Positions 1 through 64,000 of a DNA stretch of 64,000 nucleotides are shown piece after piece. How positions within the stretch are numbered: position 1 is the stretch's first letter; every line of letters starts with the position of its first letter. The stretch comes from Planctomycetota bacterium (GTDB taxonomy: Bacteria; Planctomycetota; Phycisphaerae; Phycisphaerales; Phycisphaeraceae): positions 3,162,001-3,226,000 of the forward strand of contig CP066225.1 in NCBI GenBank assembly GCA_016350165.1. The letters run 5' to 3'. A model generated the notes under the pieces. It was given only the letters and a program-made list of their open reading frames with translations. It did not search any database and had not been told where the DNA came from. Made by a program: the position numbers and the translations under genes.

Positions 1-1007
1 TCCTCAACGCCATGACCCGGTGCAGTGTGAACCATGCCGGTGCCGTCTTCGAGAGTAACGTACTCTGCATGAACAACAGGGCAAACTTTGTTCGTAAGTG
101 GCTGCTTGTATTTTAGGCCGAGCAGCTCAGTGCCTTTGAATGTTTCGATTGGCTCGGCATCTTCAACACCACCAGCTGCGAGCACTTTCTTTGCTAGTTC
201 AAGAGCGACGATGGCTGTACCGCCGTTTGGTAGTTTGAACTTACCGTACTCATAACGTTCATGAACAGCGACAGCCATATTTGCAGGTAATGTCCAAGGC
301 GTCGTTGTCCAGATCATTAAATATTCGTTCTCTTTGCCTTCAATCTCAAAGTTTACGAATACCGATGTGTCTTCACGGTCATAGTACTCAAGCTCAGCGT
401 CTGCGAGGGCAGTCTGGTTCTCCACCGACCAGTGGACCGGCTTCAGTGCACGGTAAACCAAGCCTTTCTCAACCAAACCTGCAAAGACATTGATTACACC
501 CTGCTCATACTGCGGCAGCATGGTCAGATACGGATCATCATAATCAGCCATCGTCAATAGACGCTGCATCTGACCTTTTTGTAGCTTCACAAACTTCTCA
601 GCATACGTCTTACACTTGCGGCGGATCTGGATCGGCTCAAGCTCTTTCGCTTTCTCTCCTAAATCCTGCATCACCTTGTGCTCGATTGGTAGGCCGTGGC
701 AGTCCCAGCCTGGGGTATAAGGTGTGTCAAAGCCCATCATCGTGCGGCTTCTGACAACCAAATCCTTCAGCACTTTGTTGAGCATGTGGCCGAGGTGAAT
801 ATTCCCATTGGCATACGGAGGACCATCATGAAAAACGAAGCCACCATTGGCATATTCTTTTTCACGAAGTTTGCCGTAGACATCCAACTTATCCCAACGC
901 TTTTGCGATGCTGGCTCATTCTGTACCAGATTCGCCTTCATTGAGAATGCTGTTTTAGGCAAGTTTAGTGTTTTCTTATAGTTACGTTTCTCTGCCTGCT
1001 CACTCAT
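1..1007 (-). CDS. ileS: Isoleucyl-tRNA synthetase, N-terminal part (runs off the window)
   Basis: Class I aminoacyl-tRNA synthetase that charges tRNA-Ile in the cytoplasm. About 335 N-terminal residues are inside the window; the rest lies before base 1. The N-terminus reads MSEQAEKRNYKKTLNLPKTA and is followed by the ATP-binding HIGH-type motif HLGH at about residues 71-74, in the context DGPPYANGNIHLGH. The start of the CP1 editing domain shows as TTTPWTLPAN near residue 235. The ATG at 1005-1007 gives the normal N-terminus of the family. The KMSKS loop and any C-terminal zinc site are outside the window. A terminator-like hairpin lies about 110 bases upstream in the leader. Identity is certain; completeness cannot be judged. 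Confidence 0.97.
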   Translation of the reverse strand, partial: MSEQAEKRNYKKTLNLPKTAFSMKANLVQNEPASQKRWDKLDVYGKLREKEYANGGFVFHDGPPYANGNIHLGHMLNKVLKDLVVRSRTMMGFDTPYTPGWDCHGLPIEHKVMQDLGEKAKELEPIQIRRKCKTYAEKFVKLQKGQMQRLLTMADYDDPYLTMLPQYEQGVINVFAGLVEKGLVYRALKPVHWSVENQTALADAELEYYDREDTSVFVNFEIEGKENEYLMIWTTTPWTLPANMAVAVHERYEYGKFKLPNGGTAIVALELAKKVLAAGGVEDAEPIETFKGTELLGLKYKQPLTNKVCPVVHAEYVTLEDGTGMVHTAPGHGVE

Positions 1008-2011
1008 AACCGATTCCTAATCATTTTATCTACGGGCATGGTTAGCCTCGCATGCTCATTCAAATCATATTCCCCAGACCCTTGATAGCCTTGATCGTGT
1101 CCCACAAACCATGGCTATTAAAAAACCCTGCTCTTAGGCAGGGGGTGACTGTTCGTATTAACGATCGCCGGCCCTGCCATCACGCAGCGCTAATAATAAT
1201 TTCAGCGATAATCGATATTTGTGTGTTCATGATTGAGCCAATCAGTATACCGATTTGCCTCATCTCGGCAAAATCAGCAGCCTACGCTCATGTCTACTAT
1301 CTCTATCGTCGTTTCATTCCAACACAGCCCCATTGCCAGTTAATTCTGCATTGAGGCGTTTGTTAGTGCCTCAAGATGATACCCTCAATCATTAATAAAT
1401 AGCAGATCAGCATTACGCTATTTAAAGGTTATGTACTTTAGTCTATATAGTTCCAGTTTGATCATTCAGGGTAAGTTTACGTGGCGAATCAATCTGCCAT
1501 GCAACGAGGTTTTTATTTTGTTTAGAGGTTTGCTATCCGCTTGGTTTGTTTGAAATTTTGATCAAAATCAGCGTATTCAATCTCACGAGAGTCTGAATCT
1601 CAACCCATTAGTGCGTAAAACTACGGTTTAGTTGGAGCTACTCCAATAGTTTCATCATAATTTCTATTGGTTAGGTTAACATTCTGTGCTTTCATATCTT
1701 TTTTTGAATATCTCTTTGCAGGAACAATAGATACAGCATTTCATATGTCATAAATCGCAAATTTTACGTGTGTTTTTATATCACCAATGAGGAAACGCTG
1801 AGAGGAATGGCTAAAAACCTCACTTTTATTGGACGAGAGTACAAAAAAATTAAGTACAACCACTTATAAATGTCGATAAAGACACGTAATTAAGTGGACC
1901 TCTATTTTCCGGGTTGAGTGTGGACGTATTTGTTCCAGTTCATTCGCCAATCGGCGGTTCGCCAAACATGTAAATCCCTGTTCTTTCGGTACTTATTAGG
2001 AGAAACCGAAC
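1008..2011. other. Intergenic region between divergent ileS and the autotransporter gene
   Basis: About 1 kb without a convincing gene. It must hold the promoters of both divergent genes. Besides the leader hairpin at 1118-1143 there is an inverted repeat CCACTTA (1860-1866) / TAAGTGG (1891-1897) enclosing a second small stem TGTC/GACA (1871-1884). This lies about 115 bases before the autotransporter start and could be an operator or a 5' UTR structure. The autotransporter ribosome binding site AGGAG is at 1998-2002, nine bases before its ATG. The open frame at 1052-1354 has no binding site and no protein-like character. Confidence 0.5.
1118..1143 (-). terminator. Terminator-like hairpin in the ileS leader
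   Basis: Read on the minus strand there is a perfect 6-bp stem, CCCTGC ... GCAGGG, with a 6-base loop, followed by a T run (complement of 1118-1125). It points toward ileS and sits about 110 bases before its start codon. It could end an upstream minus-strand transcript or act as a leader attenuator. I looked for the conserved T-box sequence next to it and did not find one. Confidence 0.5.
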
Positions 2012-5000
2012 ATGCTATCTTATAAGCATTATTCTACAGCAGCCCTGTTAGCTGCTTTCACAGCCATGTCTGCTGTGCCACGCTTGCATGCTACAGATCT
2101 CACAGTCGATAGCTCAACCAGCACGACTGTCTCTGTAGCTACAGGTGATACAGTGACGGTTGGTGCGGCTGACGCAGATGTCGTCATTGAAGATTCCGCC
2201 ATTACACCTCTTGTTCAAGTCGGAACTCTAGGCGGCCCGACTGCTGCAACCGACATCACAATTGACCAAGACGGCAGCGTAACGTTCTCCAGTAGTGCAA
2301 CTACAGGTGATGTTCTGCTCTATGACGCGACCATTAATGGCAATACAAACTTCGCAGTTGATATTGCTGATGGCAAAACCATCACATACACAGCCAACGG
2401 TACAGATGGTACTGCAACTGTCGTCGCAGCTGGTGATGCTGGTGTTGTTCTGACACTTGGCGACGGTTCTTCAATCTTTGTCAATGCAACATCAGGTAAA
2501 GCATACGCCATCGTTAGTGCTGAAAACGTCGATTCATCCGCAACTGGTGTAACAGGTACGATCTCAGCAATCGGTAAAGCTGAAGCTAAAGCAATTGATG
2601 CTGCTGGCACAGTAAATACTGGTGATGTATCTGGCGTAATCAAAGCAGAAGCAGAAGATGCTGCCGCAGCAATCGAAGCTGACGGTGCAATCACTGTAGG
2701 TGCTCTTGCAGATGGTGCTGAAATCAGCGCAACTGCACAGACAACCGCACAAGCAATTGCTGGCGGTGCTGCAATTACAGTCGGTGATATTGCAGATAAT
2801 GCAGTCATCAAAGCAATCGCTAATGGTGAAGCTGCTGGCGATGCATACGCAATCATCAATTCATCCGCAGCTAAAATTACTGTCGGTGCTGTTGCTGGCG
2901 ATATCACCGCTCAGGGTGTTGATAACGCAAAAGCGATTAGCAGTGACGGCGAAGTTGAAGTTGGTGATGTATCTGGAAATATCACTGCAGCAGCAAAAAA
3001 TGCAACAGCTATTCAAGCAGTAGATGCACTTCAAATTGGTAATGTGACTGGCCAAATTGCAGCCAACGGTGTTGATTCTGCAATCGCTGTCACCGGTGCA
3101 AATGTTGTAACAGTTGGTGATATCGAAGCTGACGCTGCGATTTCTGCAACTGCAACAGGCGAAACAAGTGTTGCAAGTGCAATCGAAGCTTCGACTGCAC
3201 AAAAACTGACAGTTGGAAAAGTAGATGGCACAATTGCTGCTTCTGCTGGTCATCAAGTCGCAGCTATCAGTGGTGAAGGTGATGTCGAAGTTGGTATTAC
3301 AAACAATATCTCTGGTGTCATCCAAGCAGTAGCAACCGCAGATAACGGCGAAGCAGAAGCAATCTATGGTGCTGGCGTAATTGATCTCGGCAATCTCACA
3401 GATAGTGCAAAGATCACCGCCTCTGGTGCAGCATTTGCAAAAGCAATCTCTGGTAAAGACGCAATCACTGTTGGCGGTATTGCAGAAGATGCAGATATTA
3501 TCGCGATTTCAACAGGTGATAATGGTGCAGCTGCCGCAATCGTTACCGACGGTGCTGCAAAGATCACTGTTGGTGATGTTGCAGGCGACATTTCCGCAAT
3601 GGGTGGAAATGCTGTCGGTATTAGCGGCGGTGGGGAAGTCGAAATCGGTGCTGTTTCAGGCAACATCACTGCAATCGCTTCCGCAGAAGATGCACTCGCA
3701 AAAGCAGTATATGCAAACGACGTTCTTACCTTGGGTGATGTCTCTGGCAATATTATCGCATCAGGTGATAAAGCAATTGCAATCAGTGGTGATGACGCTG
3801 TTACTACTGGTGAAATTTCTGGCACAATCTCCGCTACTGGTGAAGATTTCGCAAACGCGATCTACTCTCAGGGCGCATTGAGCACGACTATCTCAGGTAC
3901 AGTATCCGCTACAGTTACAGACGAAAACGGCGTTGCTGCTGCTATCTCAACTGTCGAATACAAAGACTTGGGCGGCGGCACAATGGGTTGGGATACCGCT
4001 AACTCAGGTGTTAATAATGATTCAGTTATTTTGAGTCAAGGCGCAAATGTCATCGGCGATATCCGTCTTGGACAGGGTGCAGATACCGTGACTTTCAACG
4101 GTTCAGGCTCATATGACTACTCAATGTTTGACGTTGAAAATGTTGCTGTCAACGCAACTGCTGTAACCATCGCTGAATTCGCAACGATGACGGAAGAAGA
4201 AAAGAGTGCTGCAATCCTCGGTGCTGTCAGTGAAGACAATACTTGGACACTCTCCAAAGACGCAGAAATCACTCAGCTCGATGTTAACTCTGGTTTCCTC
4301 AAAGTTGGTGGTACAATCACCGCTTCTGGTGCAGCAAACATCGCTGCAGGTGCTGGTGTTATCTTCGAATTGACCGACGAAACCAAGATCGTTGCTAATG
4401 ATGTAACTCTTGGTGATGATTCATTCATCGTTGCTAAGCAAGGTGAAATGCTCGTTGGTGATAAGACATACGAAGTAATCACATCAACAAATGCAATTAC
4501 TGACAATGGCGTTGAATACGCAATCGAAGACTATAAAGTTGCTGATTCTGTCTTGGTTGACTACGAACTCGTAGCTGCTGAAACTGATCCTGAGAAGAAG
4601 GTTCAGATTAAAGCAACCTACAAAGGCATGGATAGCGTCATCGATGGCGGCGGTAACGGCTTAGATGCTGCTAATTCATTCGAAGGTGTTGCTCAGCACG
4701 CTGACGCTTCTCAGGAAGTTAAAGATGTCATGACCTCACTTCAGAATATAACATCCAAAGGCGAACTCAACGCAGCAGTTAAGAAGCTATCGCCAGAAGG
4801 TTCACTCGCAGTTGCAAACGCATCTGTAGCAGCAGCTTCAGGTTTCTCAAACCAAATGGCTTCACGTTCAGGTTCAGTTGGTGTAACAAGCTTTGCTTCA
4901 GCTGACAGCAACGATGCTTACCCACTCATGTTCTCAGGCCCTTCATTCCGCGATGAAAACGGCTACGAAGCATGGACTTCTGCATATGGTCAGAAGACCG

Positions 5001-5776
5001 ATCAAGATGACAACGATGGTGTTGCAGGTTTTGAATCAGACATTTTTGGTACAGTCGTCGGCATTGACCGCATGAACGATAACTTCCTCGCAGGTGTCGC
5101 TCTCGGTTATGCAACTGCTGATATTGATACCAACAATAATCTTGGTTCAACTGATCTTGACGCTCTTTCACTCGGTGCATACTTCGCATATGCTCCATCC
5201 GAAATTAAGTTTGAAGGTGGCGTCGTATACACTTACGGTCAAGCTGATTTCTCACGAAATACACTCTCAGGCACAGCCGAAGCTGACGATGTTAGCTCAT
5301 ACGCTTTCACACCATACTTTGGTGCAAGCTATGACCTCATCTCTAAAGATGGCCGTCTGACTCTCTCACCTAACGCCAAACTTTCTTACACCTACTTCAA
5401 CCAAGATGGTTACAAAGAAAAAGGCGCTGGCGGACTCTCACTTGACGTTGATTCGTTCCACAACGATATCGTCACCGGTACCATCGGAATCACAAGTGCA
5501 TACAAACTTGATGAAACAATCACACTCAACGGCCTCGTCGCTCTGAAGTACGACTTCTCAAACGACGCTGCTGAAGTAGATTCAATTTTCCTTGCACCTG
5601 GTGCAACGCCATTCACATCCAAAGGTCTCGAAACCGACAAGACTGCAATCGAACTCGGTGCAGGCTTTGATTGGAAGATCAGTGATAAGCTTAAAGCATC
5701 ATGTGACTACACATATGAGCATCGTGACAGCTCCGAGTCCGAAACGCTCACCGTTGGCCTCAACCTCCTCTTCTAG
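2012..5776 (+). CDS. Autotransporter (type Va) with long repetitive passenger
   Basis: Predicted secreted surface protein of 1254 residues. A Sec signal peptide (about residues 1-27, cut after RLHA) is followed by an Ala/Gly/Val/Thr-rich passenger. From about residue 175 to 645 the passenger is built of some 15-17 imperfect repeats of 22-35 residues with the core VGDVSGNITA (variants VGAVAGDITA, VGDIADNAVIKA, LGNLTDSAKITA), as expected for a beta-helix. A linker with GDIRLGQGADTVTF follows. The last ~275 residues, from about 980, alternate aromatic and polar residues and end in VGLNLLF, typical of the autotransporter beta-barrel. AGGAG nine bases upstream supports the start. A rho-independent terminator follows, so it is monocistronic. 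Cysteine is almost absent. The substrate or binding partner is unknown. Confidence 0.88.
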   Translation: MLSYKHYSTAALLAAFTAMSAVPRLHATDLTVDSSTSTTVSVATGDTVTVGAADADVVIEDSAITPLVQVGTLGGPTAATDITIDQDGSVTFSSSATTGDVLLYDATINGNTNFAVDIADGKTITYTANGTDGTATVVAAGDAGVVLTLGDGSSIFVNATSGKAYAIVSAENVDSSATGVTGTISAIGKAEAKAIDAAGTVNTGDVSGVIKAEAEDAAAAIEADGAITVGALADGAEISATAQTTAQAIAGGAAITVGDIADNAVIKAIANGEAAGDAYAIINSSAAKITVGAVAGDITAQGVDNAKAISSDGEVEVGDVSGNITAAAKNATAIQAVDALQIGNVTGQIAANGVDSAIAVTGANVVTVGDIEADAAISATATGETSVASAIEASTAQKLTVGKVDGTIAASAGHQVAAISGEGDVEVGITNNISGVIQAVATADNGEAEAIYGAGVIDLGNLTDSAKITASGAAFAKAISGKDAITVGGIAEDADIIAISTGDNGAAAAIVTDGAAKITVGDVAGDISAMGGNAVGISGGGEVEIGAVSGNITAIASAEDALAKAVYANDVLTLGDVSGNIIASGDKAIAISGDDAVTTGEISGTISATGEDFANAIYSQGALSTTISGTVSATVTDENGVAAAISTVEYKDLGGGTMGWDTANSGVNNDSVILSQGANVIGDIRLGQGADTVTFNGSGSYDYSMFDVENVAVNATAVTIAEFATMTEEEKSAAILGAVSEDNTWTLSKDAEITQLDVNSGFLKVGGTITASGAANIAAGAGVIFELTDETKIVANDVTLGDDSFIVAKQGEMLVGDKTYEVITSTNAITDNGVEYAIEDYKVADSVLVDYELVAAETDPEKKVQIKATYKGMDSVIDGGGNGLDAANSFEGVAQHADASQEVKDVMTSLQNITSKGELNAAVKKLSPEGSLAVANASVAAASGFSNQMASRSGSVGVTSFASADSNDAYPLMFSGPSFRDENGYEAWTSAYGQKTDQDDNDGVAGFESDIFGTVVGIDRMNDNFLAGVALGYATADIDTNNNLGSTDLDALSLGAYFAYAPSEIKFEGGVVYTYGQADFSRNTLSGTAEADDVSSYAFTPYFGASYDLISKDGRLTLSPNAKLSYTYFNQDGYKEKGAGGLSLDVDSFHNDIVTGTIGITSAYKLDETITLNGLVALKYDFSNDAAEVDSIFLAPGATPFTSKGLETDKTAIELGAGFDWKISDKLKASCDYTYEHRDSSESETLTVGLNLLF

Positions 5777-5803
5777 TTTCAAAATTGAAACGTCAATAAA
5801 GAC

Positions 5804-5841
5804 AGCGATCAGGGCTTTCCCAAGCTCTGATCGCTTTTTTG
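5804..5841 (+). terminator. Rho-independent terminator of the autotransporter gene
   Basis: Stem AGCGATCAG (5804-5812) / CTGATCGCT (5827-5835) with a T run to 5840, 28 bases after the stop codon. Confidence 0.9.
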
Positions 5842-5874
5842 TTAAACGCACTTCTTCCCGTATTCGCTTGTTCT

Positions 5875-6231
5875 CTATTTCATTTCAGTTTTTGGATCAG
5901 CCGAAATTTTCTTCTCTTTCTTAATACTTGGTTCAGGCTTCGTTGCACAAGTGCAGTTTTTGCATTCGCAACACGGACATGTCACACGCGTTTTGACTTT
6001 ACCTGTCGCTTTATCGACTGTTTTCACAGTTTTTTCAGGACACATACAAGGATCACACGTACAACAAGTACATGCCATGATATTGACCTTTGAACCTGTT
6101 CCAATTTTGTCAGATTTAGGCGCAGCACATCCACTTACAGCACCGGTGATGACAATTAAAAGCAATAACATCAAGATTAACCAAACGCATCTTGCAAAAA
6201 AAACAAGGCAGACTGAGGTAGCCTTCGACAT
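5875..6231 (-). CDS. Small lipoprotein with duplicated cysteine cluster
   Basis: 118-residue predicted lipoprotein of unknown function. The start at 6231 (MSKATS) is chosen because GGGGAGG (6239-6245) lies just upstream; an upstream in-frame ATG would add 15 residues. One hydrophobic segment (about 16-29) precedes a lipobox-like AVSGC, with Cys35 the likely lipidated residue. The mature part has two clusters with exactly the same spacing, C-x-C-C-x-C-x-x-C-x-C, at residues 54-64 (CTCCTCDPCMC) and 85-95 (CPCCECKNCTC), joined by a Lys/Thr-rich linker and followed by a Lys-rich tail. Twelve Cys in about 40 residues resembles a metallothionein or a disulfide-knotted mini-domain. Metal binding is inference; I do not recognise the family. 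It faces the autotransporter gene tail to tail. Confidence 0.75.
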   Translation of the reverse strand: MSKATSVCLVFFARCVWLILMLLLLIVITGAVSGCAAPKSDKIGTGSKVNIMACTCCTCDPCMCPEKTVKTVDKATGKVKTRVTCPCCECKNCTCATKPEPSIKKEKKISADPKTEMK

Positions 6232-6599
6232 GAAGAATCCTCCCCTTTTTAAAATCATTCGATTGCCAAACAACATGCTGGACCCTGACGATATTTAATA
6301 CCCCTTGAATAACAGCGAATCGCCGCAGCCACAAGTTGATATAAACCTGTAACTGCAGCGATTTAGCCGTCCCAATCCGGGATATATGAGCATTGCACAA
6401 GTATGCATCTGCTCTGAAACATGCTCCTTTCATCTCAATACTCAACCTCTATAGGCTTCTCCTTCACGCATCACTCTATTCCTCTTCAATATCTTTCTCC
6501 GTTACCTTCAACCCAAACCGCCCCGTATTCATCCAACTACCACCGCAATCATACATCTACATCATCTAACCCTGCGTTAGATATATGCAAACGAAGCTT

Positions 6600-6710
6600 G
6601 GTGTATGCAGCATGATTGGTGCCGCTAAGTGCGGAAAAGTGCGACATCCAATCATGCGCATACGATTCCTTTGTCTCACGGGAGCATTGTGATCAAAAGG
6701 AATATTTTTT
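6600..6710 (+). ncRNA. Candidate small structured RNA with its own terminator
   Basis: Two consecutive hairpins lie between genes. The first has a perfect 10-bp stem, GCATGATTGG (6610-6619) / CCAATCATGC (6648-6657), and an inner stem CCGC/GCGG (6622-6634). The second has ATTCCTTT (6665-6672) / AAAGGAAT (6696-6703) with inner TCAC/GTGA, followed directly by ATTTTTT (to 6710), as in a rho-independent terminator. No open frame explains them. A 5' end near 6590-6605 is a guess; no clear promoter was identified. It could also be a leader or attenuator remnant. The family is not recognised. Confidence 0.45.
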
Positions 6711-6785
6711 CCTTAACCGTGCGAGGATTTAGCGTAATTGAATATCTTTCATCCACAGTAAGTCGGGGTCACATCAAACAAAAAA

Positions 6786-6827
6786 AGACTTTCAGCTACG
6801 CCTAAGCGAAGCTGTAAAGTCTTTTTG
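6786..6827. terminator. Bidirectional terminator-like hairpin
   Basis: GACTTtCAGCtaCGC and GCGaaGCTGtAAAGTC (arms from 6787 and ending at 6821) pair around a short loop, with an A run before and a T run after. It can therefore work on either strand: for the small lipoprotein gene at 7016-7219 read leftward, or for a transcript from 6600 read rightward. Confidence 0.7.
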
Positions 6828-7015
6828 CTTTTATGATCTCGTTACTGTACATATCCATCACGCACCACCTGGAGGGATATTTACATGCGCATTGCACGCA
6901 GTATCATTTTGAGTATTCAATTTGCTTAAGTCACATTGCATCACTCAAACAAATCAAACATATTGTCAGCTATTTACCAGTTATACTGGTTTATAAAAGC
7001 CTAAACGATAGACAA

Positions 7016-7219
7016 TTAATAACGGGACTTATTGTCCTTCTTCTTGTCTTCGTCTTTTTTCTTTTCATCTTCCATCTTCTTGTCGTTATCCTTCTTATCT
7101 TCGTCTTTTTGAACCTTCTTGTCTTTGTCATCAGTGTCTTGGTCAGCTGCGCAACCAACTGAGAATGCAAAGGCGCCGCAAAGCAGCCCAGCGCAAAGTA
7201 ATGTTAGTAAATTCTTCAT
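7016..7219 (-). CDS. Very small lipoprotein with Lys/Asp-rich tail
   Basis: 67 residues: a hydrophobic signal (about 1-19), a lipobox-like FSVGC with Cys23 as the likely lipidated residue, then a tail made almost wholly of Lys, Asp and Glu (KDKKVQKDEDKKDNDKK type). The tail is low-complexity and predicted disordered. It may be an outer-membrane or periplasmic surface lipoprotein. No family is recognised. The AAAGGGAC sequence upstream gives a plausible ribosome binding site. The composition bias makes homology hard to judge, but the signal peptide and lipobox favour a real gene. Confidence 0.65.
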   Translation of the reverse strand: MKNLLTLLCAGLLCGAFAFSVGCAADQDTDDKDKKVQKDEDKKDNDKKMEDEKKKDEDKKKDNKSRY

Positions 7220-7456
7220 GGTATCGTCCCTTTAGATGTTTTCTTCGGCTGCCATCTACGGTACGTCGCAGCCATGTATTACAACATTCGGTTCAGATGT
7301 CTCGTCATATTTAAAAAGCTGTACAAACAATAAGTTATGGGCACAACAAAACAGTGTGATACCCTTCTTTGATACCAAATATAGAGAACATTACTCAGTT
7401 GCGTTTTGTATATTGCCCAGAGTTTCTACTAATAATCATGTGATTGGTGATATTTT

Positions 7457-8017
7457 CTATGTTTGGTTGTAAGACCCAAGTAATTCATACAAAGGGATAT
7501 GTATGCGATCAAAATCAGCAGTTGGAATGCTCACCGTCCCCCAAGATGCTGATCTTGTTTTCATATGCTTAACATAATCTTCCAATTTTACCGCTGACAT
7601 CGCATACCATCTCTCACGAAACTCAAACGTTTCCATGAACAAAGCGTCCGGCGGCTGAGTATCACACCAAAACAAAAACGCAAACACAGGTATAAAATTC
7701 TCACCAAAGATATGCGACCACTGTGTCAATCCCTTGATATCATCTTCAGTCACCCAGTTCTGTAATGACCGCCCTGTATTCGCAGCATGCTTACGGCCCT
7801 TAACGTCTATCAATAAGTTAGGTCCACATTCAGAATAAACCACAAAATCAAAACTCTTCAAATTAACCTTCGGCGATCCCTTCTTGCCAATCAATGATCG
7901 CTTCGCCTCATCAACCGAAATATGCGGAATCTTGTTCTCTCTCAAGAAATGTTCGAAAGCCAACTCATAGTGAAAGCGTCGTTGCATCGTTCGGAAAGCC
8001 CCATCATCCAAATGCAA
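7457..8017 (-). CDS. HYExAFE family protein
   Basis: 186-residue protein with the signature HYELAFE at about residues 16-22, which names a family mostly seen in planctomycetes. Further motifs (FDFVVY near residue 56, LLIDVKGR near residue 70) resemble the beta-strand Asp ... (D/E)-x-K core of restriction-like nuclease folds; a nuclease function is inference. There is no signal peptide or TM segment, so it should be cytoplasmic. It is divergent from the phospholipid operon, with about 220 bases between. The start at 8017 is the only ATG ahead of the signature. The C-terminus SYNQT is followed by a normal stop. The cellular role of the family is unknown to me. Confidence 0.82.
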   Translation of the reverse strand: MHLDDGAFRTMQRRFHYELAFEHFLRENKIPHISVDEAKRSLIGKKGSPKVNLKSFDFVVYSECGPNLLIDVKGRKHAANTGRSLQNWVTEDDIKGLTQWSHIFGENFIPVFAFLFWCDTQPPDALFMETFEFRERWYAMSAVKLEDYVKHMKTRSASWGTVSIPTADFDRIHIPLYELLGSYNQT

Positions 8018-8181
8018 AAATCAATACCCAAAATACTCATCACGTTGACCCGATTATAAGATCGCTATCACCCGCTGTGAATATAATTTGTAAATAAACA
8101 TCTATACTCAGACATCATTACGCTTTTTATGCGGTATCCGCCGCAATACACACAATACTGACTGGTTAGCCCACAATCTGT

Positions 8182-8197
8182 ACAATATGCGTATTGT
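8182..8197. promoter_or_regulatory. Inverted repeat upstream of the phospholipid operon
   Basis: ACAATA-TGCG-TATTGT, perfect 6-bp arms, 42 bases before the ATG at 8240 and in the region shared with the divergent HYExAFE gene. It has the form of an operator; the regulator is unknown. Confidence 0.4.
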
Positions 8198-8239
8198 TAC
8201 AGGCATTGCAATGGATAAGCAAAATTCACGGGGCCTTGT

Positions 8240-9001
8240 ATGAGTGATCAATATCCATCCAATCTCGATCAATCTTCCTTAGCTTCATCTAGTGAGTCTG
8301 ATCGTCGCCCCATCGCGACACGTCAAAAGCGATGGAGCCAAAAAACTTCCCACTTCTTATCACAAAAAAATATACAACCCAATCACATCTCAGTTTTGGG
8401 TGCTTGCTTCGGCATCGCTGCAGGTTGCCTCTTTGCATTCACGGGCTTCGCTCAATCAATCGAATATCTAAATATCTCTGCAGGCTCAATTGCCATGCGA
8501 TTATTATTCTTACTCGGTGCATGTTGTGTCCAATTCCGCCTACTCTGCAATATGTTTGATGGCATGGTCGCAATCGAACGGGGCATCAGTAGCCGCATCG
8601 GCGCAATCTTCAACGAAGTACCTGATCGCATCTCCGACATCGCCATTCTGGTTGGTCTCGGATATGCATACCAAAGTAGTCCCACTCTCGGTTACGTTGC
8701 CGCTATCATGGCAATCATGACCGCCTATATCAGAGTAATGGGAAAAGTCGCCGGCGGTGAGAAAATCCAACAGCATTTTTCAGGTTGGATGGACAAAAGC
8801 AAACGTATGTTCTTCGTCACCACCACAACTCTCTGGCTAGTCTTCATCCCCACAGATTGGTATTTCGAGTTTTACCACATAGGCATCATCGGATGGCTTC
8901 TCTTATTTATCCTTATTGGCTGTACCACAACATCCTTAAGAAGATTATTCCTCATCATGCGCGACTTGCGTGCAATTGATTTACAGGAGCGTAACTCATG
9001 A
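8240..9001 (+). CDS. CDP-alcohol phosphatidyltransferase family membrane protein
   Basis: 253-residue integral membrane enzyme expected to transfer a phosphatidyl group from CDP-diacylglycerol to an alcohol. The family motif is D-x2-D-G-x2-A-R-x8-G-x3-D-x3-D. Here, near residues 103-130, it reads N-M-F-DG-M-V-A-I-x8-G-x3-N-x3-D-x3-D. The first and third Asp are Asn and the Arg is Ile, so it is a divergent subfamily whose acceptor cannot be predicted. About five TM segments follow a polar N-terminus of some 45 residues. The stop overlaps the next start (8998) by four bases, so translation is probably coupled to the CdsA-like gene. This neighbourhood (phosphatidyltransferase, CdsA, acyltransferase) recalls the E. 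coli ynbAB type of locus and suggests a dedicated, non-housekeeping lipid product. Confidence 0.85.
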   Translation: MSDQYPSNLDQSSLASSSESDRRPIATRQKRWSQKTSHFLSQKNIQPNHISVLGACFGIAAGCLFAFTGFAQSIEYLNISAGSIAMRLLFLLGACCVQFRLLCNMFDGMVAIERGISSRIGAIFNEVPDRISDIAILVGLGYAYQSSPTLGYVAAIMAIMTAYIRVMGKVAGGEKIQQHFSGWMDKSKRMFFVTTTTLWLVFIPTDWYFEFYHIGIIGWLLLFILIGCTTTSLRRLFLIMRDLRAIDLQERNS

Positions 9002-10014
9002 GTGATTTGGTCTACGAACGTTTATTCGATCTCAGTAGCGTTTTAGATGAGCCCATGACTCTCATCCTCACAGGTATCGGTTTGGGCATTCTGCTCCTTG
9101 GCACAATCGTCATCTCAATCCTCACGCTCACTAAACGAGTTGATGCGAAGCTTCAAAAAGAACTATGGAAACGCATGGGATCATGGTGGCTCATCGGTCC
9201 TGCTATCGCGGCATCCATCCTTCTCGGCGGGCTCGCCACGATGATCGGCGTCCTGGTTCTCGGCATCCTTTGTCACTCCGAATTCGCCCGCGCTACAGGC
9301 CTCTTTAGAGAAAAGCTCATGAGCGCTTTAGTCGTACTCACGCTCGCTCTCATGACCTTCATGATCATCGATAATTGGTTCAACTCTTTCGTTGCACTTC
9401 CAGGCCAAGCTCTCGTGGTTATCGCTTTCGTCGCTGTCATGCAAAATCGTACTGAAGGTTTTCTTCAACGCTTTGCACTCGCCGCCGTCTCGATCATGCT
9501 CTTCGGATATGGCCTCGGTCATCTCTCCTATGTCGCCAACGAACCCGGCAATCGTGCCGTTCTCTTCCTTGTCATTCTTTGTGTTGAACTCAACGACGTA
9601 TTCGCATTCACCTGCGGTAAACTTTTCGGCAAACGTAAACTCATCGTCAATGTCAGCCCCAACAAAACCATCGGTGGCGCACTCGGCGCTCTCATCCTCA
9701 CAACCGCACTTTTCGCAATCCTCGGCCGCTTTGCCTTCGAAGGTAAAAATGTAGGGCAGTGGCATCACCTCATCATCCTCGGCATCCTCATCAGCATCGG
9801 CGGGCAAATGGGCGATCTCTTCATCAGTGCCATCAAACGTGATGTTGGCGTCAAAGACATGGGCGCCGTTCTCCCCGGTCATGGCGGCATCCTCGACCGC
9901 TTCGACAGCCTCGTTCTCATTGGCCCCATTCTCGCCCACTATTGCTGGTATTTTGACAAAGTCGATCGCGAAGCAGGCGTGCAAGTCATCACCAAGGGTG
10001 TTTTCGGTTTATAA
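8998..10014 (+). CDS. cdsA: Phosphatidate cytidylyltransferase (CDP-diglyceride synthase)
   Basis: 338-residue membrane enzyme making CDP-diacylglycerol from phosphatidic acid and CTP. The C-terminal CdsA signature is present at about residues 276-303: S-A-x-K-R-D-x-G-x-K-D-x-G-x-x-L-P-G-H-G-G-x-L-D-R-F-D. About eight TM segments. The ATG overlaps the preceding stop (ATGA overlap). It would supply the CDP-diacylglycerol donor for the upstream phosphatidyltransferase, and the downstream acyltransferase would make its phosphatidate substrate. It may be the housekeeping CdsA or a paralogue; the window cannot decide. Confidence 0.93.
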   Translation: MSDLVYERLFDLSSVLDEPMTLILTGIGLGILLLGTIVISILTLTKRVDAKLQKELWKRMGSWWLIGPAIAASILLGGLATMIGVLVLGILCHSEFARATGLFREKLMSALVVLTLALMTFMIIDNWFNSFVALPGQALVVIAFVAVMQNRTEGFLQRFALAAVSIMLFGYGLGHLSYVANEPGNRAVLFLVILCVELNDVFAFTCGKLFGKRKLIVNVSPNKTIGGALGALILTTALFAILGRFAFEGKNVGQWHHLIILGILISIGGQMGDLFISAIKRDVGVKDMGAVLPGHGGILDRFDSLVLIGPILAHYCWYFDKVDREAGVQVITKGVFGL

Positions 10015-10040
10015 TATGCATCTACCCAAGAGCACTGATC

Positions 10041-10796
10041 ATGAAAGAATGGAAATACGAAACAGCACGAGATCACGGCGAAGTTGGCGTCAAGCGTATG
10101 GAAAGCGTTCGACGTGAAATGGGACTTATCGGCGCTGTTACGTGCCGTATCTGGAGTATGTTCATTCGTACTTATCTTCGCTCTATGCATCGGTTAGAAG
10201 TGCATGGCAAGAACAACATCCCCAAGCAAGGACCATTCGTTCTTGTCGCAAACCATACAAGCCATCTCGACGCACTTATCCTAGGCAGTCTTGCAAGTGA
10301 AACCATGCGTGATCGTGTTTTCTCAATTGCAGCAGGGGATGTATTCTTCAAGGACGGCGTCCGTGGTACTGCCTCAGCATTGCTCATCAATGCACTTCCC
10401 ATGAAACGTGGCAAAATGGGTAGGCACGCCATGACCGACCTGCGTACACGTCTTGTCGAAGATAAAGTCGGCTACGTCATTTTCCCCGAAGGTACGCGTG
10501 CAAGAGATGGGCATCTCGGCGACTTCAAAGCCGGCATCGGAATGCTCGTTTGTGATACAGATGTTCCCGTCATCCCATGCTGGATCGAAGGTGCATGGAA
10601 AGCATGGCCATCAAACAAAAAAATTCCCAATCGAGGCAAAATCTCAATTAGCATCGGCCAACCTAAAACTGCTCAAGACTTATCAAACGATATGAAGGGC
10701 TGGAAAGAATGTGCTGCCCAATTAAAAGATGCTGTTCTGCAAACTCAAAACCAAAATACTCCCCAGTCTAATCAAGTGTTAGCTAAAAACCACTAA
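10041..10796 (+). CDS. plsC: 1-acyl-sn-glycerol-3-phosphate acyltransferase family protein
   Basis: 251-residue PlsC-type acyltransferase that would convert lysophosphatidate to phosphatidate at the membrane. Block I, NHTSHLD (H-x4-D), is at about residues 70-76 and block III, FPEGTR, at about 147-152. One N-terminal hydrophobic stretch (GLIGAVTCRIWSMFIR) should anchor it. Third gene of the phospholipid operon, 26 bases after cdsA. No clear Shine-Dalgarno precedes the ATG at 10041; a later start at MESVRR (about 10098) is possible. Its TAA stop overlaps the TAG stop of the convergent HTH gene. Confidence 0.9.
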   Translation: MKEWKYETARDHGEVGVKRMESVRREMGLIGAVTCRIWSMFIRTYLRSMHRLEVHGKNNIPKQGPFVLVANHTSHLDALILGSLASETMRDRVFSIAAGDVFFKDGVRGTASALLINALPMKRGKMGRHAMTDLRTRLVEDKVGYVIFPEGTRARDGHLGDFKAGIGMLVCDTDVPVIPCWIEGAWKAWPSNKKIPNRGKISISIGQPKTAQDLSNDMKGWKECAAQLKDAVLQTQNQNTPQSNQVLAKNH

Positions 10797-11092
10797 TCGC
10801 CACAATCAATTAATCCCGGGTCCATTTCTTTCAGCGATGTACATCGCTTTTCATCAGCCACCGATTCCAAAAACCGTACACGATCTTCTTCACACAAATC
10901 CAAGCGACGTGATATTTGTTTAGCAGCCGTCGTTGAGATCGCTTGCTTGTTATTCAAAACACGTGATATATACGCAGGATCAAGCCCAAGTGATTGCGCA
11001 AACGCACGCATCGAATACTGATCATTCTCAGTGATACGCTTATCCAATTCCTTTTGCATAATCAGCACATGTGGCGGATTCTTATGTCCCAT
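10793..11092 (-). CDS. Small helix-turn-helix DNA-binding protein
   Basis: 99-residue probable transcription regulator. The helix-turn-helix is seen at about residues 27-60 (YSMRAFAQSLGLDPAYISRV, then LNNKQAIS), like the N-terminal domain of TIGR02147-type regulators but without the long C-terminal domain. The start at 11092 (MGHKNPP) is chosen because AAGGATG precedes it; a longer frame would begin at 11134. The gene ends convergently on plsC with a four-base stop overlap (TAG 10793-10795 against TAA 10794-10796). The SDR gene lies downstream, so it may start its own minus-strand transcript. Its target is unknown. Confidence 0.72.
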   Translation of the reverse strand: MGHKNPPHVLIMQKELDKRITENDQYSMRAFAQSLGLDPAYISRVLNNKQAISTTAAKQISRRLDLCEEDRVRFLESVADEKRCTSLKEMDPGLIDCGD

Positions 11093-11197
11093 ATCACATC
11101 CTTTCAGCACTATTATATGTACCCACCGATTCAAAAAGAAACCAGCCTACGAATAAGCTGGTTCCCGTATATGCAATCTCACACACCACTAATTCAT

Positions 11198-11929
11198 TCA
11201 GGGTTGCTGTGTTGTTTTCGCCAATACTATCTCGCGAATACAAACACTTTGTGGCTGATCGTAAGCAAAATAAATTGATCTTGCGACATCGTCCGCAGAT
11301 ATTACACCTTCCATCTGCGTCTTCCAATCGTCATAACCAGCCTTAATGCTGTCATCCGTTGTGTGAGATAACAACTCTGTCTCAACTGCACCCGGAGCAA
11401 TCGTCGTCAGCCTCACATTATGTTCAGCCACTTCTTCACGCAGGTTTTCAGTGATCGCATGCACCGCAAACTTCGTACCGCAATAAACAACATGGTTTGG
11501 GAACGTCTTGCGCCCAGCAACCGACGACACATTAATAATCGTGCCACCATTACGCTCAACCATCGGCTTAAGTACAGCATTTATACCGTTCAAAACACCA
11601 GTGATATTCACGCTCAACATCTTGTCCCACTCATCAGGTGACTGATCAGCCAGGAATCCCAACAGCATCACGCCAGCATTGTTAACAAAACAATCCACCG
11701 GCCCATACTGTTGTTCAGCATCTTTCACAGCCTGATTCACTGCATCGCGGTCAGTCACATCAACTTGCGCACAAATCGTGTTTGGCAATCCCAACTCATC
11801 CAATCGCTCAACACGTCTCGCAAGCAGCAATAAAGGGTGACCCTTCTCCGAAAATAGCTTCGCAGTTGCAGCACCGATCCCCGAAGATGCGCCGGTAATC
11901 ACAACAAGTGGTTTATGTACATCTGACAT
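11198..11929 (-). CDS. Short-chain dehydrogenase/reductase (YdfG-like)
   Basis: 243-residue cytoplasmic NAD(P)-dependent oxidoreductase with classical SDR motifs: TGASSGIG at residues 12-19, NNAG at 83-86, catalytic Ser about 135, Tyr149 and Lys153 (YCGTK), and PGAVETE after strand 6. The start at 11929 (MSDVHK) is preceded by GGAG seven bases upstream; the longer frame to 12004 adds 25 residues that do not belong to the fold. It is most like serine/3-hydroxy-acid dehydrogenases of the YdfG group, but the substrate cannot be read from the sequence. Confidence 0.88.
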   Translation of the reverse strand: MSDVHKPLVVITGASSGIGAATAKLFSEKGHPLLLLARRVERLDELGLPNTICAQVDVTDRDAVNQAVKDAEQQYGPVDCFVNNAGVMLLGFLADQSPDEWDKMLSVNITGVLNGINAVLKPMVERNGGTIINVSSVAGRKTFPNHVVYCGTKFAVHAITENLREEVAEHNVRLTTIAPGAVETELLSHTTDDSIKAGYDDWKTQMEGVISADDVARSIYFAYDQPQSVCIREIVLAKTTQQP

Positions 11930-12074
11930 CTTATTGACTCCATCGTCCACAAAGGACGCTTTAACGTTGTTCGATGCCGAATCATATCCCCTCTTTTTCC
12001 CCAATCCAGACCTTACCCTTCATATCGCCCCTTTAAGTGTTGATTCTTTTGTCAACACCTCATCACCCTCCCAA

Positions 12075-12102
12075 TAAAAAAGCCGCGACAATTGTCACGG
12101 CT
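12075..12102 (-). terminator. Rho-independent terminator of hisS
   Basis: On the minus strand AGCCGTGACAATTGTCGCGGCT forms a near-perfect stem followed by TTTTTTATTGG, 28 bases after the hisS stop. The same TTTTTTATTGG tail occurs at two other minus-strand terminators in the window. Confidence 0.88.
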
Positions 12103-12130
12103 ATCATCGTCTATCTCTTCAATCTCCAAC

Positions 12131-13426
12131 TCAGAGATTTTCATGCAAGTACTTAGCAATTTCATCAATCCCCACTTCAACCTGCTCCTGCGTATCCAGA
12201 TTCTTGACCTGTGCCGTCGCTTCAGCATCATCAAGAATGCAAGCAAATTTCGCCTTCGAACCAACCGCTTCTTTCAGCAACCTGCCCATGTTCTTTGTCG
12301 TTTTATATGAGAACCTTGCATGCAATCCTTTCGCACGCAGATCAGCAATCAAAGGCAACACCTTCTCACTACCAGCATCACTCACAGCTATCACATACAC
12401 ATCAGGCCTCGGCGCAACATTCTCAGGAATCAATCCCTTATCACGCAGCAAGTTCGACAACACAACATCACCCATCCCAAAACCAACAGCCGGCATCTTC
12501 GGCCCGCCAAATAAATTAATCAGATTGTCATATCGACCACCACCAGCAAGCGCTCTCTCAGCACCCGATGACTCATGAATCTCATACACAACGCCCGTGT
12601 AATAAGCCAAGCCGCGCACAATACCCAAATCATACTCACACCACTCCGCAATACCCAATGCATGCAGCTTATCATCAAGCTCCTGCAATTCCTTCACATC
12701 TTCCTCAGGCATCCCAATCGCCTTACACAACGAGCCCAACGAGCCCGTACGATAACGTGAACGACACGCTTCTTGGAATCGCTGCACACGATGTTCATCC
12801 AGCCCCAATTTCATCGCCGCTTTCTCAAAATCTTCTACCTCCATTTTGTCACGACGATCAAGTAAATTGAACGCATCAAGAATATTCTCTTCCGCCACAC
12901 CCAACTTGATCAGAATATTCCTCACCACATCACGGTGTGATATTTTCACTCTCACATGTTCAGGCGTCACACCCAGCTCACGCAAAAAGTCCACCGCTAC
13001 AAGAATCGTCTCTGCATCTGCTAACTCGCCTTCCAATCCAAGCAAGTCAACGTTCCACTGCAAAAACTCGCGCAGCCTCCCACGTTGTGGTCTTTCAGCA
13101 CGACAAAGATTCGGAATCGTAAACCACTTCACAGGCTTCGGCAGACTGTTCGCTTTATCCGCAACCATCCGCGCCAACGTCGGCGTGAACTCAGGACGCA
13201 ACGCAAAATCCGTCGTCCCATTCTCACGTCTAAAGCTAAACAGCTCCGACACAATCCCATCACCACTCTTCACCTTATATAGATCCAACTTCTCAAAAAT
13301 CGGACCGTCTACCTCCTCAAAACCATGCCGAATCGACACGCGGCGCCAGGCATCAGTGATATAGTTCTGCCAAGCCATGTCTTGAGGATAAAAATCGCGA
13401 GTGCCTTTTGGTTTTTCGATCTTCAT
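12131..13426 (-). CDS. hisS: Histidyl-tRNA synthetase
   Basis: 431-residue class II synthetase charging tRNA-His in the cytoplasm. Motif 2 region RPEFTPTLAR is near residue 80, the histidine A/B motifs IVRGLAYYTG and ALAGGGRYD are near 270-305, and an anticodon-binding domain is at the C-terminus (about 340-431). The N-terminus MKIEKPKGTRDFYP is typical of bacterial HisRS, which fixes the start. The family usually has Asp in VRGLDYY; here it reads VRGLAYY. It stands alone between an SDR gene and a divergent glycosidase gene, with its own terminator downstream. Confidence 0.97.
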   Translation of the reverse strand: MKIEKPKGTRDFYPQDMAWQNYITDAWRRVSIRHGFEEVDGPIFEKLDLYKVKSGDGIVSELFSFRRENGTTDFALRPEFTPTLARMVADKANSLPKPVKWFTIPNLCRAERPQRGRLREFLQWNVDLLGLEGELADAETILVAVDFLRELGVTPEHVRVKISHRDVVRNILIKLGVAEENILDAFNLLDRRDKMEVEDFEKAAMKLGLDEHRVQRFQEACRSRYRTGSLGSLCKAIGMPEEDVKELQELDDKLHALGIAEWCEYDLGIVRGLAYYTGVVYEIHESSGAERALAGGGRYDNLINLFGGPKMPAVGFGMGDVVLSNLLRDKGLIPENVAPRPDVYVIAVSDAGSEKVLPLIADLRAKGLHARFSYKTTKNMGRLLKEAVGSKAKFACILDDAEATAQVKNLDTQEQVEVGIDEIAKYLHENL

Positions 13427-13724
13427 TTGGTTTTACAGGGGGTAGGGGGTGATCGGGTACTCATTCTGCTCACGTCACCGCCTCTGGGCAGCTCGTAAAC
13501 CGTCTTTTGTCACATCAGCGGACATGATAGCAGCTTATCCTGGTCAGTTAAACGCCGCCGATCGCGTGTACTCCTTGGGGACAGCAGTATAAAAACATCT
13601 TTCGGATCGCTCCGATCAGTGTTATCATCTACATCAATCAAGCACGGCTTAGTTTAATCGCCACTTTAATCCAGCAATTCGTATGATGGGCATTGTCACT
13701 TTACGCCTATAGGAGATGCTTCAA

Positions 13725-15692
13725 ATGGCCTCAAACGTCTTCAAATTACTCCTCCTCACTTCCCTCATCTTCACCTCCCCACTCCTCGCCAAGGAAACCA
13801 CCCTCACCATCGGGCACAAAGATATCAAATTCGCCATCACCTCCTCCGACGGCTACCTCTCCTACACACTCTCCAAAAACGGCCAGAACATCATCGAACC
13901 TTCACCCCTCGGCATCACCGTCGACAACATCGCATGGGGCTCAGGCAACACAACCATCCACGAAGCAGCAGGCGGCACGCGCGAATCTCACGACTACAAA
14001 CTCCCATGGGGCGAAAAAAAGTATATCTCCAATCGCTACACGGAAGATCTTTACTCATTCAATCACAGCGAAACCAAAATTCGCATGTACATCCGAGTTC
14101 GCATGTTCGATGACGGCATCGGCTTCCGTTACGAACTTCAAGGCACTCAACCTGATGGCCAAGTCACCGCCTCCGATGAACTCACGGCCTTCACCTTCGA
14201 TCAAGATTACCCAGCATGGACCTTCGTCCGCCTCGGCATGCAAGCCATCTCAGCCAAACCCATCTCACAACTCCAGGAAATCCGCGAAACCAAACGAGGC
14301 CCGCGCACGCTCCTTCCTGTCTCACCAGTCGTCATCAAAAAAGCCAATGACACCTACGTCGCGATTCACGAAGCAAAACTCGACAGCTTCGCACCTGCTT
14401 TCCTTACACCATTCCCGCAACCCGATGGCAAAGCCGCGCTCGAAGTCACACTCGGTGGAGGCAAAGTCACCAACCTGCCACAAAAGTTTGTTACCCCATG
14501 GCGCGTCATCATCTTCGGCAAAACACCCGGCGACCTCATCGAATCCGACATCATCCTCAATCTCAACGATCCGCCTAACCCTCGATTAGACTACTCATGG
14601 GTCAAACCATCCAAGCTCATTTGGGATTGGCGAGGCCGTGGCGCCACCACCGACGACTGGACCTATGAACTCAACACCGAGACTTGTCTACGTTACATCG
14701 ACAAAGCAAAATCCCTTGGCCTCGACGGCTTCATGATCGATGCCCATTGGTACGATCCCAAAAAAGTCAAAAACCTCGAACCCGAACTTTGGCACACCAC
14801 TGGCCCCGTCGACATGCCCAAAGTCGCAGAATACGCGAAGCAGCAAAACGTCGATCTATGGCTTTACTTCAATCATCCCGAACTCTCACGTTACCAACCC
14901 GAAAAGATTTTCGATCTCCTTTCAGAGTGGAACGTTAAAGGCGTCAAAAATGGGTTCCTCCACGATGCCAACCAGAAGAACGTAGCCGGCGACATGCGTA
15001 TGCTCGAACTCGCTCGTCAGCACAAAATAATGTACGACGTGCATGAACCACTCAAGCCCACAGGCCTTCGTCGGACCTACCCGCACTATGTTTCTCGTGA
15101 ATTTGTGCACGCACTCGCCGATGGCGCACGCATGGCAACCCCTTCTTATCACGCAACCGCCGCATACCTCGCAGCCATCGCAGGCCCCGTTGACCAGACC
15201 CCCGGCATCATTGCGCTTAATAACGCGACCGCCGAACGCCACTACGTTCGTAACGAAATCCAATCCACCGCTACCGCGCAAATCGCGCGTTGCCTCATCT
15301 ACTACTCAGGTATACTCAATCTCTCCGACATCCCCGAAGCTTACGAGCAGCGCGCCGACCTCTTCGAGTTCGTTCAGAAAATGCCCATGACATGGGACGA
15401 TACCCGTTTCATTCAAGGCGAAATCGGTAAGTACATCGTCATCGCTCGACGCTCAAAAAACAAATGGTTCATCGCAGCAATCACTAACGAGGAAGCACGC
15501 AACATCACCCTCAACCTTTCTTTCATCGGCAACCTTAACAGTAAAACCGCTCGCATCTACGCCGACGCGCCCGACGCACACTATCTTACGAATAGAGAAC
15601 CATACCAGATCACAGACAAAACGTTCACAAACACAAACATGCTCAAACTCGAACTCGCCCCGGGTGGCGGCGCTTGTGTCTGGATCAGATAA
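13725..15692 (+). CDS. Glycoside hydrolase family 97 (alpha-glucosidase/alpha-galactosidase type)
   Basis: About 655-residue secreted glycosidase. The start at 13725 is preferred over 13716 because AGGAG at 13711-13715 gives nine-base spacing only to the later ATG. A signal peptide is present (about 1-22, ending SPLLA). An N-terminal beta-sandwich is followed by a (beta/alpha)8 barrel from about residue 290 with GLDGFMIDAHWYDP, the VHEPLKPTGLRRTYPHYVSRE block and a C-terminal beta domain, as in GH97. The family contains inverting alpha-glucosidases (SusB) and retaining alpha-galactosidases; the Asp in FMIDAHWYD suggests the retaining type, but I would not assign a substrate. It is monocistronic, with a terminator straddling the 3' end of the convergent MATE gene. 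Confidence 0.88.
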   Translation: MASNVFKLLLLTSLIFTSPLLAKETTLTIGHKDIKFAITSSDGYLSYTLSKNGQNIIEPSPLGITVDNIAWGSGNTTIHEAAGGTRESHDYKLPWGEKKYISNRYTEDLYSFNHSETKIRMYIRVRMFDDGIGFRYELQGTQPDGQVTASDELTAFTFDQDYPAWTFVRLGMQAISAKPISQLQEIRETKRGPRTLLPVSPVVIKKANDTYVAIHEAKLDSFAPAFLTPFPQPDGKAALEVTLGGGKVTNLPQKFVTPWRVIIFGKTPGDLIESDIILNLNDPPNPRLDYSWVKPSKLIWDWRGRGATTDDWTYELNTETCLRYIDKAKSLGLDGFMIDAHWYDPKKVKNLEPELWHTTGPVDMPKVAEYAKQQNVDLWLYFNHPELSRYQPEKIFDLLSEWNVKGVKNGFLHDANQKNVAGDMRMLELARQHKIMYDVHEPLKPTGLRRTYPHYVSREFVHALADGARMATPSYHATAAYLAAIAGPVDQTPGIIALNNATAERHYVRNEIQSTATAQIARCLIYYSGILNLSDIPEAYEQRADLFEFVQKMPMTWDDTRFIQGEIGKYIVIARRSKNKWFIAAITNEEARNITLNLSFIGNLNSKTARIYADAPDAHYLTNREPYQITDKTFTNTNMLKLELAPGGGACVWIR

Positions 15693-15717
15693 ATCACCCA
15701 ATTAAAAAAACATGAAT

Positions 15718-15752
15718 ATGTCACTTGGCCTTAAAAGCTAAGTGACATTTTT
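15718..15752 (+). terminator. Terminator shared by convergent genes
   Basis: ATGTCACTT (15718-15726) / AAGTGACAT (15740-15748) with T run to 15752. It lies 25 bases after the GH97 stop and overlaps the last codons of the convergent MATE gene, so the stem doubles as coding sequence. An A run on the left lets it also work leftward. Confidence 0.8.
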
Positions 15753-17088
15753 CATAATGTCGCATCGCAATCCTCAACACAATGAGCCCCGCAATCGCAA
15801 CCACAACATTCGTCGTCACCATCCCCCAGAACAAGCCCGGCACGCCAAACAGCAAACCACCCAAATAAATCACGAGTGAATATAAAAAGATATGTTTTAG
15901 TAACCCAACAATCGCGCCCGCATATGCATGATTAATCCCAACCAGTTCATTCGACACAACAATCACAATAGCAAGGGGCGCGTAACCAAGTGTTGCAATC
16001 CTTAGAAAATCAATCAAATCACGGTGTACCTGCGGGTCATTTGTAAACGCATCCGCAATCGGTCTCGCAAGCGTAAACAATACCACCGTACAAATTAAAC
16101 CCCATGATAGACCCAGCAAATGCGTAAACCGAATCGCTTGTCGTATCCGCTTATATTGACCCGCTGCATAGTTCTGTGATGTAAACGTCAGTATCACAAT
16201 CGACAATGCAAACGTCGGCAACGCTGCAAACGCCTGCAACCTCGATCCAACCCCATACGCAGCAACCGCATCAACATCAAACGATGCAATGATCAAAGTC
16301 ACGATCGAAAACGACATCGCCAAAAACGTCTTCATCACAGTCGTCGGTAACCCCGCATGCAAAATCGATTTTAAATGATAAATCACATGCCTCGGTATCA
16401 GCGGCGGCTTCCCCAACAACTTCGTCCGTTTTCGCAAGTAATACAACGAAACCAATAACGCTATAAACCTCGCAAAAATCGTTGCAATCGCAGCACCATT
16501 AATTCCCATCGCAGGAAAGAAAAATAAACCAAAAATCAAAATCGGATCAAGCGCAATATTAATCACCGCAGCATAGATCATAGGCAATGATGAAGGCCAC
16601 GTATCACCTGTCGCCCTGATCGCCGAGTTTGAAATGATCGACGTCGTAAAGAACGGCAACCCAAATATCCATATATACGTATAGTCCGACGCCATCTTCA
16701 GTGCCTCACCCTCAGCACCCAAAAACCGATACACTGGCGTCGTCATCAATAACAAAAACGGAATCAAAAGCGCAGAAATAACAAGACACATCCACACCGC
16801 CACCGACGCTTGCGACTTCGCTAATTTAAATCGATTCTTCCCAATCGCATTCGCCGCCGACGTCGTTAATCCAATCCCCAAACCAATCGTCGCTTGCCCA
16901 AATAAGAAAACAATCGGAAAAGTAAACGAAATCCCCGTCAAAGGCTCAGTACCCAATCGCGACACAAAATACGTATCCGTCAGATTCAAAATCACCATCG
17001 ACACCATCCCCGGCACCAAAAAGATTGTCATCTTCATGATCACCAAAGGAATATTCGTATTCGGACTCGTCAGATTAGGCATCCCCAT
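15721..17088 (-). CDS. MATE family efflux transporter
   Basis: 455-residue inner-membrane protein with about 12 TM helices in two related halves, of the multidrug and toxin extrusion superfamily (NorM/DinF type). Family hallmarks are visible in the first half (IFLVPGMVSMVILNLTDTYF, GQATIGLGIGLTTSAANAIG) and repeated in the second half (KTFLAMSFSIVTLIIASFDV). These exporters use sodium or proton gradients to remove cationic compounds; the substrate is not predictable. The start at 17088 (MGMPNL) has GGGAGG rather far upstream, so the exact start is uncertain by a few codons. Its last codons form part of a terminator hairpin. Confidence 0.9.
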   Translation of the reverse strand: MGMPNLTSPNTNIPLVIMKMTIFLVPGMVSMVILNLTDTYFVSRLGTEPLTGISFTFPIVFLFGQATIGLGIGLTTSAANAIGKNRFKLAKSQASVAVWMCLVISALLIPFLLLMTTPVYRFLGAEGEALKMASDYTYIWIFGLPFFTTSIISNSAIRATGDTWPSSLPMIYAAVINIALDPILIFGLFFFPAMGINGAAIATIFARFIALLVSLYYLRKRTKLLGKPPLIPRHVIYHLKSILHAGLPTTVMKTFLAMSFSIVTLIIASFDVDAVAAYGVGSRLQAFAALPTFALSIVILTFTSQNYAAGQYKRIRQAIRFTHLLGLSWGLICTVVLFTLARPIADAFTNDPQVHRDLIDFLRIATLGYAPLAIVIVVSNELVGINHAYAGAIVGLLKHIFLYSLVIYLGGLLFGVPGLFWGMVTTNVVVAIAGLIVLRIAMRHYEKCHLAFKAK

Positions 17089-17134
17089 AACCCATTCTAT
17101 CGGGCACCTCCCTTACAAATCTTTTAACACCCAA

Positions 17135-17162
17135 TAAAAAACGCTCAGCCGAAACTGAGCGT
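17135..17162 (-). terminator. Rho-independent terminator of the methyltransferase gene
   Basis: On the minus strand ACGCTCAG-TTTCGG-CTGAGCGT is followed by TTTTTTATTGGG; it sits 47 bases after the stop at 17209. Confidence 0.88.
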
Positions 17163-17208
17163 TCATATCTATTAATTGATTAGACAATGAGTATCGTCTT
17201 ACTTCTAC

Positions 17209-18072
17209 TTATTTATAAGCAACGATGTAACAAATCCATGACGGATCAGGATGTGCCTCTTCCGTTGTTTCCCAGTTGTCATCCCCTTCACCGTCTTCGT
17301 CTTCACCTTCCCAGAACACTTCCGACTTCGAAAACCCAGCTTCTTCCAGAAGTTCTCTGACTTCAGGAATCGACCAGAATCGCCAGTGATATTCAAATGC
17401 GTTCGTCATCTCCGATCCATCTTTAAATCTAAAGTGAATAAAGAACGAAGCGTCATGATTGATAGGGTTATACGAGTGCTGCTCCCACACATATGTAAAC
17501 TTCCCATCAATATCACGTTCCTCTTCCTGAGGCTCGTAACAATCCCCACCACCCATCATGTCCATCACCATCATGCCTTCTTTGGACAAGTTCTTGTGAG
17601 CAATCTTCAAATACTCAAGCAGTTCTTTACGTGTCTTAAAATACCAGAAGCTGAAATTCTGAGCCGCAAGTACGTCATACTTCTTCTTTGACACACTTCG
17701 CACGTCTTCAACTTCAAGCGTGATACGTGTGCGTTGCTCATCCGAAAGCTGTGACTGATTGTTCGCAATACCCCATTCAAGGCATTCAGGTTCTAAATCA
17801 ACACCCACCGCCGTTCGCTCTTTCCCAAGCTTCACCCACTCACAACAAACCGCATGCGTACCACAAAAATCTTCACGCAAAGTCACAGGCTTCTTGTCAA
17901 ATTCTTGCTGATAAACATCATCAAAGAACTCCGCCTCATGTTCCGGTTCTTGAACAGACTGCTGATAACACAGGTACTTGTCCGCAGCATCCGCCATCGT
18001 GTTCTTCTTCTTACGCTTACTGATGACTTTCACCTTGCCTTTATTCTTATCTTTATTCTTGCTCTTGCCCAT
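17209..18072 (-). CDS. Class I SAM-dependent methyltransferase
   Basis: 287-residue cytoplasmic methyltransferase. After a Lys-rich N-terminal tail (about 1-25) comes ADKYLCYQQSVQEPE, then motif I in the form LREDFCGTHAVCCEW (residues about 65-79), the acidic strand-2 end GVDLEP, and strand 4 with AAQNFSFWYF. The C-terminal part has an acidic loop (EGEDEDGEGDD). GGAG eight bases before the ATG supports the start. The subgroup with EDFCGT and xDKYxLYQxSVQxPE is widespread, but I do not know its substrate. No operon partner; a terminator follows. Confidence 0.82.
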   Translation of the reverse strand: MGKSKNKDKNKGKVKVISKRKKKNTMADAADKYLCYQQSVQEPEHEAEFFDDVYQQEFDKKPVTLREDFCGTHAVCCEWVKLGKERTAVGVDLEPECLEWGIANNQSQLSDEQRTRITLEVEDVRSVSKKKYDVLAAQNFSFWYFKTRKELLEYLKIAHKNLSKEGMMVMDMMGGGDCYEPQEEERDIDGKFTYVWEQHSYNPINHDASFFIHFRFKDGSEMTNAFEYHWRFWSIPEVRELLEEAGFSKSEVFWEGEDEDGEGDDNWETTEEAHPDPSWICYIVAYK

Positions 18073-18272
18073 GCGACCAGCTCCTTCTGTGGCTACTTAC
18101 CTGAGGCATGATTTTTTTGACCAAAAATGTTGGGCGTATTGTAAGGCAACTCCGCCGCATAGGGAATTGCCGACCCACGATTTTAACCCAACACTAAACC
18201 AACCCCACACTTCCTGCACACACAGATGTAGTGAGTCAGATATTGTTCGTCCTGAATTGAAAGGGTTGCACG

Positions 18273-18869
18273 ATGAAAAGTGCAGAAAAATATGGGTTTA
18301 CATTAATCGAACTCCTTGTAGTCATCAGCATCATCGGATTGCTCATCGGCATCCTTTTGCCAGCACTCTCAGTCGCTCGCAGCCGCGCGATTTCCGTCAA
18401 ATGCAAATCCAATCTCCGCCAAGTCGGCCTCGCCATGCAGTCCTACCTGCAAGATTTCGACGAGTACCTGCCCAGCGCAAAATTCATGCCCTCACCCATC
18501 GCATCAGGCGATCCGCGCCAAGGCCTACCAAAAGTAATGAGTAGCTATTTACCTCTAGATAATGAGAACAAAAATCCAATCTATCACTGTGACGGCGACG
18601 ACGTACTCTACGACACATGTGGCTCAAGTTACGTCTATGAAATCATGTTCCGTGGCAAAAAAGTCGTGCAGCTCTCACAACTCATGAAGCTCTGGGGTGA
18701 AGACATCTCAGAAAGTGAAGTTTGGCTCATGTACGACTACGAGCCCAGCCGTGTCGAGCTTCAAAACGGTACACATCTCGATATCACTGAATTTCACAGA
18801 GAATACAACATCGTCTTCGCCGACGGCCACGTCGATGGTCTCACCGCCGACGACTTCGAGGAGGATTAA
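18273..18869 (+). CDS. Prepilin-type N-terminal cleavage/methylation domain protein
   Basis: 198-residue protein with a short positively charged leader, then [20 protein letters not shown], the type IV prepilin/pseudopilin cleavage motif (cut after Gly, Phe methylated, Glu5 of the mature form) and a hydrophobic helix. The C-terminal half ends in [12 protein letters not shown], resembling the H-x9-DG element of planctomycete pseudopilin families. It is probably exported and assembled or anchored by a type II secretion or pilus-like system not encoded here. AAGGG upstream of the ATG supports the start. It is followed after five bases by the gene at 18875, so the two form an operon. Confidence 0.85.
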
Positions 18870-18874
18870 CACAC

Positions 18875-19459
18875 ATGAAAAATCACAAACTCAAAAATAA
18901 AAAGAAACCAAAGAAAAACCAGTGGTGGAAGAAAAAACGTTATTGGGGCATCACTTTCCTCAGCCTCATTCTAACCAGCGCTTTGACACTCTACATCGTC
19001 TATGAAATCGCAAAACCCAACCTCCCCAAATCAGCCGATCAAGCCATCGCCACCCTCAGTACCAACAACATCTATCTCTTCAACCACGACGAGTTTGATG
19101 AATATATGATCCAAACACATCAATTCGTTAAAGACATGTCATTCGCCGAACAAAAAAAGCTCGCCAAAAATCACAGCCGTGGTTTCAATCTCTACGGTGA
19201 TTGGCTTCTCATTCAGCAAGGCCGTTCATACGCTTTCGCCAAAAATCAAGCCGAACGCGACGCCGTCGTCAAACGCTACATCGCCTGGCTTAAAGATCTC
19301 GAAAACAACTGGAGTGAAGAGATCATGCAGGCATACCAGGAAAGCAGCATCGAGGATTGGGCACTCATGTCACCTCAGGAAGGGGCATACCTCACCGCCC
19401 TCGACGAAGCCGCCTCCAAAATGCTCGGCCGATCAGGCAATTCATGGGATATTTGGTAA
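18875..19459 (+). CDS. Single-pass membrane protein of unknown function
   Basis: 194 residues. A very basic N-terminus (about 1-23, KKKPKKNQWWKKKR) is followed by one TM helix (about 25-47, WGITFLSLILTSALTLYIVY), then a soluble, mainly helical domain that should face the periplasm by the positive-inside rule. No family is recognised. It starts five bases after the prepilin-type gene and is presumably co-translated with it; a role in anchoring or helping that protein is inference. rsmD follows 44 bases later. Confidence 0.75.
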   Translation: MKNHKLKNKKKPKKNQWWKKKRYWGITFLSLILTSALTLYIVYEIAKPNLPKSADQAIATLSTNNIYLFNHDEFDEYMIQTHQFVKDMSFAEQKKLAKNHSRGFNLYGDWLLIQQGRSYAFAKNQAERDAVVKRYIAWLKDLENNWSEEIMQAYQESSIEDWALMSPQEGAYLTALDEAASKMLGRSGNSWDIW

Positions 19460-19503
19460 AACCCAAAGGATGCGTCTTTCGTTTCATAGCCTATAATACT
19501 GAA

Positions 19504-20136
19504 ATGAGAGTCATTGCAGGCATACATCGTGGACGTAAACTCATCGGCCCCGCTGACGAGAAAACGACAAGACCCATCACCGATCGCGTGAAGGAAAACC
19601 TTTTCAACCGCCTATGGTCCATCGGCCTCTTCCCCGATGACCCGTTCGCTGCACTCGACGAAGAAGACGATTCTGATGTTCCTGCAGGTCCAGTCCTCGA
19701 CGTATTCAGCGGCACAGGCTCCATGGGCATTGAAGCCCTCTCACGTGGTGCACGATCTGCGACCTTCGTCGATATGGATCGCGATGCAGTCGAACGCCTG
19801 AATCGCAATTTCCTTGAACTCGGTATTGAAGATGAGCGTGCAAAGATCGTCCAATCCAACGCCATGACCATGACATGGATCGACATGCTTCCTGAACGCA
19901 TTTACGCCATGGCTTTCGTTGATCCGCCTTACCGTTTCATGGATCACGAAACTCACAGCGACGAGCGTGCGCGTATCGTCAAGATGATGAGCAAACTTGC
20001 TGATGTCATTCACGACGAAGGTATCATGATCCTCCGACTCCCCGAACTCATCGGAGCACCAGTTGTCGAAGGTTGGGGCGAACCAACACCTCATCATTAT
20101 GGCTCCATGTCCCTTCACTTTTATGAAAAAGCCTGA
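19504..20136 (+). CDS. rsmD: 16S rRNA (guanine(966)-N(2))-methyltransferase
   Basis: 210-residue cytoplasmic rRNA methyltransferase modifying G966 of 16S rRNA with S-adenosylmethionine. It begins MRVIAGIHRGRKL, with TRPITDRVKENLFNRLW next, both typical of RsmD. The SAM motif DVFSGTGSMGIEALSRGA starts near residue 66 and the catalytic (N/D)PPY motif reads DPPY near residue 140. A longer frame from 19357 is an artefact of the open reading frame; the ATG at 19504 matches the family N-terminus. A short acidic insert (ALDEEDDSDVPAG) lies between the N-terminal part and motif I. A terminator follows. Confidence 0.94.
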   Translation: MRVIAGIHRGRKLIGPADEKTTRPITDRVKENLFNRLWSIGLFPDDPFAALDEEDDSDVPAGPVLDVFSGTGSMGIEALSRGARSATFVDMDRDAVERLNRNFLELGIEDERAKIVQSNAMTMTWIDMLPERIYAMAFVDPPYRFMDHETHSDERARIVKMMSKLADVIHDEGIMILRLPELIGAPVVEGWGEPTPHHYGSMSLHFYEKA

Positions 20137-20168
20137 TTTTATAGTGAAAAACCAACATAAATTTATCA

Positions 20169-20198
20169 ACTGCTTCATTTTTATGGAGCAGTTTTTTT
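20169..20198 (+). terminator. Rho-independent terminator of rsmD
   Basis: ACTGCT(T)CAT-TTTT-ATG(G)AGCAGT stem (20169-20192) followed by a seven-base T run. Confidence 0.9.
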
Positions 20199-20327
20199 AT
20201 ACCTCATAAAGTTAGTTGGGTTAACGAGGTGAGTTGCCTATTGTATGAACAGAGGTGAGCAGGTATAAAAGTCGCAATCGGCTAACTAAAGTTACGCCAC
20301 GACCACAGGGACCGAAGGGATACACAT

Positions 20328-21101
20328 ATGAGATTGGACGGACGTATCGCAATCGTCACCGGTGCAAGCAGCGGCATCGGACGTGGCATCGCAATTGAAC
20401 TCGCAAGAGATGGTGCTAACGTCGCCGTCGTCGATCTCGAAGAACGGCCCAAGCAAGGCAAGCACTACGACACCGACATACAATCAACGACCGTTGAAGA
20501 AATCGAAAAGCTTGGCTGCGAATCCATGTTCTACAAAGTCGACATCTCCGACGAAGACGCCGTCAAAGACATGTACAAGCAAATCTCACGCGACTTCGGC
20601 TGCATCGACATCGTCGTCAATAATGCAGGCATACTCGTTCCAAAAAACATGGACGATATTAGCGTTGATGAATTCGAAAAAGTTGTCAGCGTCAACCTCA
20701 CCGGCACCTTCATGGTCACGAAATACGCTTTACCTTACGTCAAAAAATCCAAGTTTGGCCGCATCATCCACATCTCCTCACAACAAGCCTTCGGCGGAGG
20801 CGGCGGACCATCCTACACCGCCACAAAAGCCGCACTCGTTAACATGACCAAAGACACCGCCGTCGAAGTGGCTTCCAATAACGTCACTGTTAACGTTATC
20901 TGCCCCGGCTACATCGAAACCCCACTTCAGGATTATCACACACAGGAAACCATCGCCGAAGCCAAACGTCGCACCCCACTCCCACGTTTCGGCACCCCAA
21001 AAGACATCGGCCGCTCCGCTGTCTTCCTCGCATCCGACGACGCCGAATGGATCACCGGCACCACCCTAATCGTCGACGGCGGCTGGTTGGCGCCCGTATA
21101 A
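20328..21101 (+). CDS. Short-chain dehydrogenase/reductase (FabG-like)
   Basis: 257-residue classical SDR: TGASSGIGRGIA at residues 11-22, NNAG, HISS, Tyr about 163 and Lys about 167 in YTATK, PGYIETP, and the C-terminal ITGTTLIVDGGW typical of the FabG/glucose-1-dehydrogenase group. An insert after strand 2 (EERPKQGKHYDTD) is longer than in FabG. AAGGGA precedes the ATG at good spacing. A 3-oxoacyl or sugar/polyol substrate is possible; there is no fatty-acid gene nearby, so housekeeping FabG is unlikely. The following SUKH gene is 46 bases away. Confidence 0.87.
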   Translation: MRLDGRIAIVTGASSGIGRGIAIELARDGANVAVVDLEERPKQGKHYDTDIQSTTVEEIEKLGCESMFYKVDISDEDAVKDMYKQISRDFGCIDIVVNNAGILVPKNMDDISVDEFEKVVSVNLTGTFMVTKYALPYVKKSKFGRIIHISSQQAFGGGGGPSYTATKAALVNMTKDTAVEVASNNVTVNVICPGYIETPLQDYHTQETIAEAKRRTPLPRFGTPKDIGRSAVFLASDDAEWITGTTLIVDGGWLAPV

Positions 21102-21147
21102 ACCAAGCTATCATGGATAAGTCATAAATTTTTTCAGGAAGTTCTAA

Positions 21148-21522
21148 ATGCCTTATCCACTCGAAGAAAAGTACATCATTAAGACTGAAGAAAAACTGGG
21201 TGCAAAATTTCCCAATGAATATCGCAATAAAATGATGGCCTCCAACGGCGGTGAAATAGAAGCCGACGATGACGATTGGCAACTCAACCCCATCTTCGAT
21301 GACAGCGATAAAAAACGTTTAAGCAGAACTTGCAACGACATTATTCGCGAAACCTCACAAGCAAGAGAGTGGCCAGATTTCCCTTCAAACGCAGTCTCAA
21401 TCGCACAAAACGGTTGCGGCGATCATATTGTCTTACTCATCAATAAAAACGCCGTGTCAGATAAATTCTACACATGGTATCACGACGATCCCCAACTCGT
21501 AGAAGTTGAATTGGATTGGTAG
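21148..21522 (+). CDS. SMI1/KNR4 (SUKH) family protein
   Basis: 124-residue cytoplasmic protein with the SUKH core: EEKLGAKFPNEYRNKMMASN followed by GGEI (residues about 12-35), a middle acidic region, and GCGDHIVLLI near residue 90. Bacterial SUKH proteins are often immunity proteins of contact-dependent or polymorphic toxin systems, but stand-alone copies are also common. No toxin gene lies next to it. The small gene at 21545 follows after 22 bases and probably shares its transcript. Confidence 0.82.
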   Translation: MPYPLEEKYIIKTEEKLGAKFPNEYRNKMMASNGGEIEADDDDWQLNPIFDDSDKKRLSRTCNDIIRETSQAREWPDFPSNAVSIAQNGCGDHIVLLINKNAVSDKFYTWYHDDPQLVEVELDW

Positions 21523-21544
21523 TTCATTGCATAAAAGGAATACC

Positions 21545-21934
21545 ATGTCCAAGCCACAATACGAAGAACCACAAAATCTTTCCTTAAAAGATATCGAAAC
21601 AGATTTGCAATCTGACGACACAAGCACTGTCGTTAATGCAATGCTTAGTCTCGCTTACAATCATCACGATACGAATTACATGCAGAAAACCTTTTACCGT
21701 TTTCTGGAACAAGATACATATCTCAAACTTGATCGATGGGTTGCGCTCATGGCCGTTCGTGGTTTGGCTTATACCTTCATGTTCAATCGCGATAACACCA
21801 ATCCGAAATTTATTGAAGACGCAACTCGTGCTGCCAATTACCTCGAAAATCTGAGTACCTTACGCACTGATTTCAGCAATGAGTTTGCCGAAGTCCTCGA
21901 AGATATGGACGTTTATGGCTTCACCAAGGCCTAA
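21545..21934 (+). CDS. Unknown small protein, helical, paired with the SUKH gene
   Basis: 129 residues, no signal peptide or TM segment. The start at 21545 (MSKPQYEE) has AAAGGAA just upstream; a longer frame begins at 21506. The middle (STVVNAMLSLAYNHHDTNYM, LDRWVALMAVRGLAYTFM) looks like two or three HEAT/ARM-like helix pairs. I do not recognise a family. Its place 22 bases after a SUKH gene, and its size and fold, are like immunity genes of polymorphic toxin loci, but this is inference. Confidence 0.7.
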   Translation: MSKPQYEEPQNLSLKDIETDLQSDDTSTVVNAMLSLAYNHHDTNYMQKTFYRFLEQDTYLKLDRWVALMAVRGLAYTFMFNRDNTNPKFIEDATRAANYLENLSTLRTDFSNEFAEVLEDMDVYGFTKA

Positions 21935-21944
21935 ATCCCACCAG

Positions 21945-21974
21945 TTGCCGATTTTGCCATCCTCGCTGTATAAT
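21945..21974 (+). promoter_or_regulatory. Candidate sigma70-type promoter of the beta-lactamase gene
   Basis: TTGCCG (21945-21950), an 18-base spacer and a perfect TATAAT (21969-21974), about 140 bases before the beta-lactamase start. Confidence 0.55.
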
Positions 21975-22114
21975 ATCCAGACCTCCGATCAAGGTATGAC
22001 ATTTCTCGTTTCGCGAATATTGTGACATCCAGACAGTCCCAACGTGCGATGGTTCTCCATCACCGCTTATGCTGTCCAGCTAGCAATTAGCACAAACCAA
22101 AGATCGGAACATCG

Positions 22115-22957
22115 TTGTCTCAGAAACGCTTGGCTTACAAAACATTTCACATCATATGCCTCATCACAATGATGATGCTTCTTACTGCATGTGCAGCAAC
22201 GAATAAGCAACCCGCTCAGCCAACACTAATAAAAGCATCCGTTAAAACTGTATTCGAAAGCGAGAACGCTGACGGCTGCTTCATCCTCTACAACAGCAAC
22301 GCCGATCAGTATCAAATCTATAACCTCGAACACGCCAACCAAGGGCTCCTCCCCGCCTCAACTTTCAAAATCTACAACTCACTCATTGGCCTCGAATCCG
22401 GCATCATCACAGATCAAAACTATGTCATCCCTTGGGACGGCAAACCTCAATTCCTAAAATCATGGGAACAGGATCACACCCTCAAATCTGCAATCGCAAA
22501 ATCATGTGTACCTTACTACCGTGAACTCGCACGTCGCGTCGGCAAAGATCGCATGCAGCAATACATCGACAGCATGGGCTTCGGTAACCAAAACATCTCA
22601 GCAGGTGTTGACATCTTTTGGCTTGAAGGCTCGATGCGCATTACGCCACTCGAACAAATGGAACTGCTTCAAAAGCTCTACAGCGATCAGCTTCCGTTCT
22701 CAAAACGCTCACACACAATCGTAAAAGATATCCTTGTTTTAAAGGATCAAACCGACTATCGCCTCTCCGGTAAAACAGGCACCGTCATGCGTCCGAATGA
22801 CTGGTACTACAGTTGGTTTGTGGGCTACGTAGAAACAAACGACAATACATTCTTCTTCGTCACCAACCTTAAAAAGCCAAGTGACGCAGAGAAAAAATTC
22901 GGCGAAGCAAAACGTGCAACGCTTACCATCCTCAATAACATGGGGATTACAAAATAA
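22115..22957 (+). CDS. Class D (OXA-type) beta-lactamase, lipoprotein
   Basis: 280-residue serine beta-lactamase/penicillin-recognising protein. All class D active-site elements are present: S-T-F-K (Ser82, Lys85), S-C-V (Ser130), F-G-N (156-158, the YGN motif with Phe as in several OXA enzymes), F-W-L-E-G, and K-T-G (220-222). An N-terminal hydrophobic stretch ends in LLTAC, so it is probably a membrane-anchored lipoprotein in the periplasm. The start is uncertain: the frame opens with TTG at 22115, with GGAA upstream; the first in-frame ATGs (about 22169) would leave a very short signal. A mecR/BlaR-type sensor gene is absent. Hydrolytic range cannot be predicted. Confidence 0.88.
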   Translation: MSQKRLAYKTFHIICLITMMMLLTACAATNKQPAQPTLIKASVKTVFESENADGCFILYNSNADQYQIYNLEHANQGLLPASTFKIYNSLIGLESGIITDQNYVIPWDGKPQFLKSWEQDHTLKSAIAKSCVPYYRELARRVGKDRMQQYIDSMGFGNQNISAGVDIFWLEGSMRITPLEQMELLQKLYSDQLPFSKRSHTIVKDILVLKDQTDYRLSGKTGTVMRPNDWYYSWFVGYVETNDNTFFFVTNLKKPSDAEKKFGEAKRATLTILNNMGITK

Positions 22958-23026
22958 AAATCAATCACTCAGTCGTTGAACCACAACATCGCAAACTTTG
23001 AGTGACATCATTGGAGACTAATAAAA

Positions 23027-24544
23027 ATGCTCGGAAGTCTTAGCGAAAAATTCGAAGGTGCCATCCGCAAACTCTCCGGCCAGGCAACCATCTCTGAATC
23101 AAACGTCCGCGAATCGATGGAAGAAGTACGTGAAGCACTTCTCGAAGCTGACGTTCATTACGAAGTTGCAGAAGAGTTTTGCGAAACAGTACTCACCCAA
23201 GCACTCGGCGAAGAAGTACTCCAAGCAGTCAGCCCCGGCCAGCAGATGATCAAGATCGTTCACGATGAACTGGTCAAGCTCCTCGGCGGCGAAGAAGCAC
23301 TTGACGATGAAGGTCGTCCAATTGAAGTGCAACCCATCATGTATGTCGAGCCCGGGCCAACCATCATCATGATGTCAGGTTTGCAAGGTAGTGGTAAAAC
23401 CACAACCTGTGGTAAGCTCGCTGCATACCTCAAAAAACGCGGTAAATCAGTCATGCTCGCTGCATGTGACCTTCAACGTCCTGCTGCGGTGACACAGCTC
23501 GAAGTGCTCGCAAACCAAGTCAACGAAGAAGCAGAAGGTGCCGGCAAGGTTCACTTCTTCGGCCAACCAGAAAAATGTGCTGAGTATGGCAAAGCCGTCG
23601 GCGTCGCCGTCGAAGTGGCTAATCAAGCATTAGAAGCAGCGAGGTTCAACAACGTTGATGTACTCCTGCTCGACACCGCGGGTCGTCTGCACGTTAACGA
23701 TGAACTGATGGGCGAACTTCGCCGCGTCAGCACAGCCGTGAACCCGCACCAGATCTACCTCGTCATTGATGCGATGACTGGTCAGGATGCTGTGAACTCC
23801 GCGAAAGCATTCCACTCACAACTCGAACTCGACGGCGTCGTCCTCACTAAGTTCGACTCCGACACACGTGGCGGTGCTGCACTGACCGTTAAGAAGATCG
23901 TCGGCGAACCAATCAAGTTCATCGGCATCGGCGAAAAACTTGATGCACTCGAAGAGTTCCACGCATCACGTATCGCGTCCCGTATCCTCGGCATGGGTGA
24001 CGTTGTCTCACTCGTCGAAAAAGCGCAGGAGCAGGTTTCCGAAGAAGAAGCACTTGCTTTGCAGGAGAAAATGGAAAAAGGCAAGCTGACGATGGATGAC
24101 TTCCTCAAGCAGCTTCAAACCATCCGCAAGATGGGTTCCATGAAATCGCTCCTCGGCATGCTCCCCGGTATCGGCAACCAACTCAAAGACCTCAACCTTG
24201 ATGACAAGCAAATCGACCGTACGCAAGCGATCATTCAGTCCATGACTGTCAATGAACGTAAGGACGTAGACTTGCTCGACAACTCACGTCGCCGTCGTAT
24301 TTCAAAAGGCTCAGGGTCTGATGCGAAGGATGTTTCACAACTCGTGAAGGGTTTTGAAATGGTCAGTAAGTTGTCTCAGCAAATGAGCGGCGCTGGCATG
24401 ATGAGTAAGGTGAAGTCAATGGCAGGCATGGGCCCATCCGCTCTCGCTGGCATGCGTGGTAAGCACGGTCACGGTCTTGCTAAAACCAAAGGCAGCACCA
24501 AACACAAACCAAAATTCAAACAGAAAAAACGTAAAAAACGCTAA
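23027..24544 (+). CDS. ffh: Signal recognition particle protein Ffh (SRP54)
   Basis: 505-residue GTPase that binds signal sequences of nascent membrane proteins together with SRP RNA and delivers them to FtsY. The N domain (about 1-90) has ESNVRESMEEVREALLEADV. The G domain shows GLQGSGKTTT (about 118), DTAGRLHVND (about 215), TKFDSDTRGGAAL and the closing GEKLDALEEFHASRIASRIL GMGD region. The methionine-rich M domain (about 330-470) contains GMLPGIG and the RNA-binding RRRRISKGSG-type segment (here SRRRRISKGSG). The basic C-terminal tail KPKFKQKKRKKR is longer than average. It is terminated right after the gene; the strand composition changes sharply just beyond. Confidence 0.97.
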   Translation: MLGSLSEKFEGAIRKLSGQATISESNVRESMEEVREALLEADVHYEVAEEFCETVLTQALGEEVLQAVSPGQQMIKIVHDELVKLLGGEEALDDEGRPIEVQPIMYVEPGPTIIMMSGLQGSGKTTTCGKLAAYLKKRGKSVMLAACDLQRPAAVTQLEVLANQVNEEAEGAGKVHFFGQPEKCAEYGKAVGVAVEVANQALEAARFNNVDVLLLDTAGRLHVNDELMGELRRVSTAVNPHQIYLVIDAMTGQDAVNSAKAFHSQLELDGVVLTKFDSDTRGGAALTVKKIVGEPIKFIGIGEKLDALEEFHASRIASRILGMGDVVSLVEKAQEQVSEEEALALQEKMEKGKLTMDDFLKQLQTIRKMGSMKSLLGMLPGIGNQLKDLNLDDKQIDRTQAIIQSMTVNERKDVDLLDNSRRRRISKGSGSDAKDVSQLVKGFEMVSKLSQQMSGAGMMSKVKSMAGMGPSALAGMRGKHGHGLAKTKGSTKHKPKFKQKKRKKR

Positions 24545-24580
24545 ATCATATACAGCCCACTTACAACCTGATAATATCGC

Positions 24581-24617
24581 AATCACCGCAACACTCGTTG
24601 CGGTGATTGTTGTTTTT
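24581..24617 (+). terminator. Rho-independent terminator of ffh
   Basis: Perfect 12-bp stem AATCACCGCAAC (24581-24592) / GTTGCGGTGATT (24597-24608), then TGTTGTTTTT. Confidence 0.92.
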
Positions 24618-24675
24618 ATGAGTCTCTATATGTGAAATAAAGTTTGTTTCGTTCAGAATAGCGCGTAACAGTTTG

Positions 24676-24984
24676 ATGGGTAAAAAGAGAATCAATACAG
24701 CATTTGTTTGTTACCTCAGCATGATATTAACTGCTATAGCTTTGATTGGTGGCAGAGGTATTTTGTATTGTTATGAGAAGATGCTGCCCCCAGTTGGAAT
24801 GGGTGAAGATTGGGGTAGTTGGTTTGCATTTTTAACAAGTATCATTGTTTTAGTTTTGATTTTATTTATATCGACAATTATCTGCGGATTCGTAGCGATC
24901 GATAAGAAGCAGATGCGCGCACGATGGTTGGTGTTGTATGTCATTTGCACGACGATTTTAATGGCGATTTTTGGTTTGATTTAG
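24676..24984 (+). CDS. Small three-TM membrane protein, unknown
   Basis: 102 residues from the ATG at 24676. Three hydrophobic helices are evident: about 9-30 (FVCYLSMILTAIALIGG), about 47-71 (WFAFLTSIIVLVLILFISTI) and about 82-101 (WLVLYVICTTILMAIFGLI), with basic loops between (IDKKQMRARW). No family is recognised. It overlaps the convergent glycosyltransferase gene by four bases at the stops. It is the first gene inside the G-rich strand block, and its codons (GTT, TTG, GGT) differ from those of ffh next door. Confidence 0.65.
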   Translation: MGKKRINTAFVCYLSMILTAIALIGGRGILYCYEKMLPPVGMGEDWGSWFAFLTSIIVLVLILFISTIICGFVAIDKKQMRARWLVLYVICTTILMAIFGLI

Positions 24985-26195
24985 ACTGACGGGTTGTTGA
25001 GGTAATAGAGTAGGTGATCGATTCGTTTTTTGAAGGTCGCTTCGAAAGTGTTTTCAGCGGCGAAGTCTAAAGCGCGGTGGGCGTGGTCGTAGATGGTTTC
25101 GCGGTCGTGGTCGAGGCGGGTGATGTTGTCGGCGAGTTGTTTTGTGTTGCCGAGTTGAATGGTCCAGCCGATGTTGGTGAGGCGTGAGAGGCCGGAGAGT
25201 GCTTCGTTGTCGTAACCGATGATGGGGACGCCGCAGGAAAAGGTTTCGAGATAAGTGCAGGCGGGATCGCCTTGCAGATGAGGGCAGACGAAGAGGTCAG
25301 CCCATGTTCTTGCGAGGGGGAGCAGTTCTTTTTTGAAGTCGAGGTTGCCTGTGAGTTCGACATGGTCGCGGAGGTTGTAGTTGTCGATGATTTTTTTGAT
25401 TTCAGGAACGGATTCGCCGTCGCCTGCGATTTTCATTTGAAAATGTGTGCGGTTTTCTAGCAAGTAATGTGCGATGTAGGGTAAGTGGATGGCGCCTTTC
25501 ATGGGGATGAGGCGGCCAGAGAAGAGCAGGCGGATGGGGGTGTGGTCGTGACGGCGGGTGTTGATGGTGTCATGAGTGGTGAGCAGATCGGAGGTAACGC
25601 GGGTATCGAAGTAGAGCAGACGATTGGGGTTAACATTTTCGTATTCGTTGTAGGTGGGGGTGCCGTTGCATTGGAGGGCGGTGGCTTGTGCGAGCGCACG
25701 ATTTTTGCGCGGACGTTGTTGGTAAACCCAGATTTTTGAACGAAGTTTGCGTAGGAAGTTTGCGTCGCCTGCATTGATGATTTGAAGTTGGGTGCGGGTG
25801 GAGTATTCGGTGATGTAGATGAGTGGGATGGCGAGTTGTTTGCAGAGCGGCGCGAGGTCGGTTTTGTCGAAGTCGAAACCTGCAAGAACGATGGATGCTT
25901 TTTCGATGGCGGGTTTGAGTGATGTGGGGGTGAAATTGAAGGTGCGGAGTTCGAAGGGCAGGTCTGAAAGTTGGTAGTTGAGGTGGTCGAGGTTTGAGTC
26001 GGTGTTTTGGGATGGCTGTGTGAGCACGCGGATTGGGCCGGGCCAGTGAGTGGCGTATTGGCGCATGCCTTCGACGAATTTTTCGGTGAGGATCACACGG
26101 TCGGCGGTTGGGTTGATTGAGCGCAGATTGGTGATGACAACGAGCAGGTCGTTGGTGTGATCGAGTGATGATGAATCAGCGGGTGATTGGCTCAT
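24981..26195 (-). CDS. Glycosyltransferase, GT-B fold (family 4-like)
   Basis: 404-residue cytoplasmic or membrane-associated glycosyltransferase. The C-terminal half carries the GT4-type donor site: LLFSGRLIPMKGAIHL (about 228-243), MKIAGDGE, HVELTGNLDFKKELLPL, then DPACTYLETFSCGVPIIGYD with the E-x7-E-like region (about 315-335). The N-terminal half is a Rossmann-like acceptor domain. Such enzymes transfer sugars from nucleotide donors to lipids or polysaccharides; donor and acceptor are unknown. No other glycan-assembly gene is near. The start at 26195 (MSQSPADSS) lacks an obvious ribosome binding site. Four-base tail-to-tail stop overlap with the small membrane protein gene. Confidence 0.85.
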   Translation of the reverse strand: MSQSPADSSSLDHTNDLLVVITNLRSINPTADRVILTEKFVEGMRQYATHWPGPIRVLTQPSQNTDSNLDHLNYQLSDLPFELRTFNFTPTSLKPAIEKASIVLAGFDFDKTDLAPLCKQLAIPLIYITEYSTRTQLQIINAGDANFLRKLRSKIWVYQQRPRKNRALAQATALQCNGTPTYNEYENVNPNRLLYFDTRVTSDLLTTHDTINTRRHDHTPIRLLFSGRLIPMKGAIHLPYIAHYLLENRTHFQMKIAGDGESVPEIKKIIDNYNLRDHVELTGNLDFKKELLPLARTWADLFVCPHLQGDPACTYLETFSCGVPIIGYDNEALSGLSRLTNIGWTIQLGNTKQLADNITRLDHDRETIYDHAHRALDFAAENTFEATFKKRIDHLLYYLNNPSV

Positions 26196-26340
26196 GATGC
26201 GGGCGCGGATGTTTGGGGTGAGCAGAGGTGATGATGGTTGATGGGGAATGAATCACGGTTTGAACTTAATGAGTTTATCGGCTTAATGGATTGAAAATCA
26301 AGATGGGATTTGAGGTGGGGTGATGGGGAATGGGGGGAAA

Positions 26341-26527
26341 CGGTTTTGGGCGCGCGTTTTGTTTGGAAATTGGTTTTTGAGTGGGCGGATTTGGGGTGGT
26401 TTTTTTTATGGGTCAGATTGCGGAATGAGGTGGAATGGTTTGGGAATGGTTTGGTTTGGTGGGTAAATACATGGGAATGGGCGAAAATGGCTTATTTTGA
26501 AGCGGTTTTGTGCGCGCGTTTTGTTTG
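26341..26527 (+). repeat. 25-base imperfect direct repeat, two copies
   Basis: Copy 1 at 26341-26365 and copy 2 at 26503-26527 differ at one base; both contain GCGCGCGTTTTGTTTG. Degenerate relatives are near 26582-26600 and 26653-26675. Function unknown. Confidence 0.6.
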
Positions 26528-26831
26528 ATTTAGTGATTTACCCGTAGATGGCAATGGACAGAAATGAGGTGAGTTTGGATAGAAACGGCGCGCTTTGGGT
26601 TGGAAATGATCTGAAATGGTTTGAAAATGAGGAGGTTTTTTGAGGCGATTGCGTGTTTGTGCGCGCGGTTTGATTGAGGGGTGGTTTGGTATGGTTTTTG
26701 CTGTGGTGGTTTGATTGGGTCCTCTATGAGGCCGAACCGGCCATTGGGGTGGTGAGCGAAGGATTTGGTTTTTGGGGGTGGAGGGATGAGGGGGTGTGGG
26801 GGATGAGTGAGTTGTGAGGGATGATGGGATC

Positions 26832-26984
26832 TTTCACTCGAGCGTATCGTCGGTTGGGGAGGAAGAAGAGGGGTGAGGCTTCCGCGGCCCGTAGGTCCGC
26901 GGCTAATTGAGTTTTTTTACTTGAGCGTGTCGCTGGTTGTAGAAATAAAGGGTGGGTTGTTTCACTGTAGCGTATCGTTGGTTG
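26832..26984 (+). repeat. Three diverged copies of a ~25-base element around an inverted repeat
   Basis: Copies start near 26832, 26915 and 26960 and follow the pattern TTTCACT-GAGCGTATCGT then GGTTG. Between copies one and two lies CCGCGG-CC..GG-CCGCGG (26882-26902), a GC-rich inverted repeat that can form an 8-bp stem with single-base bulges. This resembles small dispersed intergenic repeats of planctomycete genomes; that link is from memory, not tested. Confidence 0.5.
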
Positions 26985-27133
26985 GTTGGTTGGTTGGTGG
27001 TGGAGTGTGTATTGGATGATCGTGTTGGGGATGGGGTGATTAAAAAGTGTGGGCGGATGGAGGTGGGTGCGGTATGGTATTGAAGTGATTGGTTGAAGGG
27101 GAATTTGCAGCGCGTTTGTCCGGGAGTTTTTTG

Positions 27134-28858
27134 ATGTTGATGCTTTTGCGTTTGATAGCGAATGGTGTGGTTGGTGAAGAGGAGGGGGCTAATGAGGATG
27201 TGATTGGGGTGATGGGGGAATGGGTTTATGGGGGTGAGGTGGATGAGGTGATGTTGGCAGTGAATGCGACGGTTGAGAAGGGGGGCATTTATACGGTTGA
27301 ATCGTTTAAGGTTTTGGATGTTTGGCAGCTGGGGAGCTTCTTTTGGATTGAGATTGCTTTTGTTGTTGGGTTGCTGGTGCTGATGTGGGGGGTGGTGAGC
27401 GCTTATCGCAGGCGGAGTAAGTTGCGTGATGTGAAGGTGGGTGAAGCGTATTGTGGTAAGTGCGGGTATGGTTTGACGGGGCTTGGTGAGGGGGAAGATG
27501 TTTGCGCTGAGTGCGGTTGCGTGGGGGTGGGTGAAACTGGAAAAGGACGTAAAAGAAAGGTCTTAAAGAAGCGCGTTGTTGGGGGAACATTGATGCGGAT
27601 GGGCGTTGGGTGTGCGGGATTGCTATTGATGATTGGGGTTGGGGCGCTTTGGTATGGGAGCGGGTATAGTCTGGGCGGGGTTGAAGAGAACAGGTGGAAG
27701 TGGGTTGATCGTGTGGCTGCGGTGATTGGCGCGGAAAGTGAATTGACGAACGTGAATGGGATTGTGGGGAGAGGGGTGACGCGATCGGTCAGGAAGCCTG
27801 CATTTAAGGATTGGTTTAGATGGGAGAGTGGATGGTTGTATAGACAGTGCATAGGTGTGGATTGGGCGTTGGCGCAGGATTTTGTCAGGCAGCACTCGGT
27901 GGCTAGACGAGAGCTTGGGTATTTGCGATGTGATGTTGAAGATGGGGCGTGGGTTTATGAAAGGATTTGGCGGGAGGATGGTCATCGGAGGTTGACGGGG
28001 GTGTTTCGTTTGGGAGGTGATCTCTGGCTGAGGTATAACACTGAGGTTCGGTTCCGGGATGATGATCAGTACCAGGAGGGTTTATTGTATTTGGATGATG
28101 AGGGGAGGGGTGGGGAGATGCGCGAGTATGAACTTAAAGGGCTTGCGCAGGAGTTATTTTTTAGAGAAGAGTTGAAGCTGAGGGATGATTATGAACGGGG
28201 GGAAGTGAAGTGGTTGCAGTGGAAACAGTATGGGGTGAGAGAAGGGGTTGATGTTTTGCATGGGGTGAGCGGGGTGATGGGCGGCGGCGTTGAACATGCG
28301 CAACGAAAACATGTGTTTTTTTTAGTCGATCATGTGCAACGGAAAATGATTGGCGTTTGGAATTCTGAGTACATTGAAAAGTCGAAGGGGGAGCAGTGGG
28401 CGAAGCAGGAGATTGGTTGGGAGGACGCGAAGCAGTTGTTGGAGGGGTTTAAAGATTGGGATCGTGGTTGGGAGGTGTTTAAGGTTGGGCTGGGTGAGGG
28501 GTGGATGCAGAGGCAGGGGGTTGAAGAGGAAAATGCTGCTGCGATAGGGATGTGGTGGAAGCAGCCAAGTTTTCGAGGGGGTTATGAGCCTGAGTTCTGG
28601 TCGTGTGGTGGTGGGATACAGATTGGTGAGGAGGGGGATTTGTATTGGAGTGATGGTGATGAAGTGGTGTGGGTGGGGGGTGTAAAAAGTGTTTGGGATC
28701 AGGTGCATGGCGTGCAGTTGGATGAACGCGGGTTTTTGTATGTGGTGGGGATGAAGAAGGGTGAGGATGGTGAGGCGGTGCGTATGGCTTGGGTTTATGA
28801 TTTGCGCGAGCTGATTGGTGAGGTTTTGAGTGCGTACAAAAGTGAGGGGAGTTTGTGA
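27134..28858 (+). CDS. Zinc-ribbon two-TM membrane protein, paralogue 1 of 6
   Basis: 574 residues; family not recognised. The start at 27134 (MLMLLRL) is set by GGGAG seven bases upstream. Layout shared by all six genes: an extracytoplasmic N-terminal part of about 60 residues with GEWVYGGEVDEV; TM1 (about 65-87, WIEIAFVVGLLVLMWGVVSAY); a basic RRRSKLRDVKVGEAY; a zinc ribbon C-G-K-C-x13-C-A-E-C (Cys107, 110, 124, 127); a basic KGRKRKVLKKR; TM2 (about 155-174); then about 400 residues outside. The outer domain has DWFRWESGWLYR, ELGYLRC, and near the C-terminus DERGFLYVVGMKK and MAWVYDLREL. Positive charges around the ribbon put it in the cytoplasm. Gene 2 overlaps its stop. Confidence 0.8.
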   Translation: MLMLLRLIANGVVGEEEGANEDVIGVMGEWVYGGEVDEVMLAVNATVEKGGIYTVESFKVLDVWQLGSFFWIEIAFVVGLLVLMWGVVSAYRRRSKLRDVKVGEAYCGKCGYGLTGLGEGEDVCAECGCVGVGETGKGRKRKVLKKRVVGGTLMRMGVGCAGLLLMIGVGALWYGSGYSLGGVEENRWKWVDRVAAVIGAESELTNVNGIVGRGVTRSVRKPAFKDWFRWESGWLYRQCIGVDWALAQDFVRQHSVARRELGYLRCDVEDGAWVYERIWREDGHRRLTGVFRLGGDLWLRYNTEVRFRDDDQYQEGLLYLDDEGRGGEMREYELKGLAQELFFREELKLRDDYERGEVKWLQWKQYGVREGVDVLHGVSGVMGGGVEHAQRKHVFFLVDHVQRKMIGVWNSEYIEKSKGEQWAKQEIGWEDAKQLLEGFKDWDRGWEVFKVGLGEGWMQRQGVEEENAAAIGMWWKQPSFRGGYEPEFWSCGGGIQIGEEGDLYWSDGDEVVWVGGVKSVWDQVHGVQLDERGFLYVVGMKKGEDGEAVRMAWVYDLRELIGEVLSAYKSEGSL

Positions 28859-30531
28859 TGATGCTGTTAGCGACGCAGAAAATTGAGCCGATGGGGGAGT
28901 GGGTGTTTGGTGCGGAGGTGGGAGAGGTGGAGATGGGGCTTGATATGCGTGTGGATGATGGGGGCGGGGTGGTTTTGATGGAGCAGTTTTATACGATTGA
29001 TTTGTGGGAGTTGGGAGCACACTACTGGATGGAGATTGGTTTTGTGGTGGGGTTGTTGTTGTTTGTGATTGGGGCGGTGGGATTGTGGCGACGAAGAGGT
29101 TGGTTGCGTGATGTGAAGGATGGGGAAGCGTATTGTGGGCGGTGTGGGTATGGGCTGATGGGGTTGAAGGAAGATGGAGATGTTTGCGTGGAGTGTGGGC
29201 GCGAGCAGGTGGGTGATGGGGGGAAGTATCGTAAGGTGCGGAGGAAGCGGTGGGTGAGTTGGAAAAGAGTGAGGTGGGGGTTGGTGTGTTTGGGTTTGGT
29301 GATGTTGCTGACGATGGGGGATTTGATTGTTGGTGCGCGTCGGGATTGGGGGCATGTTGATTGGGTTGCGAGAAAGTTGGGTGTTGAGCGGGATGTGTTT
29401 TGGGTTGGGGTGGTGACAGGGTATGCGCGGCCGACGGAGAAGATTCGTTATGTGGGGTTGAGGGATTGGTTTAGTTTGGAGAGTCGATGGGCGTGCAGGT
29501 TGTTTAACAGGTTGAGTTGGGGGTATCGCGTTCATGGTGTGAGTGATGCGACTAACCAATGGTTAGACGTTTCGCGTGTGATGATGAATGAGCGGGAGTT
29601 GGGTTACGTGAGGATGGAGATGGGTGAGGCGGATTTGAAGTATAGAGAGATTGCTGCTTCTACGTTTTTCATTGGTCAAAGAGTACGTGTGCTTGTGGGG
29701 GTTGATGGTGAGGTGTGGTATTACGTCAAGAAAAATAGTGGGTTTAGGGATTGGTGGACGGCTTATCAGTTGCGGGGTGATGGGAAGTTGATTGAGTATG
29801 AGATGAGTGCTCGGATGAGGCTGTTGTTGGAGGGGGGGAATGATGATTGGATGAATAGTGGTTTTGGGATCATGAAGGTGAGGGTGGGTTTTGAGGAGCA
29901 GGGTGAGTGGTGGCGGTATGAGTTGGGGGATGGGGTTTATGTGTGTCATGGTGTTGGCGGGATTTTTGAGTCGGGGAAATATTTGGCGGGGAGGATGCAT
30001 TGTGTGGTGGCTGTGAATGAGAAGCAGAGAAAGATTGCGGCGATGAAGTGGCAGGAGATATTTGGTAAGAGACGGCAGAAGGATTTGCTGATGGGGGTGG
30101 ATCAATGGGCAGAGATGCAGAAGGTGTTGGATGTGAATCGAAGGGAGGCGGGGTGGAAAGAGGTGCATGAGGTGTTGGGGGATGCATGGCTTAGGGGGAG
30201 TGATCAGGTAACGTTGAAGAAGGCGAGCGGGTTGGAGGTGAAGTCGGATGTGTCGATGAATTTTACATTTGCGAGGGCGAGGGGAATGTCTGTCGCGAGT
30301 GAGGGCACTTTGTTTTGGTGTGATGAAGATGGTGCGGATGCGAGTCGAGGTGATGTGGAGGTGATGCGTGATGTGGGGATGATTGATTTGGGAGATGGGG
30401 AAGTGAAGGGGGCGCGGCTGGATGGGAATGGGATGTTGTATGTGGTGTTGCTGCGACAGAAAGTAGGGTATTGGGAATGGGCGGTGCGCGTTTATGATGT
30501 GAGAGAGATTTTGAAAGAGATTGATGATTAA
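28858..30531 (+). CDS. Zinc-ribbon two-TM membrane protein, paralogue 2 of 6
   Basis: 557 residues from the ATG at 28858, which shares its A with the TGA stop of paralogue 1 (TGATG) and has AGGGGAG six bases upstream; a GTG at 28855 is a possible alternative. N-terminal EPMGEWVFGAEVGEVEMGLD, then YTIDLWELGAHYWMEI entering TM1, WRRRGWLRDVKDGEAYC, zinc ribbon C-G-R-C-x13-C-V-E-C, TM2 around residue 165. The outer domain has VGLRDWFSLESRWACRL, ELGYVRMEM, YELGDGVYVCHGV, VVAVNEKQRKIAAM, VLGDAWL and the closing DGNGMLYVVL ... WAVRVYDVREIL. The N-terminal 180 residues are clearly alike across the set; the rest is much more diverged. The fourth ribbon position keeps Cys, so metal binding should be intact. 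Confidence 0.8.
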   Translation: MMLLATQKIEPMGEWVFGAEVGEVEMGLDMRVDDGGGVVLMEQFYTIDLWELGAHYWMEIGFVVGLLLFVIGAVGLWRRRGWLRDVKDGEAYCGRCGYGLMGLKEDGDVCVECGREQVGDGGKYRKVRRKRWVSWKRVRWGLVCLGLVMLLTMGDLIVGARRDWGHVDWVARKLGVERDVFWVGVVTGYARPTEKIRYVGLRDWFSLESRWACRLFNRLSWGYRVHGVSDATNQWLDVSRVMMNERELGYVRMEMGEADLKYREIAASTFFIGQRVRVLVGVDGEVWYYVKKNSGFRDWWTAYQLRGDGKLIEYEMSARMRLLLEGGNDDWMNSGFGIMKVRVGFEEQGEWWRYELGDGVYVCHGVGGIFESGKYLAGRMHCVVAVNEKQRKIAAMKWQEIFGKRRQKDLLMGVDQWAEMQKVLDVNRREAGWKEVHEVLGDAWLRGSDQVTLKKASGLEVKSDVSMNFTFARARGMSVASEGTLFWCDEDGADASRGDVEVMRDVGMIDLGDGEVKGARLDGNGMLYVVLLRQKVGYWEWAVRVYDVREILKEIDD

Positions 30532-30549
30532 ATTTTCGGGAGCATTAAC

Positions 30550-32265
30550 ATGTTGACGATGGCGATGCAGAGAGCTGGGCGTGTGATTGAGCCTGTGGGT
30601 GAGTATGTTTATCCGGCGAATACGACGTATATCGATTTGGGGATCAAGGTGAAGGAGATGGAAGGGGAAGGGAATGGGATATTTGTATCTGAGGATTATT
30701 ATCTGTTGAATATATGGGCGTTGGGGGTGCATTATTGGTTGGAGATTGTGTTTGTTATAAGCACGATTGTTTTTATGTGGCAAGTTGTGAAGTTGTGGCG
30801 GTTTCGTGAGGGGATGGCTGATGTGAAGGTGGGGGAAGCATTTTGTGCGAAGTGTGGGTATGGGCTGACGGGGTTGGGGGAGGGCGTTGATGTTTGCCCA
30901 GAATGTGGGTGTGCTGGTGTGGGTGAGGGGGGAAAGCGGCGACAGGTGCAGCGGAAATGGGTGATGGGTGGACGGAAGTTTGGGAAGATTGTTGCGGTAA
31001 TGAGTTTGGTTGGGATGTTGATTATGGGTGTGTTTTGGTATGGCGGGTTTGATGCGAATCGTGGTGGGAGACAGTGGCGATGGTTGGATGGTGTGGCGGA
31101 GAAGATGGGTGGCCACGGGCATCTTGCGGGGTCAAAAAGTAATGTGCGGTATTCGATACGAGATATTGGTGCGAAGCAGTGGGTGACGTGGCGGAGTGGA
31201 TGGTTGTACGGTGTTGTTGGGCGTTATGGTGATGGTTTGTTTAAAGGGGTTAGATTGCATGTGGAGCCTGAGGGGGTGATGGGTGCGTTGATGTTAGTTG
31301 ATGGGGAGGTGGTGAGGAAGCCTATGGTGTATGAGGGGGATGAGGGAGAGCGGTATGAGGTGCAAGATTATTTAAGTGGGCCTTATGTGCCGCGTCCTGA
31401 GATGTTTTCGTTGTGTGGGATGCAGTGGTATTACGTTCATGGATGGCATGATGAGCCGGGTGTGTTTTGGATGGATAAAGAAGAGGGTTTAATGAAGTTG
31501 TTTGAGGTTGAGGGACTGAGGGATGTTAAGGATGAGTTGGATGATTTAGATCGCATGCGGGTCGAATTAAGGGAGATGCGTGATGAGGAGATGGGGGGGA
31601 TGAGTGGGGCGAGTGGCAGAAGGGATATGGCTGAATTGGAGATGGGAGAGTGGAACTGGTTTGAGGTGGGAGAAGGTGTTTATTTGCTGCACTGTTATGG
31701 GAGGAAGGTTGATGTTGATTGGTATATTGAGCAAGCGTATCGAAAGCAGACGTTTATCGGGATCGATGTGAATCGAAAGAAGATGATGTGCTTAATGGTG
31801 AAGACTGGGTTGGATGAGTTTGAAGCTGAGGTGAAGCAGGAGGATCGGTGGGCGCGTACGAAGGGGATATTGATGAAGGTGTTGAGCAAGGGAGATGATG
31901 GTGAGGGCTCACGGTTGCTTGCGGTGATTGGTGAGAAATGGCAAGGTGAGAAGAAGTTAAAGGGTGGAGCGGATAAGGGAGCGAAGTTTCAGTATTTAAG
32001 TGAGTCGAATTTTAGTTATGAAGAAAAGTTGTATTTAGTTGATGAAAGACTTGAGGTCGATGAAAAAGGAAAGGTGTACCGGCTAATGGATGGTGCGCAT
32101 GAGAAGGAGCTTGTGGGCGTGTTGGAAGTGGGGGCGGAAGAAATTGATGAAATGAAATTGGATGAAAGTGGGAAGTTGTGGGTGGAAAGTAAAAGCGGTG
32201 ATGAGCAGATTGTGGTGCGGGTTTATGATGTCAGTGAGATTTTGGAAGAGAATGAGAAAAAGTAG
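30550..32265 (+). CDS. Zinc-ribbon two-TM membrane protein, paralogue 3 of 6
   Basis: 571 residues; GGGAG precedes the ATG, 18 bases after paralogue 2. It begins MLTMAMQRAGRVIEPVGEYV, almost the same opening as paralogue 5 (MLTMAMQQ ... RVIEPVGQWV). NIWALGVHYWLEIVFVI leads into TM1; MADVKVGEAFC and ribbon C-A-K-C-x13-C-P-E-C follow; TM2 (IVAVMSLVGMLIMGVFW). The outer domain has IGAKQWVTWRSGWLYG, a highly charged stretch with many Asp, Glu, Arg and Met (about 330-365), FEVGEGVYLLHCYG, IGIDVNRKKMMCLM, VIGEKW and the closing DESGKLWVES ... VVRVYDVSEIL. Substrate or partner unknown. Middle member of the array; 73 bases separate it from paralogue 4. Confidence 0.8.
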   Translation: MLTMAMQRAGRVIEPVGEYVYPANTTYIDLGIKVKEMEGEGNGIFVSEDYYLLNIWALGVHYWLEIVFVISTIVFMWQVVKLWRFREGMADVKVGEAFCAKCGYGLTGLGEGVDVCPECGCAGVGEGGKRRQVQRKWVMGGRKFGKIVAVMSLVGMLIMGVFWYGGFDANRGGRQWRWLDGVAEKMGGHGHLAGSKSNVRYSIRDIGAKQWVTWRSGWLYGVVGRYGDGLFKGVRLHVEPEGVMGALMLVDGEVVRKPMVYEGDEGERYEVQDYLSGPYVPRPEMFSLCGMQWYYVHGWHDEPGVFWMDKEEGLMKLFEVEGLRDVKDELDDLDRMRVELREMRDEEMGGMSGASGRRDMAELEMGEWNWFEVGEGVYLLHCYGRKVDVDWYIEQAYRKQTFIGIDVNRKKMMCLMVKTGLDEFEAEVKQEDRWARTKGILMKVLSKGDDGEGSRLLAVIGEKWQGEKKLKGGADKGAKFQYLSESNFSYEEKLYLVDERLEVDEKGKVYRLMDGAHEKELVGVLEVGAEEIDEMKLDESGKLWVESKSGDEQIVVRVYDVSEILEENEKK

Positions 32266-32338
32266 AACCAAGTGGGTTGGTGTGCGTCTTGAGTGTAGTG
32301 TGATGGATGAAATGGTTTAGCTGATAGGTAACTGTAAG

Positions 32339-34042
32339 ATGTTGATGAGTATGCTGGCGAAAGTTGAGGGGGGGGTGAAGGACGGGGGGATGATTGAGGT
32401 TGCTGCGGAGTGGCGGTTTAGTGATGAGGTGGTGTCGGGGCTGATTGGGTTTGGGCGCAGTGATGGTGAGGGCGGGATGGTTGTGATGGAAACGTTTAGT
32501 AAGTTGGATGTGTGGGAACTGCTGGTTTATTACTGGCTTGAAATTTTTTTGTTGGTTGGGTTGGTGATGTTGGTAGGGGGGTTGGTGGGATTGCGTAGAA
32601 GAAAGCGGCGGCTTGTGGAGGTGAAGGTTGGGGAGGCGTATTGCGGTAAGTGTGGGTATGGATTGACGGGGCTTGGTGAAGCGGTGGATGAATGCCCGGA
32701 ATGTGGGAGTGAGGGCGTGGGGAGTTGTGGGAAGCGAAGGAAGGTGCTTAGGCGGGGGGCTGGTTTTGGGAAGAGTGTGAGGTGGGCTGCGGTTGTGTTG
32801 GGTTTTATCAGTTGTGTGATGATGGGGGTTTTGATTGTTGGTGAGAAGCGTGAATGGGATTGGTTGAATGTTGTGTCGAAAAAGGTGGGGCTGAGTGAGT
32901 CGATGAATGTGACGCGGTATGTTGGGGGGCCGGCGATATTAAATTCGTCAACGAAATTGCCTCTGATCAGACGGTTGGGGGCGATGGATTGGTTTAATTG
33001 GGAGAGCGCGTGGGCGCACCGGATGTTGAAGCATGTGATTAATGAAGATGTGGTGAAAGTGCTGAGCCCGAGTTGGTATCGGTGGGCGGTATTGAAGGTG
33101 GAGGATGGTGAGGTTGTGCGTGAGGTTTTGAAGAAGGCGGATGGTGGGGTGTTTGAGAGAGAGCTTATTGAATCGGGGTTTGGCAATCAAATGTATGTGA
33201 GTTTGATGCGTTTGGGTGGATGGGATTGGTTGTATTTGCCTAAGCAGGTAACGACGGGGGATGAGGATTTGCTGTACCGGATCGAACAGGGTGAGGATGA
33301 GTTTGTGGTGCAGCGGATGCAGACGAACTGGTATGCGGTGAATGGGATGTTGCGCGGTTTTGATTCTGAGCTATGGACAGATTTTGGTGAGGATGAAAAG
33401 AAGCGAGCAACATCGGGGCAGCGGTATGAGGTAGGGGATGGTGTCTATCTGGTGGATAGTCGTGAGACGACTTGGATTGAGATGAAACGAAATAGGACTG
33501 AGCGCAGTTTTTATGTGGTGGATGTGAATGAGGGGCGAATAGCGATGGATCGTGGTTTGGTGAATCTGCAGAAAGATGCGCGTGATTGGGAGCGGATTAA
33601 GAAGTGGTTGTTGGAGGGAGAGAAGAAACGCGAGTGGATGAAGGCGAAGCGGATTAAGCTTGCGTATAAAGAGGCGGAGTTTGTGGCGGCGCTTGGTGAA
33701 GCATGGAAAGAGAAGGAGATGGTTGAGGCGGAGGAGGTTGCAGGACAGGGGGCGAAGATTTTTGATGGGAGTAGATTTAATATGTTGGGGAACTTGCCGA
33801 ACATGGGGGAGGACGTTGGCGGCGGGTATCAACTCTATATTGGGGGATCAATAAGCCATCGTGAATCGGATTGGCATGGACGATTGAGGGGGATTGATGT
33901 AACGACGAAAATTTGTGATGCAGGGATTGATGAGGAGGGTCGGTTGTATGTTGTTGGGCGTGAGGTTGTTGGGGATGATGAGTTGTGGGTGCGGGTGTAT
34001 GAGCTTGGTGAACGCGAAGCGCAGGAAGTTGATGATGAATAA
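32339..34042 (+). CDS. Zinc-ribbon two-TM membrane protein, paralogue 4 of 6
   Basis: 567 residues. It begins MLMSMLAKVEGGVKDGG, then AAEWRFSDEVVSGLIGFGRS and KLDVWELLVYYWLEIFLLVGL at TM1. LRRRKRRLVEVKVGEAYC, ribbon C-G-K-C-x13-C-P-E-C, KRRKVLRRG, TM2 (AAVVLGFISCVMMGVLI). The outer domain has LGAMDWFNWESAWAHRM, AVLKVEDGEVVREVLK, YEVGDGVYLVDS, FYVVDVNEGRIAMD, ALGEAWKEKE and the closing DEEGRLYVVGREV ... WVRVYELGE. The ribosome binding site is weak (AGGTAA). The match to the others is best in the TM1-ribbon-TM2 block and in the repeated VDVN and YVVG motifs. Confidence 0.8.
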   Translation: MLMSMLAKVEGGVKDGGMIEVAAEWRFSDEVVSGLIGFGRSDGEGGMVVMETFSKLDVWELLVYYWLEIFLLVGLVMLVGGLVGLRRRKRRLVEVKVGEAYCGKCGYGLTGLGEAVDECPECGSEGVGSCGKRRKVLRRGAGFGKSVRWAAVVLGFISCVMMGVLIVGEKREWDWLNVVSKKVGLSESMNVTRYVGGPAILNSSTKLPLIRRLGAMDWFNWESAWAHRMLKHVINEDVVKVLSPSWYRWAVLKVEDGEVVREVLKKADGGVFERELIESGFGNQMYVSLMRLGGWDWLYLPKQVTTGDEDLLYRIEQGEDEFVVQRMQTNWYAVNGMLRGFDSELWTDFGEDEKKRATSGQRYEVGDGVYLVDSRETTWIEMKRNRTERSFYVVDVNEGRIAMDRGLVNLQKDARDWERIKKWLLEGEKKREWMKAKRIKLAYKEAEFVAALGEAWKEKEMVEAEEVAGQGAKIFDGSRFNMLGNLPNMGEDVGGGYQLYIGGSISHRESDWHGRLRGIDVTTKICDAGIDEEGRLYVVGREVVGDDELWVRVYELGEREAQEVDDE

Positions 34043-34107
34043 ATGATGGGGGTATTGAAGTGGATGGGGTAAGATGGTGGGAACGTTCACATTCGGAAGG
34101 GCTTTGC

Positions 34108-35841
34108 ATGTTAACGATGGCGATGCAGCAAGTTGAAAGGATGATCGATGGGGAGATGAGTGGTCGGGTGATTGAGCCTGTGGGGCAGTGGGTGGGGGAT
34201 GTGGATGTGAGTCAGGTTGAGATTGGGGTTGGCGGGAGTGATGGTGGGGTATTGATGTGGGAGCGGGGGTTTGCGATTGATCTGTGGGAGGTGGGCGTTT
34301 TTTATCTGGTTGAAGTGATGATGGTGGTGGGGGTGGGCGTGTTATTGTTTGGGCTGATGTGGCTGTGGTTGCGAAGGGGGTGGCTGCGGGAAGTGAAGGT
34401 GGGTGAGGTTTATTGTGGTAAGTGTGGTTATGGTTTGACGGGGATGCAGGACGGGGGCGATGTGTGTCCTGAATGTGGGGTGAAGGGTGTGGGTGATGGT
34501 GGTAAACGCAGGAAGGTTAAGCGGGGTGTGGTGATGAGTGGACGGGGGTTGCGGTGGGCGATTGTGGTGTGCGGATTTTTGGTGCTGATGATGGGTGGGG
34601 TTTTACGCGTCGGGATGAATCGTGATTGGGAATGGGTGGATCGAGTTGGTGTATGGATGGGCGCGGAGGAGCGGCGGGTGAATAAGGCGATGGGCTGGGT
34701 TTATCCAAGTCGTTCGGGCATAAGACGAACAGGGTTGGATGGCTGGTTTAAATGGAAGAGCAGATGGGCGTACCGGATGATGAAGAAGCTTGGGGAGCGA
34801 GGTGATTTTGAAGGTATGAAATTGGCGGTGGTTGATTGGAGTGAATTGCAATGGGTGAGGGTTGAGGATGGTGAGCTTGTGAAGGAAGAGGTGAGGGGTG
34901 GGAGCGAGGTTGGGTTGCGTGAAGTAAGCAGTATGAGGGGTGTGATTGATGGGCATGTGAGTGAGATATTGATGCGTGTGGGGGGGGATCAGGGGGGAGA
35001 TCGGGGGGGTGGTGTGTGGGTGGTGGGTTATAACGAAGTGGGTGATGAGGTCGTGCATTTTGTGGATGAGAAAGAGGAGGAGATGCGTGAGGTTTGGAAG
35101 ATTCAGGAGGAGAGTTTTTTGCTGCTGATGTTGGGGGGATATGAGCAGGGGCTGAGTTATCTTGATGAATTGGATTTGGGGGACGGGCTGTTTTTATTCT
35201 ATGGCTCATTGCGTCGTGAGCAATGGCGTAATGTGCTGATGATGGTGATGGATACGAAGACGGGCGCGATGGCGGTGATGAGTGGGGTGACGGATGTGAA
35301 GCGAAAAGAGGGATCAGTGTGGGAGAGTGCGAAGGCGGTGCTATTGGAATATGAAGGGCGGAATGATGTTTATGATGAAACATTTTTTGAGATGCTTGGA
35401 GAGAAGTGGTGGGAACGCGAAGCGGTGACGTGGCGGAAGGTGAAGAAGGATGAGGTTTGGATGCGCCCGATGCGGATGATGAGTGGTGATGAATTTCAGG
35501 CGGGTGATGAGGTGGTGCTTAGTGATTGGAAATGGTTGCGCGTCGATCCATATTGGCGCGGGTTTGTTGGGGGAGATGGAAATGGTGAGGGAGGTGATCG
35601 GATGGTGGGTGAGTTGGGTTTAGATGTTGGTGATGTGATACGGCCTGGCGAGATTAAGGCGGGGGTTGTTTACAGTTTGTCGGCGGTGCGCATGTGGGTG
35701 GATGAGGTGAATGGGTATGTGTATGTGGTGGGTGATGTGAATGTTGATGGAAAGAAACGATGGATGATTGCTGCTTACCGGTTGGAGGATTGGCTAAATG
35801 GTGGGGATGAAGAAGAAAAGGTGGATGGTGAAAATGAATAG
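34108..35841 (+). CDS. Zinc-ribbon two-TM membrane protein, paralogue 5 of 6
   Basis: 577 residues from the ATG at 34108, chosen because GGAAGGG lies seven bases upstream and the start aligns with paralogue 3; a frame from 34060 would add 16 unrelated residues. RVIEPVGQWVGDVDVSQVEI, FAIDLWEVGVFYLVEV, TM1, WLRREW-type basic stretch then LREVKVGEVYC, ribbon C-G-K-C-x13-C-P-E-C, KRRKVKRG, TM2 (WAIVVCGFLVLMMGGVL). The outer domain has TGLDGWFKWKSRWAYRM, LQWVRVEDGELVKEEV, LDLGDGLFLFYG, MVMDTKTGAMAVM, MLGEKWWERE and the closing VNGYVYVVGDVNVDGKKRW. The C-terminus is acidic (GGDEEEKVDGENE). Very glycine/Met/Asp-rich because of the local base composition. Confidence 0.8.
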   Translation: MLTMAMQQVERMIDGEMSGRVIEPVGQWVGDVDVSQVEIGVGGSDGGVLMWERGFAIDLWEVGVFYLVEVMMVVGVGVLLFGLMWLWLRRGWLREVKVGEVYCGKCGYGLTGMQDGGDVCPECGVKGVGDGGKRRKVKRGVVMSGRGLRWAIVVCGFLVLMMGGVLRVGMNRDWEWVDRVGVWMGAEERRVNKAMGWVYPSRSGIRRTGLDGWFKWKSRWAYRMMKKLGERGDFEGMKLAVVDWSELQWVRVEDGELVKEEVRGGSEVGLREVSSMRGVIDGHVSEILMRVGGDQGGDRGGGVWVVGYNEVGDEVVHFVDEKEEEMREVWKIQEESFLLLMLGGYEQGLSYLDELDLGDGLFLFYGSLRREQWRNVLMMVMDTKTGAMAVMSGVTDVKRKEGSVWESAKAVLLEYEGRNDVYDETFFEMLGEKWWEREAVTWRKVKKDEVWMRPMRMMSGDEFQAGDEVVLSDWKWLRVDPYWRGFVGGDGNGEGGDRMVGELGLDVGDVIRPGEIKAGVVYSLSAVRMWVDEVNGYVYVVGDVNVDGKKRWMIAAYRLEDWLNGGDEEEKVDGENE

Positions 35842-35899
35842 AACTGAGGAGAGGTGGGCGGCGTCTTAATGGAGTCAGATGATTTCGGAGGTAATGGGT

Positions 35900-37558
35900 A
35901 TGCTGATTCTTGGACGCGAAGAAATGGAGAAAGTGATTGAGCCGGCGGCGGAGTGGGTTTATGGGGTGGATACGGTGCGGGTGCAGATTGGTCTTGAAGC
36001 GAAGGGGGGAGATGCGGGGGGATCGGGGGGATTGTATATTTTTGAAGAATGGGGAGCGGTGAATGTTTGGGCGCTTGGGGTGTATTATTGGCTGGAGATT
36101 GTGGGGGTTTTGTGTTTGGTGATGGTGGTGTGGGGACTTATTGGGATATGGCGAAGACGAAGAAAGCTTGCAGATGTGCAGGTGGGTGAGGCGTATTGTG
36201 GGAAGTGTGGTTATGGGCTGACGGGGTTGAGTAAGAAAGATGATGTTTGTCCTGAGTGCGGGTGTGAGGGAGCAGGTGAAGGGGGGAAGAGAAGAAAGGT
36301 GATGAGCAAGCGTGTGAAGGGTGGGGTGTGGTGGCGATGGTGGGTGGTGGGATGCGCGTTTGGTGTGGCGGTGTTGATGGGGGTGATGCGGTATGGTGCG
36401 GATGGGAAGTGGGAGTGGGTGGATCATGTGGCGAAGGTAATGGGAGCGGATACGGATAAGAAAATTTTGAACTTATATACAGGGGAGAATCATTGGATTC
36501 GGCAGATTGGTGCGAAGCGTTGGTTTGTATGGAAGAGTCGGTGGGGGCATCAAGTGCTTAGAGGGTTGGGGATGAATATTGCTTTATTGGGTGAGCATTC
36601 GAGGAAGGGGAGTAGTATTGTTCGGCTTGAAGTGAAGGTGGATGAGGGGGGAGAGGCGAAGATTGAGAGGGAGGTCATGAAGGAGCAAGGTGGGGTGGTG
36701 AAGTTTGAGTGTGTGGGTGATTGGTATATGCAGCCATATCGTGGTCGGTTGCCTCGGCCGATGATGTTTCGGGTTGGTGAGCGTTTGTGGTTTTATGAGG
36801 GAATGGGAATGGAGAGCAGAATTGTTTGTTTTATTGATGAAACGCGAGGGGAATTGTTTGGGGTAGGAGATACGTGGCAGTTTTTTACGCAGATGCGTGA
36901 ACAGATGGTTCGAACGGGGGAGATGTATGAATATGAGATGGGTGAAGGGAAGGTGTTGTTGCATCATCGGAATCGTGATTGGAATATGGATAAGCGAGAG
37001 AAGAAGGAAAACCATGTGTTTTATTTGCTTGATATGAGTGAGCGGAAGCTGAGTAGTTTGGATGGGGAGACGGTGCGGTTCGGTGGGCAGGGGGATTCGT
37101 GGGAGATGGCGAAGTTGATGCTGATGTGGTTTAAGGGGGAGCAGGTAGAGAAGAAAGTGCAGATGGAGCGAGAGGTGTTTTTTGAAATGTTGGGAGATGG
37201 ATGGATGGGATTGAGTCAGGCGGATGTTGGTGGTGGGAAATTGGAGTGTAAGGAGTTTAATCGGCCTACGACGACAGGGTCCGTGTATTCAGTGAGTGGG
37301 TTGCGATGGCCTATAGGCGAGAGTTTGTGGCTGAATAGTAAGGGAGAGGTTTATTTGACGGGGGATGTTGCGGAGCGAAACCAGATGACGCAGTTGGCTG
37401 TAGATGTTGAAGGATTGAGGGATGGGAAACTGGTTGATGGGAGGTGGTTATATCTTGTGAAGAAGCATAAGTCAGAGGAGGGGGTTATTTGGGGTGTGAG
37501 TGTGATTGATTTGAAAGGGGAGATGGGTGAGCAGGTGGAGGAGGGTGGGAGGAAGTGA
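35900..37558 (+). CDS. Zinc-ribbon two-TM membrane protein, paralogue 6 of 6
   Basis: 552 residues from the ATG at 35900 (MLILGREEMEKVIEPAAEWV), eight bases after GGAGG (35887-35891); earlier in-frame ATGs at 35879 and 35894 are too far from or too close to that site. AVNVWALGVYYWLEIVGVL at TM1, WRRRRKLADVQVGEAYC, ribbon C-G-K-C-x13-C-P-E-C, KRRKVMSKRVKGG, TM2 (VVGCAFGVAVLMGVMRY). The outer domain has IGAKRWFVWKSRWGHQV, YEMGEGKVLLHH, FYLLDMSERKLSSL, FEMLGDGWM and SKGEVYLTGDV. The closing VRVYD motif is replaced by VSVIDLKGE after an insertion. Last gene of the array; valS begins 280 bases later. Confidence 0.8.
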   Translation: MLILGREEMEKVIEPAAEWVYGVDTVRVQIGLEAKGGDAGGSGGLYIFEEWGAVNVWALGVYYWLEIVGVLCLVMVVWGLIGIWRRRRKLADVQVGEAYCGKCGYGLTGLSKKDDVCPECGCEGAGEGGKRRKVMSKRVKGGVWWRWWVVGCAFGVAVLMGVMRYGADGKWEWVDHVAKVMGADTDKKILNLYTGENHWIRQIGAKRWFVWKSRWGHQVLRGLGMNIALLGEHSRKGSSIVRLEVKVDEGGEAKIEREVMKEQGGVVKFECVGDWYMQPYRGRLPRPMMFRVGERLWFYEGMGMESRIVCFIDETRGELFGVGDTWQFFTQMREQMVRTGEMYEYEMGEGKVLLHHRNRDWNMDKREKKENHVFYLLDMSERKLSSLDGETVRFGGQGDSWEMAKLMLMWFKGEQVEKKVQMEREVFFEMLGDGWMGLSQADVGGGKLECKEFNRPTTTGSVYSVSGLRWPIGESLWLNSKGEVYLTGDVAERNQMTQLAVDVEGLRDGKLVDGRWLYLVKKHKSEEGVIWGVSVIDLKGEMGEQVEEGGRK

Positions 37559-37641
37559 TGGTGCGGAATTGTTATAATGTGGGGGTTATGATCAGAATGA
37601 TGATGGATAGTCATGTAGCGGTCGGCGTCGCCGTTGGTTGA

Positions 37642-37653
37642 GGGGCCGGCCCC
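37642..37653. repeat. 12-bp GC palindrome in the spacer before valS
   Basis: GGGGCCGGCCCC, followed by runs of C up to about 37670, in the 279-base spacer between the paralogue array and valS. Too GC-rich for its surroundings. No T run follows, so it is not a standard terminator; it may be a remnant of a dispersed repeat. Confidence 0.45.
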
Positions 37654-37837
37654 CAATCCCCCGCCCCCGGAAGTGGGCTATTGGTGTAAATAAAAGCTGT
37701 CTGGTTATTTGCTGGATAGCGAGTCGGCACGGTTCTCGTGTTGGGCTTAGAATAGTGAAAACAATTCAAAAATGAATGGGTGAGCTGCGAAGGTAGCTTG
37801 CTTGTAATCATAGATATATCAAAAGGTTAGGCTAAAA

Positions 37838-40800
37838 ATGTCTGAGAATCAGGATGTAACACAAGAAGAAGGTCGCGCTGAATTTGAGTTAGCGAGTCAG
37901 TATCGGCCTGAAGAGGTTGAGGGTTCAGTGATGGCGAAGTGGGATGCTGTGAAGGCATGGCACGCGGAGCCTGGGGATGAGGGTGAGGCGTATGGCGTGG
38001 TGATTCCGCCGCCGAATGTTACGGCTGCGCTGCACTTGGGTCATGCACTGAACAATACGCTGCAAGATGTGTTGGTGCGTTACAACCGGATGATGGGTAA
38101 GAATGCGATGTGGATGCCGGGCACGGACCATGCGGGGATCGCAACTCAGACGGTGGTTGAGAAACGTGTGATGGCTGAGGAAGGTAAGAAGCGAACTGAT
38201 TTTGAACGCGATGAGTTCGTGGGCAAGATTCAGGCTTGGAAGGATGAGTATGAGGGGGTGATCAGTGAGCAGTTGAAGGTGATGGGGAGTTCTTGCGACT
38301 GGGATCGTCAACGGTTTACGATGGACGAGCAATGCGCGAAGGCTGTGCGTGAAGCTTTTTATAAGCTTTTTAAGGATGACTTGATTTATCGCGGCAAGCG
38401 ATTGGTGAACTGGGACCCTGCGACGCAGACAGCGCTGGCGGATGATGAAGTTGAAATGAAAGATGTCGATGGGAACTTCTGGTACATGAAGTATCCTGTC
38501 GTGAAGCAGAATGAAAGTGATGAGTGGGAGGAGACGGGTGAGTTTGCAACGGTTGCGACGACGCGCCCTGAGACGATGTTGGGTGATACGGCTGTTGCGG
38601 TGAATCCGAAGGACGAGCCGCGTGCGAAGTTTATTGGTATGCACGTGAAGTTGCCGATTGTCGGGCGCATCATTCCGGTCGTTGGGGATGACTATGTTGT
38701 GATTCCTGATGCGGATAGTGATGACGCGAAGGCGAAGATGGCGAGCGGGTTCCTGAAGGTTACGCCGGCGCATGATACGAACGACTGGGAGATTGGGTTA
38801 AGACATGAACTTGCGGTGGTTAATGTGCTAGGACCTGATGGTGCGATCAGTAAAGATCATGGTTGGGAAGACTGGGATGAGTGTTCTATTCAAGAGTTAG
38901 ATCCTGTCTTGGGCCTTTCTCGTGAAGAAGCGCGTAAATGGATTGTGCGCTGGTTCAAAGAAAAAGAATTGATGGAAGACATCAAGCCTTATCGTCACGC
39001 GGTTGGTCATAGTTACCGATCGCATGTTGCGGTTGAGCCTTGGCTGAGTGACCAGTGGTACGTGAAGGTTGCGGATGATCGTTTGGCGGGTGCGGCGCTT
39101 CGTGCGATGGAAGGTGAACAGCGTCAGGAATTGGATGGTTGTGTATGGAAGAGTGGCGATTCGTTTGCTTGTAAGGATGGGCGCGCACCGCAGGGTGATT
39201 GGGAAGGTGGCTTGACGTTCTTCCCGAATCGTTATGCGAAAACTTTCCAGATGTGGCATGAGAATATCCGTGACTGGTGTATTTCACGTCAGTTGTGGTG
39301 GGGCCACCGTATTCCGGTTTGGTCATTTAAGAATGATGAGAAGATTGATTCACGCAGCGATGAGCAGTTGAAGCTGATGCTTGAAACGCTTGTTGGGATG
39401 CGTAATGAAGATCGTATTGCGTTGCAGCATAATCAGACTGAAATGAAGGGGCAGCAGCGTCAGGTTGATCTAAGCGCGAGTTATATTTGTGTGCGTAGCG
39501 AGGATGATGAGGCTGCGATGCAGTTGCTGGAAGACCTTGGTTTTGAGCAAGATCCTGATGTTTTGGATACTTGGTTTAGCTCGGCGCTTTGGCCGATGAG
39601 CACGATGGGTTGGGTGAATGATCGTGCGTTGGATGCTGCGAATGAAGTGTTGCAGAAGTGGAATCCGACGAGTGTTCTGAGTACGGCTAGAGAGATTATT
39701 ACGTTGTGGGTTAGCCGCATGGTGATGTTCAACGTCTATTTTATGAATAGGCTGCCGTTTAAACATGTGTTTATCCATGCGATGATCCAGGATGGTCATG
39801 GGCAGAAGATGAGTAAGTCGCTGGGTAACGGCGTTGATCCACTGGACATTATTCATAGTCACGGTGCGGATGCGATGCGTTTCACTTTGACGAGTATGAC
39901 GACACAGACTCAGGATGTGAGAATGCCGGTTGATATGGTTGATCCGCATACTGGAGAGACGTTTACGCCGAAGTACATCACGGCGAGTGGTGGTCATAAG
40001 GTTGCGGCTCCTGAACAAGAGTTCAAGGGCGGTAAGATGATTAGCTCATATGGTGTTGCTTCAGGTGTTGCGAAACCAAGTGAGGAAGCACCTGCTGCAC
40101 GTAATACAAGTGAGAAGTTTGATTACGGCCAACGGTTTGCGAATAAGCTTTGGAATGCGGTGCGATTCAGCTTGGGTAACTTGAGTGAAGGTGAACAGGT
40201 TGAAGGGCCTGTTGAGCCAATGGATGAGAAGTTAGGTTTGGCTGATCGTTGGATCATTGGCCGCTTGGCGAAGGTGATGGAAGCATCGAGCAAGGCTTTG
40301 AAAAACTATGAATTCAGCGTGTATACGCAGGATTTGTATGATTTCTTCTGGCGTGATCTTTGTGACTGGTACATTGAAGCTGTTAAGCCAACGATTAAAG
40401 ATAATGGTGCACAGAAACAGGTTTTGGCGACATGTATTGATGTGTCGTTGAGGTTGTTACACCCATCAATGCCGTTTGTTACTGAGAAGCTTTGGGAAGC
40501 GTTGAATGTGACGATGCCTAAGCGCGGGATAGTCGGTATTGATGCTAAAGGTAATGAGTTGTTGATGAAGGCAGCTTGGCCGAAGGTTAATGTGCTGCAT
40601 GTTGATGAACATGCTGGTGAGATCTTCGATAAGATGCAAACAGTGATCGGCGCGATTCGTGAAGTGAGAACAACTTACAAGGTTGCACCGAGACAGGAAG
40701 TCGAGGTTTCTGTTAAGGGGCCGAAGCATAGCATTGAGCGTGTGTTGGTTGATGGTGGATTTGCTGAGGCGCTAGCTAACATGAAGTTAGTTGCGTTTGG

Positions 40801-41074
40801 TGATGATGTTGAAAAACCAGCAGATGCTGCATCGGCGACGATGGGCGAGTTTGAAATTTATGTTCATGGATTGATTGATGCAGAGCTTGAGCGTGAGCGT
40901 CTTGAAAAGCGTAAGGGTGATCTTGAGAAGAGTGTAGGTGCTCTTAATGGTAGATTGTCGAACAGTAATTATGTCGACAAGGCACCGGCTCATCTAGTGC
41001 AGCAGACGCGTGATCAGCTTGCGGATGCTGAGAAAGAATTGGCGAATATTGTGAGCCAACTTGAAGCACTTTGA
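37838..41074 (+). CDS. valS: Valyl-tRNA synthetase
   Basis: 1078-residue class I synthetase charging tRNA-Val. PPPNVTAALHLGHALNNTLQ carries the HIGH-type motif HLGH at about residues 65-68. MPGTDHAGIATQ follows, the editing-domain motif TTRPETMLGDTAVAVNP is near 245, and KMSKS (GQKMSKSLGNGVDP) is near 655. The C-terminal coiled coil (about 1010-1078, ERERLEKRKGDLEK type) is typical of ValRS. Two inserts (about 515-560 and 700-765) make it longer than the usual 880-950 residues. It is a core gene inside the G-rich strand block and shares its composition, which argues that the block is native chromosome rather than a pure foreign island. A terminator follows. Confidence 0.97.
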   Translation: MSENQDVTQEEGRAEFELASQYRPEEVEGSVMAKWDAVKAWHAEPGDEGEAYGVVIPPPNVTAALHLGHALNNTLQDVLVRYNRMMGKNAMWMPGTDHAGIATQTVVEKRVMAEEGKKRTDFERDEFVGKIQAWKDEYEGVISEQLKVMGSSCDWDRQRFTMDEQCAKAVREAFYKLFKDDLIYRGKRLVNWDPATQTALADDEVEMKDVDGNFWYMKYPVVKQNESDEWEETGEFATVATTRPETMLGDTAVAVNPKDEPRAKFIGMHVKLPIVGRIIPVVGDDYVVIPDADSDDAKAKMASGFLKVTPAHDTNDWEIGLRHELAVVNVLGPDGAISKDHGWEDWDECSIQELDPVLGLSREEARKWIVRWFKEKELMEDIKPYRHAVGHSYRSHVAVEPWLSDQWYVKVADDRLAGAALRAMEGEQRQELDGCVWKSGDSFACKDGRAPQGDWEGGLTFFPNRYAKTFQMWHENIRDWCISRQLWWGHRIPVWSFKNDEKIDSRSDEQLKLMLETLVGMRNEDRIALQHNQTEMKGQQRQVDLSASYICVRSEDDEAAMQLLEDLGFEQDPDVLDTWFSSALWPMSTMGWVNDRALDAANEVLQKWNPTSVLSTAREIITLWVSRMVMFNVYFMNRLPFKHVFIHAMIQDGHGQKMSKSLGNGVDPLDIIHSHGADAMRFTLTSMTTQTQDVRMPVDMVDPHTGETFTPKYITASGGHKVAAPEQEFKGGKMISSYGVASGVAKPSEEAPAARNTSEKFDYGQRFANKLWNAVRFSLGNLSEGEQVEGPVEPMDEKLGLADRWIIGRLAKVMEASSKALKNYEFSVYTQDLYDFFWRDLCDWYIEAVKPTIKDNGAQKQVLATCIDVSLRLLHPSMPFVTEKLWEALNVTMPKRGIVGIDAKGNELLMKAAWPKVNVLHVDEHAGEIFDKMQTVIGAIREVRTTYKVAPRQEVEVSVKGPKHSIERVLVDGGFAEALANMKLVAFGDDVEKPADAASATMGEFEIYVHGLIDAELERERLEKRKGDLEKSVGALNGRLSNSNYVDKAPAHLVQQTRDQLADAEKELANIVSQLEAL

Positions 41075-41100
41075 TACTGACTAAATATGTTTAAATGTAT

Positions 41101-41131
41101 AACCTGTCAGATTTGTCTGGCAGGTTTTTTT
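41101..41131 (+). terminator. Rho-independent terminator of valS
   Basis: AACCTGTCAGA ... TCTGGCAGGTT (41101-41126) followed by a T run to 41131. Confidence 0.9.
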
Positions 41132-41356
41132 ATGGATTGAGGGAAGCGATAGAGATTAGAAGGTGGTTGTGGGTTTGCTGGAGTGAGATAATGTGCTGAT
41201 TATTTGCGTTGTTAAGGGTGAAAAATGGGGATTTATATGACTGAGTTTGATTTTCTTGGGTAGACGGTTGGTTAGTATTTATGTTTTGAGGCCTGCTGGT
41301 TATGATGGTGGCGAAGAAGGGCGGACTGGTGGCGAATCGGTAATGGAGACATGGGC

Positions 41357-42226
41357 ATGAAGCTGATAGCGATAGCGGGGTTATTGTTGGCATTGTGTGT
41401 TAACGCAGCGTTTGGTGCGGATACGCATGGGACGAAGTCAGAGCATGCTGGTGGTGTGTGGTATGATCTGTCGTTTGGTCGTTTGTATGTGCCTGAGCAT
41501 ATGAAAGCTGTGGATGGGAAGATTGATTTACTTGTGCATTTTCATGGTGCACCGAGTTATATGATTGAAACGATTGAGGAGAAGGGGATCAATGTTAGTG
41601 TGTTGGCAGTGAGCTTGAATGGTTTGAGTAGTGTTTATACTCGGCCGTTTGAGAAGGAGAAAGATCTGTTTGAACGGATGCTGCTTGAAGCACTGATGTG
41701 TATCCATGAGATAGATCGTTATCCGGAAGATTTGAAGCTTGGGAAGATTGGAGTGTCTTCGTTTAGTGCGGGGTTTGGCGCGGTCAGAGAAATTCTAAAA
41801 GATAACCGTTACTTTGATCAGATCAATGCGCTGTTGATGGCAGACTCTTTGTATGCAGGTTATGTGAAGGTTGATGGGAAGAATAAACCTGTGCCTAAGC
41901 AGATGCGTGATTTTAAACGCTTTGCAAAACAGGCGGCAGCTGAAAAAAAGTTGATGCTGATTACACATAGTAATGTGGTGCCTGGTAGTTATGCAGGTAC
42001 GCAAGAGACGGCAGATGATTTGATGGATGCTGTTGGTGTAAGACGTAAAGAAATTAAACGCGCTTTAGCTGAAAATTTTGAGCAAAGTAGTGGTGCGAGT
42101 AAGGGTAAGTTTGAAGTGATAGGTTGCGATGGTGGTGATGAAGAAGCGCATATGGTGCACTTGCGAAAGATAGGTGTTTTTGTCGAGATGATGGGTTTTG
42201 GGCGTGTTGATGTAGAGCGTGAGTAG
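41357..42226 (+). CDS. Secreted alpha/beta-hydrolase-like protein
   Basis: 289 residues. The start at 41357 is favoured over 41351 because GGAG (41345-41348) is eight bases ahead. A signal peptide (about 1-21, ending AAFGA) is followed by a hydrolase-like core: DLLVHFHGAP (oxyanion-type HFHG, near 55), VSSFSAGFG with a probable nucleophile Ser (S-x-S-x-G, near 137), LLMADSLYAGY, LMLITHSNVVPGSY and a late His in DEEAHMVHL. This matches no family I can name; an esterase or deacetylase acting on polysaccharide in the periplasm fits the neighbours (CBM9-like lipoprotein, CE7 esterase). The catalytic triad is inference. Confidence 0.72.
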   Translation: MKLIAIAGLLLALCVNAAFGADTHGTKSEHAGGVWYDLSFGRLYVPEHMKAVDGKIDLLVHFHGAPSYMIETIEEKGINVSVLAVSLNGLSSVYTRPFEKEKDLFERMLLEALMCIHEIDRYPEDLKLGKIGVSSFSAGFGAVREILKDNRYFDQINALLMADSLYAGYVKVDGKNKPVPKQMRDFKRFAKQAAAEKKLMLITHSNVVPGSYAGTQETADDLMDAVGVRRKEIKRALAENFEQSSGASKGKFEVIGCDGGDEEAHMVHLRKIGVFVEMMGFGRVDVERE

Positions 42227-42343
42227 GCATCAAGGTTGATAAAATTATTCCCTGTTTGCATAGGCTACGGTATGATGCGATCGTAAATAATGATTGTAAT
42301 TTGTACTGGTTGATAAGCATTTTCTTTAGCAAGCAAGGGTGTC

Positions 42344-43165
42344 ATGATGAAGAAAAAAGTAATGGTTATTTCAAGTGTGTTGTTGTGCGCGCTGTTAGGT
42401 GGGTGCATTAGTCAGGTGGAGAGTGGGGCTAATAAAGAGTTGGAGATTAGGGAAGGTGTGACGGCTACATATCGCGGGGGGATTGTTGTGGATGGTGTGT
42501 TTGATGAATGGGAAGATGTGAAGTGGCGATGGGTGGATCGTGAGAGTGGTGTGCTGGATATTGGGACGAAGCCGTTGGCGGAGCATGGTAAGGATTTGTG
42601 GTTTGGCTTTGCATTGCAATGTGATGATGATGCGTTGTATGTTGCTGTGCTTTGTTATGACGATGCGTTGAGTACGGATAGCTGTGAGCCGGGGAGTGTG
42701 ACGGGGCCAACATGGGCAGATGATACGCTTGAATTGTTTATAGATGGTGATCATAACAAAGCGATTGATTCGCGATCGAAAGAGCGAGATGAGTTGCGGT
42801 ATGGTGGTGAGTTTGCACTGGTTGCGAATGGCGCTGCGTGCAGTGATTATTCGGGGTATCCAAAGACGTTTGGGTTGGATGGGTATTGGAGTGGCGCGAC
42901 GAAGGTGATGGGTAATGATATGGATGGTTATTTGGTGAGGTATGAGGTGAGATTGCCTTGGTCGGTGATGGGCGGTGAAGTTGGGCCTAATAGTATGATA
43001 GGGTTTAATATTTCGTTGCAGGATGATGATGATGGTAAGGGCAGGGAGAGCGCATTGTATTGGAAGGGTTCGGAGAAATGGCCGTTCAGGAACGAGTCGA
43101 AGTTTGGTGATGTGTATCTGCAGCCTAAGCCGAGTGAGTGTTCTGTGTTAGGTAATTGTAAATGA
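42344..43165 (+). CDS. Lipoprotein with CBM9-like carbohydrate-binding domain
   Basis: 273 residues. Signal peptide with lipobox LLGGC (Cys at about 21), so anchored in a membrane. The rest looks like one CBM9/DOMON-type beta-sandwich: VVDGVFDEWEDVKWRW, DALYVAVLCYDDA, TWADDTLELFIDGDH, YLVRYEVRLPWSVM, IGFNISLQDDD. The D-G-x-x-D-E-W opening and D-D-x-L-E-L-F-x-D strand are typical. It probably binds sugar chains at the cell surface for the neighbouring esterase and glycosidase genes. AAGGG precedes the ATG pair at 42344. Its 3' end overlaps the convergent esterase gene by 41 bases, and its terminator lies inside that gene. Confidence 0.8.
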   Translation: MMKKKVMVISSVLLCALLGGCISQVESGANKELEIREGVTATYRGGIVVDGVFDEWEDVKWRWVDRESGVLDIGTKPLAEHGKDLWFGFALQCDDDALYVAVLCYDDALSTDSCEPGSVTGPTWADDTLELFIDGDHNKAIDSRSKERDELRYGGEFALVANGAACSDYSGYPKTFGLDGYWSGATKVMGNDMDGYLVRYEVRLPWSVMGGEVGPNSMIGFNISLQDDDDGKGRESALYWKGSEKWPFRNESKFGDVYLQPKPSECSVLGNCK

Positions 43166-44102
43166 ACTGATTTTCACTTGCGTAGAATGAATCGTAATCT
43201 TTTTTGATACCGCGGTAAATGAAATGGCCAGCCTGTATGGTGGCCAATTTTTTTTGTGATGTGTTGGCGTTATAGACTGAGAATTGTCCGGGGGGAGGGA
43301 CGGCAGGGTCGAAGTGAGCACAGGTGTAATGTGTCGGAATGGACATGAATTGTGCAGCGGATGCGGCGTCGTAAAATTCTAAAACATCTTTAATGACAGG
43401 GTTTTTCTCGTAGGTTTGGCGAACGGATTCACCGGAGCCGATGCATGGTATTGTTAGGCGGAGTGGATGGTTGCCGAAGCTTGGGACGGTAATACAAGCT
43501 GCGATAAAACGGTTGTCCCATGGTAAGGCAAGAACGCCCATGCCACCACCAAAGCTGCCGCCGTGATAGATGAGTTGTGAAGATGTTTTGGGTGCAAGTT
43601 GATTGAGTGCGGATGCGGCAGCCCAAATATCGGCGACACAATAGCGATGGAGATATTGATCTCGATCGGTGATGTTATGAATAACGTGTTGTGTACTGTC
43701 GTTATAGGGGAGGTCAGATTGCTTGGAGCGATCGAAACCACGTGAGCAGTAGAAGAGGTAGTTGGCTGGGAAGTTGAATGGGATGCTGTCGATAAGCTGA
43801 CGGCCACCATAGCCATGACTGACGACGATGTTTGCGATAGGGGGTTGCTTTATGGGAGTTATGAACCAACCGCCTAACTGTGTGTTAGGCCAGGCGGTAA
43901 AAGTGATGTCGTGGACGTCGTAATTTTTGATTTTGGTATGGGATGGTGTGAGTTGAGGTGATGATGGAATTTGCGAAGCTTGCGCATGGGTGTCTTGCCA
44001 GAACCGTGCGAATTCTGGATGCGGTGTTGGTGGTTTGATGAGTAGGAGTTTTTCTGGAGAGTAGCCGTAGGTTGGGTCGAATGGGTAGTCGTGCTTGAAC
44101 AA
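43125..44102 (-). CDS. Acetyl xylan esterase / cephalosporin C deacetylase family (CE7, AXE1)
   Basis: 325-residue alpha/beta hydrolase without a signal peptide, so cytoplasmic. CE7 features: FWQDTHAQ near the N-terminus, VVSHGYGGR oxyanion region, RGFDRSKQSD, GGSFGGGMG with the nucleophile Ser (about residue 185), a late Asp in HFDPAVPPPGQ and His in QAGHF. These enzymes remove acetyl groups from short xylo-oligosaccharides or related sugars. The start is TTG at 44102, seven bases after AGGA, which overlaps the stop codon of the LacI gene nine bases upstream, so translation is probably coupled to the regulator. The last 41 bases overlap the convergent CBM9-like gene. Confidence 0.87.
   Translation of the reverse strand: MFKHDYPFDPTYGYSPEKLLLIKPPTPHPEFARFWQDTHAQASQIPSSPQLTPSHTKIKNYDVHDITFTAWPNTQLGGWFITPIKQPPIANIVVSHGYGGRQLIDSIPFNFPANYLFYCSRGFDRSKQSDLPYNDSTQHVIHNITDRDQYLHRYCVADIWAAASALNQLAPKTSSQLIYHGGSFGGGMGVLALPWDNRFIAACITVPSFGNHPLRLTIPCIGSGESVRQTYEKNPVIKDVLEFYDAASAAQFMSIPTHYTCAHFDPAVPPPGQFSVYNANTSQKKLATIQAGHFIYRGIKKDYDSFYASENQFIYNYLTQNTHSA
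43222..43255 (+). terminator. Terminator of the CBM9-like gene, antisense inside the esterase gene
   Basis: AAATGGCCA (43222-43230) and TGGCCAATTT (43241-43250) pair around a ten-base loop and run into eight T residues (43248-43255). It lies within the C-terminal coding part of the minus-strand esterase gene. Confidence 0.75.
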
Positions 44103-44111
44103 AATATTGTC

Positions 44112-45086
44112 CTAAATATGTGTGACTGATTCACGTTCGACGAGTTGGTTGTCGATCATAATGTGTTGTGGTTTTGAGCTGTTTTTGTCGATCTGTTCAC
44201 GCAATAGGTTGAGTGTTTCTGAGGCAAGATTGTTGAGTGGTTGTGCGAGTGAAGTCATTGGTGGTTGCACGAACTGAGAAACCTTTGGTGATTCGAGGCC
44301 AACGACAGAGATGTTCTGTGGAATCTTTGTGTTGAGTACTGAGTTGAGTACGTAGATCGCTTCGATTGTTAGGTCTTCACCAGCGAGGAAAATGGCTGTT
44401 GGTTTTTGTGTGAGCAAGCGTTTGAGTGCGCCGTATACAGGTTGGTGTTCTGTGAAGCCAATGTGAAGGTTAGACGATTTGATTTTGTTTTTTGCGAGAA
44501 TGTTTTCAAAACCTGCGATACGTTGTTTTGCACCCCAGTCTTGTTCTTCGCCGAGGAAGGCGATGTTTTCGTGGCCGTGCTTTATGAGATATTCAGCAAC
44601 CATTTCACCGCCTTGTTTGTGATCGGTTGCAACGGTGGATAGGCCGGGGAAGTTGGGGCGGTTGATGAGAATGATGGGAACATTTTTGAGAGATTGAAGT
44701 TTTGAGATTGAGGTTGGGTCCCAAGTGAGTGCGATGACGCCATCGATGAAACGTGTGCCTAGCTGGTCGAGGTTATCTTCTGTGTAGACTTCGACTGACA
44801 TGTCGTATGCGGCGAGTTCGCAGATGAGGTGTGTGACGATGGAGGTGACGAAGCCACCGAAGCTTGCGTATCGCATGCGGTCGATGACGAGTGCAACGGT
44901 TTGCTGTCTGACGGCTGCTCGTGGCCTGAAACCAGCTGCTCGTGCTGCTGCAAGAACACGCTGTCTGGTTTCGGTGCTAATGCGACCTCTTTGATTGAGA
45001 ACACGACTAATGGTGCTCGTGGAGAGACCTGTTTGCTTAGCGAGGTCGTAGATGGAACCGCATTCTTGTGATTTTTTTGTAGCCAT
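44112..45086 (-). CDS. LacI family transcriptional regulator
   Basis: 324 residues. N-terminal LacI helix-turn-helix IYDLAKQTGLSTSTISRVLN (about 12-31) with the hinge helix RVLAAARAAGFRPR. The sugar-binding domain resembles periplasmic binding proteins: VALVIDR, DGVIALTWDP, ILINRPNFP, HENIAFLGEEQDW, ISVVGLES and the closing TSLAQPLNNLASETLNLL. It is probably a repressor of the surrounding polysaccharide genes. An 11-bp site, GCAAAAGTTGC, lies 100 bases upstream of its start and recurs before the rhamnosidase gene and the large secreted gene, which suggests self-regulation and a small regulon. It forms an operon with the downstream CE7 esterase gene. The inducer is unknown; rhamnose-containing oligosaccharide is a guess. 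Confidence 0.92.
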   Translation of the reverse strand: MATKKSQECGSIYDLAKQTGLSTSTISRVLNQRGRISTETRQRVLAAARAAGFRPRAAVRQQTVALVIDRMRYASFGGFVTSIVTHLICELAAYDMSVEVYTEDNLDQLGTRFIDGVIALTWDPTSISKLQSLKNVPIILINRPNFPGLSTVATDHKQGGEMVAEYLIKHGHENIAFLGEEQDWGAKQRIAGFENILAKNKIKSSNLHIGFTEHQPVYGALKRLLTQKPTAIFLAGEDLTIEAIYVLNSVLNTKIPQNISVVGLESPKVSQFVQPPMTSLAQPLNNLASETLNLLREQIDKNSSKPQHIMIDNQLVERESVTHI

Positions 45087-45186
45087 GATAAAGCAGCCCG
45101 TTTTACGCGTTCATGTCGTCAGGCATGATATCGATGAGTGAATAAAACTTAACAATAATCAAGATTAGGGGTTAACGCAATACGAT

Positions 45187-45197
45187 GCAAAAGTTGC
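45187..45197. promoter_or_regulatory. Putative LacI operator, copy 1 (upstream of the regulator)
   Basis: GCAAAAGTTGC (GCAA-AAG-TTGC, an interrupted palindrome), 100 bases before the LacI start. The flank TGCTCA is shared with copy 3. Confidence 0.6.
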
Positions 45198-45292
45198 TCA
45201 CCTGAGAAGATTATATGGTAAACGAATATATTCTTGCAAGTAATCTGAATATAAAGCTGGAAAATGCTGTGTGAGTGTGTGAGACATGTTTT

Positions 45293-47704
45293 TTATGAGG
45301 TTGTTGCGAGTTGTGTGTGTGGTATTTGCCAATGGCCGGTGAGGTTCGTTGCAATCGGAGTATCGGATTGAGGATGTAGGAGTATTGCGGAAATTTGGTC
45401 AGGTAGTTGGCCTGAGATGGTGGTTTGATCCCATTTGATCGCGATGGGGCCTTGGGTGGTCTGGATTGAACCTGACGCATTGTCAAGGAGCGTGAGTTGA
45501 GGTTTGAGTAGGATCTGGTTTTGGCAGGTTAGAGTGTCGGGGAGGCCAAGGATTTCGGTGAGGTAGAAGGGGAGGGGAGCTGCGGACCATGGATGGCAAT
45601 GTGAGTCTATATGATCACCTGTAAAAGTTTCGAAGAGTGTTGTTGCACCTCGGTGAATCATATCACCCCATTTTTGCTCGATAATGTTGATCGCTTCACG
45701 ATGCATATTTTTACGTGCAAATATAGGTAAAGCATATGACCAGAAGTAAGCGGTGTTGCGTGCTGCGTGTTCAGGTGGTGAAATCAATAGATTTAAGATG
45801 GCTTGTTGAAGTTCTGGGTTATGGTCGGCCCAGCCTGCGAGATATGCCCACGTGTTGGTTTGTTGACTTATTTGGTTGAGCTGTTGATTCTCATGGTATC
45901 CATCAACAAAGAGATTATTCTTTTCGTTTAAGAATAATGGTATTGCGGCTGCTTTAGTTTGTGATGCAAAATTACGTAATAGTTGAGCGTATTTATGATC
46001 GCCCAATTGATCGCAAATATTGGCAAAGTTTGTGAGTGTTATGCAAAGAAGCGCATTCATTGCAGTGTTAAGACCACGTCTATCAATTGCTGGTTCGTTC
46101 TTGCAATGCCAACCCATGCCGGGATGATCTATGAAAATTGTACAGCTTTTAATTAATGGCCAATCAGGGTTGTATTTATGTTCCCATGCATCGTAGTAGT
46201 TTGGTCGATCAAATTGGAAATTGAAAATATGATCTTCATTACAGTTGGTAATAAAGTAATCAAGTATTTTTTTGCATGTTTGTATGTGCGGTTTGATGCT
46301 TGTGATGTCATTGGTGTAGTTGATATATTCGCTGAGATTTGAGATTGCGAGAAGGTTGTAATCAAGAAGTGTATCGTTGCGGCCAGAATAGATAGAAGAT
46401 CGAATGAGGCCGTTGGAAGATTGTCGGTGGAATTGCTGATTAATGAGATCTAGCCAATAACGTGTGTCGCCCGTTAATTGTGCAAGCCAATGTGCGACGA
46501 GATGTCCATCGCCAATGTATGCAGCCTGTTCACGTGTTGGACAATCAAGTAAACCTTCTTGCGTGCTAACCTTTATTGTGTTTTTGCAAAGGTCTGCAAT
46601 TTGTGTGTGTGTGTTAGTTGAAGTACTGAAGTGGCTGATGAAATTGAGATCGGGTTCAGAGGCGATAATGCCTGCATTATGAAGCGTGACTTTGCCTTCG
46701 AAGTTTCGAAGGATAATTGTAAGGTATCGGAGCCCTGTGAAGTCAATGGCTTGATAGTTGTTGTTACCTATTGCGGTATGAATGCGGTCAGTGAAAAGGT
46801 TGCCATGTTTAAGAAAATAGGTGCAGCCATTTTGATCTAAAATTTCACTCCAGCATAAATCGACTGAGCCTGTCGACTCGGCGTCTAGATTAAAAAATGG
46901 TTGGCCGATGGTTATTTCTTCAAGATCAAACTGTAAAACAATACCTTTTTCAGGTTTTAAGTTGCAGATAATAAGGCAGTCATTTTTATTCTGTACTGTG
47001 ATTGAATTATCAGGCTGGCAATATTCGATTGATTCGAGACCTGTGCGATATTGATCCGCATCCTCATCTTTTGAAACCGATGATGGTGTATAAAATATCT
47101 GCGTAGGTTTATGTACGTTGATTTTTTTGTATTTCAGATCAGGTACTGGAGCAGCCTTAATTTGTGTGTGTGGTTTGTATGTTTGTGGAGGGAGCCAATC
47201 ACTGTCGTCATAATCAGCAAGTAGCCAATCTGAGTCTGGGACTTTTGTGAGATCAAGTATGTTGATGGGCCCGATGGCCCATGAGCGTTTGGGTGTATCT
47301 GATTGATATCCAGTTTGAGAACAACATTTCCATGAGCTATCTGTGACTAAATATGGCTGGCCATTGAGATTAAAGGTTGCAGTTAAGCCTGGTTCTTGTC
47401 TTGGAACTTTGTAGTGATAGCTGGATGAAGATGCGTTGACTGCAACTGCGATTATGTTTTTGCCAATTTGTAAGTATGGCGTGATATCAAATGAGTAGCC
47501 GAAGGCTTGGTCGGGATGATCGTAAGCAGGAGCGCGTCCAATGTAATGGCCATTGATCCATATGTTGCATCGATGCTCAGCGTATGCGAGGACTGTGGCA
47601 CTTTCGATTGACTTCGAAAGTGTAAATTTACGTCTGAAGTAACGTACTGCATATTTGTTGGGTTTATCGCCAATCCAAATTCGTTTTGGGTCGTTGTTGG
47701 TCAT
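45293..47704 (-). CDS. Alpha-L-rhamnosidase (GH78-like)
   Basis: 803 residues, no signal peptide, so cytoplasmic. An N-terminal beta-sandwich (YAVRYFRRKFTLSK, CNIWINGHYIG, FGYSFDITPYL) is of the kind found ahead of the GH78 catalytic domain. The (alpha/alpha)6 barrel has DCPTREQAAYIGDG (about residue 384, the GH78 D-x-x-x-R-E general-acid region), FIDHPGMGW and the late TTLFETFTGD...SHCHPWSAAPLPFYLTEIL block, which normally holds the second catalytic Glu and a conserved His. The C-terminal beta domain ends TGHWQIPHTQ. It removes terminal alpha-L-rhamnose from oligosaccharides after import. An 11-bp operator lies 96 bases before the start. The ribosome binding site is weak. Confidence 0.87.
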   Translation of the reverse strand: MTNNDPKRIWIGDKPNKYAVRYFRRKFTLSKSIESATVLAYAEHRCNIWINGHYIGRAPAYDHPDQAFGYSFDITPYLQIGKNIIAVAVNASSSSYHYKVPRQEPGLTATFNLNGQPYLVTDSSWKCCSQTGYQSDTPKRSWAIGPINILDLTKVPDSDWLLADYDDSDWLPPQTYKPHTQIKAAPVPDLKYKKINVHKPTQIFYTPSSVSKDEDADQYRTGLESIEYCQPDNSITVQNKNDCLIICNLKPEKGIVLQFDLEEITIGQPFFNLDAESTGSVDLCWSEILDQNGCTYFLKHGNLFTDRIHTAIGNNNYQAIDFTGLRYLTIILRNFEGKVTLHNAGIIASEPDLNFISHFSTSTNTHTQIADLCKNTIKVSTQEGLLDCPTREQAAYIGDGHLVAHWLAQLTGDTRYWLDLINQQFHRQSSNGLIRSSIYSGRNDTLLDYNLLAISNLSEYINYTNDITSIKPHIQTCKKILDYFITNCNEDHIFNFQFDRPNYYDAWEHKYNPDWPLIKSCTIFIDHPGMGWHCKNEPAIDRRGLNTAMNALLCITLTNFANICDQLGDHKYAQLLRNFASQTKAAAIPLFLNEKNNLFVDGYHENQQLNQISQQTNTWAYLAGWADHNPELQQAILNLLISPPEHAARNTAYFWSYALPIFARKNMHREAINIIEQKWGDMIHRGATTLFETFTGDHIDSHCHPWSAAPLPFYLTEILGLPDTLTCQNQILLKPQLTLLDNASGSIQTTQGPIAIKWDQTTISGQLPDQISAILLHPQSDTPIATNLTGHWQIPHTQLATTS

Positions 47705-47799
47705 GAAATCTTTCGAGGTTACTTCAGGTGTTCGAATAATTATCAGCTTATTACTTTAATAAGTTTGCGTTTTGAGGGTTAAGATTATTTAAACAAAGA

Positions 47800-47810
47800 G
47801 CAAAAGTTGC
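47800..47810. promoter_or_regulatory. Putative LacI operator, copy 2 (upstream of the rhamnosidase gene)
   Basis: GCAAAAGTTGC, identical to copies 1 and 3, 96 bases before the GH78 start codon. Confidence 0.6.
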
Positions 47811-48073
47811 ACATGTGTGCTTCTAGTTTATCAGTGTTGTTGGTGGAGTGTCAATGATTTTGGAAGGCTATGGTGAGTAATGAGTTATGTCAGGTTTTCT
47901 TTAATTGTATTGATTCGTTTAGATCATTATTTAACAGAAAACCTTGTGTATCAATGTAGGTTATGAGCAAGGATTTGATTTACTTGGGGTGTATATTTGC
48001 CTTGTTGTATTAAAAAATTTCACAACTGTGCAGATAAGCCATTGAAGGTGAAGTCTTTTAATTTAGAATCAGG

Positions 48074-48084
48074 GCAAAAGTTGC
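48074..48084. promoter_or_regulatory. Putative LacI operator, copy 3 (upstream of the 748-residue secreted protein gene)
   Basis: GCAAAAGTTGC, followed by TCA as at copy 1, 73 bases before the ATG at 48157. Confidence 0.6.
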
Positions 48085-48156
48085 TCAATATTGTTAGATA
48101 CTGTTGAGTGATTAAATAGGCTCGTAATAAATCAGTTTGATATAAGGCAATAAGCT

Positions 48157-50403
48157 ATGAAAACTATGGTAGCTCTGTTGGTGAGTTTGTTATGTGTCAC
48201 GTGTGTTTATGGACAGGAACGTCCGTTGGTTGACGCAGGTGGTGTGTTTGGTGAATTACCATTGATCGATGAAATCGACTGTGCGACAGATGTGGAACAT
48301 GAATTTTTCGATGGGCCTGAAGGAGTGAGTGAGGTTGTAGATATTATGGGCAAGAAAGCCCGTATCTTGCCGCCTGAAGGTGATGCGAAATATTTTGCAT
48401 ATCGTATAGGTGAAGAAAAGGGTCTTGAAGCAGGTAAGACATACCTGGTTACTGTTGAGTATCCAGATGATGCAGCGAGAACAACGATTGTCCAAGTCCG
48501 TGGTGGCGATATTGTCAGAGGTTTTTCTACTGGCCAAGCGTTGGGTGATACGTTGTATGGCTATACGAGAAATAACTCTGAATCAATCTCGTATCCTTTG
48601 TCGAATGAATGGCAACAATGGGAAATGATGTTTAAGTTGCACAAAAAATATCCAGGATTAGAAAATCCAAGAGGCAAAGGCAAGCGGATTGAAGAGCCAG
48701 AGGAAGGCTTCCTTGTGGTTATTACGCAAGCGAAGCATCAAAGTATTCCATTGTCACAAGGTGCTGCAGTTGCACGCATACGTTTATTTGAAGTGCCAGA
48801 TGAATCGAAGTATTACGTTGACTTGAAGCAACCTCCAAAGGAATTACCACGTCGTCATTTGTTCTTCAGAGAAGAGATGGGTGATAGTGCGATTTCAGGT
48901 AATGATGTAAATGCGCGCGGTGTAAAGAGTGCTGAGCTTTATTATGAGTATAAAGTTGATTTGATGCGCTTTCTTGGCATGAACACTTTTACGCGTGATC
49001 TTTTAGAGTTTGGTTGGAATCAAGGTTGGGATCCTAGCAATCATGGTGGCTATGAGTGGTATCATTATTCAGATAAAGGTGCATGGGATCGTATTTTGAA
49101 GATGTTGGCAAAGAATAAAGATTTCTATATCTTGCCTTATTACGAGTATGCGGGGTCATCGGGTAAAAATGGTCTAGGTAAAAAAAGATATCCAAAAACT
49201 TTGAATGGGATGGAAAATTATACACATCTTGCTTGGTTAGAAAAGCAACAAGCTGACGTAACTCATCCTGATACGATTGATGATGCTGTACGTTTGATTA
49301 AAGCAACGATAGCAGACAAAAAGCAAAATCACGAGCAATTTTTGGGTGCATGGATACGTGCAAGGCCAGCACAGATTCCAGTGAGTTTTTCAAAAGATGC
49401 ATTAGCACGTTTTGGCAAGGAAACAGAACAGCCTAGAAAAGTGCGCAAGAGTACTTTGAAGAATAAGAAGAGTATGTTGCCTGCGTATTACGATTGGTGG
49501 AATCTGAAACGTAAAGAATTTAATGGGGCTTTGCGGGATACGATGCGTGAGGCAGGTATTGAGGATGCGATTGTAATTTATACTTCGGATGGTAATGAGC
49601 CAGGCCGAAATTTAGCGAGAAAGAATAAATCGTTAGTCGTTGATAATAAAGGTGATTGGGCAAGCATTCTGAAGGGAGAAGGGCACCATCAATGGACAGA
49701 TGTCTTGATGGTTGATGATGTGATAAGCAAGGATTTGCATAATACCGCTTTGCTGCATCGGCGTTCAATTTCAGGTGAGCATGAATGGGGGCACGCAGAT
49801 CCTCCCGCTGACCCTAAGAACTATAAAGATGCTGAAGGTATGTTCATGACGATGTCCGTTAAGCAACAATACACGGTTGGAAGTCCAACTCCATTTGAAA
49901 CCTTTAGAGCCAAAGATGGTCTTGTCGTCTTGCTTCACTATCCGCTGAATGAAACAACGATGCATAAAGATCTTGGTTACTTCGTAACAGATGTTGAACG
50001 GCATGGCCCATTTGTAATGATGGCTGAAGCAATGTCACTGGCTAATGGTGATCCTCGTTACATCGGCTACATGGTCTCAAGTAATTTCAATCGTGGATTT
50101 ACAAAATATGTTCGTGATTTCAACATGAATTTCCTCGCGTTGCCAGCTGTTCCAAGTGAAGTGATTAGTAGCGCAGCAAATAATGAGGCTGTTGTTGTCA
50201 GAGAATATAAAACAGACTCGCACGGAACATGGTACGCAATCATTAATACGAGCATGCAGCCAGTTGAAGCAATCAATATCAATCTATCTGCAAAGGGTAC
50301 GACGACATTTGCAGCGACAGGCAAGCCAGTCAACCTTCAGGCAAGTGTATTAGAACTGGATTTGTATCCATACCAAGTAGTGTCGATTCACGTTGCGAAA
50401 TAA
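48157..50403 (+). CDS. Large secreted protein, probable glycoside hydrolase of unassigned family
   Basis: 748 residues with a signal peptide (about 1-20, ending VYGQ). The N-terminal 220 residues look like a beta-sandwich (KTYLVTVEYPDD, RGFSTGQALGDT, EEGFLVVITQ). From about 250 to 620 a TIM-barrel-like domain shows YYEYKVDLMRFLGMNTFTRD, FYILPYYEYAG, FLGAWIRARPAQIPVSF, VIYTSDGNEPG, DVLMVDDV, GHADPPADP and PLNETTMHKDLGYF, with acidic residues at strand ends as in glycosidases. The C-terminal 100 residues (WYAIINTSMQPVEAININLS) form a closing beta domain. I cannot name the family; glycosidase activity is inference from fold and neighbours. A LacI-type operator precedes it. Confidence 0.72.
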   Translation: MKTMVALLVSLLCVTCVYGQERPLVDAGGVFGELPLIDEIDCATDVEHEFFDGPEGVSEVVDIMGKKARILPPEGDAKYFAYRIGEEKGLEAGKTYLVTVEYPDDAARTTIVQVRGGDIVRGFSTGQALGDTLYGYTRNNSESISYPLSNEWQQWEMMFKLHKKYPGLENPRGKGKRIEEPEEGFLVVITQAKHQSIPLSQGAAVARIRLFEVPDESKYYVDLKQPPKELPRRHLFFREEMGDSAISGNDVNARGVKSAELYYEYKVDLMRFLGMNTFTRDLLEFGWNQGWDPSNHGGYEWYHYSDKGAWDRILKMLAKNKDFYILPYYEYAGSSGKNGLGKKRYPKTLNGMENYTHLAWLEKQQADVTHPDTIDDAVRLIKATIADKKQNHEQFLGAWIRARPAQIPVSFSKDALARFGKETEQPRKVRKSTLKNKKSMLPAYYDWWNLKRKEFNGALRDTMREAGIEDAIVIYTSDGNEPGRNLARKNKSLVVDNKGDWASILKGEGHHQWTDVLMVDDVISKDLHNTALLHRRSISGEHEWGHADPPADPKNYKDAEGMFMTMSVKQQYTVGSPTPFETFRAKDGLVVLLHYPLNETTMHKDLGYFVTDVERHGPFVMMAEAMSLANGDPRYIGYMVSSNFNRGFTKYVRDFNMNFLALPAVPSEVISSAANNEAVVVREYKTDSHGTWYAIINTSMQPVEAININLSAKGTTTFAATGKPVNLQASVLELDLYPYQVVSIHVAK

Positions 50404-50619
50404 AGTTGTTGTCATAGATGCCTGTGATGTAGTTCCTCATGTAAAGTAATGAAAATCTATATCAGTATTTACTTTACATAGTGTTACATGAGTGGGTGTG
50501 AAAATTAGTTTGATGTTCTAATGATTTGGTGTTTACTCGTTTACATTGTTTGTTAGAGTAGCAAACCGTTGAACAAATTATCTTGTTGTATAGCAACGTT
50601 TTTAATGTAAGGGTGCGTT

Positions 50620-51408
50620 ATGAAAATTGGTCAAGTCGCTGCACAGATGTATACCTGTAGAGAGTTTTTGCAGTCACCAAAAGATATTGCAGGATCACTA
50701 AAAAAAATCAAAGCTATTGGCTATCCGGCTGTCCAGATGTCCGGGCAGTGTGCGATTGATGATCATGAGTTGAAAGCCATAATCGAAGATGCTGGCTTGA
50801 TTTGTTGTGCAACGCATGAATCTCCTCAGATGATTCTCGATGAGCCTGAGAAAGTCGTAGAAAAACTAAACAACCTGAACTGTAAATATACTGCTTATCC
50901 ATATCCAGCTGAAGTTGATTTTACTTCAGAGGAATCAGTGGGTCAGCTTATTATAAAACTCAATGCTGCAGGTAAAGTTCTTGCCGAAGCAGGTCAGGTT
51001 CTTACTTATCACAATCATCATATGGAATTTCGCAAGCTTAACGGTAAGCTGATTCTGGAACGTATTTACGAGGAGACAAATCCGGAATACCTGCAAGGTG
51101 AAATCGATTCATACTGGGCTCATTATGGTGGCGGCGTTAATACTGAATGGTGTCGTATTCTGAATAACCGTTTGCCTTTGTTCCATATGAAAGATTTTAT
51201 GATTACCGATTCGAATGAAATCACTTTCTCTGAAATTGGTAAAGGCAATTTGAATTTCAAAGATATTGTACCTGCAGCAGAAGCCGCTGGATGTGAGTGG
51301 TTTATTGTTGAACAGGATACCTGTCCCGGTGACCCATTTGATTCACTTAAGATCAGCTTTGACTATATCGCAGAGAATCTGTGCGATCTTCCAGTCGGTG
51401 TATGCTGA
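50620..51408 (+). CDS. Sugar phosphate isomerase/epimerase family (TIM barrel, AP endonuclease 2 fold)
   Basis: 262-residue cytoplasmic enzyme of the xylose-isomerase-like TIM-barrel superfamily. Metal-site residues typical of the fold are visible: LTYHNHHMEF (about 128-137), LQGEIDSYW (about 165-173), LFHMKDF with the His and Lys (about 190-196) and FIVEQD (about 228-233). These enzymes isomerise or epimerise free or phosphorylated sugars, including products of glycosidases. AAGGGTG before the ATG supports the start. It follows the large secreted protein gene but has its own leader of 216 bases; GCAAACCGTTG at 50561-50571 weakly resembles the LacI-type operator. A strong terminator follows. 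Confidence 0.85.
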   Translation: MKIGQVAAQMYTCREFLQSPKDIAGSLKKIKAIGYPAVQMSGQCAIDDHELKAIIEDAGLICCATHESPQMILDEPEKVVEKLNNLNCKYTAYPYPAEVDFTSEESVGQLIIKLNAAGKVLAEAGQVLTYHNHHMEFRKLNGKLILERIYEETNPEYLQGEIDSYWAHYGGGVNTEWCRILNNRLPLFHMKDFMITDSNEITFSEIGKGNLNFKDIVPAAEAAGCEWFIVEQDTCPGDPFDSLKISFDYIAENLCDLPVGVC

Positions 51409-51430
51409 TTAAGATAAGATTGAAAAATAA

Positions 51431-51468
51431 AACAGGCGGCTAGCAAATATTTAGCCGCCTGTTTTTTA
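51431..51468 (+). terminator. Rho-independent terminator of the isomerase gene
   Basis: Perfect stem AACAGGCGGCTA (51431-51442) / TAGCCGCCTGTT (51452-51463) and a T run, ending about 10 bases before the OPT remnant. Confidence 0.93.
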
Positions 51469-51479
51469 TTTGGCTCGCT

Positions 51480-51847
51480 TTGTAGATAAATGATCGTTGT
51501 TTCCCAATTATTAAATGAATCCCAGGCACCTAAAATCACCACAGCGGGTATTGTGAAAATGACTCCTGTCGCCAATGATTTGGCTGCAGATGCTGCAGTC
51601 TGAATAATATTGTTTCCAAAATGTTCGAATTCTTGAGCATCTTTAGTACAGCCATTGAAATAACTGCTGCTGGAATTGATGCAGCAACGGTAAGTCCAGC
51701 TTTCAGTCCCAGATAAACATTCGCTGTGCCTAGTACTATACTGAGGATGATCCCAAGAATGATCGCATTGACTGTAATTTCAGTCAGCGACACCGATGCT
51801 GGCATATAAGGCTCATCTTGATGGTGGCCACGTTCATGCTTATGCAT
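51480..51847 (-). pseudogene. Truncated, frameshifted OPT family oligopeptide transporter
   Basis: Only the first ~120 codons of what is normally a 600-residue-plus oligopeptide transporter remain. Frame 1 from the ATG at 51847 gives YMPASVSLTEITVNAIILG, LGTANVYLGLKAGLTVAASI PAAV and LKNSNILE, all typical of the OPT N-terminus. After NILE the frame is lost: a one-base deletion near 51611-51617 (GAAAC for an expected GAAAAC) shifts it, and the protein resumes in the next frame as NIIQTAASAAKSLATGVIFT then IPAVVILGAWDSFNNWE. Homology ends near 51480-51490 and the remaining gene is absent from the window. The cut coincides with the right-hand change in strand composition. Confidence 0.8.
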
Positions 51848-52167
51848 TGCTATGTCGCGTCTATCCTGTATCGAATGATAAAAATTAGCGATGTTCGCAA
51901 TGAATCATTAAAATGACGGATGTAGACATGCAACGAACCAGTCATATGCACAAAAATACCGCACCCTCAATCATAATTTCGACCTTGCACCCAGATTGAC
52001 TTCTGAATTTCCACATTCAAAGCAATTATTTAGTTAATCCAAGCTTGCATATATATTGGTATATCGTGAGATTAGTACAGGTTTACAGCAGGTGATCGCT
52101 GCATTTGCAAAAAACCAGATTCTCAATTTTGTTATCAGTTTTACTAGCGATCGAATATGATATCACT
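51848..52167. other. Intergenic region between the OPT remnant and a GntR-type regulator gene
   Basis: 320 bases without a gene. An AT-rich interrupted repeat ATATAT..TTGG..TATAT lies at about 52049-52065, roughly 100 bases before the regulator start, and may be its operator or promoter. Confidence 0.4.
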
Positions 52168-53289
52168 ATGAGTAAAGGCCCTGATCAACAACCAACAGCA
52201 CTGCCTGGCAAGGATCTCCCTCGTTACGCAGCTGTCCGTCAAATGCTCCAGGATAAGATCCTCTCGGGTGAATTCCCCTTGGGACATCAAATTCCCACCG
52301 AGCTGTCTCTTTGTGCGCAATATAACCTATCACGAAAAACCGTCCATCGTGCGATCAATCAACTCGTCAAAGAGGGTTATCTTATTCGTAAACGTGGGTC
52401 TGGGACCTTCGTTAAGTTCAAGCGTTCGCAGCAGCAAAAGAATCTGATCGGCGTACTCGTCTCGCTCAACATTCTTGGCATTGGTGCATACGATCAGATC
52501 CTGCAATCCATCAAAGCAACTGCAGAAGAGCAAGGCTTTCAACTTCTCATCGCAGATACGCATCACGATACACGCATCGCTTGCGAAAAAGCTGTTGAAC
52601 TGAATAAAAGAAAGACTGTCGGGACGATTTTCTTCCCACTGCAGAATCTTGCATGTGAGGATACAAATCTTCAGATCATCAGTACATTGCGTAATGCAGG
52701 TCAGCATGTTGTCGTTGCTGATGCTCTAATCAGCGAGTGCAATGACCCTGAAGTTTCATACGTAACTAGTCAGAACCGTCAGGGTGTTTATGAACTAACT
52801 CAGTACCTAATCAAAAAAGGCTATAAACGTATAGCTTTCCTCTCCAGTGATCCTTCGTATACAGTATCCGATCGTGAAGCAGGCTTCCGCGCTGCGATGG
52901 AAGAAGCAGACTTGGAAATCCCACCTGAATACTTTCTCAAACTCGCATCTTTCCATGCAAAAGAGCAGGGAATTCAAGAAATCCGAGTTTTGCTTGCTAT
53001 GCGCAAACCACCGGAAGTCGTCATTTGTCTCCACGACTTGATTGCCTTGAACATCATCCGTTACTGCAAAGAGAATAAGATCAAGATCCCAGGGGACATA
53101 GCAGTCGCAGGTTTCGACGACCTTGACCACTCAAGTAGCATCAAGCCTTCGCTCACAACAGTTAAGCAGCCACTCAGTACCATTGGTGAGCAAACAGTTG
53201 AATTGCTCATCGAAAAAATTAAAGGCAAAAAAGCGCATGCATCTCATATCGAAATGCCGTGTGAATTGATTGTTCGTAAATCAACTTGA
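52168..53289 (+). CDS. GntR-type HTH / LacI-type ligand-binding hybrid regulator
   Basis: 373 residues from the ATG at 52168 (MSKGPDQQP); the open frame extends up to a TTG at 52105. An N-terminal winged helix of the GntR family (LPRYAAVRQMLQDKILSGEF ... PTELSLCAQYNLSRKTVHRA, GYLIRKRGSGTFV) is joined to a periplasmic-binding-protein-like sugar domain (LIGVLVSLNILGIGAYDQIL, GYKRIAFLSSD, IAVAGFDDLDHSSSIKPSLT, closing with a LacI-type QPLSTIGEQTVELL). This architecture is that of AraR, which responds to sugars. It stands alone, facing folE tail to tail. Its target may be a gene lost with the OPT transporter, or one outside the window. Confidence 0.9.
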   Translation: MSKGPDQQPTALPGKDLPRYAAVRQMLQDKILSGEFPLGHQIPTELSLCAQYNLSRKTVHRAINQLVKEGYLIRKRGSGTFVKFKRSQQQKNLIGVLVSLNILGIGAYDQILQSIKATAEEQGFQLLIADTHHDTRIACEKAVELNKRKTVGTIFFPLQNLACEDTNLQIISTLRNAGQHVVVADALISECNDPEVSYVTSQNRQGVYELTQYLIKKGYKRIAFLSSDPSYTVSDREAGFRAAMEEADLEIPPEYFLKLASFHAKEQGIQEIRVLLAMRKPPEVVICLHDLIALNIIRYCKENKIKIPGDIAVAGFDDLDHSSSIKPSLTTVKQPLSTIGEQTVELLIEKIKGKKAHASHIEMPCELIVRKST

Positions 53290-53305
53290 AATTAGATTTT
53301 TAACT

Positions 53306-53938
53306 TTATCGCAGCATCGCGAGCAGTTCTTCTCTTGCACCACGATCATCACGGTACAAGCCCCTGCTTGCGATTGTTTGCATGACGGGATTGCACTTCT
53401 TCACTCCGCGCATTTTCATGCACATGTGCTCAGCCTCGACCCAAACCAAAACGCCCTTAGGTGACAAATGCTCAACTAATGAATCAGCGATTTGATTTGT
53501 TAGCTGTTCTTGTATCTGTGGCCGCTTCGCAAATGCATCCACCAGCCTCGCCAATTTCGACAGACCAACCACATAACCGTCGCCCGGCAAATACGCAATG
53601 TGCACCTTGCCAATAAAAGGTAGCAAGTGATGCTCGCATAAACTAAATAGCTCAATATCACGCAACATTACTGGCGAATCTGTTTCCTGCTTGAAGCGAC
53701 GACTCAATATTTCACCAACATCTTCAGTTCTACCAGACATCAATTCGATCATTGCTTTTGCAACACGGCGAGGCGTATCAGCTAAACCCTCACGCTCAAC
53801 ATCTTCACCCAGCGCAATCAAAAACTGCTGCATCGCATGTTCAGCAGCTTCGAAATCAACGACGACCTGATCTGGCTCAGCAAGATTGCTCTTCGTTTCT
53901 AAATCTTCAGGCAAATTACTCGTAATTGGGTTGATCAT
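53306..53938 (-). CDS. folE: GTP cyclohydrolase I (type IA)
   Basis: 210-residue cytoplasmic enzyme converting GTP to 7,8-dihydroneopterin triphosphate, the first step of tetrahydrofolate synthesis. The zinc and catalytic motifs are intact: [29 protein letters not shown] (Cys about 100, His 103), [10 protein letters not shown], and [12 protein letters not shown] with the second zinc Cys. The ATG at 53938 has GAGG five bases upstream; the frame extends to a TTG at 53962. The N-terminal ~30 residues before the conserved core are variable. It stands alone; no other folate gene is adjacent. Confidence 0.96.
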
Positions 53939-54142
53939 ACTTTCCTCGCTAACTGGCAACACACATCAAGATAACCAGTCATGTTCGACGAACATTCCAA
54001 TGATTCTAAATAAATACAACTCTGAACTTGGCCCAATATGAAGTGTGGTCACACAAGCACATACTTCAACAAAAACACCATGGAAAAATCAGCCACTCAA
54101 AACGTTGCAAGTACATCAATAAATCTAATCAACCATTAGCCA

Positions 54143-54215
54143 ATGGAGCCGATGGGGATTGAACCCACAACCTCTGCATCACAAACACAGCGCTCTGCCT
54201 CTTGAGCTACGGTTC
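54143..54215 (-). tRNA. tRNA-like gene, anticodon best read as UGU (Thr), atypical
   Basis: A 73-base cloverleaf on the minus strand: acceptor GGAACCG/CGGCTCC (one A-C mismatch at pair 4-69), D arm GCTC-AAGAGGCA-GAGC, anticodon stem CTGTG/TGCAG with two G-U pairs and loop TTTGTGA, 5-base variable loop, T arm GTGGG-TTCAATC-CCCAT, discriminator A, CCA not encoded. With standard spacing the anticodon is TGT. G at position 37 is unusual for Thr, and the loop also contains TTGTGAT as in His, but that reading breaks the stem and lacks the His discriminator. It may be divergent or decaying. Flanked by folE and mnmD on the same strand. Confidence 0.7.
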
Positions 54216-54379
54216 CAAAACAACGACAGGCATCCCAGTTGATAATTCGCACGTCTCAGTGCAAACACACTATCCCTCATGTGTTGTGACTATTTTCTCA
54301 AACTTAACTCAGTATGGCAAATCAAAAATACGCTTACTTGCTATCCTACCTATCTTTACGTTCGCTCATCCCCATCCTG

Positions 54380-55099
54380 TTATGCCGTTTCATACGCACC
54401 AATAAGCATTTCTCGCTTACGCCCAAACCCCTTCACTTTACTCATTGTATAGCCATGATTCATCAAACCTCGTCTCACAAAACCAGCCGCTGTAAACGTT
54501 GCAATGGTCCCCCCTTTAGCAGTTAATTGCCCTATTTTTTCAAAGACATGCTCCGACCACATTCCTTCGTTCTTACTAGGCGAGAACCCATCAAGATACC
54601 ACGCGTCAGCTTTGAAATTCATATCATCAATTGTCTCATTGATATCGCCGCAAATTAATAGTAATTGAATATCACTATCGGCCTGGATCAAGTGTTTACC
54701 TGCTTCCAAATCATTTGGATAGTTTTTCGCAAGTTGTTCACCAAGAGTCCTCAATTCACCAAACATCTCAGCCGCACGCATGATCTCTGTCGCACTAAGT
54801 GGATACATTTCAAACGAAATAAACTTGAGTACGGCATTTTGATTCACAGCCTTTTGTTTTTTCGCTTCCAACCACGCACGCCATGTCACAAGAAAATTCA
54901 GCCCCGTCCCAAACCCTGTTTCAGCAATTGTAAACTCCTCGCACCCTTCAAACCGTTGCGGTAAATCGTTGCCAGTCAAAAACACATACGTCGTTTCCTT
55001 AACTCCGCCTTCAACTGAGTAATAAACATCATCAAACTGTTCACTACGCAGCGTTCCATCATTACCCCACGATAGTCTTGGTTTACCAATCTTGCTCAT
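54380..55099 (-). CDS. mnmD: tRNA (5-methylaminomethyl-2-thiouridine)(34) methyltransferase, stand-alone MnmD
   Basis: 239-residue SAM-dependent enzyme that would methylate the wobble uridine side chain (nm5 to mnm5). The DUF752/MnmD features are clear: WGNDGTLRSEQFDDVYYS, IAETGFGTGLNFL (SAM motif I, about 60-72), DAWYLDGFSPSKNEGMW (about 170-186), ATFTAAGFVRRGL and FGRKREMLIG at the C-terminus. In E. coli this domain is fused to the MnmC oxidase; here it is alone, as in several other phyla. The start at 55099 (MSKIGKP) is preferred; a GTG at 55120 in the same frame is possible. A terminator of the upstream GH20 gene separates them. Confidence 0.93.
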   Translation of the reverse strand: MSKIGKPRLSWGNDGTLRSEQFDDVYYSVEGGVKETTYVFLTGNDLPQRFEGCEEFTIAETGFGTGLNFLVTWRAWLEAKKQKAVNQNAVLKFISFEMYPLSATEIMRAAEMFGELRTLGEQLAKNYPNDLEAGKHLIQADSDIQLLLICGDINETIDDMNFKADAWYLDGFSPSKNEGMWSEHVFEKIGQLTAKGGTIATFTAAGFVRRGLMNHGYTMSKVKGFGRKREMLIGAYETA

Positions 55100-55124
55100 A
55101 TCTACATCATAGCTCCTCACAAGC

Positions 55125-55158
55125 CAATAAAAAAACGCCCAGTCAGACTGAGCGTTTT
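55125..55158 (-). terminator. Bidirectional terminator downstream of the GH20 gene
   Basis: ACGC-CAGT / ACTG-GCGT stem (55134-55155) with one mismatch. On the minus strand it is followed by TTTTTTTATTGG; on the plus strand by TTTTT. Confidence 0.82.
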
Positions 55159-55178
55159 TGAATCATCATTAACTAAGC

Positions 55179-57092
55179 CTATTGAACACTGATCTCAAAC
55201 TTCGCTGCAGGCAAAACAAACGGCTCAGCATTCTCAAGCATCTTCAAGATATTCTCGAATCTGCCAACACTGTCCTTCAATCCACCTTCACGGTTGCGGC
55301 TCAACCAACTCTCACTGTAAGGCTTAATGTATGCACGCAACTCTTCAGCCAATTCCTTACGCTTCGCTTCACTCAGCAAATCATACGAAGCAACATCCTC
55401 TTCAATACGTGCTTTATTCAAGTGCGTTGAAATCTGAATCAACTTCGCACCAAGCTTCATTTCATTCACAATCTGAGCAGCATCAGTACGCTTCATCTTC
55501 GCGCCATCAAGCATATCGATTACTTCTTGCATGATCTGCTCAGCTTCGCCAAGATTTTCTACAGTAATCGGCCCAATGTTAAACCAAGGCATTTTGAATG
55601 TATTATCACCAAGGTACTTATTCTCAAGACGCTGCATCAACCAACCCAATGAGTTCTTGCTCACTTTCGATGTCTGTACTGGCACGCGACCAGCTTTTAA
55701 TACAGCCTCACCAACAACACCTGCTTCATCCATGAATACATGTGTATCAAGCGCCTTCGCTACGTCTAACTTCTCGTTAGACTCAAGTGACCAGCTAACC
55801 GCTGCACCGTACAGATAACCTGGATAACTGATATCCAATGGCTGCCAGTGACCATTGTCACCCCAGTCAGTATTCAAGAAACCAATCGCGCCATTCAACT
55901 TACCGTAGTAAGCAGCATTACGCTGATTCGCGAGTGTATTTTCGGTACGACCCATCACTGCAAGGAACGAGCATGTACTCGGGCACACGTAGAACGGCTT
56001 GCCCGATTCGCCCAGAATCTTACATTCCTTTTCAAACGGATGGTCATCCTCATAACCCCAGTTCATCGCCACGATATTATCAGGCAACTCGCTCACCAAC
56101 TCAGGATAGTGCAGCAGAATGTCAGCCCAGAACTGAACCTTCTTGCCATACTTATTCGCTGCAAGATCATGCACCTTCAATAAGTAGTCAAGATAAACGC
56201 GGCCTTTCCCCTTCTCCGCACACAATTCTTTCGTTCTAACCTTACCAAGGTCAAAAGTCTCATCCATACCAATGTTGAACGTATCGCTGCTGAAGCTTGG
56301 CAACAATTTGCTGCACATATCATCAATCAAAGCAATCGCGCGATCATCCGTTGGGCATAAACTCACAGGGTTTGGTACCCACCATGGCTCTTTCAACTCA
56401 TCACGCCAGAAACCATCAGGTGCCTCAGCATACTGACGATACGGCTCATGCTTACACCAACGTTCCATGTGGCCAAACGTATTTTGGTTAGGCACGAGAT
56501 CAATAAAGAAATCATTGCACCAGCCATCAAGCACTTTGCATTGTTCTGGAGTCATCGGCGAAGCCTCTTCCCAAACAACCTCATGGCCTTCATACGCATA
56601 TGTGTGTTCCATGTACAACTGAACTTCATTTATCTTCAGCTCAGCGAACATTTCCATCAACATACGCAATGTTTCCATCGTCGGAACCTTGTCACGACTA
56701 ATGTCCATCATCACGCCACGATGCTTAAAGTCTGGATAGTCACTCACCTTCATACAAGGCAAGCCGCCTTTAGCCTGACGTGCGATTTGCTTCACAGTCA
56801 TCAGACCATAAAACACACCCGCTTCATCAGCGCCAATAATTTCAATGCCATCACCACTTATTTCAAGTGTATAGCCTTGTTCTTCTAACACGCGATTAGC
56901 ATCAACCGACAACGCAATCTTCACCGCATCATTCGCTTGATCACAAACTGGTGCAATCGCGTCAAAAGCAACAGCTTTTACACGTGCTGCAAAATCGTCA
57001 CTAAGACCATTACACGTTACATTCAGTTGGCTACCGACTTTCAGCAGTCCTTCAGTAACGGCCATCTCTCTTGGTTGAGGAGCAAGTATCAA
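55179..57092 (-). CDS. Beta-N-acetylhexosaminidase-like protein (GH20)
   Basis: 637 residues, no signal peptide, so probably cytoplasmic. The N-terminal non-catalytic alpha/beta domain (about 1-115) ends in GVFYGLMTVKQI. The TIM barrel begins FKHRGVMMDISRDKVPTMET, with EVQLYMEHTYAYEGHE. The catalytic Asp-Glu pair is in FNIGMDETFDLG (about residues 275-279), as in GH20. Later strands show VQFWADI, AMNWGYED and GFLNTDWGDNGHW. It would release GlcNAc or GalNAc from imported saccharides. The start is TTG at 57092, supported by AAAGGA; the next in-frame ATG is nine codons later. It is 144 bases downstream of murQ on the same strand, so part of an amino-sugar gene set. Confidence 0.85.
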   Translation of the reverse strand: MILAPQPREMAVTEGLLKVGSQLNVTCNGLSDDFAARVKAVAFDAIAPVCDQANDAVKIALSVDANRVLEEQGYTLEISGDGIEIIGADEAGVFYGLMTVKQIARQAKGGLPCMKVSDYPDFKHRGVMMDISRDKVPTMETLRMLMEMFAELKINEVQLYMEHTYAYEGHEVVWEEASPMTPEQCKVLDGWCNDFFIDLVPNQNTFGHMERWCKHEPYRQYAEAPDGFWRDELKEPWWVPNPVSLCPTDDRAIALIDDMCSKLLPSFSSDTFNIGMDETFDLGKVRTKELCAEKGKGRVYLDYLLKVHDLAANKYGKKVQFWADILLHYPELVSELPDNIVAMNWGYEDDHPFEKECKILGESGKPFYVCPSTCSFLAVMGRTENTLANQRNAAYYGKLNGAIGFLNTDWGDNGHWQPLDISYPGYLYGAAVSWSLESNEKLDVAKALDTHVFMDEAGVVGEAVLKAGRVPVQTSKVSKNSLGWLMQRLENKYLGDNTFKMPWFNIGPITVENLGEAEQIMQEVIDMLDGAKMKRTDAAQIVNEMKLGAKLIQISTHLNKARIEEDVASYDLLSEAKRKELAEELRAYIKPYSESWLSRNREGGLKDSVGRFENILKMLENAEPFVLPAAKFEISVQ

Positions 57093-57236
57093 TGTGCATT
57101 CCTTTGAATTTCGCAGCCTCTAAGCTACGCATAATCAACTAATAAGAGCCGCGTCTATGCGCGGCATCACCCGTTTAAACTTGACCCACACTGAACCTTC
57201 ACCCAATCAACGTCATCCCCCACCTTTTTATATTCT

Positions 57237-58181
57237 TTATTGTGGTCGCCCAATGATCGGATGCAGCTTATTGTCATTGGCTTCAAGCAATGCTCTCGCT
57301 TCATCCGCACTCACGTCTTTCTTACTCATGATCAACGCGACCTTCACGTGCCCATCAGCTTCATTTAAAAGCTTCGCAGCTCCTGCACGATCAAGTTCCG
57401 TCTGGCCCATCAGCATACGTGTCGCACGGTCAACTAACTTCACGTTAGTCGCTTTCACGTCCACCATCAGGTTCCCCCAAACCTTACCTAGTTTCGTCAT
57501 CGTGATCGTCGTGATCATATTGAGCGCAAGCTTCGTAGCCGTGCCTGACTTCATACGTGTTGAACCAGTCACAACCTCAGGGCCGACTATCAATTCAATC
57601 TTATGATCAACTGTCGCAGGGAACTTCGCTTCAATCGCATCAAGCTCAACACAGCTAACAAACGTTGTCACACCGCCACGCTTCTGAACATATTCCAACG
57701 CACCCCATACGTAAGGCGTCGTTCCCCCCGCGGCTATACCAACCATCACATCATTTTCGTTGATCCCCAACCCATCCAAGACCTCATAAGACCCCTCGTA
57801 AACATCTTCTTTGCTTTCGCTACTTTTACGCAACGCACCATCGCCGCCAGCAATGATTCCGACAACCATACTCGGATCAGCCTGGAACGTTGGCGGTATT
57901 TCACTTGCATCCAGCACGCCCAATCGCCCACTCGTGCCTGCACCGATATACATGATGCGGCCACCCTTTTTCATTCGCTCAACAATCGCATCAACCAAAC
58001 CAGCAATCGCTGGTACCGCCTTCTCGACAGCATCTGCAATCTTGCGATCCTCATCGTTCATCACACGAAGCATCCCCTCGGTCGTCAGCGTATCCAATTC
58101 ACACGACGCCTCCAGACGCTTCTCTGTTGTTAGATGTCCCCGGTCCTCATACTGTTCCGCATTATTCACTAACTGACTCAC
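57237..58181 (-). CDS. murQ: N-acetylmuramic acid 6-phosphate etherase
   Basis: 314-residue cytoplasmic lyase that removes the D-lactyl group from MurNAc-6-phosphate to give GlcNAc-6-phosphate, a step of peptidoglycan sugar recycling. The SIS domain carries MYIGAGTSGRLGVLDASEIP (about 73-92), and the second signature is GSTRMKSGTATKLALN (about 198-213). The start codon is GTG at 58181 with AAGGCG upstream, and it overlaps the end of the kinase gene by 20 bases, so the two are coupled. Other MurQ-specific segments (LTTEKRLEAS, PPTFQADPSMVVGIIAGG) are intact, so it should be active. Confidence 0.96.
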   Translation of the reverse strand: MSQLVNNAEQYEDRGHLTTEKRLEASCELDTLTTEGMLRVMNDEDRKIADAVEKAVPAIAGLVDAIVERMKKGGRIMYIGAGTSGRLGVLDASEIPPTFQADPSMVVGIIAGGDGALRKSSESKEDVYEGSYEVLDGLGINENDVMVGIAAGGTTPYVWGALEYVQKRGGVTTFVSCVELDAIEAKFPATVDHKIELIVGPEVVTGSTRMKSGTATKLALNMITTITMTKLGKVWGNLMVDVKATNVKLVDRATRMLMGQTELDRAGAAKLLNEADGHVKVALIMSKKDVSADEARALLEANDNKLHPIIGRPQ

Positions 58182-59157
58182 GCGTTGTCGCCTTACGTCT
58201 TGATGCCTGATGAATTCGAATCTCAGTCTCGCTCATTCCCTCATGTCTCATGCGGGTTCGCAAGTACTTTGCCTGTGCCACACTCGCCGCTCCAATGCTC
58301 GCCGCAAACGGACTGCTTTCCGCTCGCTCAACGACCCATTGCTCCGGTGCTGCCGGCGTCAGATCATCTGCAATCATCGTACGCAACTGCAGCAACGCAG
58401 GCTCAAATACTAACGACATTCCGCCCATCAAATAAATATAGTTCGGACGATATATCGCCAGTAAAATTCTGATACCCCTCGCCAAACCACCTATCGCAAC
58501 CTGCATCCGATCATGATCTAAACTCTCAGCCGGATCGTCAATCGGCACACCAGCTTCCCTCAGCATATTCGCACCAACATACGCTTCCAGTGAACCTCGC
58601 CCACTGCCCGCAATCATTGGTGCATCCTCTTCGCCACCAGACACATCCAAGTGCCCAAAGTGTCCCGGCGTACCGCGTGTAATCACCAGCGGTATCCCAT
58701 CATCCAGTACTGCACCACCAAGCCCAGTCCCCATCGATAAGTATATCGCTCGCCCTGATACCGGATTCCTTTGATGTTCGCACAACGCTGCACTCAGTGC
58801 ATCCGTCAATGCTAACACCTCAGCCTTCACACCCAACACTGTTGGTAACCACTCACCAATCTTCATCCCCTTCATCGCTGGAATATTCGATGCATGTTCC
58901 AGCACACCATCCGCATTCACAGGACCCGCCAACGAAACACCAATCGCATTGATTTCGTCTCGCTCGATCTGACGCTCTCCCATCCCCAAAACTTCATCCA
59001 GCAAATCAGACAATTCAGCAGCTAATTCACCAAGCGATGGCTGCTTGCGATACGGTCCTCGCAAAACCACCTCATCCTCGCCGCACAGCAACGAAATCTT
59101 CGTCGCGCTGCCGCCGATATCAATTCCCACTGAAATGGCATCTTTCATCTCTATCAT
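58162..59157 (-). CDS. ROK family sugar kinase lacking the zinc-binding motif
   Basis: 331 residues from 59157 (MIEMKDAISVGIDIGG); a longer frame to 59217 starts with TTG and adds a non-conserved tail. The ASKHA phosphate motifs are present: VGIDIGGSATK (phosphate 1), GVSLAGPVNADG, the adenosine/phosphate loop MGTGLGGAVLDDG, and GHFGHLDV in place of the usual GxxGHxxV. The C-x-C-G-x-x-G-C-x-E zinc site of typical ROK proteins is missing; the region reads MIAGSGRGSLEAYVG. It overlaps murQ by 20 bases, so its likely role is to phosphorylate imported MurNAc (or GlcNAc) to give the MurQ substrate, replacing the PTS route. Substrate is inference from context. Confidence 0.85.
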   Translation of the reverse strand: MIEMKDAISVGIDIGGSATKISLLCGEDEVVLRGPYRKQPSLGELAAELSDLLDEVLGMGERQIERDEINAIGVSLAGPVNADGVLEHASNIPAMKGMKIGEWLPTVLGVKAEVLALTDALSAALCEHQRNPVSGRAIYLSMGTGLGGAVLDDGIPLVITRGTPGHFGHLDVSGGEEDAPMIAGSGRGSLEAYVGANMLREAGVPIDDPAESLDHDRMQVAIGGLARGIRILLAIYRPNYIYLMGGMSLVFEPALLQLRTMIADDLTPAAPEQWVVERAESSPFAASIGAASVAQAKYLRTRMRHEGMSETEIRIHQASRRKATTRESVSE

Positions 59158-59412
59158 GACGCATGGGCATCTGCTTCTTGCATATTCACTGTCAACTGTG
59201 ATTGACTCCGTCTCCAACGCCTCGCGCCAAACTACGTGTCGATCCTCCCTTAACAGGTCAGATATGCCTTATGTCTCCCCCGAAGCTTCTGCCATTACTC
59301 CTCAATCTATCAGCGTCTATATCGGGTCACTTTTACTTCTTCATCAATTCCTTTTTAAAACCCGACTCCACACCGTGTTCTATTAGGCTACCCACCCCCA
59401 ATATTCAGAATA

Positions 59413-59442
59413 ACTGGGACAAACCGTTAAGTCTGACCCAGT
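59413..59442 (-). terminator. Weak hairpin after the symporter gene
   Basis: ACTGGG (59413-59418) / CCCAGT (59437-59442) with an 18-base loop, 16 bases past the symporter stop on the minus strand. Only TTATT follows, so it may be a weak terminator or an RNA-stability element in the 240-base gap before the kinase gene. Confidence 0.35.
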
Positions 59443-59457
59443 CTAATTTGTTTAGTC

Positions 59458-61374
59458 TTAAACCTTTGCAGCAACCTTAGCAGCCTTCTTCGCAGCCTTC
59501 TCTTCAATCTCTAGCTGCTTCTTCTCTGCCTGATCTCTCACGAGATTCTCTGGGCTCTTACCCAAAGCACAGATCGTAAACGTAATCGGCGTCGCAATCA
59601 GCATCCAGTAAGGCCACTGAATCACATGACGTTCCAGCCAAGCCGACCAATCATCTGGTGTCGTATCAACAAATCCGCTGAGCAAAGCATTCCAGAATGA
59701 ACCATCGATGGAGAACGCCATGCCATTTTCAAGCCACCACCAAACAGTTGCAGAGTTGTTCAATGTAAACACAAGTGTTGCACCAACAACCATCGCAGCA
59801 ATCGCACTTACAGAATTACCACGTTTCTTGGTAAGTACTGCAACGAGGAACACGCCCAGCAAACCAGCATATGGGTATGACATCACGCCCAATGCGAAGG
59901 AGAGCAGGTCGGTAAACGTTCTTGCAAGGTAGATCGAAAGAACACCAAATACCGTCAGCATTACACCGACGATCGCAACCATGATGCGTGAGAAGAACAA
60001 CGTCTGTTTAGGAGTAAGTTTGTAACCCAGTTTTTCAGCTACTGGAGCAATGATGTCAGTCACTGCTGTTGATGACATTGAGTTCACCGCACTGTCATAT
60101 GTACTCATCGCCGCAGCCAGTAAGCCGGCAACAGCCAAGCCAGCGACAATCGTTGGCATCTCATTCTTCATGAACATTGGGAACACGAAGCCAGAAGTTT
60201 CCTTCGAAAGAATCTCAGCAGGAGCCATGATGTCAGGTCGTGCATAATAGAACGACAGCAACAAGCCAACGATCACGAACAGGAACACAACTGGGATGCT
60301 GAACAGAATCGCGCTGACCATACCCCAACTTGCTCTCGCAGGTGACTTCGTCGTCATCGTACGCTGAACCATATCTTGGTCAACACCATAACTCGCCATC
60401 GTGCCTAAAATCGAAGCCAATGCCGCGATAAAAGTAAACATCTTCCAGTATTCAAAACCGCTAACCTTGCTCCAACCCCAGTCCCAAAGGTTGAGTTTAT
60501 TCTTGGTGAATGCAGTACCGTCATCGTTCATCTTCTGAACCAGTACTGTTTCCTTAACGCTTTCGCTCAAGCCATCGTTAACCGCACCGGTATCTTCCAC
60601 CGCCTCATCAGTCGCCGCCCCGCTTTCAACCTGCTTTACCTCAAACACTTTCGCTTGAGTCAGTTCTTTCATCACATCTGTATCAGCAGGCAAGCTTGTG
60701 TAGATCCATACAATCGCGAAGATCACAGCACCTGTCATCACGAAGAACTGGATCACGTCCGTCCAGATCACCGCTGTAATACCACCAAAAGCAACATAAA
60801 CCACACCAATAATCCCAAGGATAATCAGTGTGAAGATCATGAACATGTCCTGCTCGAGGAATCGTTGCATGAACGTCATGTTCTCAGTTTCAGGATTCAG
60901 GAACCGCTCGCCAAAGATCAACAGTGCAAACGGAATACCCACCATGTAAAAGCGTGAACCTGATGAAAGCAAACGTCCAAAGAAGAACGTAATACTCGCA
61001 GCAATCTTCGCTCCACTACCCATTCGCTGCCCAAGGTAACCGTAAATCGTCACAGTACCCGCTTTATAGAACGCAGGAATCAGCATCCATGCCACCAAAA
61101 TCGCAGCAATAATCCCGCCGATATTCAAAATCATGTAACTGATGTCACCATTAAACGTACTCTGTGGCACACCAATAAAGGTCGCCGCACTCAAAGCCGT
61201 TGCAAGCACCGAAATACTCGCCGCCCACGTCGGAATCTTTCGGCCGCCTAAAAAATACGTCTCTTCGTCTTTCTGACCTTTTGAAGCAAATAGACCCACC
61301 ACGATCATGACCGCCATGTAGCCAGCGATCACGAGCCAGTCCAATGCACCAAATGCTGCAAGTGTGTACGTCAT
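59458..61374 (-). CDS. Sodium:solute symporter (SSS family)
   Basis: 638-residue inner-membrane transporter with about 13-14 TM helices. SSS features: DWLVIAGYMAVMIVVGLFAS, EETYFLGGRKIPTWAASISV, LATALSAATFIGVPQ, GGITAVIWTDVIQF and ASYGVDQDMVQR, then MSTYDSAVNSMSST. A hydrophilic insert of some 65 residues (about 240-305, rich in Asp, Glu and Val) separates two middle helices, and the C-terminus is a Lys/Ala-rich tail. The substrate is not readable; next to the ROK kinase, MurQ and GH20 genes, uptake of MurNAc, anhydro-MurNAc or GlcNAc with sodium is the natural guess. The start at 61374 has GGATGAACTG upstream. A 555-base leader region precedes it. Confidence 0.92.
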   Translation of the reverse strand: MTYTLAAFGALDWLVIAGYMAVMIVVGLFASKGQKDEETYFLGGRKIPTWAASISVLATALSAATFIGVPQSTFNGDISYMILNIGGIIAAILVAWMLIPAFYKAGTVTIYGYLGQRMGSGAKIAASITFFFGRLLSSGSRFYMVGIPFALLIFGERFLNPETENMTFMQRFLEQDMFMIFTLIILGIIGVVYVAFGGITAVIWTDVIQFFVMTGAVIFAIVWIYTSLPADTDVMKELTQAKVFEVKQVESGAATDEAVEDTGAVNDGLSESVKETVLVQKMNDDGTAFTKNKLNLWDWGWSKVSGFEYWKMFTFIAALASILGTMASYGVDQDMVQRTMTTKSPARASWGMVSAILFSIPVVFLFVIVGLLLSFYYARPDIMAPAEILSKETSGFVFPMFMKNEMPTIVAGLAVAGLLAAAMSTYDSAVNSMSSTAVTDIIAPVAEKLGYKLTPKQTLFFSRIMVAIVGVMLTVFGVLSIYLARTFTDLLSFALGVMSYPYAGLLGVFLVAVLTKKRGNSVSAIAAMVVGATLVFTLNNSATVWWWLENGMAFSIDGSFWNALLSGFVDTTPDDWSAWLERHVIQWPYWMLIATPITFTICALGKSPENLVRDQAEKKQLEIEEKAAKKAAKVAAKV

Positions 61375-61737
61375 CAGTTCATCCAGAATATGTTGTTGTT
61401 AAACATGCCCGACAGATGGTAGACCTCGTGTTCAACCTCCTCAGCAGCACTCACGTGCGACTTCAAAGATCCTCACTAATCCTCTCATGCATCAAGCCTC
61501 AATTGTCAATTTCACACTTCCCACACATCAACACAAGCGTGATATCTCAATCTGCATTTCCCAAACCATCCACCCTCTCAACGCCGCATGACCCCAATAT
61601 TCACTCAATCCTTCTTTATCAATGCAGCATCCCCTGGCACGTCCAAGCAGCATTTTCACACCACTTATCACGCCGAATTTTACCCAGAATAACAACCTTC
61701 AGCGTTGTATGCGCACGATCCGTCAGATTAAACGAAT

Positions 61738-61749
61738 TATTATATAATA
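61738..61749. promoter_or_regulatory. AT-rich palindrome, possible operator/promoter of the amino-sugar genes
   Basis: TATTATATAATA, a perfect 12-bp palindrome containing TATAAT, next to ACCGTAT. A related sequence, ATATTATATACGGT, lies at 63125-63138 upstream of the GntR/LacI regulator gene, so both may be bound by that regulator. Confidence 0.4.
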
Positions 61750-61876
61750 TACCGTATTTTGGCCATCACCGTCAACGGAAACTTGCCCCCTTTACCCCGC
61801 CTGATCCCCACCTTCCGCCTCTTTGATTTATCTGCTCGCAACAGATTCATAACCCCTTATAAACAAACATCTAAAG

Positions 61877-61906
61877 TAAAAAAGCCCTATCTGAAAAGAC
61901 AGGGCT
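61877..61906 (-). terminator. Rho-independent terminator of the GntR/LacI regulator gene
   Basis: On the minus strand AGCCCTGTCT-TTTC-AGATAGGGCT (one mismatch) is followed by TTTTTTAC, 24 bases after the stop codon. Confidence 0.88.
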
Positions 61907-61929
61907 TCTTGCTTCGTTTTCATTCTTTA

Positions 61930-63027
61930 TTACGTAGGTGAACCTGACGATTTTCTGATCACCAGTTCGGGCTGCAAAATCTGCGGATGCAACTTGTGAT
62001 CCTTATTTACCATATGCTCTCGCAGCGTCATCACAGCATTGTAGCCAATATCAACCAAAGGCTGCCTCAGTGTCGTCAGCGGAGGACTCAAGTGAGCTGC
62101 ACTCGCAGGATCATCAACACCAACAACCGAAATATCCTCAGGAATACGCAAACCAACCGTTGAGATCGCATCATACGTGTCCAGCGACAAGAAGTAACCA
62201 CCTGCAAATACAGCCGTTGGCCGATTCGCAGCATTCAGTACACGTGTCAGCTTCATTTTGTCCTGCGCCAGCAAATGCCAGCTGCTCGCCTGAACCACAA
62301 CACGATTTTCCTCAGGCACCATCAGCTCATCACACACCTGCTTGAAACCTTCAACACGTTCTGTACTCGTACTCAGGTCCTTCGCACCAACAACCAGGCA
62401 GAATCGTCTGTGGCCTAGACCATGCAAATGCCTGATCGCCTGTTGTGCCAGATTCGCATTATCCACGTCAAGATAAGGCACTTCGTCGTTCGGAGCCTTC
62501 GTACCAACAACCAGCACTGGCTGATTCCTGTTGGCCTTCGTCATATACTCCGCTAGCTCAGGTTGAGTCGGATTCACCAGCAAATGACCATCACAATCAA
62601 TACGTGGATCATTCTCGAAATGCATCATGTTTAAATCAATCGCATTCTCATGCGACGCCTGACGCATACCCTCAAGAATCTGACTGTGATAAATATCCGC
62701 AACCGATGCTTCCTTACGAATCACCAGCCCGAATCTGAATTCTCTTGTTTTGCTCTTTCGATCTTCAACCACAAACGTCCCACGGCCCTGCGTTCGCTCT
62801 AAATAACCAACATTCACTAAGTCCTGCAACGCTCTGTGCACCGTCACTAACGACACGCTCAGTTGACGACTCAGTTCCTTCGTACTTGGCATTCGAGCGC
62901 CCGGATGGAAATGACCAGTTTCAATCGCACTGACCACCGTTTCCTTCACCACCTCGTATAGCGGGCATCCAGCCTTCGGCTCAATTGGCTTCAATGTATT
63001 TGTATTTGGTGTGCTAGATGTCGTCAT
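61930..63027 (-). CDS. GntR-type HTH / LacI-type ligand-binding hybrid regulator
   Basis: 365 residues. GntR winged helix at about residues 20-85: CPLYEVVKETVVSAIETGHF, PGARMPSTKELSRQLSVSLV, TVHRALQDL, GYLERTQGRGTFVV. A LacI-like sugar-binding domain follows: FRFGLVIRKEASVADIYHSQ, VLVVGTKAPNDE, GHRRFCLVVGAKDL, PTAVFAGGYFL, ISVVGVDDPASAAHLSPPLT, TLRQPLVDIGYNA. AAGGA six bases before the ATG fixes the start. By position it is the likely controller of the symporter-kinase-murQ-GH20 set, with an amino sugar as possible effector. It has the same architecture as the regulator at 52168 but clear sequence divergence. Confidence 0.9.
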   Translation of the reverse strand: MTTSSTPNTNTLKPIEPKAGCPLYEVVKETVVSAIETGHFHPGARMPSTKELSRQLSVSLVTVHRALQDLVNVGYLERTQGRGTFVVEDRKSKTREFRFGLVIRKEASVADIYHSQILEGMRQASHENAIDLNMMHFENDPRIDCDGHLLVNPTQPELAEYMTKANRNQPVLVVGTKAPNDEVPYLDVDNANLAQQAIRHLHGLGHRRFCLVVGAKDLSTSTERVEGFKQVCDELMVPEENRVVVQASSWHLLAQDKMKLTRVLNAANRPTAVFAGGYFLSLDTYDAISTVGLRIPEDISVVGVDDPASAAHLSPPLTTLRQPLVDIGYNAVMTLREHMVNKDHKLHPQILQPELVIRKSSGSPT

Positions 63028-63670
63028 GGAAATCCTTAATCTGATCGGACGTCTTCGTTTTTCTTACGTCACAGGCCCCGATTCGCCCCGTTTGTAATCC
63101 ACTGTTCCTGACTTCTAAGCGCAGATATTATATACGGTTAGAACGATTTGCGTTCCCACTCTTCGCCCGTGTCCCAATGTGCTCATTATTCTAACCACAC
63201 CCTGGACCGAATACCTGTGGTAAAAACCTACCACAATCATAACAAGTATCCCCGAATTGGGATGGCTAAGCAATATAAATCTACAACATGTCCGGATTCA
63301 ATCACCTCTAACGACAACCTCTATTGGCTCACATTTCAAACTACCGCTGCCCACATCAAGACTATCGTGACATCTGCCAGTATATACGCATTATCATTTC
63401 TTTTCACTTCCGGTACGAAATTCGTACATGTTGTAATCGCAGCAATATCATCTGTTATGTTAATAATTTGTTGTGGCTTTTACTTGGTTTCTACGTATTG
63501 GCCCCTATAATTACCCATCAACTTCCCCCTTAAACCCTCATATATGTACTCCTAACCCTCCTCCCGGTTGAGCAGATGATTAGCCTCTTCGAGGGGGCTG
63601 TGCGGTTTCTTGTTTTCCACACGATTAACCTCACCCCACCTTCGGATAACAACACAGGTCAAACAATTTA
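63028..63670. other. Intergenic region, possibly with one small membrane protein gene
   Basis: 643 bases with the promoter side of the GntR/LacI regulator gene, including the AT-rich ATATTATATACGGT at 63125-63138, and one weak gene candidate at 63262-63510. The rest shows nothing recognisable. Confidence 0.45.
63262..63510 (+). CDS. Possible small two-TM membrane protein
   Basis: 82 residues from MAKQYKSTTCP. A polar N-terminal half is followed by two hydrophobic stretches, about 31-49 (IKTIVTSASIYALSFLF) and about 54-78 (FVHVVIAAISSVMLIICCGF), separated by a short loop. No family is recognised, and the upstream sequence has no good ribosome binding site (GGGATGG only). The frame is open to 63148. 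It could be a chance frame; the regular two-helix pattern is the only support. Confidence 0.35.
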   Translation: MAKQYKSTTCPDSITSNDNLYWLTFQTTAAHIKTIVTSASIYALSFLFTSGTKFVHVVIAAISSVMLIICCGFYLVSTYWPL

Positions 63671-64000
63671 TGTTCACCTCAGTCGATCGTTGCATCGCGT
63701 CTATCGGTACCTTCGCGCGCCCCATGCGCCGCTTGCTCACGATCCTCACGCTTCTCATAATCACAATCTCTCTCACAGGCTGCATCCAGGCCATCATCGC
63801 CGATGAAATGCTCAAAGCGCCTAACCCCGATGCTTCATCGTTCACCATCAAAGTCAAAAACGGGCAGGATGTCTCCACCGACCTCCCATTTATCTTCGAT
63901 GAAGCCTACACCATCGAAGTCGGCCCGCCCTCAGCACTCCTGACATACTTCGTCATCGAACCAAAACCCAACTATTACTACATCCACGCCGATTTCTCGC
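63671..64000 (+). CDS. Lipoprotein, N-terminal part (runs off the window)
   Basis: 110 codons are inside the window with no stop. A basic start (RPMRR) and hydrophobic segment end in ISLTGC, a lipobox, so it should be a membrane-anchored lipoprotein. The mature part begins IQAIIADEMLKAPNPDASSF, followed by beta-strand-rich sequence (FTIKVKNGQDV, YTIEVGPPSALLTYFVIEPK). The family cannot be decided from this portion. Codon use is C-rich as expected for plus-strand genes outside the central block. There is no strong ribosome binding site ahead of the ATG at 63671; an ATG at about 63725 would cut into the signal. Confidence 0.75.

Follow-up and report, generated by a model that had tools for sequence, protein, structure and literature searches.

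Organization of the Gene Array

The window, i.e., the whole stretch of 64,000 nucleotides analysed here, comes from the marine planctomycete Poriferisphaera heterotrophicis ZRK32 and harbors six consecutive open reading frames on one strand, flanked by two genes that serve as locus markers. The features are as follows (TM, hydrophobic peak; positions are those of the window):

24981..26195, minus strand: flanking gene, glycosyltransferase-like by eye, locus marker
27134..28858, plus strand: gene 1, 574 aa open reading frame; N-segment (putative blade) 27134–27340, TM1 peak 27341–27397, ribbon 27452–27514, TM2 peak 27599–27655, outer domain 27656–28855
28855..30531, plus strand: gene 2, 558 aa, GTG start, 4-base overlap with gene 1; TM1 29029–29085, ribbon 29134–29196, TM2 29281–29337, outer domain 29338–30528
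30550..32265, plus strand: gene 3, 571 aa; TM1 30739–30795, ribbon 30844–30906, TM2 30979–31035, outer domain 31036–32262
32339..34042, plus strand: gene 4, 567 aa; TM1 32537–32593, ribbon 32642–32704, TM2 32786–32842, outer domain 32843–34039
34108..35841, plus strand: gene 5, 577 aa counted from ATG, alternative GTG possible at 34060; TM1 34291–34347, ribbon 34414–34476, TM2 34561–34617, outer domain 34618–35838
35879..37558, plus strand: gene 6, 559 aa; N-segment (putative blade) to 36091, TM1 36092–36148 including the invariant Glu described below, ribbon 36197–36259, TM2 36344–36400, outer domain 36401–37555
37838..41074, plus strand: flanking valyl-tRNA synthetase gene (valS), named by eye, locus marker

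The glycosyltransferase-like gene and valS are 72.5% and 88.4% identical, respectively, to their positional counterparts in P. corsica. The six frames are all intact and encode proteins of 558–577 aa, so that of the length range given in the first-pass annotation (552–577 residues) the upper bound was right and the lower one was off. In four of the six genes, an in-frame stop lies only 3–6 codons upstream of the chosen start, and these starts are therefore well fixed; the distance is 15 codons in gene 1 and 23 codons in gene 5, for which the independent support previously claimed for all of the starts is less firm. When gene 4 was used as a query, the other five copies were recovered with E-values of 3.9e-29 or better, a sequence likeness that is far beyond chance. 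A degenerate extra copy was sought by tblastn in the 938-base upstream gap and in the gap before valS, and was rejected (best E-value, 0.046).

Three sigma-70 promoters and five terminators were found within the array (7.7 and 4.4 in shuffled sequences, respectively); as these counts are near or below those of the shuffles, no transcript map was drawn. The sole match in the Rfam search was one tRNA.

Membrane Topology and Conserved Residues

Each copy has two hydrophobic peaks 61–71 residues apart, and in all six the loop between them contains a C-x2-C-x13-C-x2-C ribbon. The N-segments are acidic (2–5 K/R versus 8–12 D/E), the inter-TM loops are basic (11–18 K/R versus 6–9 D/E), and the outer parts are net acidic, which fits an orientation with the N-terminus out, the loop in and the C-terminus out. 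Thus, the hydrophobic peaks and the charge pattern support the two-TM topology proposed earlier, with an external N-segment, a basic cytoplasmic loop and an outer domain of about 400 residues, and the view of six paralogues with one common design is borne out by open frames, hydrophobicity and ribbon alike (6/6 each). The motifs are looser than first described: the ribbon spacing holds throughout, but the literal EPxGEWV is found in one copy, and exact CGKCGYGLTGL and exact DVCPECG in three copies each.

In an alignment of 34 rows, a Glu of TM1, a Glu in the second knuckle of the ribbon and the four ribbon cysteines are invariant (34/34), although in 17 of these rows, which represent distant members picked by means of the ribbon pattern, cysteine invariance is given by construction. 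With two CxxC knuckles separated by about 13 residues in every copy, the loop has the sequence pattern of a zinc ribbon and may bind zinc.

Family Members and Age of the Array

No Pfam or NCBIfam cut-off was reached by any of the six copies, and none matched the PADLOC anti-phage defence models at E ≤ 0.1 (0/6), in agreement with the initial claim that they belong to no described family. No report on the array or the family was found in the open-licence literature, subscription journals being outside the scope of the survey. A profile of 17 Poriferisphaera members matched that of 17 distant members with 99.7% probability (E-value, 5.1e-27) over 197 columns, running from the N-segment through TM2 to the start of the outer domain. 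For the distant family alignment, 17 of 21 open frames were used, the four without an N-terminal outer segment being left out; two further loci (L107 and L115) had no frame matching the ribbon pattern. By these sequence profiles, the six copies are assigned to a Phycisphaerae TM-ribbon-TM family defined by N-segment, TM1 Glu, ribbon, TM2 and outer domain.

The genome of ZRK32 contains 12 full members (six of them in the array), one frameshifted and one diverged copy. The count in other Phycisphaerae, proposed as a check in the first-pass annotation, gave five members in P. corsica, one of them at the same locus adjoining valS, and scattered copies in other genomes. The earlier impression of a one-off array was not borne out: besides the six scattered members, the ribbon profile has 97 matches in the ZRK32 genome, many of them weak, of which 53 fall in 18 same-strand clusters, so ribbon-protein genes of this host tend towards tandem arrays. 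The relatives were recovered by a separate genome search; scans of genome contigs with two alignments, which may omit near genomes, yielded 251 and 20 stretches matching the pattern, of which none was confirmed. Similarly, none of 16 pattern stretches in viral contigs was confirmed, and gene 4 had no match in phage records.

Phylogenetic analysis grouped gene 3 with the same-locus copy of P. corsica (94/94) and gene 6 with P. corsica copy A (96/98). Monophyly of the six array copies was rejected (AU test, p 0.0024), and with it a recent expansion confined to ZRK32; hence, the array is old. When the neighbour genes of 16 loci were compared with one another, none recurred family-wide; the recurring neighbours, besides family members, reflect the shared synteny of close species pairs, together with a few matches of unrelated kinds.

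Divergence and Selection

As noted at first reading, the N-block is conserved between the copies (38–50% identity) and the outer domain is strongly diverged (20–27%). This difference was taken as a sign that each copy recognises a different partner, and diversification of the outer domains by selection for specificity would fit it; the lack of any catalytic family match in Pfam and NCBIfam also suits a set of receptors. However, dN/dS was tested in a single tight orthologous pair (72% identity in the N-block, 64% in the outer domain), where it is 0.31 for the N-block and 0.32 for the outer domain; thus, there is no acceleration of the outer domain in that pair. The array copies, whose computed dS values are all at least 1.2, are too diverged for such a test. 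Since a recurrent partner gene is also missing from the compared loci, diversification for different partners is considered unlikely.

The same data bear on the view that the family is weakly constrained and turns over fast, with copies arising and decaying, composition tracking strand mutation bias and single copies mattering little. Identity to the probable orthologues of the sister species is only about 35%, against 72–90% for three neighbour genes; one ZRK32 copy is frameshifted, and residue make-up flips with the strand. On the other hand, a dN/dS of 0.32 points to purifying selection in the tested pair, the two glutamates mentioned above do not vary, and no frame of the array is broken; this view is considered unlikely as well.

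Fold of the Outer Domain

Pfam propeller repeat families gave no match to the six copies at E ≤ 1, and no propeller cut-off was reached by the distant members, among which PD40 scored 17.7 bits in one (cut-off, 20.9) and weak matches to the TEP1 propeller (one of 17) and the WDR5 propeller (two of 17) were seen. In profile searches against the PDB, the best 60 of 200 sequences matched by the distant-member profile included the WD40/YVTN propellers 1l0q (1.3e-13), PkwA (2.7e-12) and YncE (7.6e-10), along with two zinc-finger chains matched by the ribbon, and the outer domain alone of the distant members had 48 matches at E ≤ 0.01, almost all of them to sequences with propeller names. A beta-propeller fold of the distant members is therefore well supported at the profile level.

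For the window's own copies, the best of 10 PDB matches to the outer-domain profile were the designed propellers Pizza6 (1.5e-4 and 2.8e-4). A full-length model of gene 6, although poor (mean pLDDT 50.8, pTM 0.40), reached Z ≥ 8 against 39 of 989 chains, with Neu2 sialidase, DCAF1 and LRRK2 WD40 best at Z 10.0; with this aligner, a top Z of 7 to 8 is typical of models that lack a clear match. We take the best 50 structural matches, judging by their names, to be nearly all propellers; the top ones align 121–145 residues with an rmsd of 2.8–3.7, and Foldseek TM-scores of the model are about 0.1. A model of the outer domain of gene 1 alone (pLDDT 42.4) matched no chain at Z ≥ 5, profiles A1 and A5 had no propeller match, and the outer domains of window copies and distant members gave 6% probability and no alignment when compared by profile. 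Ring closure was not seen. Consequently, the profile and structure check proposed at the outset yielded strong propeller matches in distant members and weaker ones in the window copies; the propeller fold of the latter is moderately supported, and a beta-propeller is the most likely fold of the outer domain.

The N-segment alone, in a profile of 16 of the 17 distant members (one near-duplicate left out), matched 22 PDB sequences under 0.01, including 1l0q (1.8e-8) and PkwA (3.2e-5), all of which we presume to be propellers or propeller fragments. A control with the reversed profile had one of 14 matches under 0.3, the designed protein 8pjs (1.5e-18); as 8pjs is itself presumably a designed propeller, the control cannot be called entirely clean, and E-values obtained with designed chains of exact repeats (WRAP, 2ymu, Pizza6) are inflated and were discounted. 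When compared with 53 stretches of the outer domain of the same distant family, the best match of the N-segment was to the C-terminal end (55% probability; E-value, 1.2e-4). Most gene 6 alignments among the best 50 span from about model residue 11–23, within the N-segment, to about 545–559. These results argue against the N-segment being a separate small outer beta domain beside a propeller in which no hairpin is nested. Such an arrangement would explain why the N-segment has no match to the outer domain within Poriferisphaera (0.1%) and contributes to none of the three alignments listed in the whole-family PDB search, which use the outer domain alone; it is considered rather unlikely. The earlier division into N-segment and outer domain is accordingly changed, the N-segment being probably a propeller blade of the outer domain and not a module of its own.

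Proposed Architecture and Role

Building on the genes, topology signals, family, synteny and age described above, the explanation that we favor, with slightly better than even confidence, is that the array consists of old paralogues of a membrane-tethered periplasmic beta-propeller that has a nested hairpin and serves as a binding scaffold, not as an enzyme. The N-terminal 58–71 residues would sit on the outer side of the inner membrane as the first propeller blade; the chain would then enter through TM1, with the invariant Glu at its outer end, carry the predicted two-CxxC zinc ribbon in the basic cytoplasmic loop, and return through TM2 to complete the propeller outside, ending in the blade-closing 'vrVYDl' strand. 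With the first blade before TM1 and the rest after TM2, the hairpin would thus be nested inside the propeller, for which the support is moderate. No paper describing a propeller with a membrane hairpin inside was found in the open-licence literature (subscription journals were outside the scope).

Enzymatic activity is most likely absent. As a scaffold or receptor, the propeller would bind a ligand or partner in the envelope or outside the cell, and the hairpin would keep the propeller at the membrane and offer a cytoplasmic zinc-ribbon docking site. A bolder version, which we consider quite unlikely, is a split-propeller receptor, in which ligand binding or ring closure pulls TM1 via the invariant Glu and moves the cytoplasmic ribbon, the array being six retained switches; it would then be one among the genome's many tandem arrays of ribbon proteins. 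Should the nesting hold, the ring of a beta-propeller would be broken by a hairpin that crosses the membrane, and one subfamily of the CGYDLRG-ribbon proteins, which are abundant, would gain a fold. As the host is cultivated and RNA-seq data of strain ZRK32 are public (PRJNA768630 and PRJNA694614), these proposals are testable.

Comparison with Known Systems

The distant members and their N-segment share the blade pattern 'SPDGrxlxV ... vxvxDl' with WD40/YVTN propellers (surface layer protein 1l0q, PkwA WD40 5yzv and YncE 3vgz), whereas in the window copies most of the blade sequence can no longer be recognised. None of these three propellers is known to have a membrane hairpin inside.

In PqiA/YebS (LetA) proteins, as is predicted for the array family, a zinc ribbon sits beside TM helices in a short piece of cytoplasmic chain. 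A PqiA/LetA-like membrane module would place the family in envelope lipid transport, and TIGR00155 (pqiA_fam) does match one of the 17 distant members over TM1-ribbon-TM2 (E-value, 0.0021). The match scores 17.2 bits (cut-off, 260.35) and is confined to that member, the NCBIfam search having found none in the six window copies; PqiA is not known to contain a propeller, and a role of this kind is highly improbable.

TcaA/YvbJ-type proteins of Firmicutes have a cytoplasmic zinc ribbon, one TM and a large outer domain. They resemble the array family in having the ribbon inside and a large domain outside, and differ from it in the single TM; they are not known to have an outer segment before the TM or a propeller as their outer fold. 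Other CGYDLRG-ribbon proteins of the same genome, encoded in arrays at 2.80 Mb and 1.97 Mb, are without the N-terminal outer segment, and on visual comparison their outer domains seem unrelated, but they share with the array family both the TM-ribbon-TM order followed by an outer domain and the tandem arrangement.

Organization and Composition of the Array

The six-gene tandem array reported in the first-pass annotation is real, and its description proved right in outline. The features concerned are (window positions):

26196–27133: 938-base gap before the array, in which no relic of a further copy was detectable
27134–37558, + strand: six paralogous genes (genes 1–6), head to tail, flanked by a glycosyltransferase-like gene and valS (flank names assigned by eye)
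54144–54216, − strand: tRNA gene; at gathering scores, nothing else in the window matched Rfam

The intergenic spacings from gene 1 to gene 6 are −4, 18, 73, 65 and 37 bases. All six products (558–577 residues) consist of an N-terminal segment, TM1, a basic ribbon loop, TM2 and an outer domain. As had been noted, the N-terminal block (N-block) is conserved and the outer domain diverged, identity between copies being 38–50% and 20–27%, respectively. The independent support claimed for the start sites holds for four of the six genes, where in-frame stops are found 3–6 codons upstream; thus, a classical signal peptide is absent from these four copies, unlike several distant relatives, which open with a hydrophobic stretch resembling one.

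The strand asymmetry of composition is extreme. The coding strand of the array has 41–45% G and 8–9% C, while four members on the − strand of the contig have 11–15% G and 27–35% C (fetched loci compared: L021, L022, L023, L025 and L057). The amino acid make-up of the paralogues tracks the strand: in the six array copies versus the four − strand members, Gly accounts for 13.9 versus 3.6%, Val for 11.9 versus 3.3% and Pro for 1.0 versus 5.8%.

Family Members and Distribution

The host genome (presumably Poriferisphaera heterotrophicis ZRK32) is a single contig of 5,234,020 bases, and that of its congener (presumably P. corsica KS4) has 4,291,168 bases; these sizes agree with those given for the two strains in PMC10945688. 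Twelve full copies were identified in the ZRK32 genome by the N-block profile: besides the six of the array, two form a tandem pair at 1.13 Mb and four lie singly. A 13th member (locus L030, 7314–9046; genome 3.014 Mb) lies in two frames split inside the ribbon, and is either a broken gene or a sequencing error. The 14th (locus L083, 1513–3543, − strand; 2.997 Mb; 676 aa) is diverged, with the TM1 Glu and the ribbon retained. Of 41 genomes searched with the outer-domain profile, two gave matches, with 12 places in ZRK32 and five places in P. corsica; the remaining 39 had none.

At the order level, the Poriferisphaera N-block profile matched 17 of 151 genomes (E-value ≤ 1e-10; both Poriferisphaera genomes included), some matches spanning the TM-ribbon part only. 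With a 34-row profile (17 Poriferisphaera and 17 distant rows), matches from the N-segment to past TM2 were found in six of 198 genomes sampled from the class (G000, G014, G022, G026, G391 and G482, the host among them). In the phylum sample, 10 of 294 genomes matched (E-value ≤ 1e-8), every one from the order of the window. These genome counts are minimum values, since no more than 24, 17 and 11 candidates were scored per genome at the three levels, respectively. Recurrence of the array in other Phycisphaerae, a point raised in the first-pass annotation, was not observed: among the places listed, there was no second array of the family, and other genomes carried one to four scattered full copies each.

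Age of the Array and Selection

The array is an old, genus-expanded branch of the Phycisphaerae family. At the corresponding locus (L053), between valS and the glycosyltransferase gene, P. corsica carries a single copy, and a second lies about 36 kb away. In the tree, the former groups with gene 3 (support 94/94, short of the level that the program counts as firm) and the latter with gene 6 (96/98); monophyly of the six window copies was rejected (AU test, p = 0.0024). Two or more of the array lineages therefore seem older than the ZRK32/P. corsica split, and copies were probably lost in P. corsica; the tree is subject to caveats from gene conversion, long branches and uneven composition. These probable orthologues (of genes 3 and 6) are about 35% identical between the two species, against 88% for valS, 90% for an Ffh-like neighbor and 72% for the glycosyltransferase.

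In P. corsica L053, isochorismatase-like and YHS-like genes (8151–9602; named by eye) on the opposite strand separate valS from the single family member, a position that the array occupies in ZRK32.

The sole tight orthologous pair (ZRK32 4.69 Mb/P. corsica 1.72 Mb), located outside the array, is under purifying selection without acceleration of the outer domain: dN/dS is 0.31 (0.185/0.59) in the N-block and 0.32 (0.234/0.73) in the outer domain. Three computed pairs with array copies had dS of 1.2–1.5, too high for use.

Ribbon Proteins of the Host Genome

The ribbon is a theme across the ZRK32 genome, which contains at least 99 N-block or ribbon matches (E-value ≤ 0.01; 150 of 183 candidates scored), or 97 after two second matches of listed genes were dropped. 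Fifty-three of the 97 fall in 18 single-strand clusters with starts no more than 4 kb apart, versus 13.35 on average and at most 29 under random placement (n = 2000), which ignores operons, and not all weak matches are confirmed membrane proteins. The window array is the largest cluster; the others have other outer domains, as judged by eye.

Locus L058 (2869–11354; genome 2.80 Mb) carries five tandem ribbon membrane proteins (346–624 aa) that lack the N-terminal outer segment and whose outer domain is a different one. At L026 (2993–10987; 1.97 Mb), a two-gene unit occurs in three tandem repeats, each with a 495–545 aa ribbon protein followed by an overlapping 340–350 aa protein with a degenerate ribbon, which looks like a repeated hetero-pair. 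L024 (1.63 Mb) is a one-strand cluster of short TM-ribbon-TM proteins (~115–240 aa), nearly bare hairpins.

Predicted Fold and Proposed Function

The Phycisphaerae family probably represents nested, membrane-tethered beta-propellers. In this reading, the N-segment would supply the first blade and the TM1-ribbon-TM2 hairpin would be inserted after it; the rest of the ring would come after TM2, finishing in a typical closing strand. As no catalytic family was reached, the protein may be a binding scaffold or receptor, possibly with a docking site on the inside. All 34 aligned rows share four Cys, a Tyr and two Glu, one at the outer TM1 end and the other in the second knuckle; the Cys and Tyr belonged to the pattern that picked the 17 distant rows, whereas the two Glu did not.

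The Poriferisphaera copies by themselves gave opaque fold searches. Their outer-domain profile matched Pizza6 propellers at 1.5e-4, a value that may be inflated because Pizza6 consists of designed repeats, and LRP6 propellers at 0.44. For gene 6, the model is weak (pLDDT 50.8), but propellers make up nearly all of its best 50 VIA-align rows (Z 7.6–10, where a best Z of 7–8 is often reached in the absence of a true match), and in most of these rows the alignment extends from the N-segment to the C-terminus. A model of the gene 1 outer domain alone, weaker still, had no match at Z ≥ 5; it differs from the gene 6 model both in lacking the N-segment and in sequence, and so speaks neither for nor against a role of the N-segment.

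The N-block is common to Poriferisphaera and the distant members (profile comparison, 99.7%; E-value, 5.1e-27), and in the latter WD40/YVTN blades are readable in the sequence. Distant N-segments are themselves blade-like, e.g., SSVCFSPDESVAYVHQADTVIDVW, and their profile (16 rows, 55 positions) matches propeller chains. The reversed profile, used as a control, matched one designed protein at 1.5e-18, which we take to be a designed propeller, and nothing else under 0.3. The case for the N-segment therefore rests on natural proteins, with matches to 1l0q (1.8e-8), PkwA (3.2e-5), RACK1 (from 1.6e-4) and Apaf-1 (1.8e-4).
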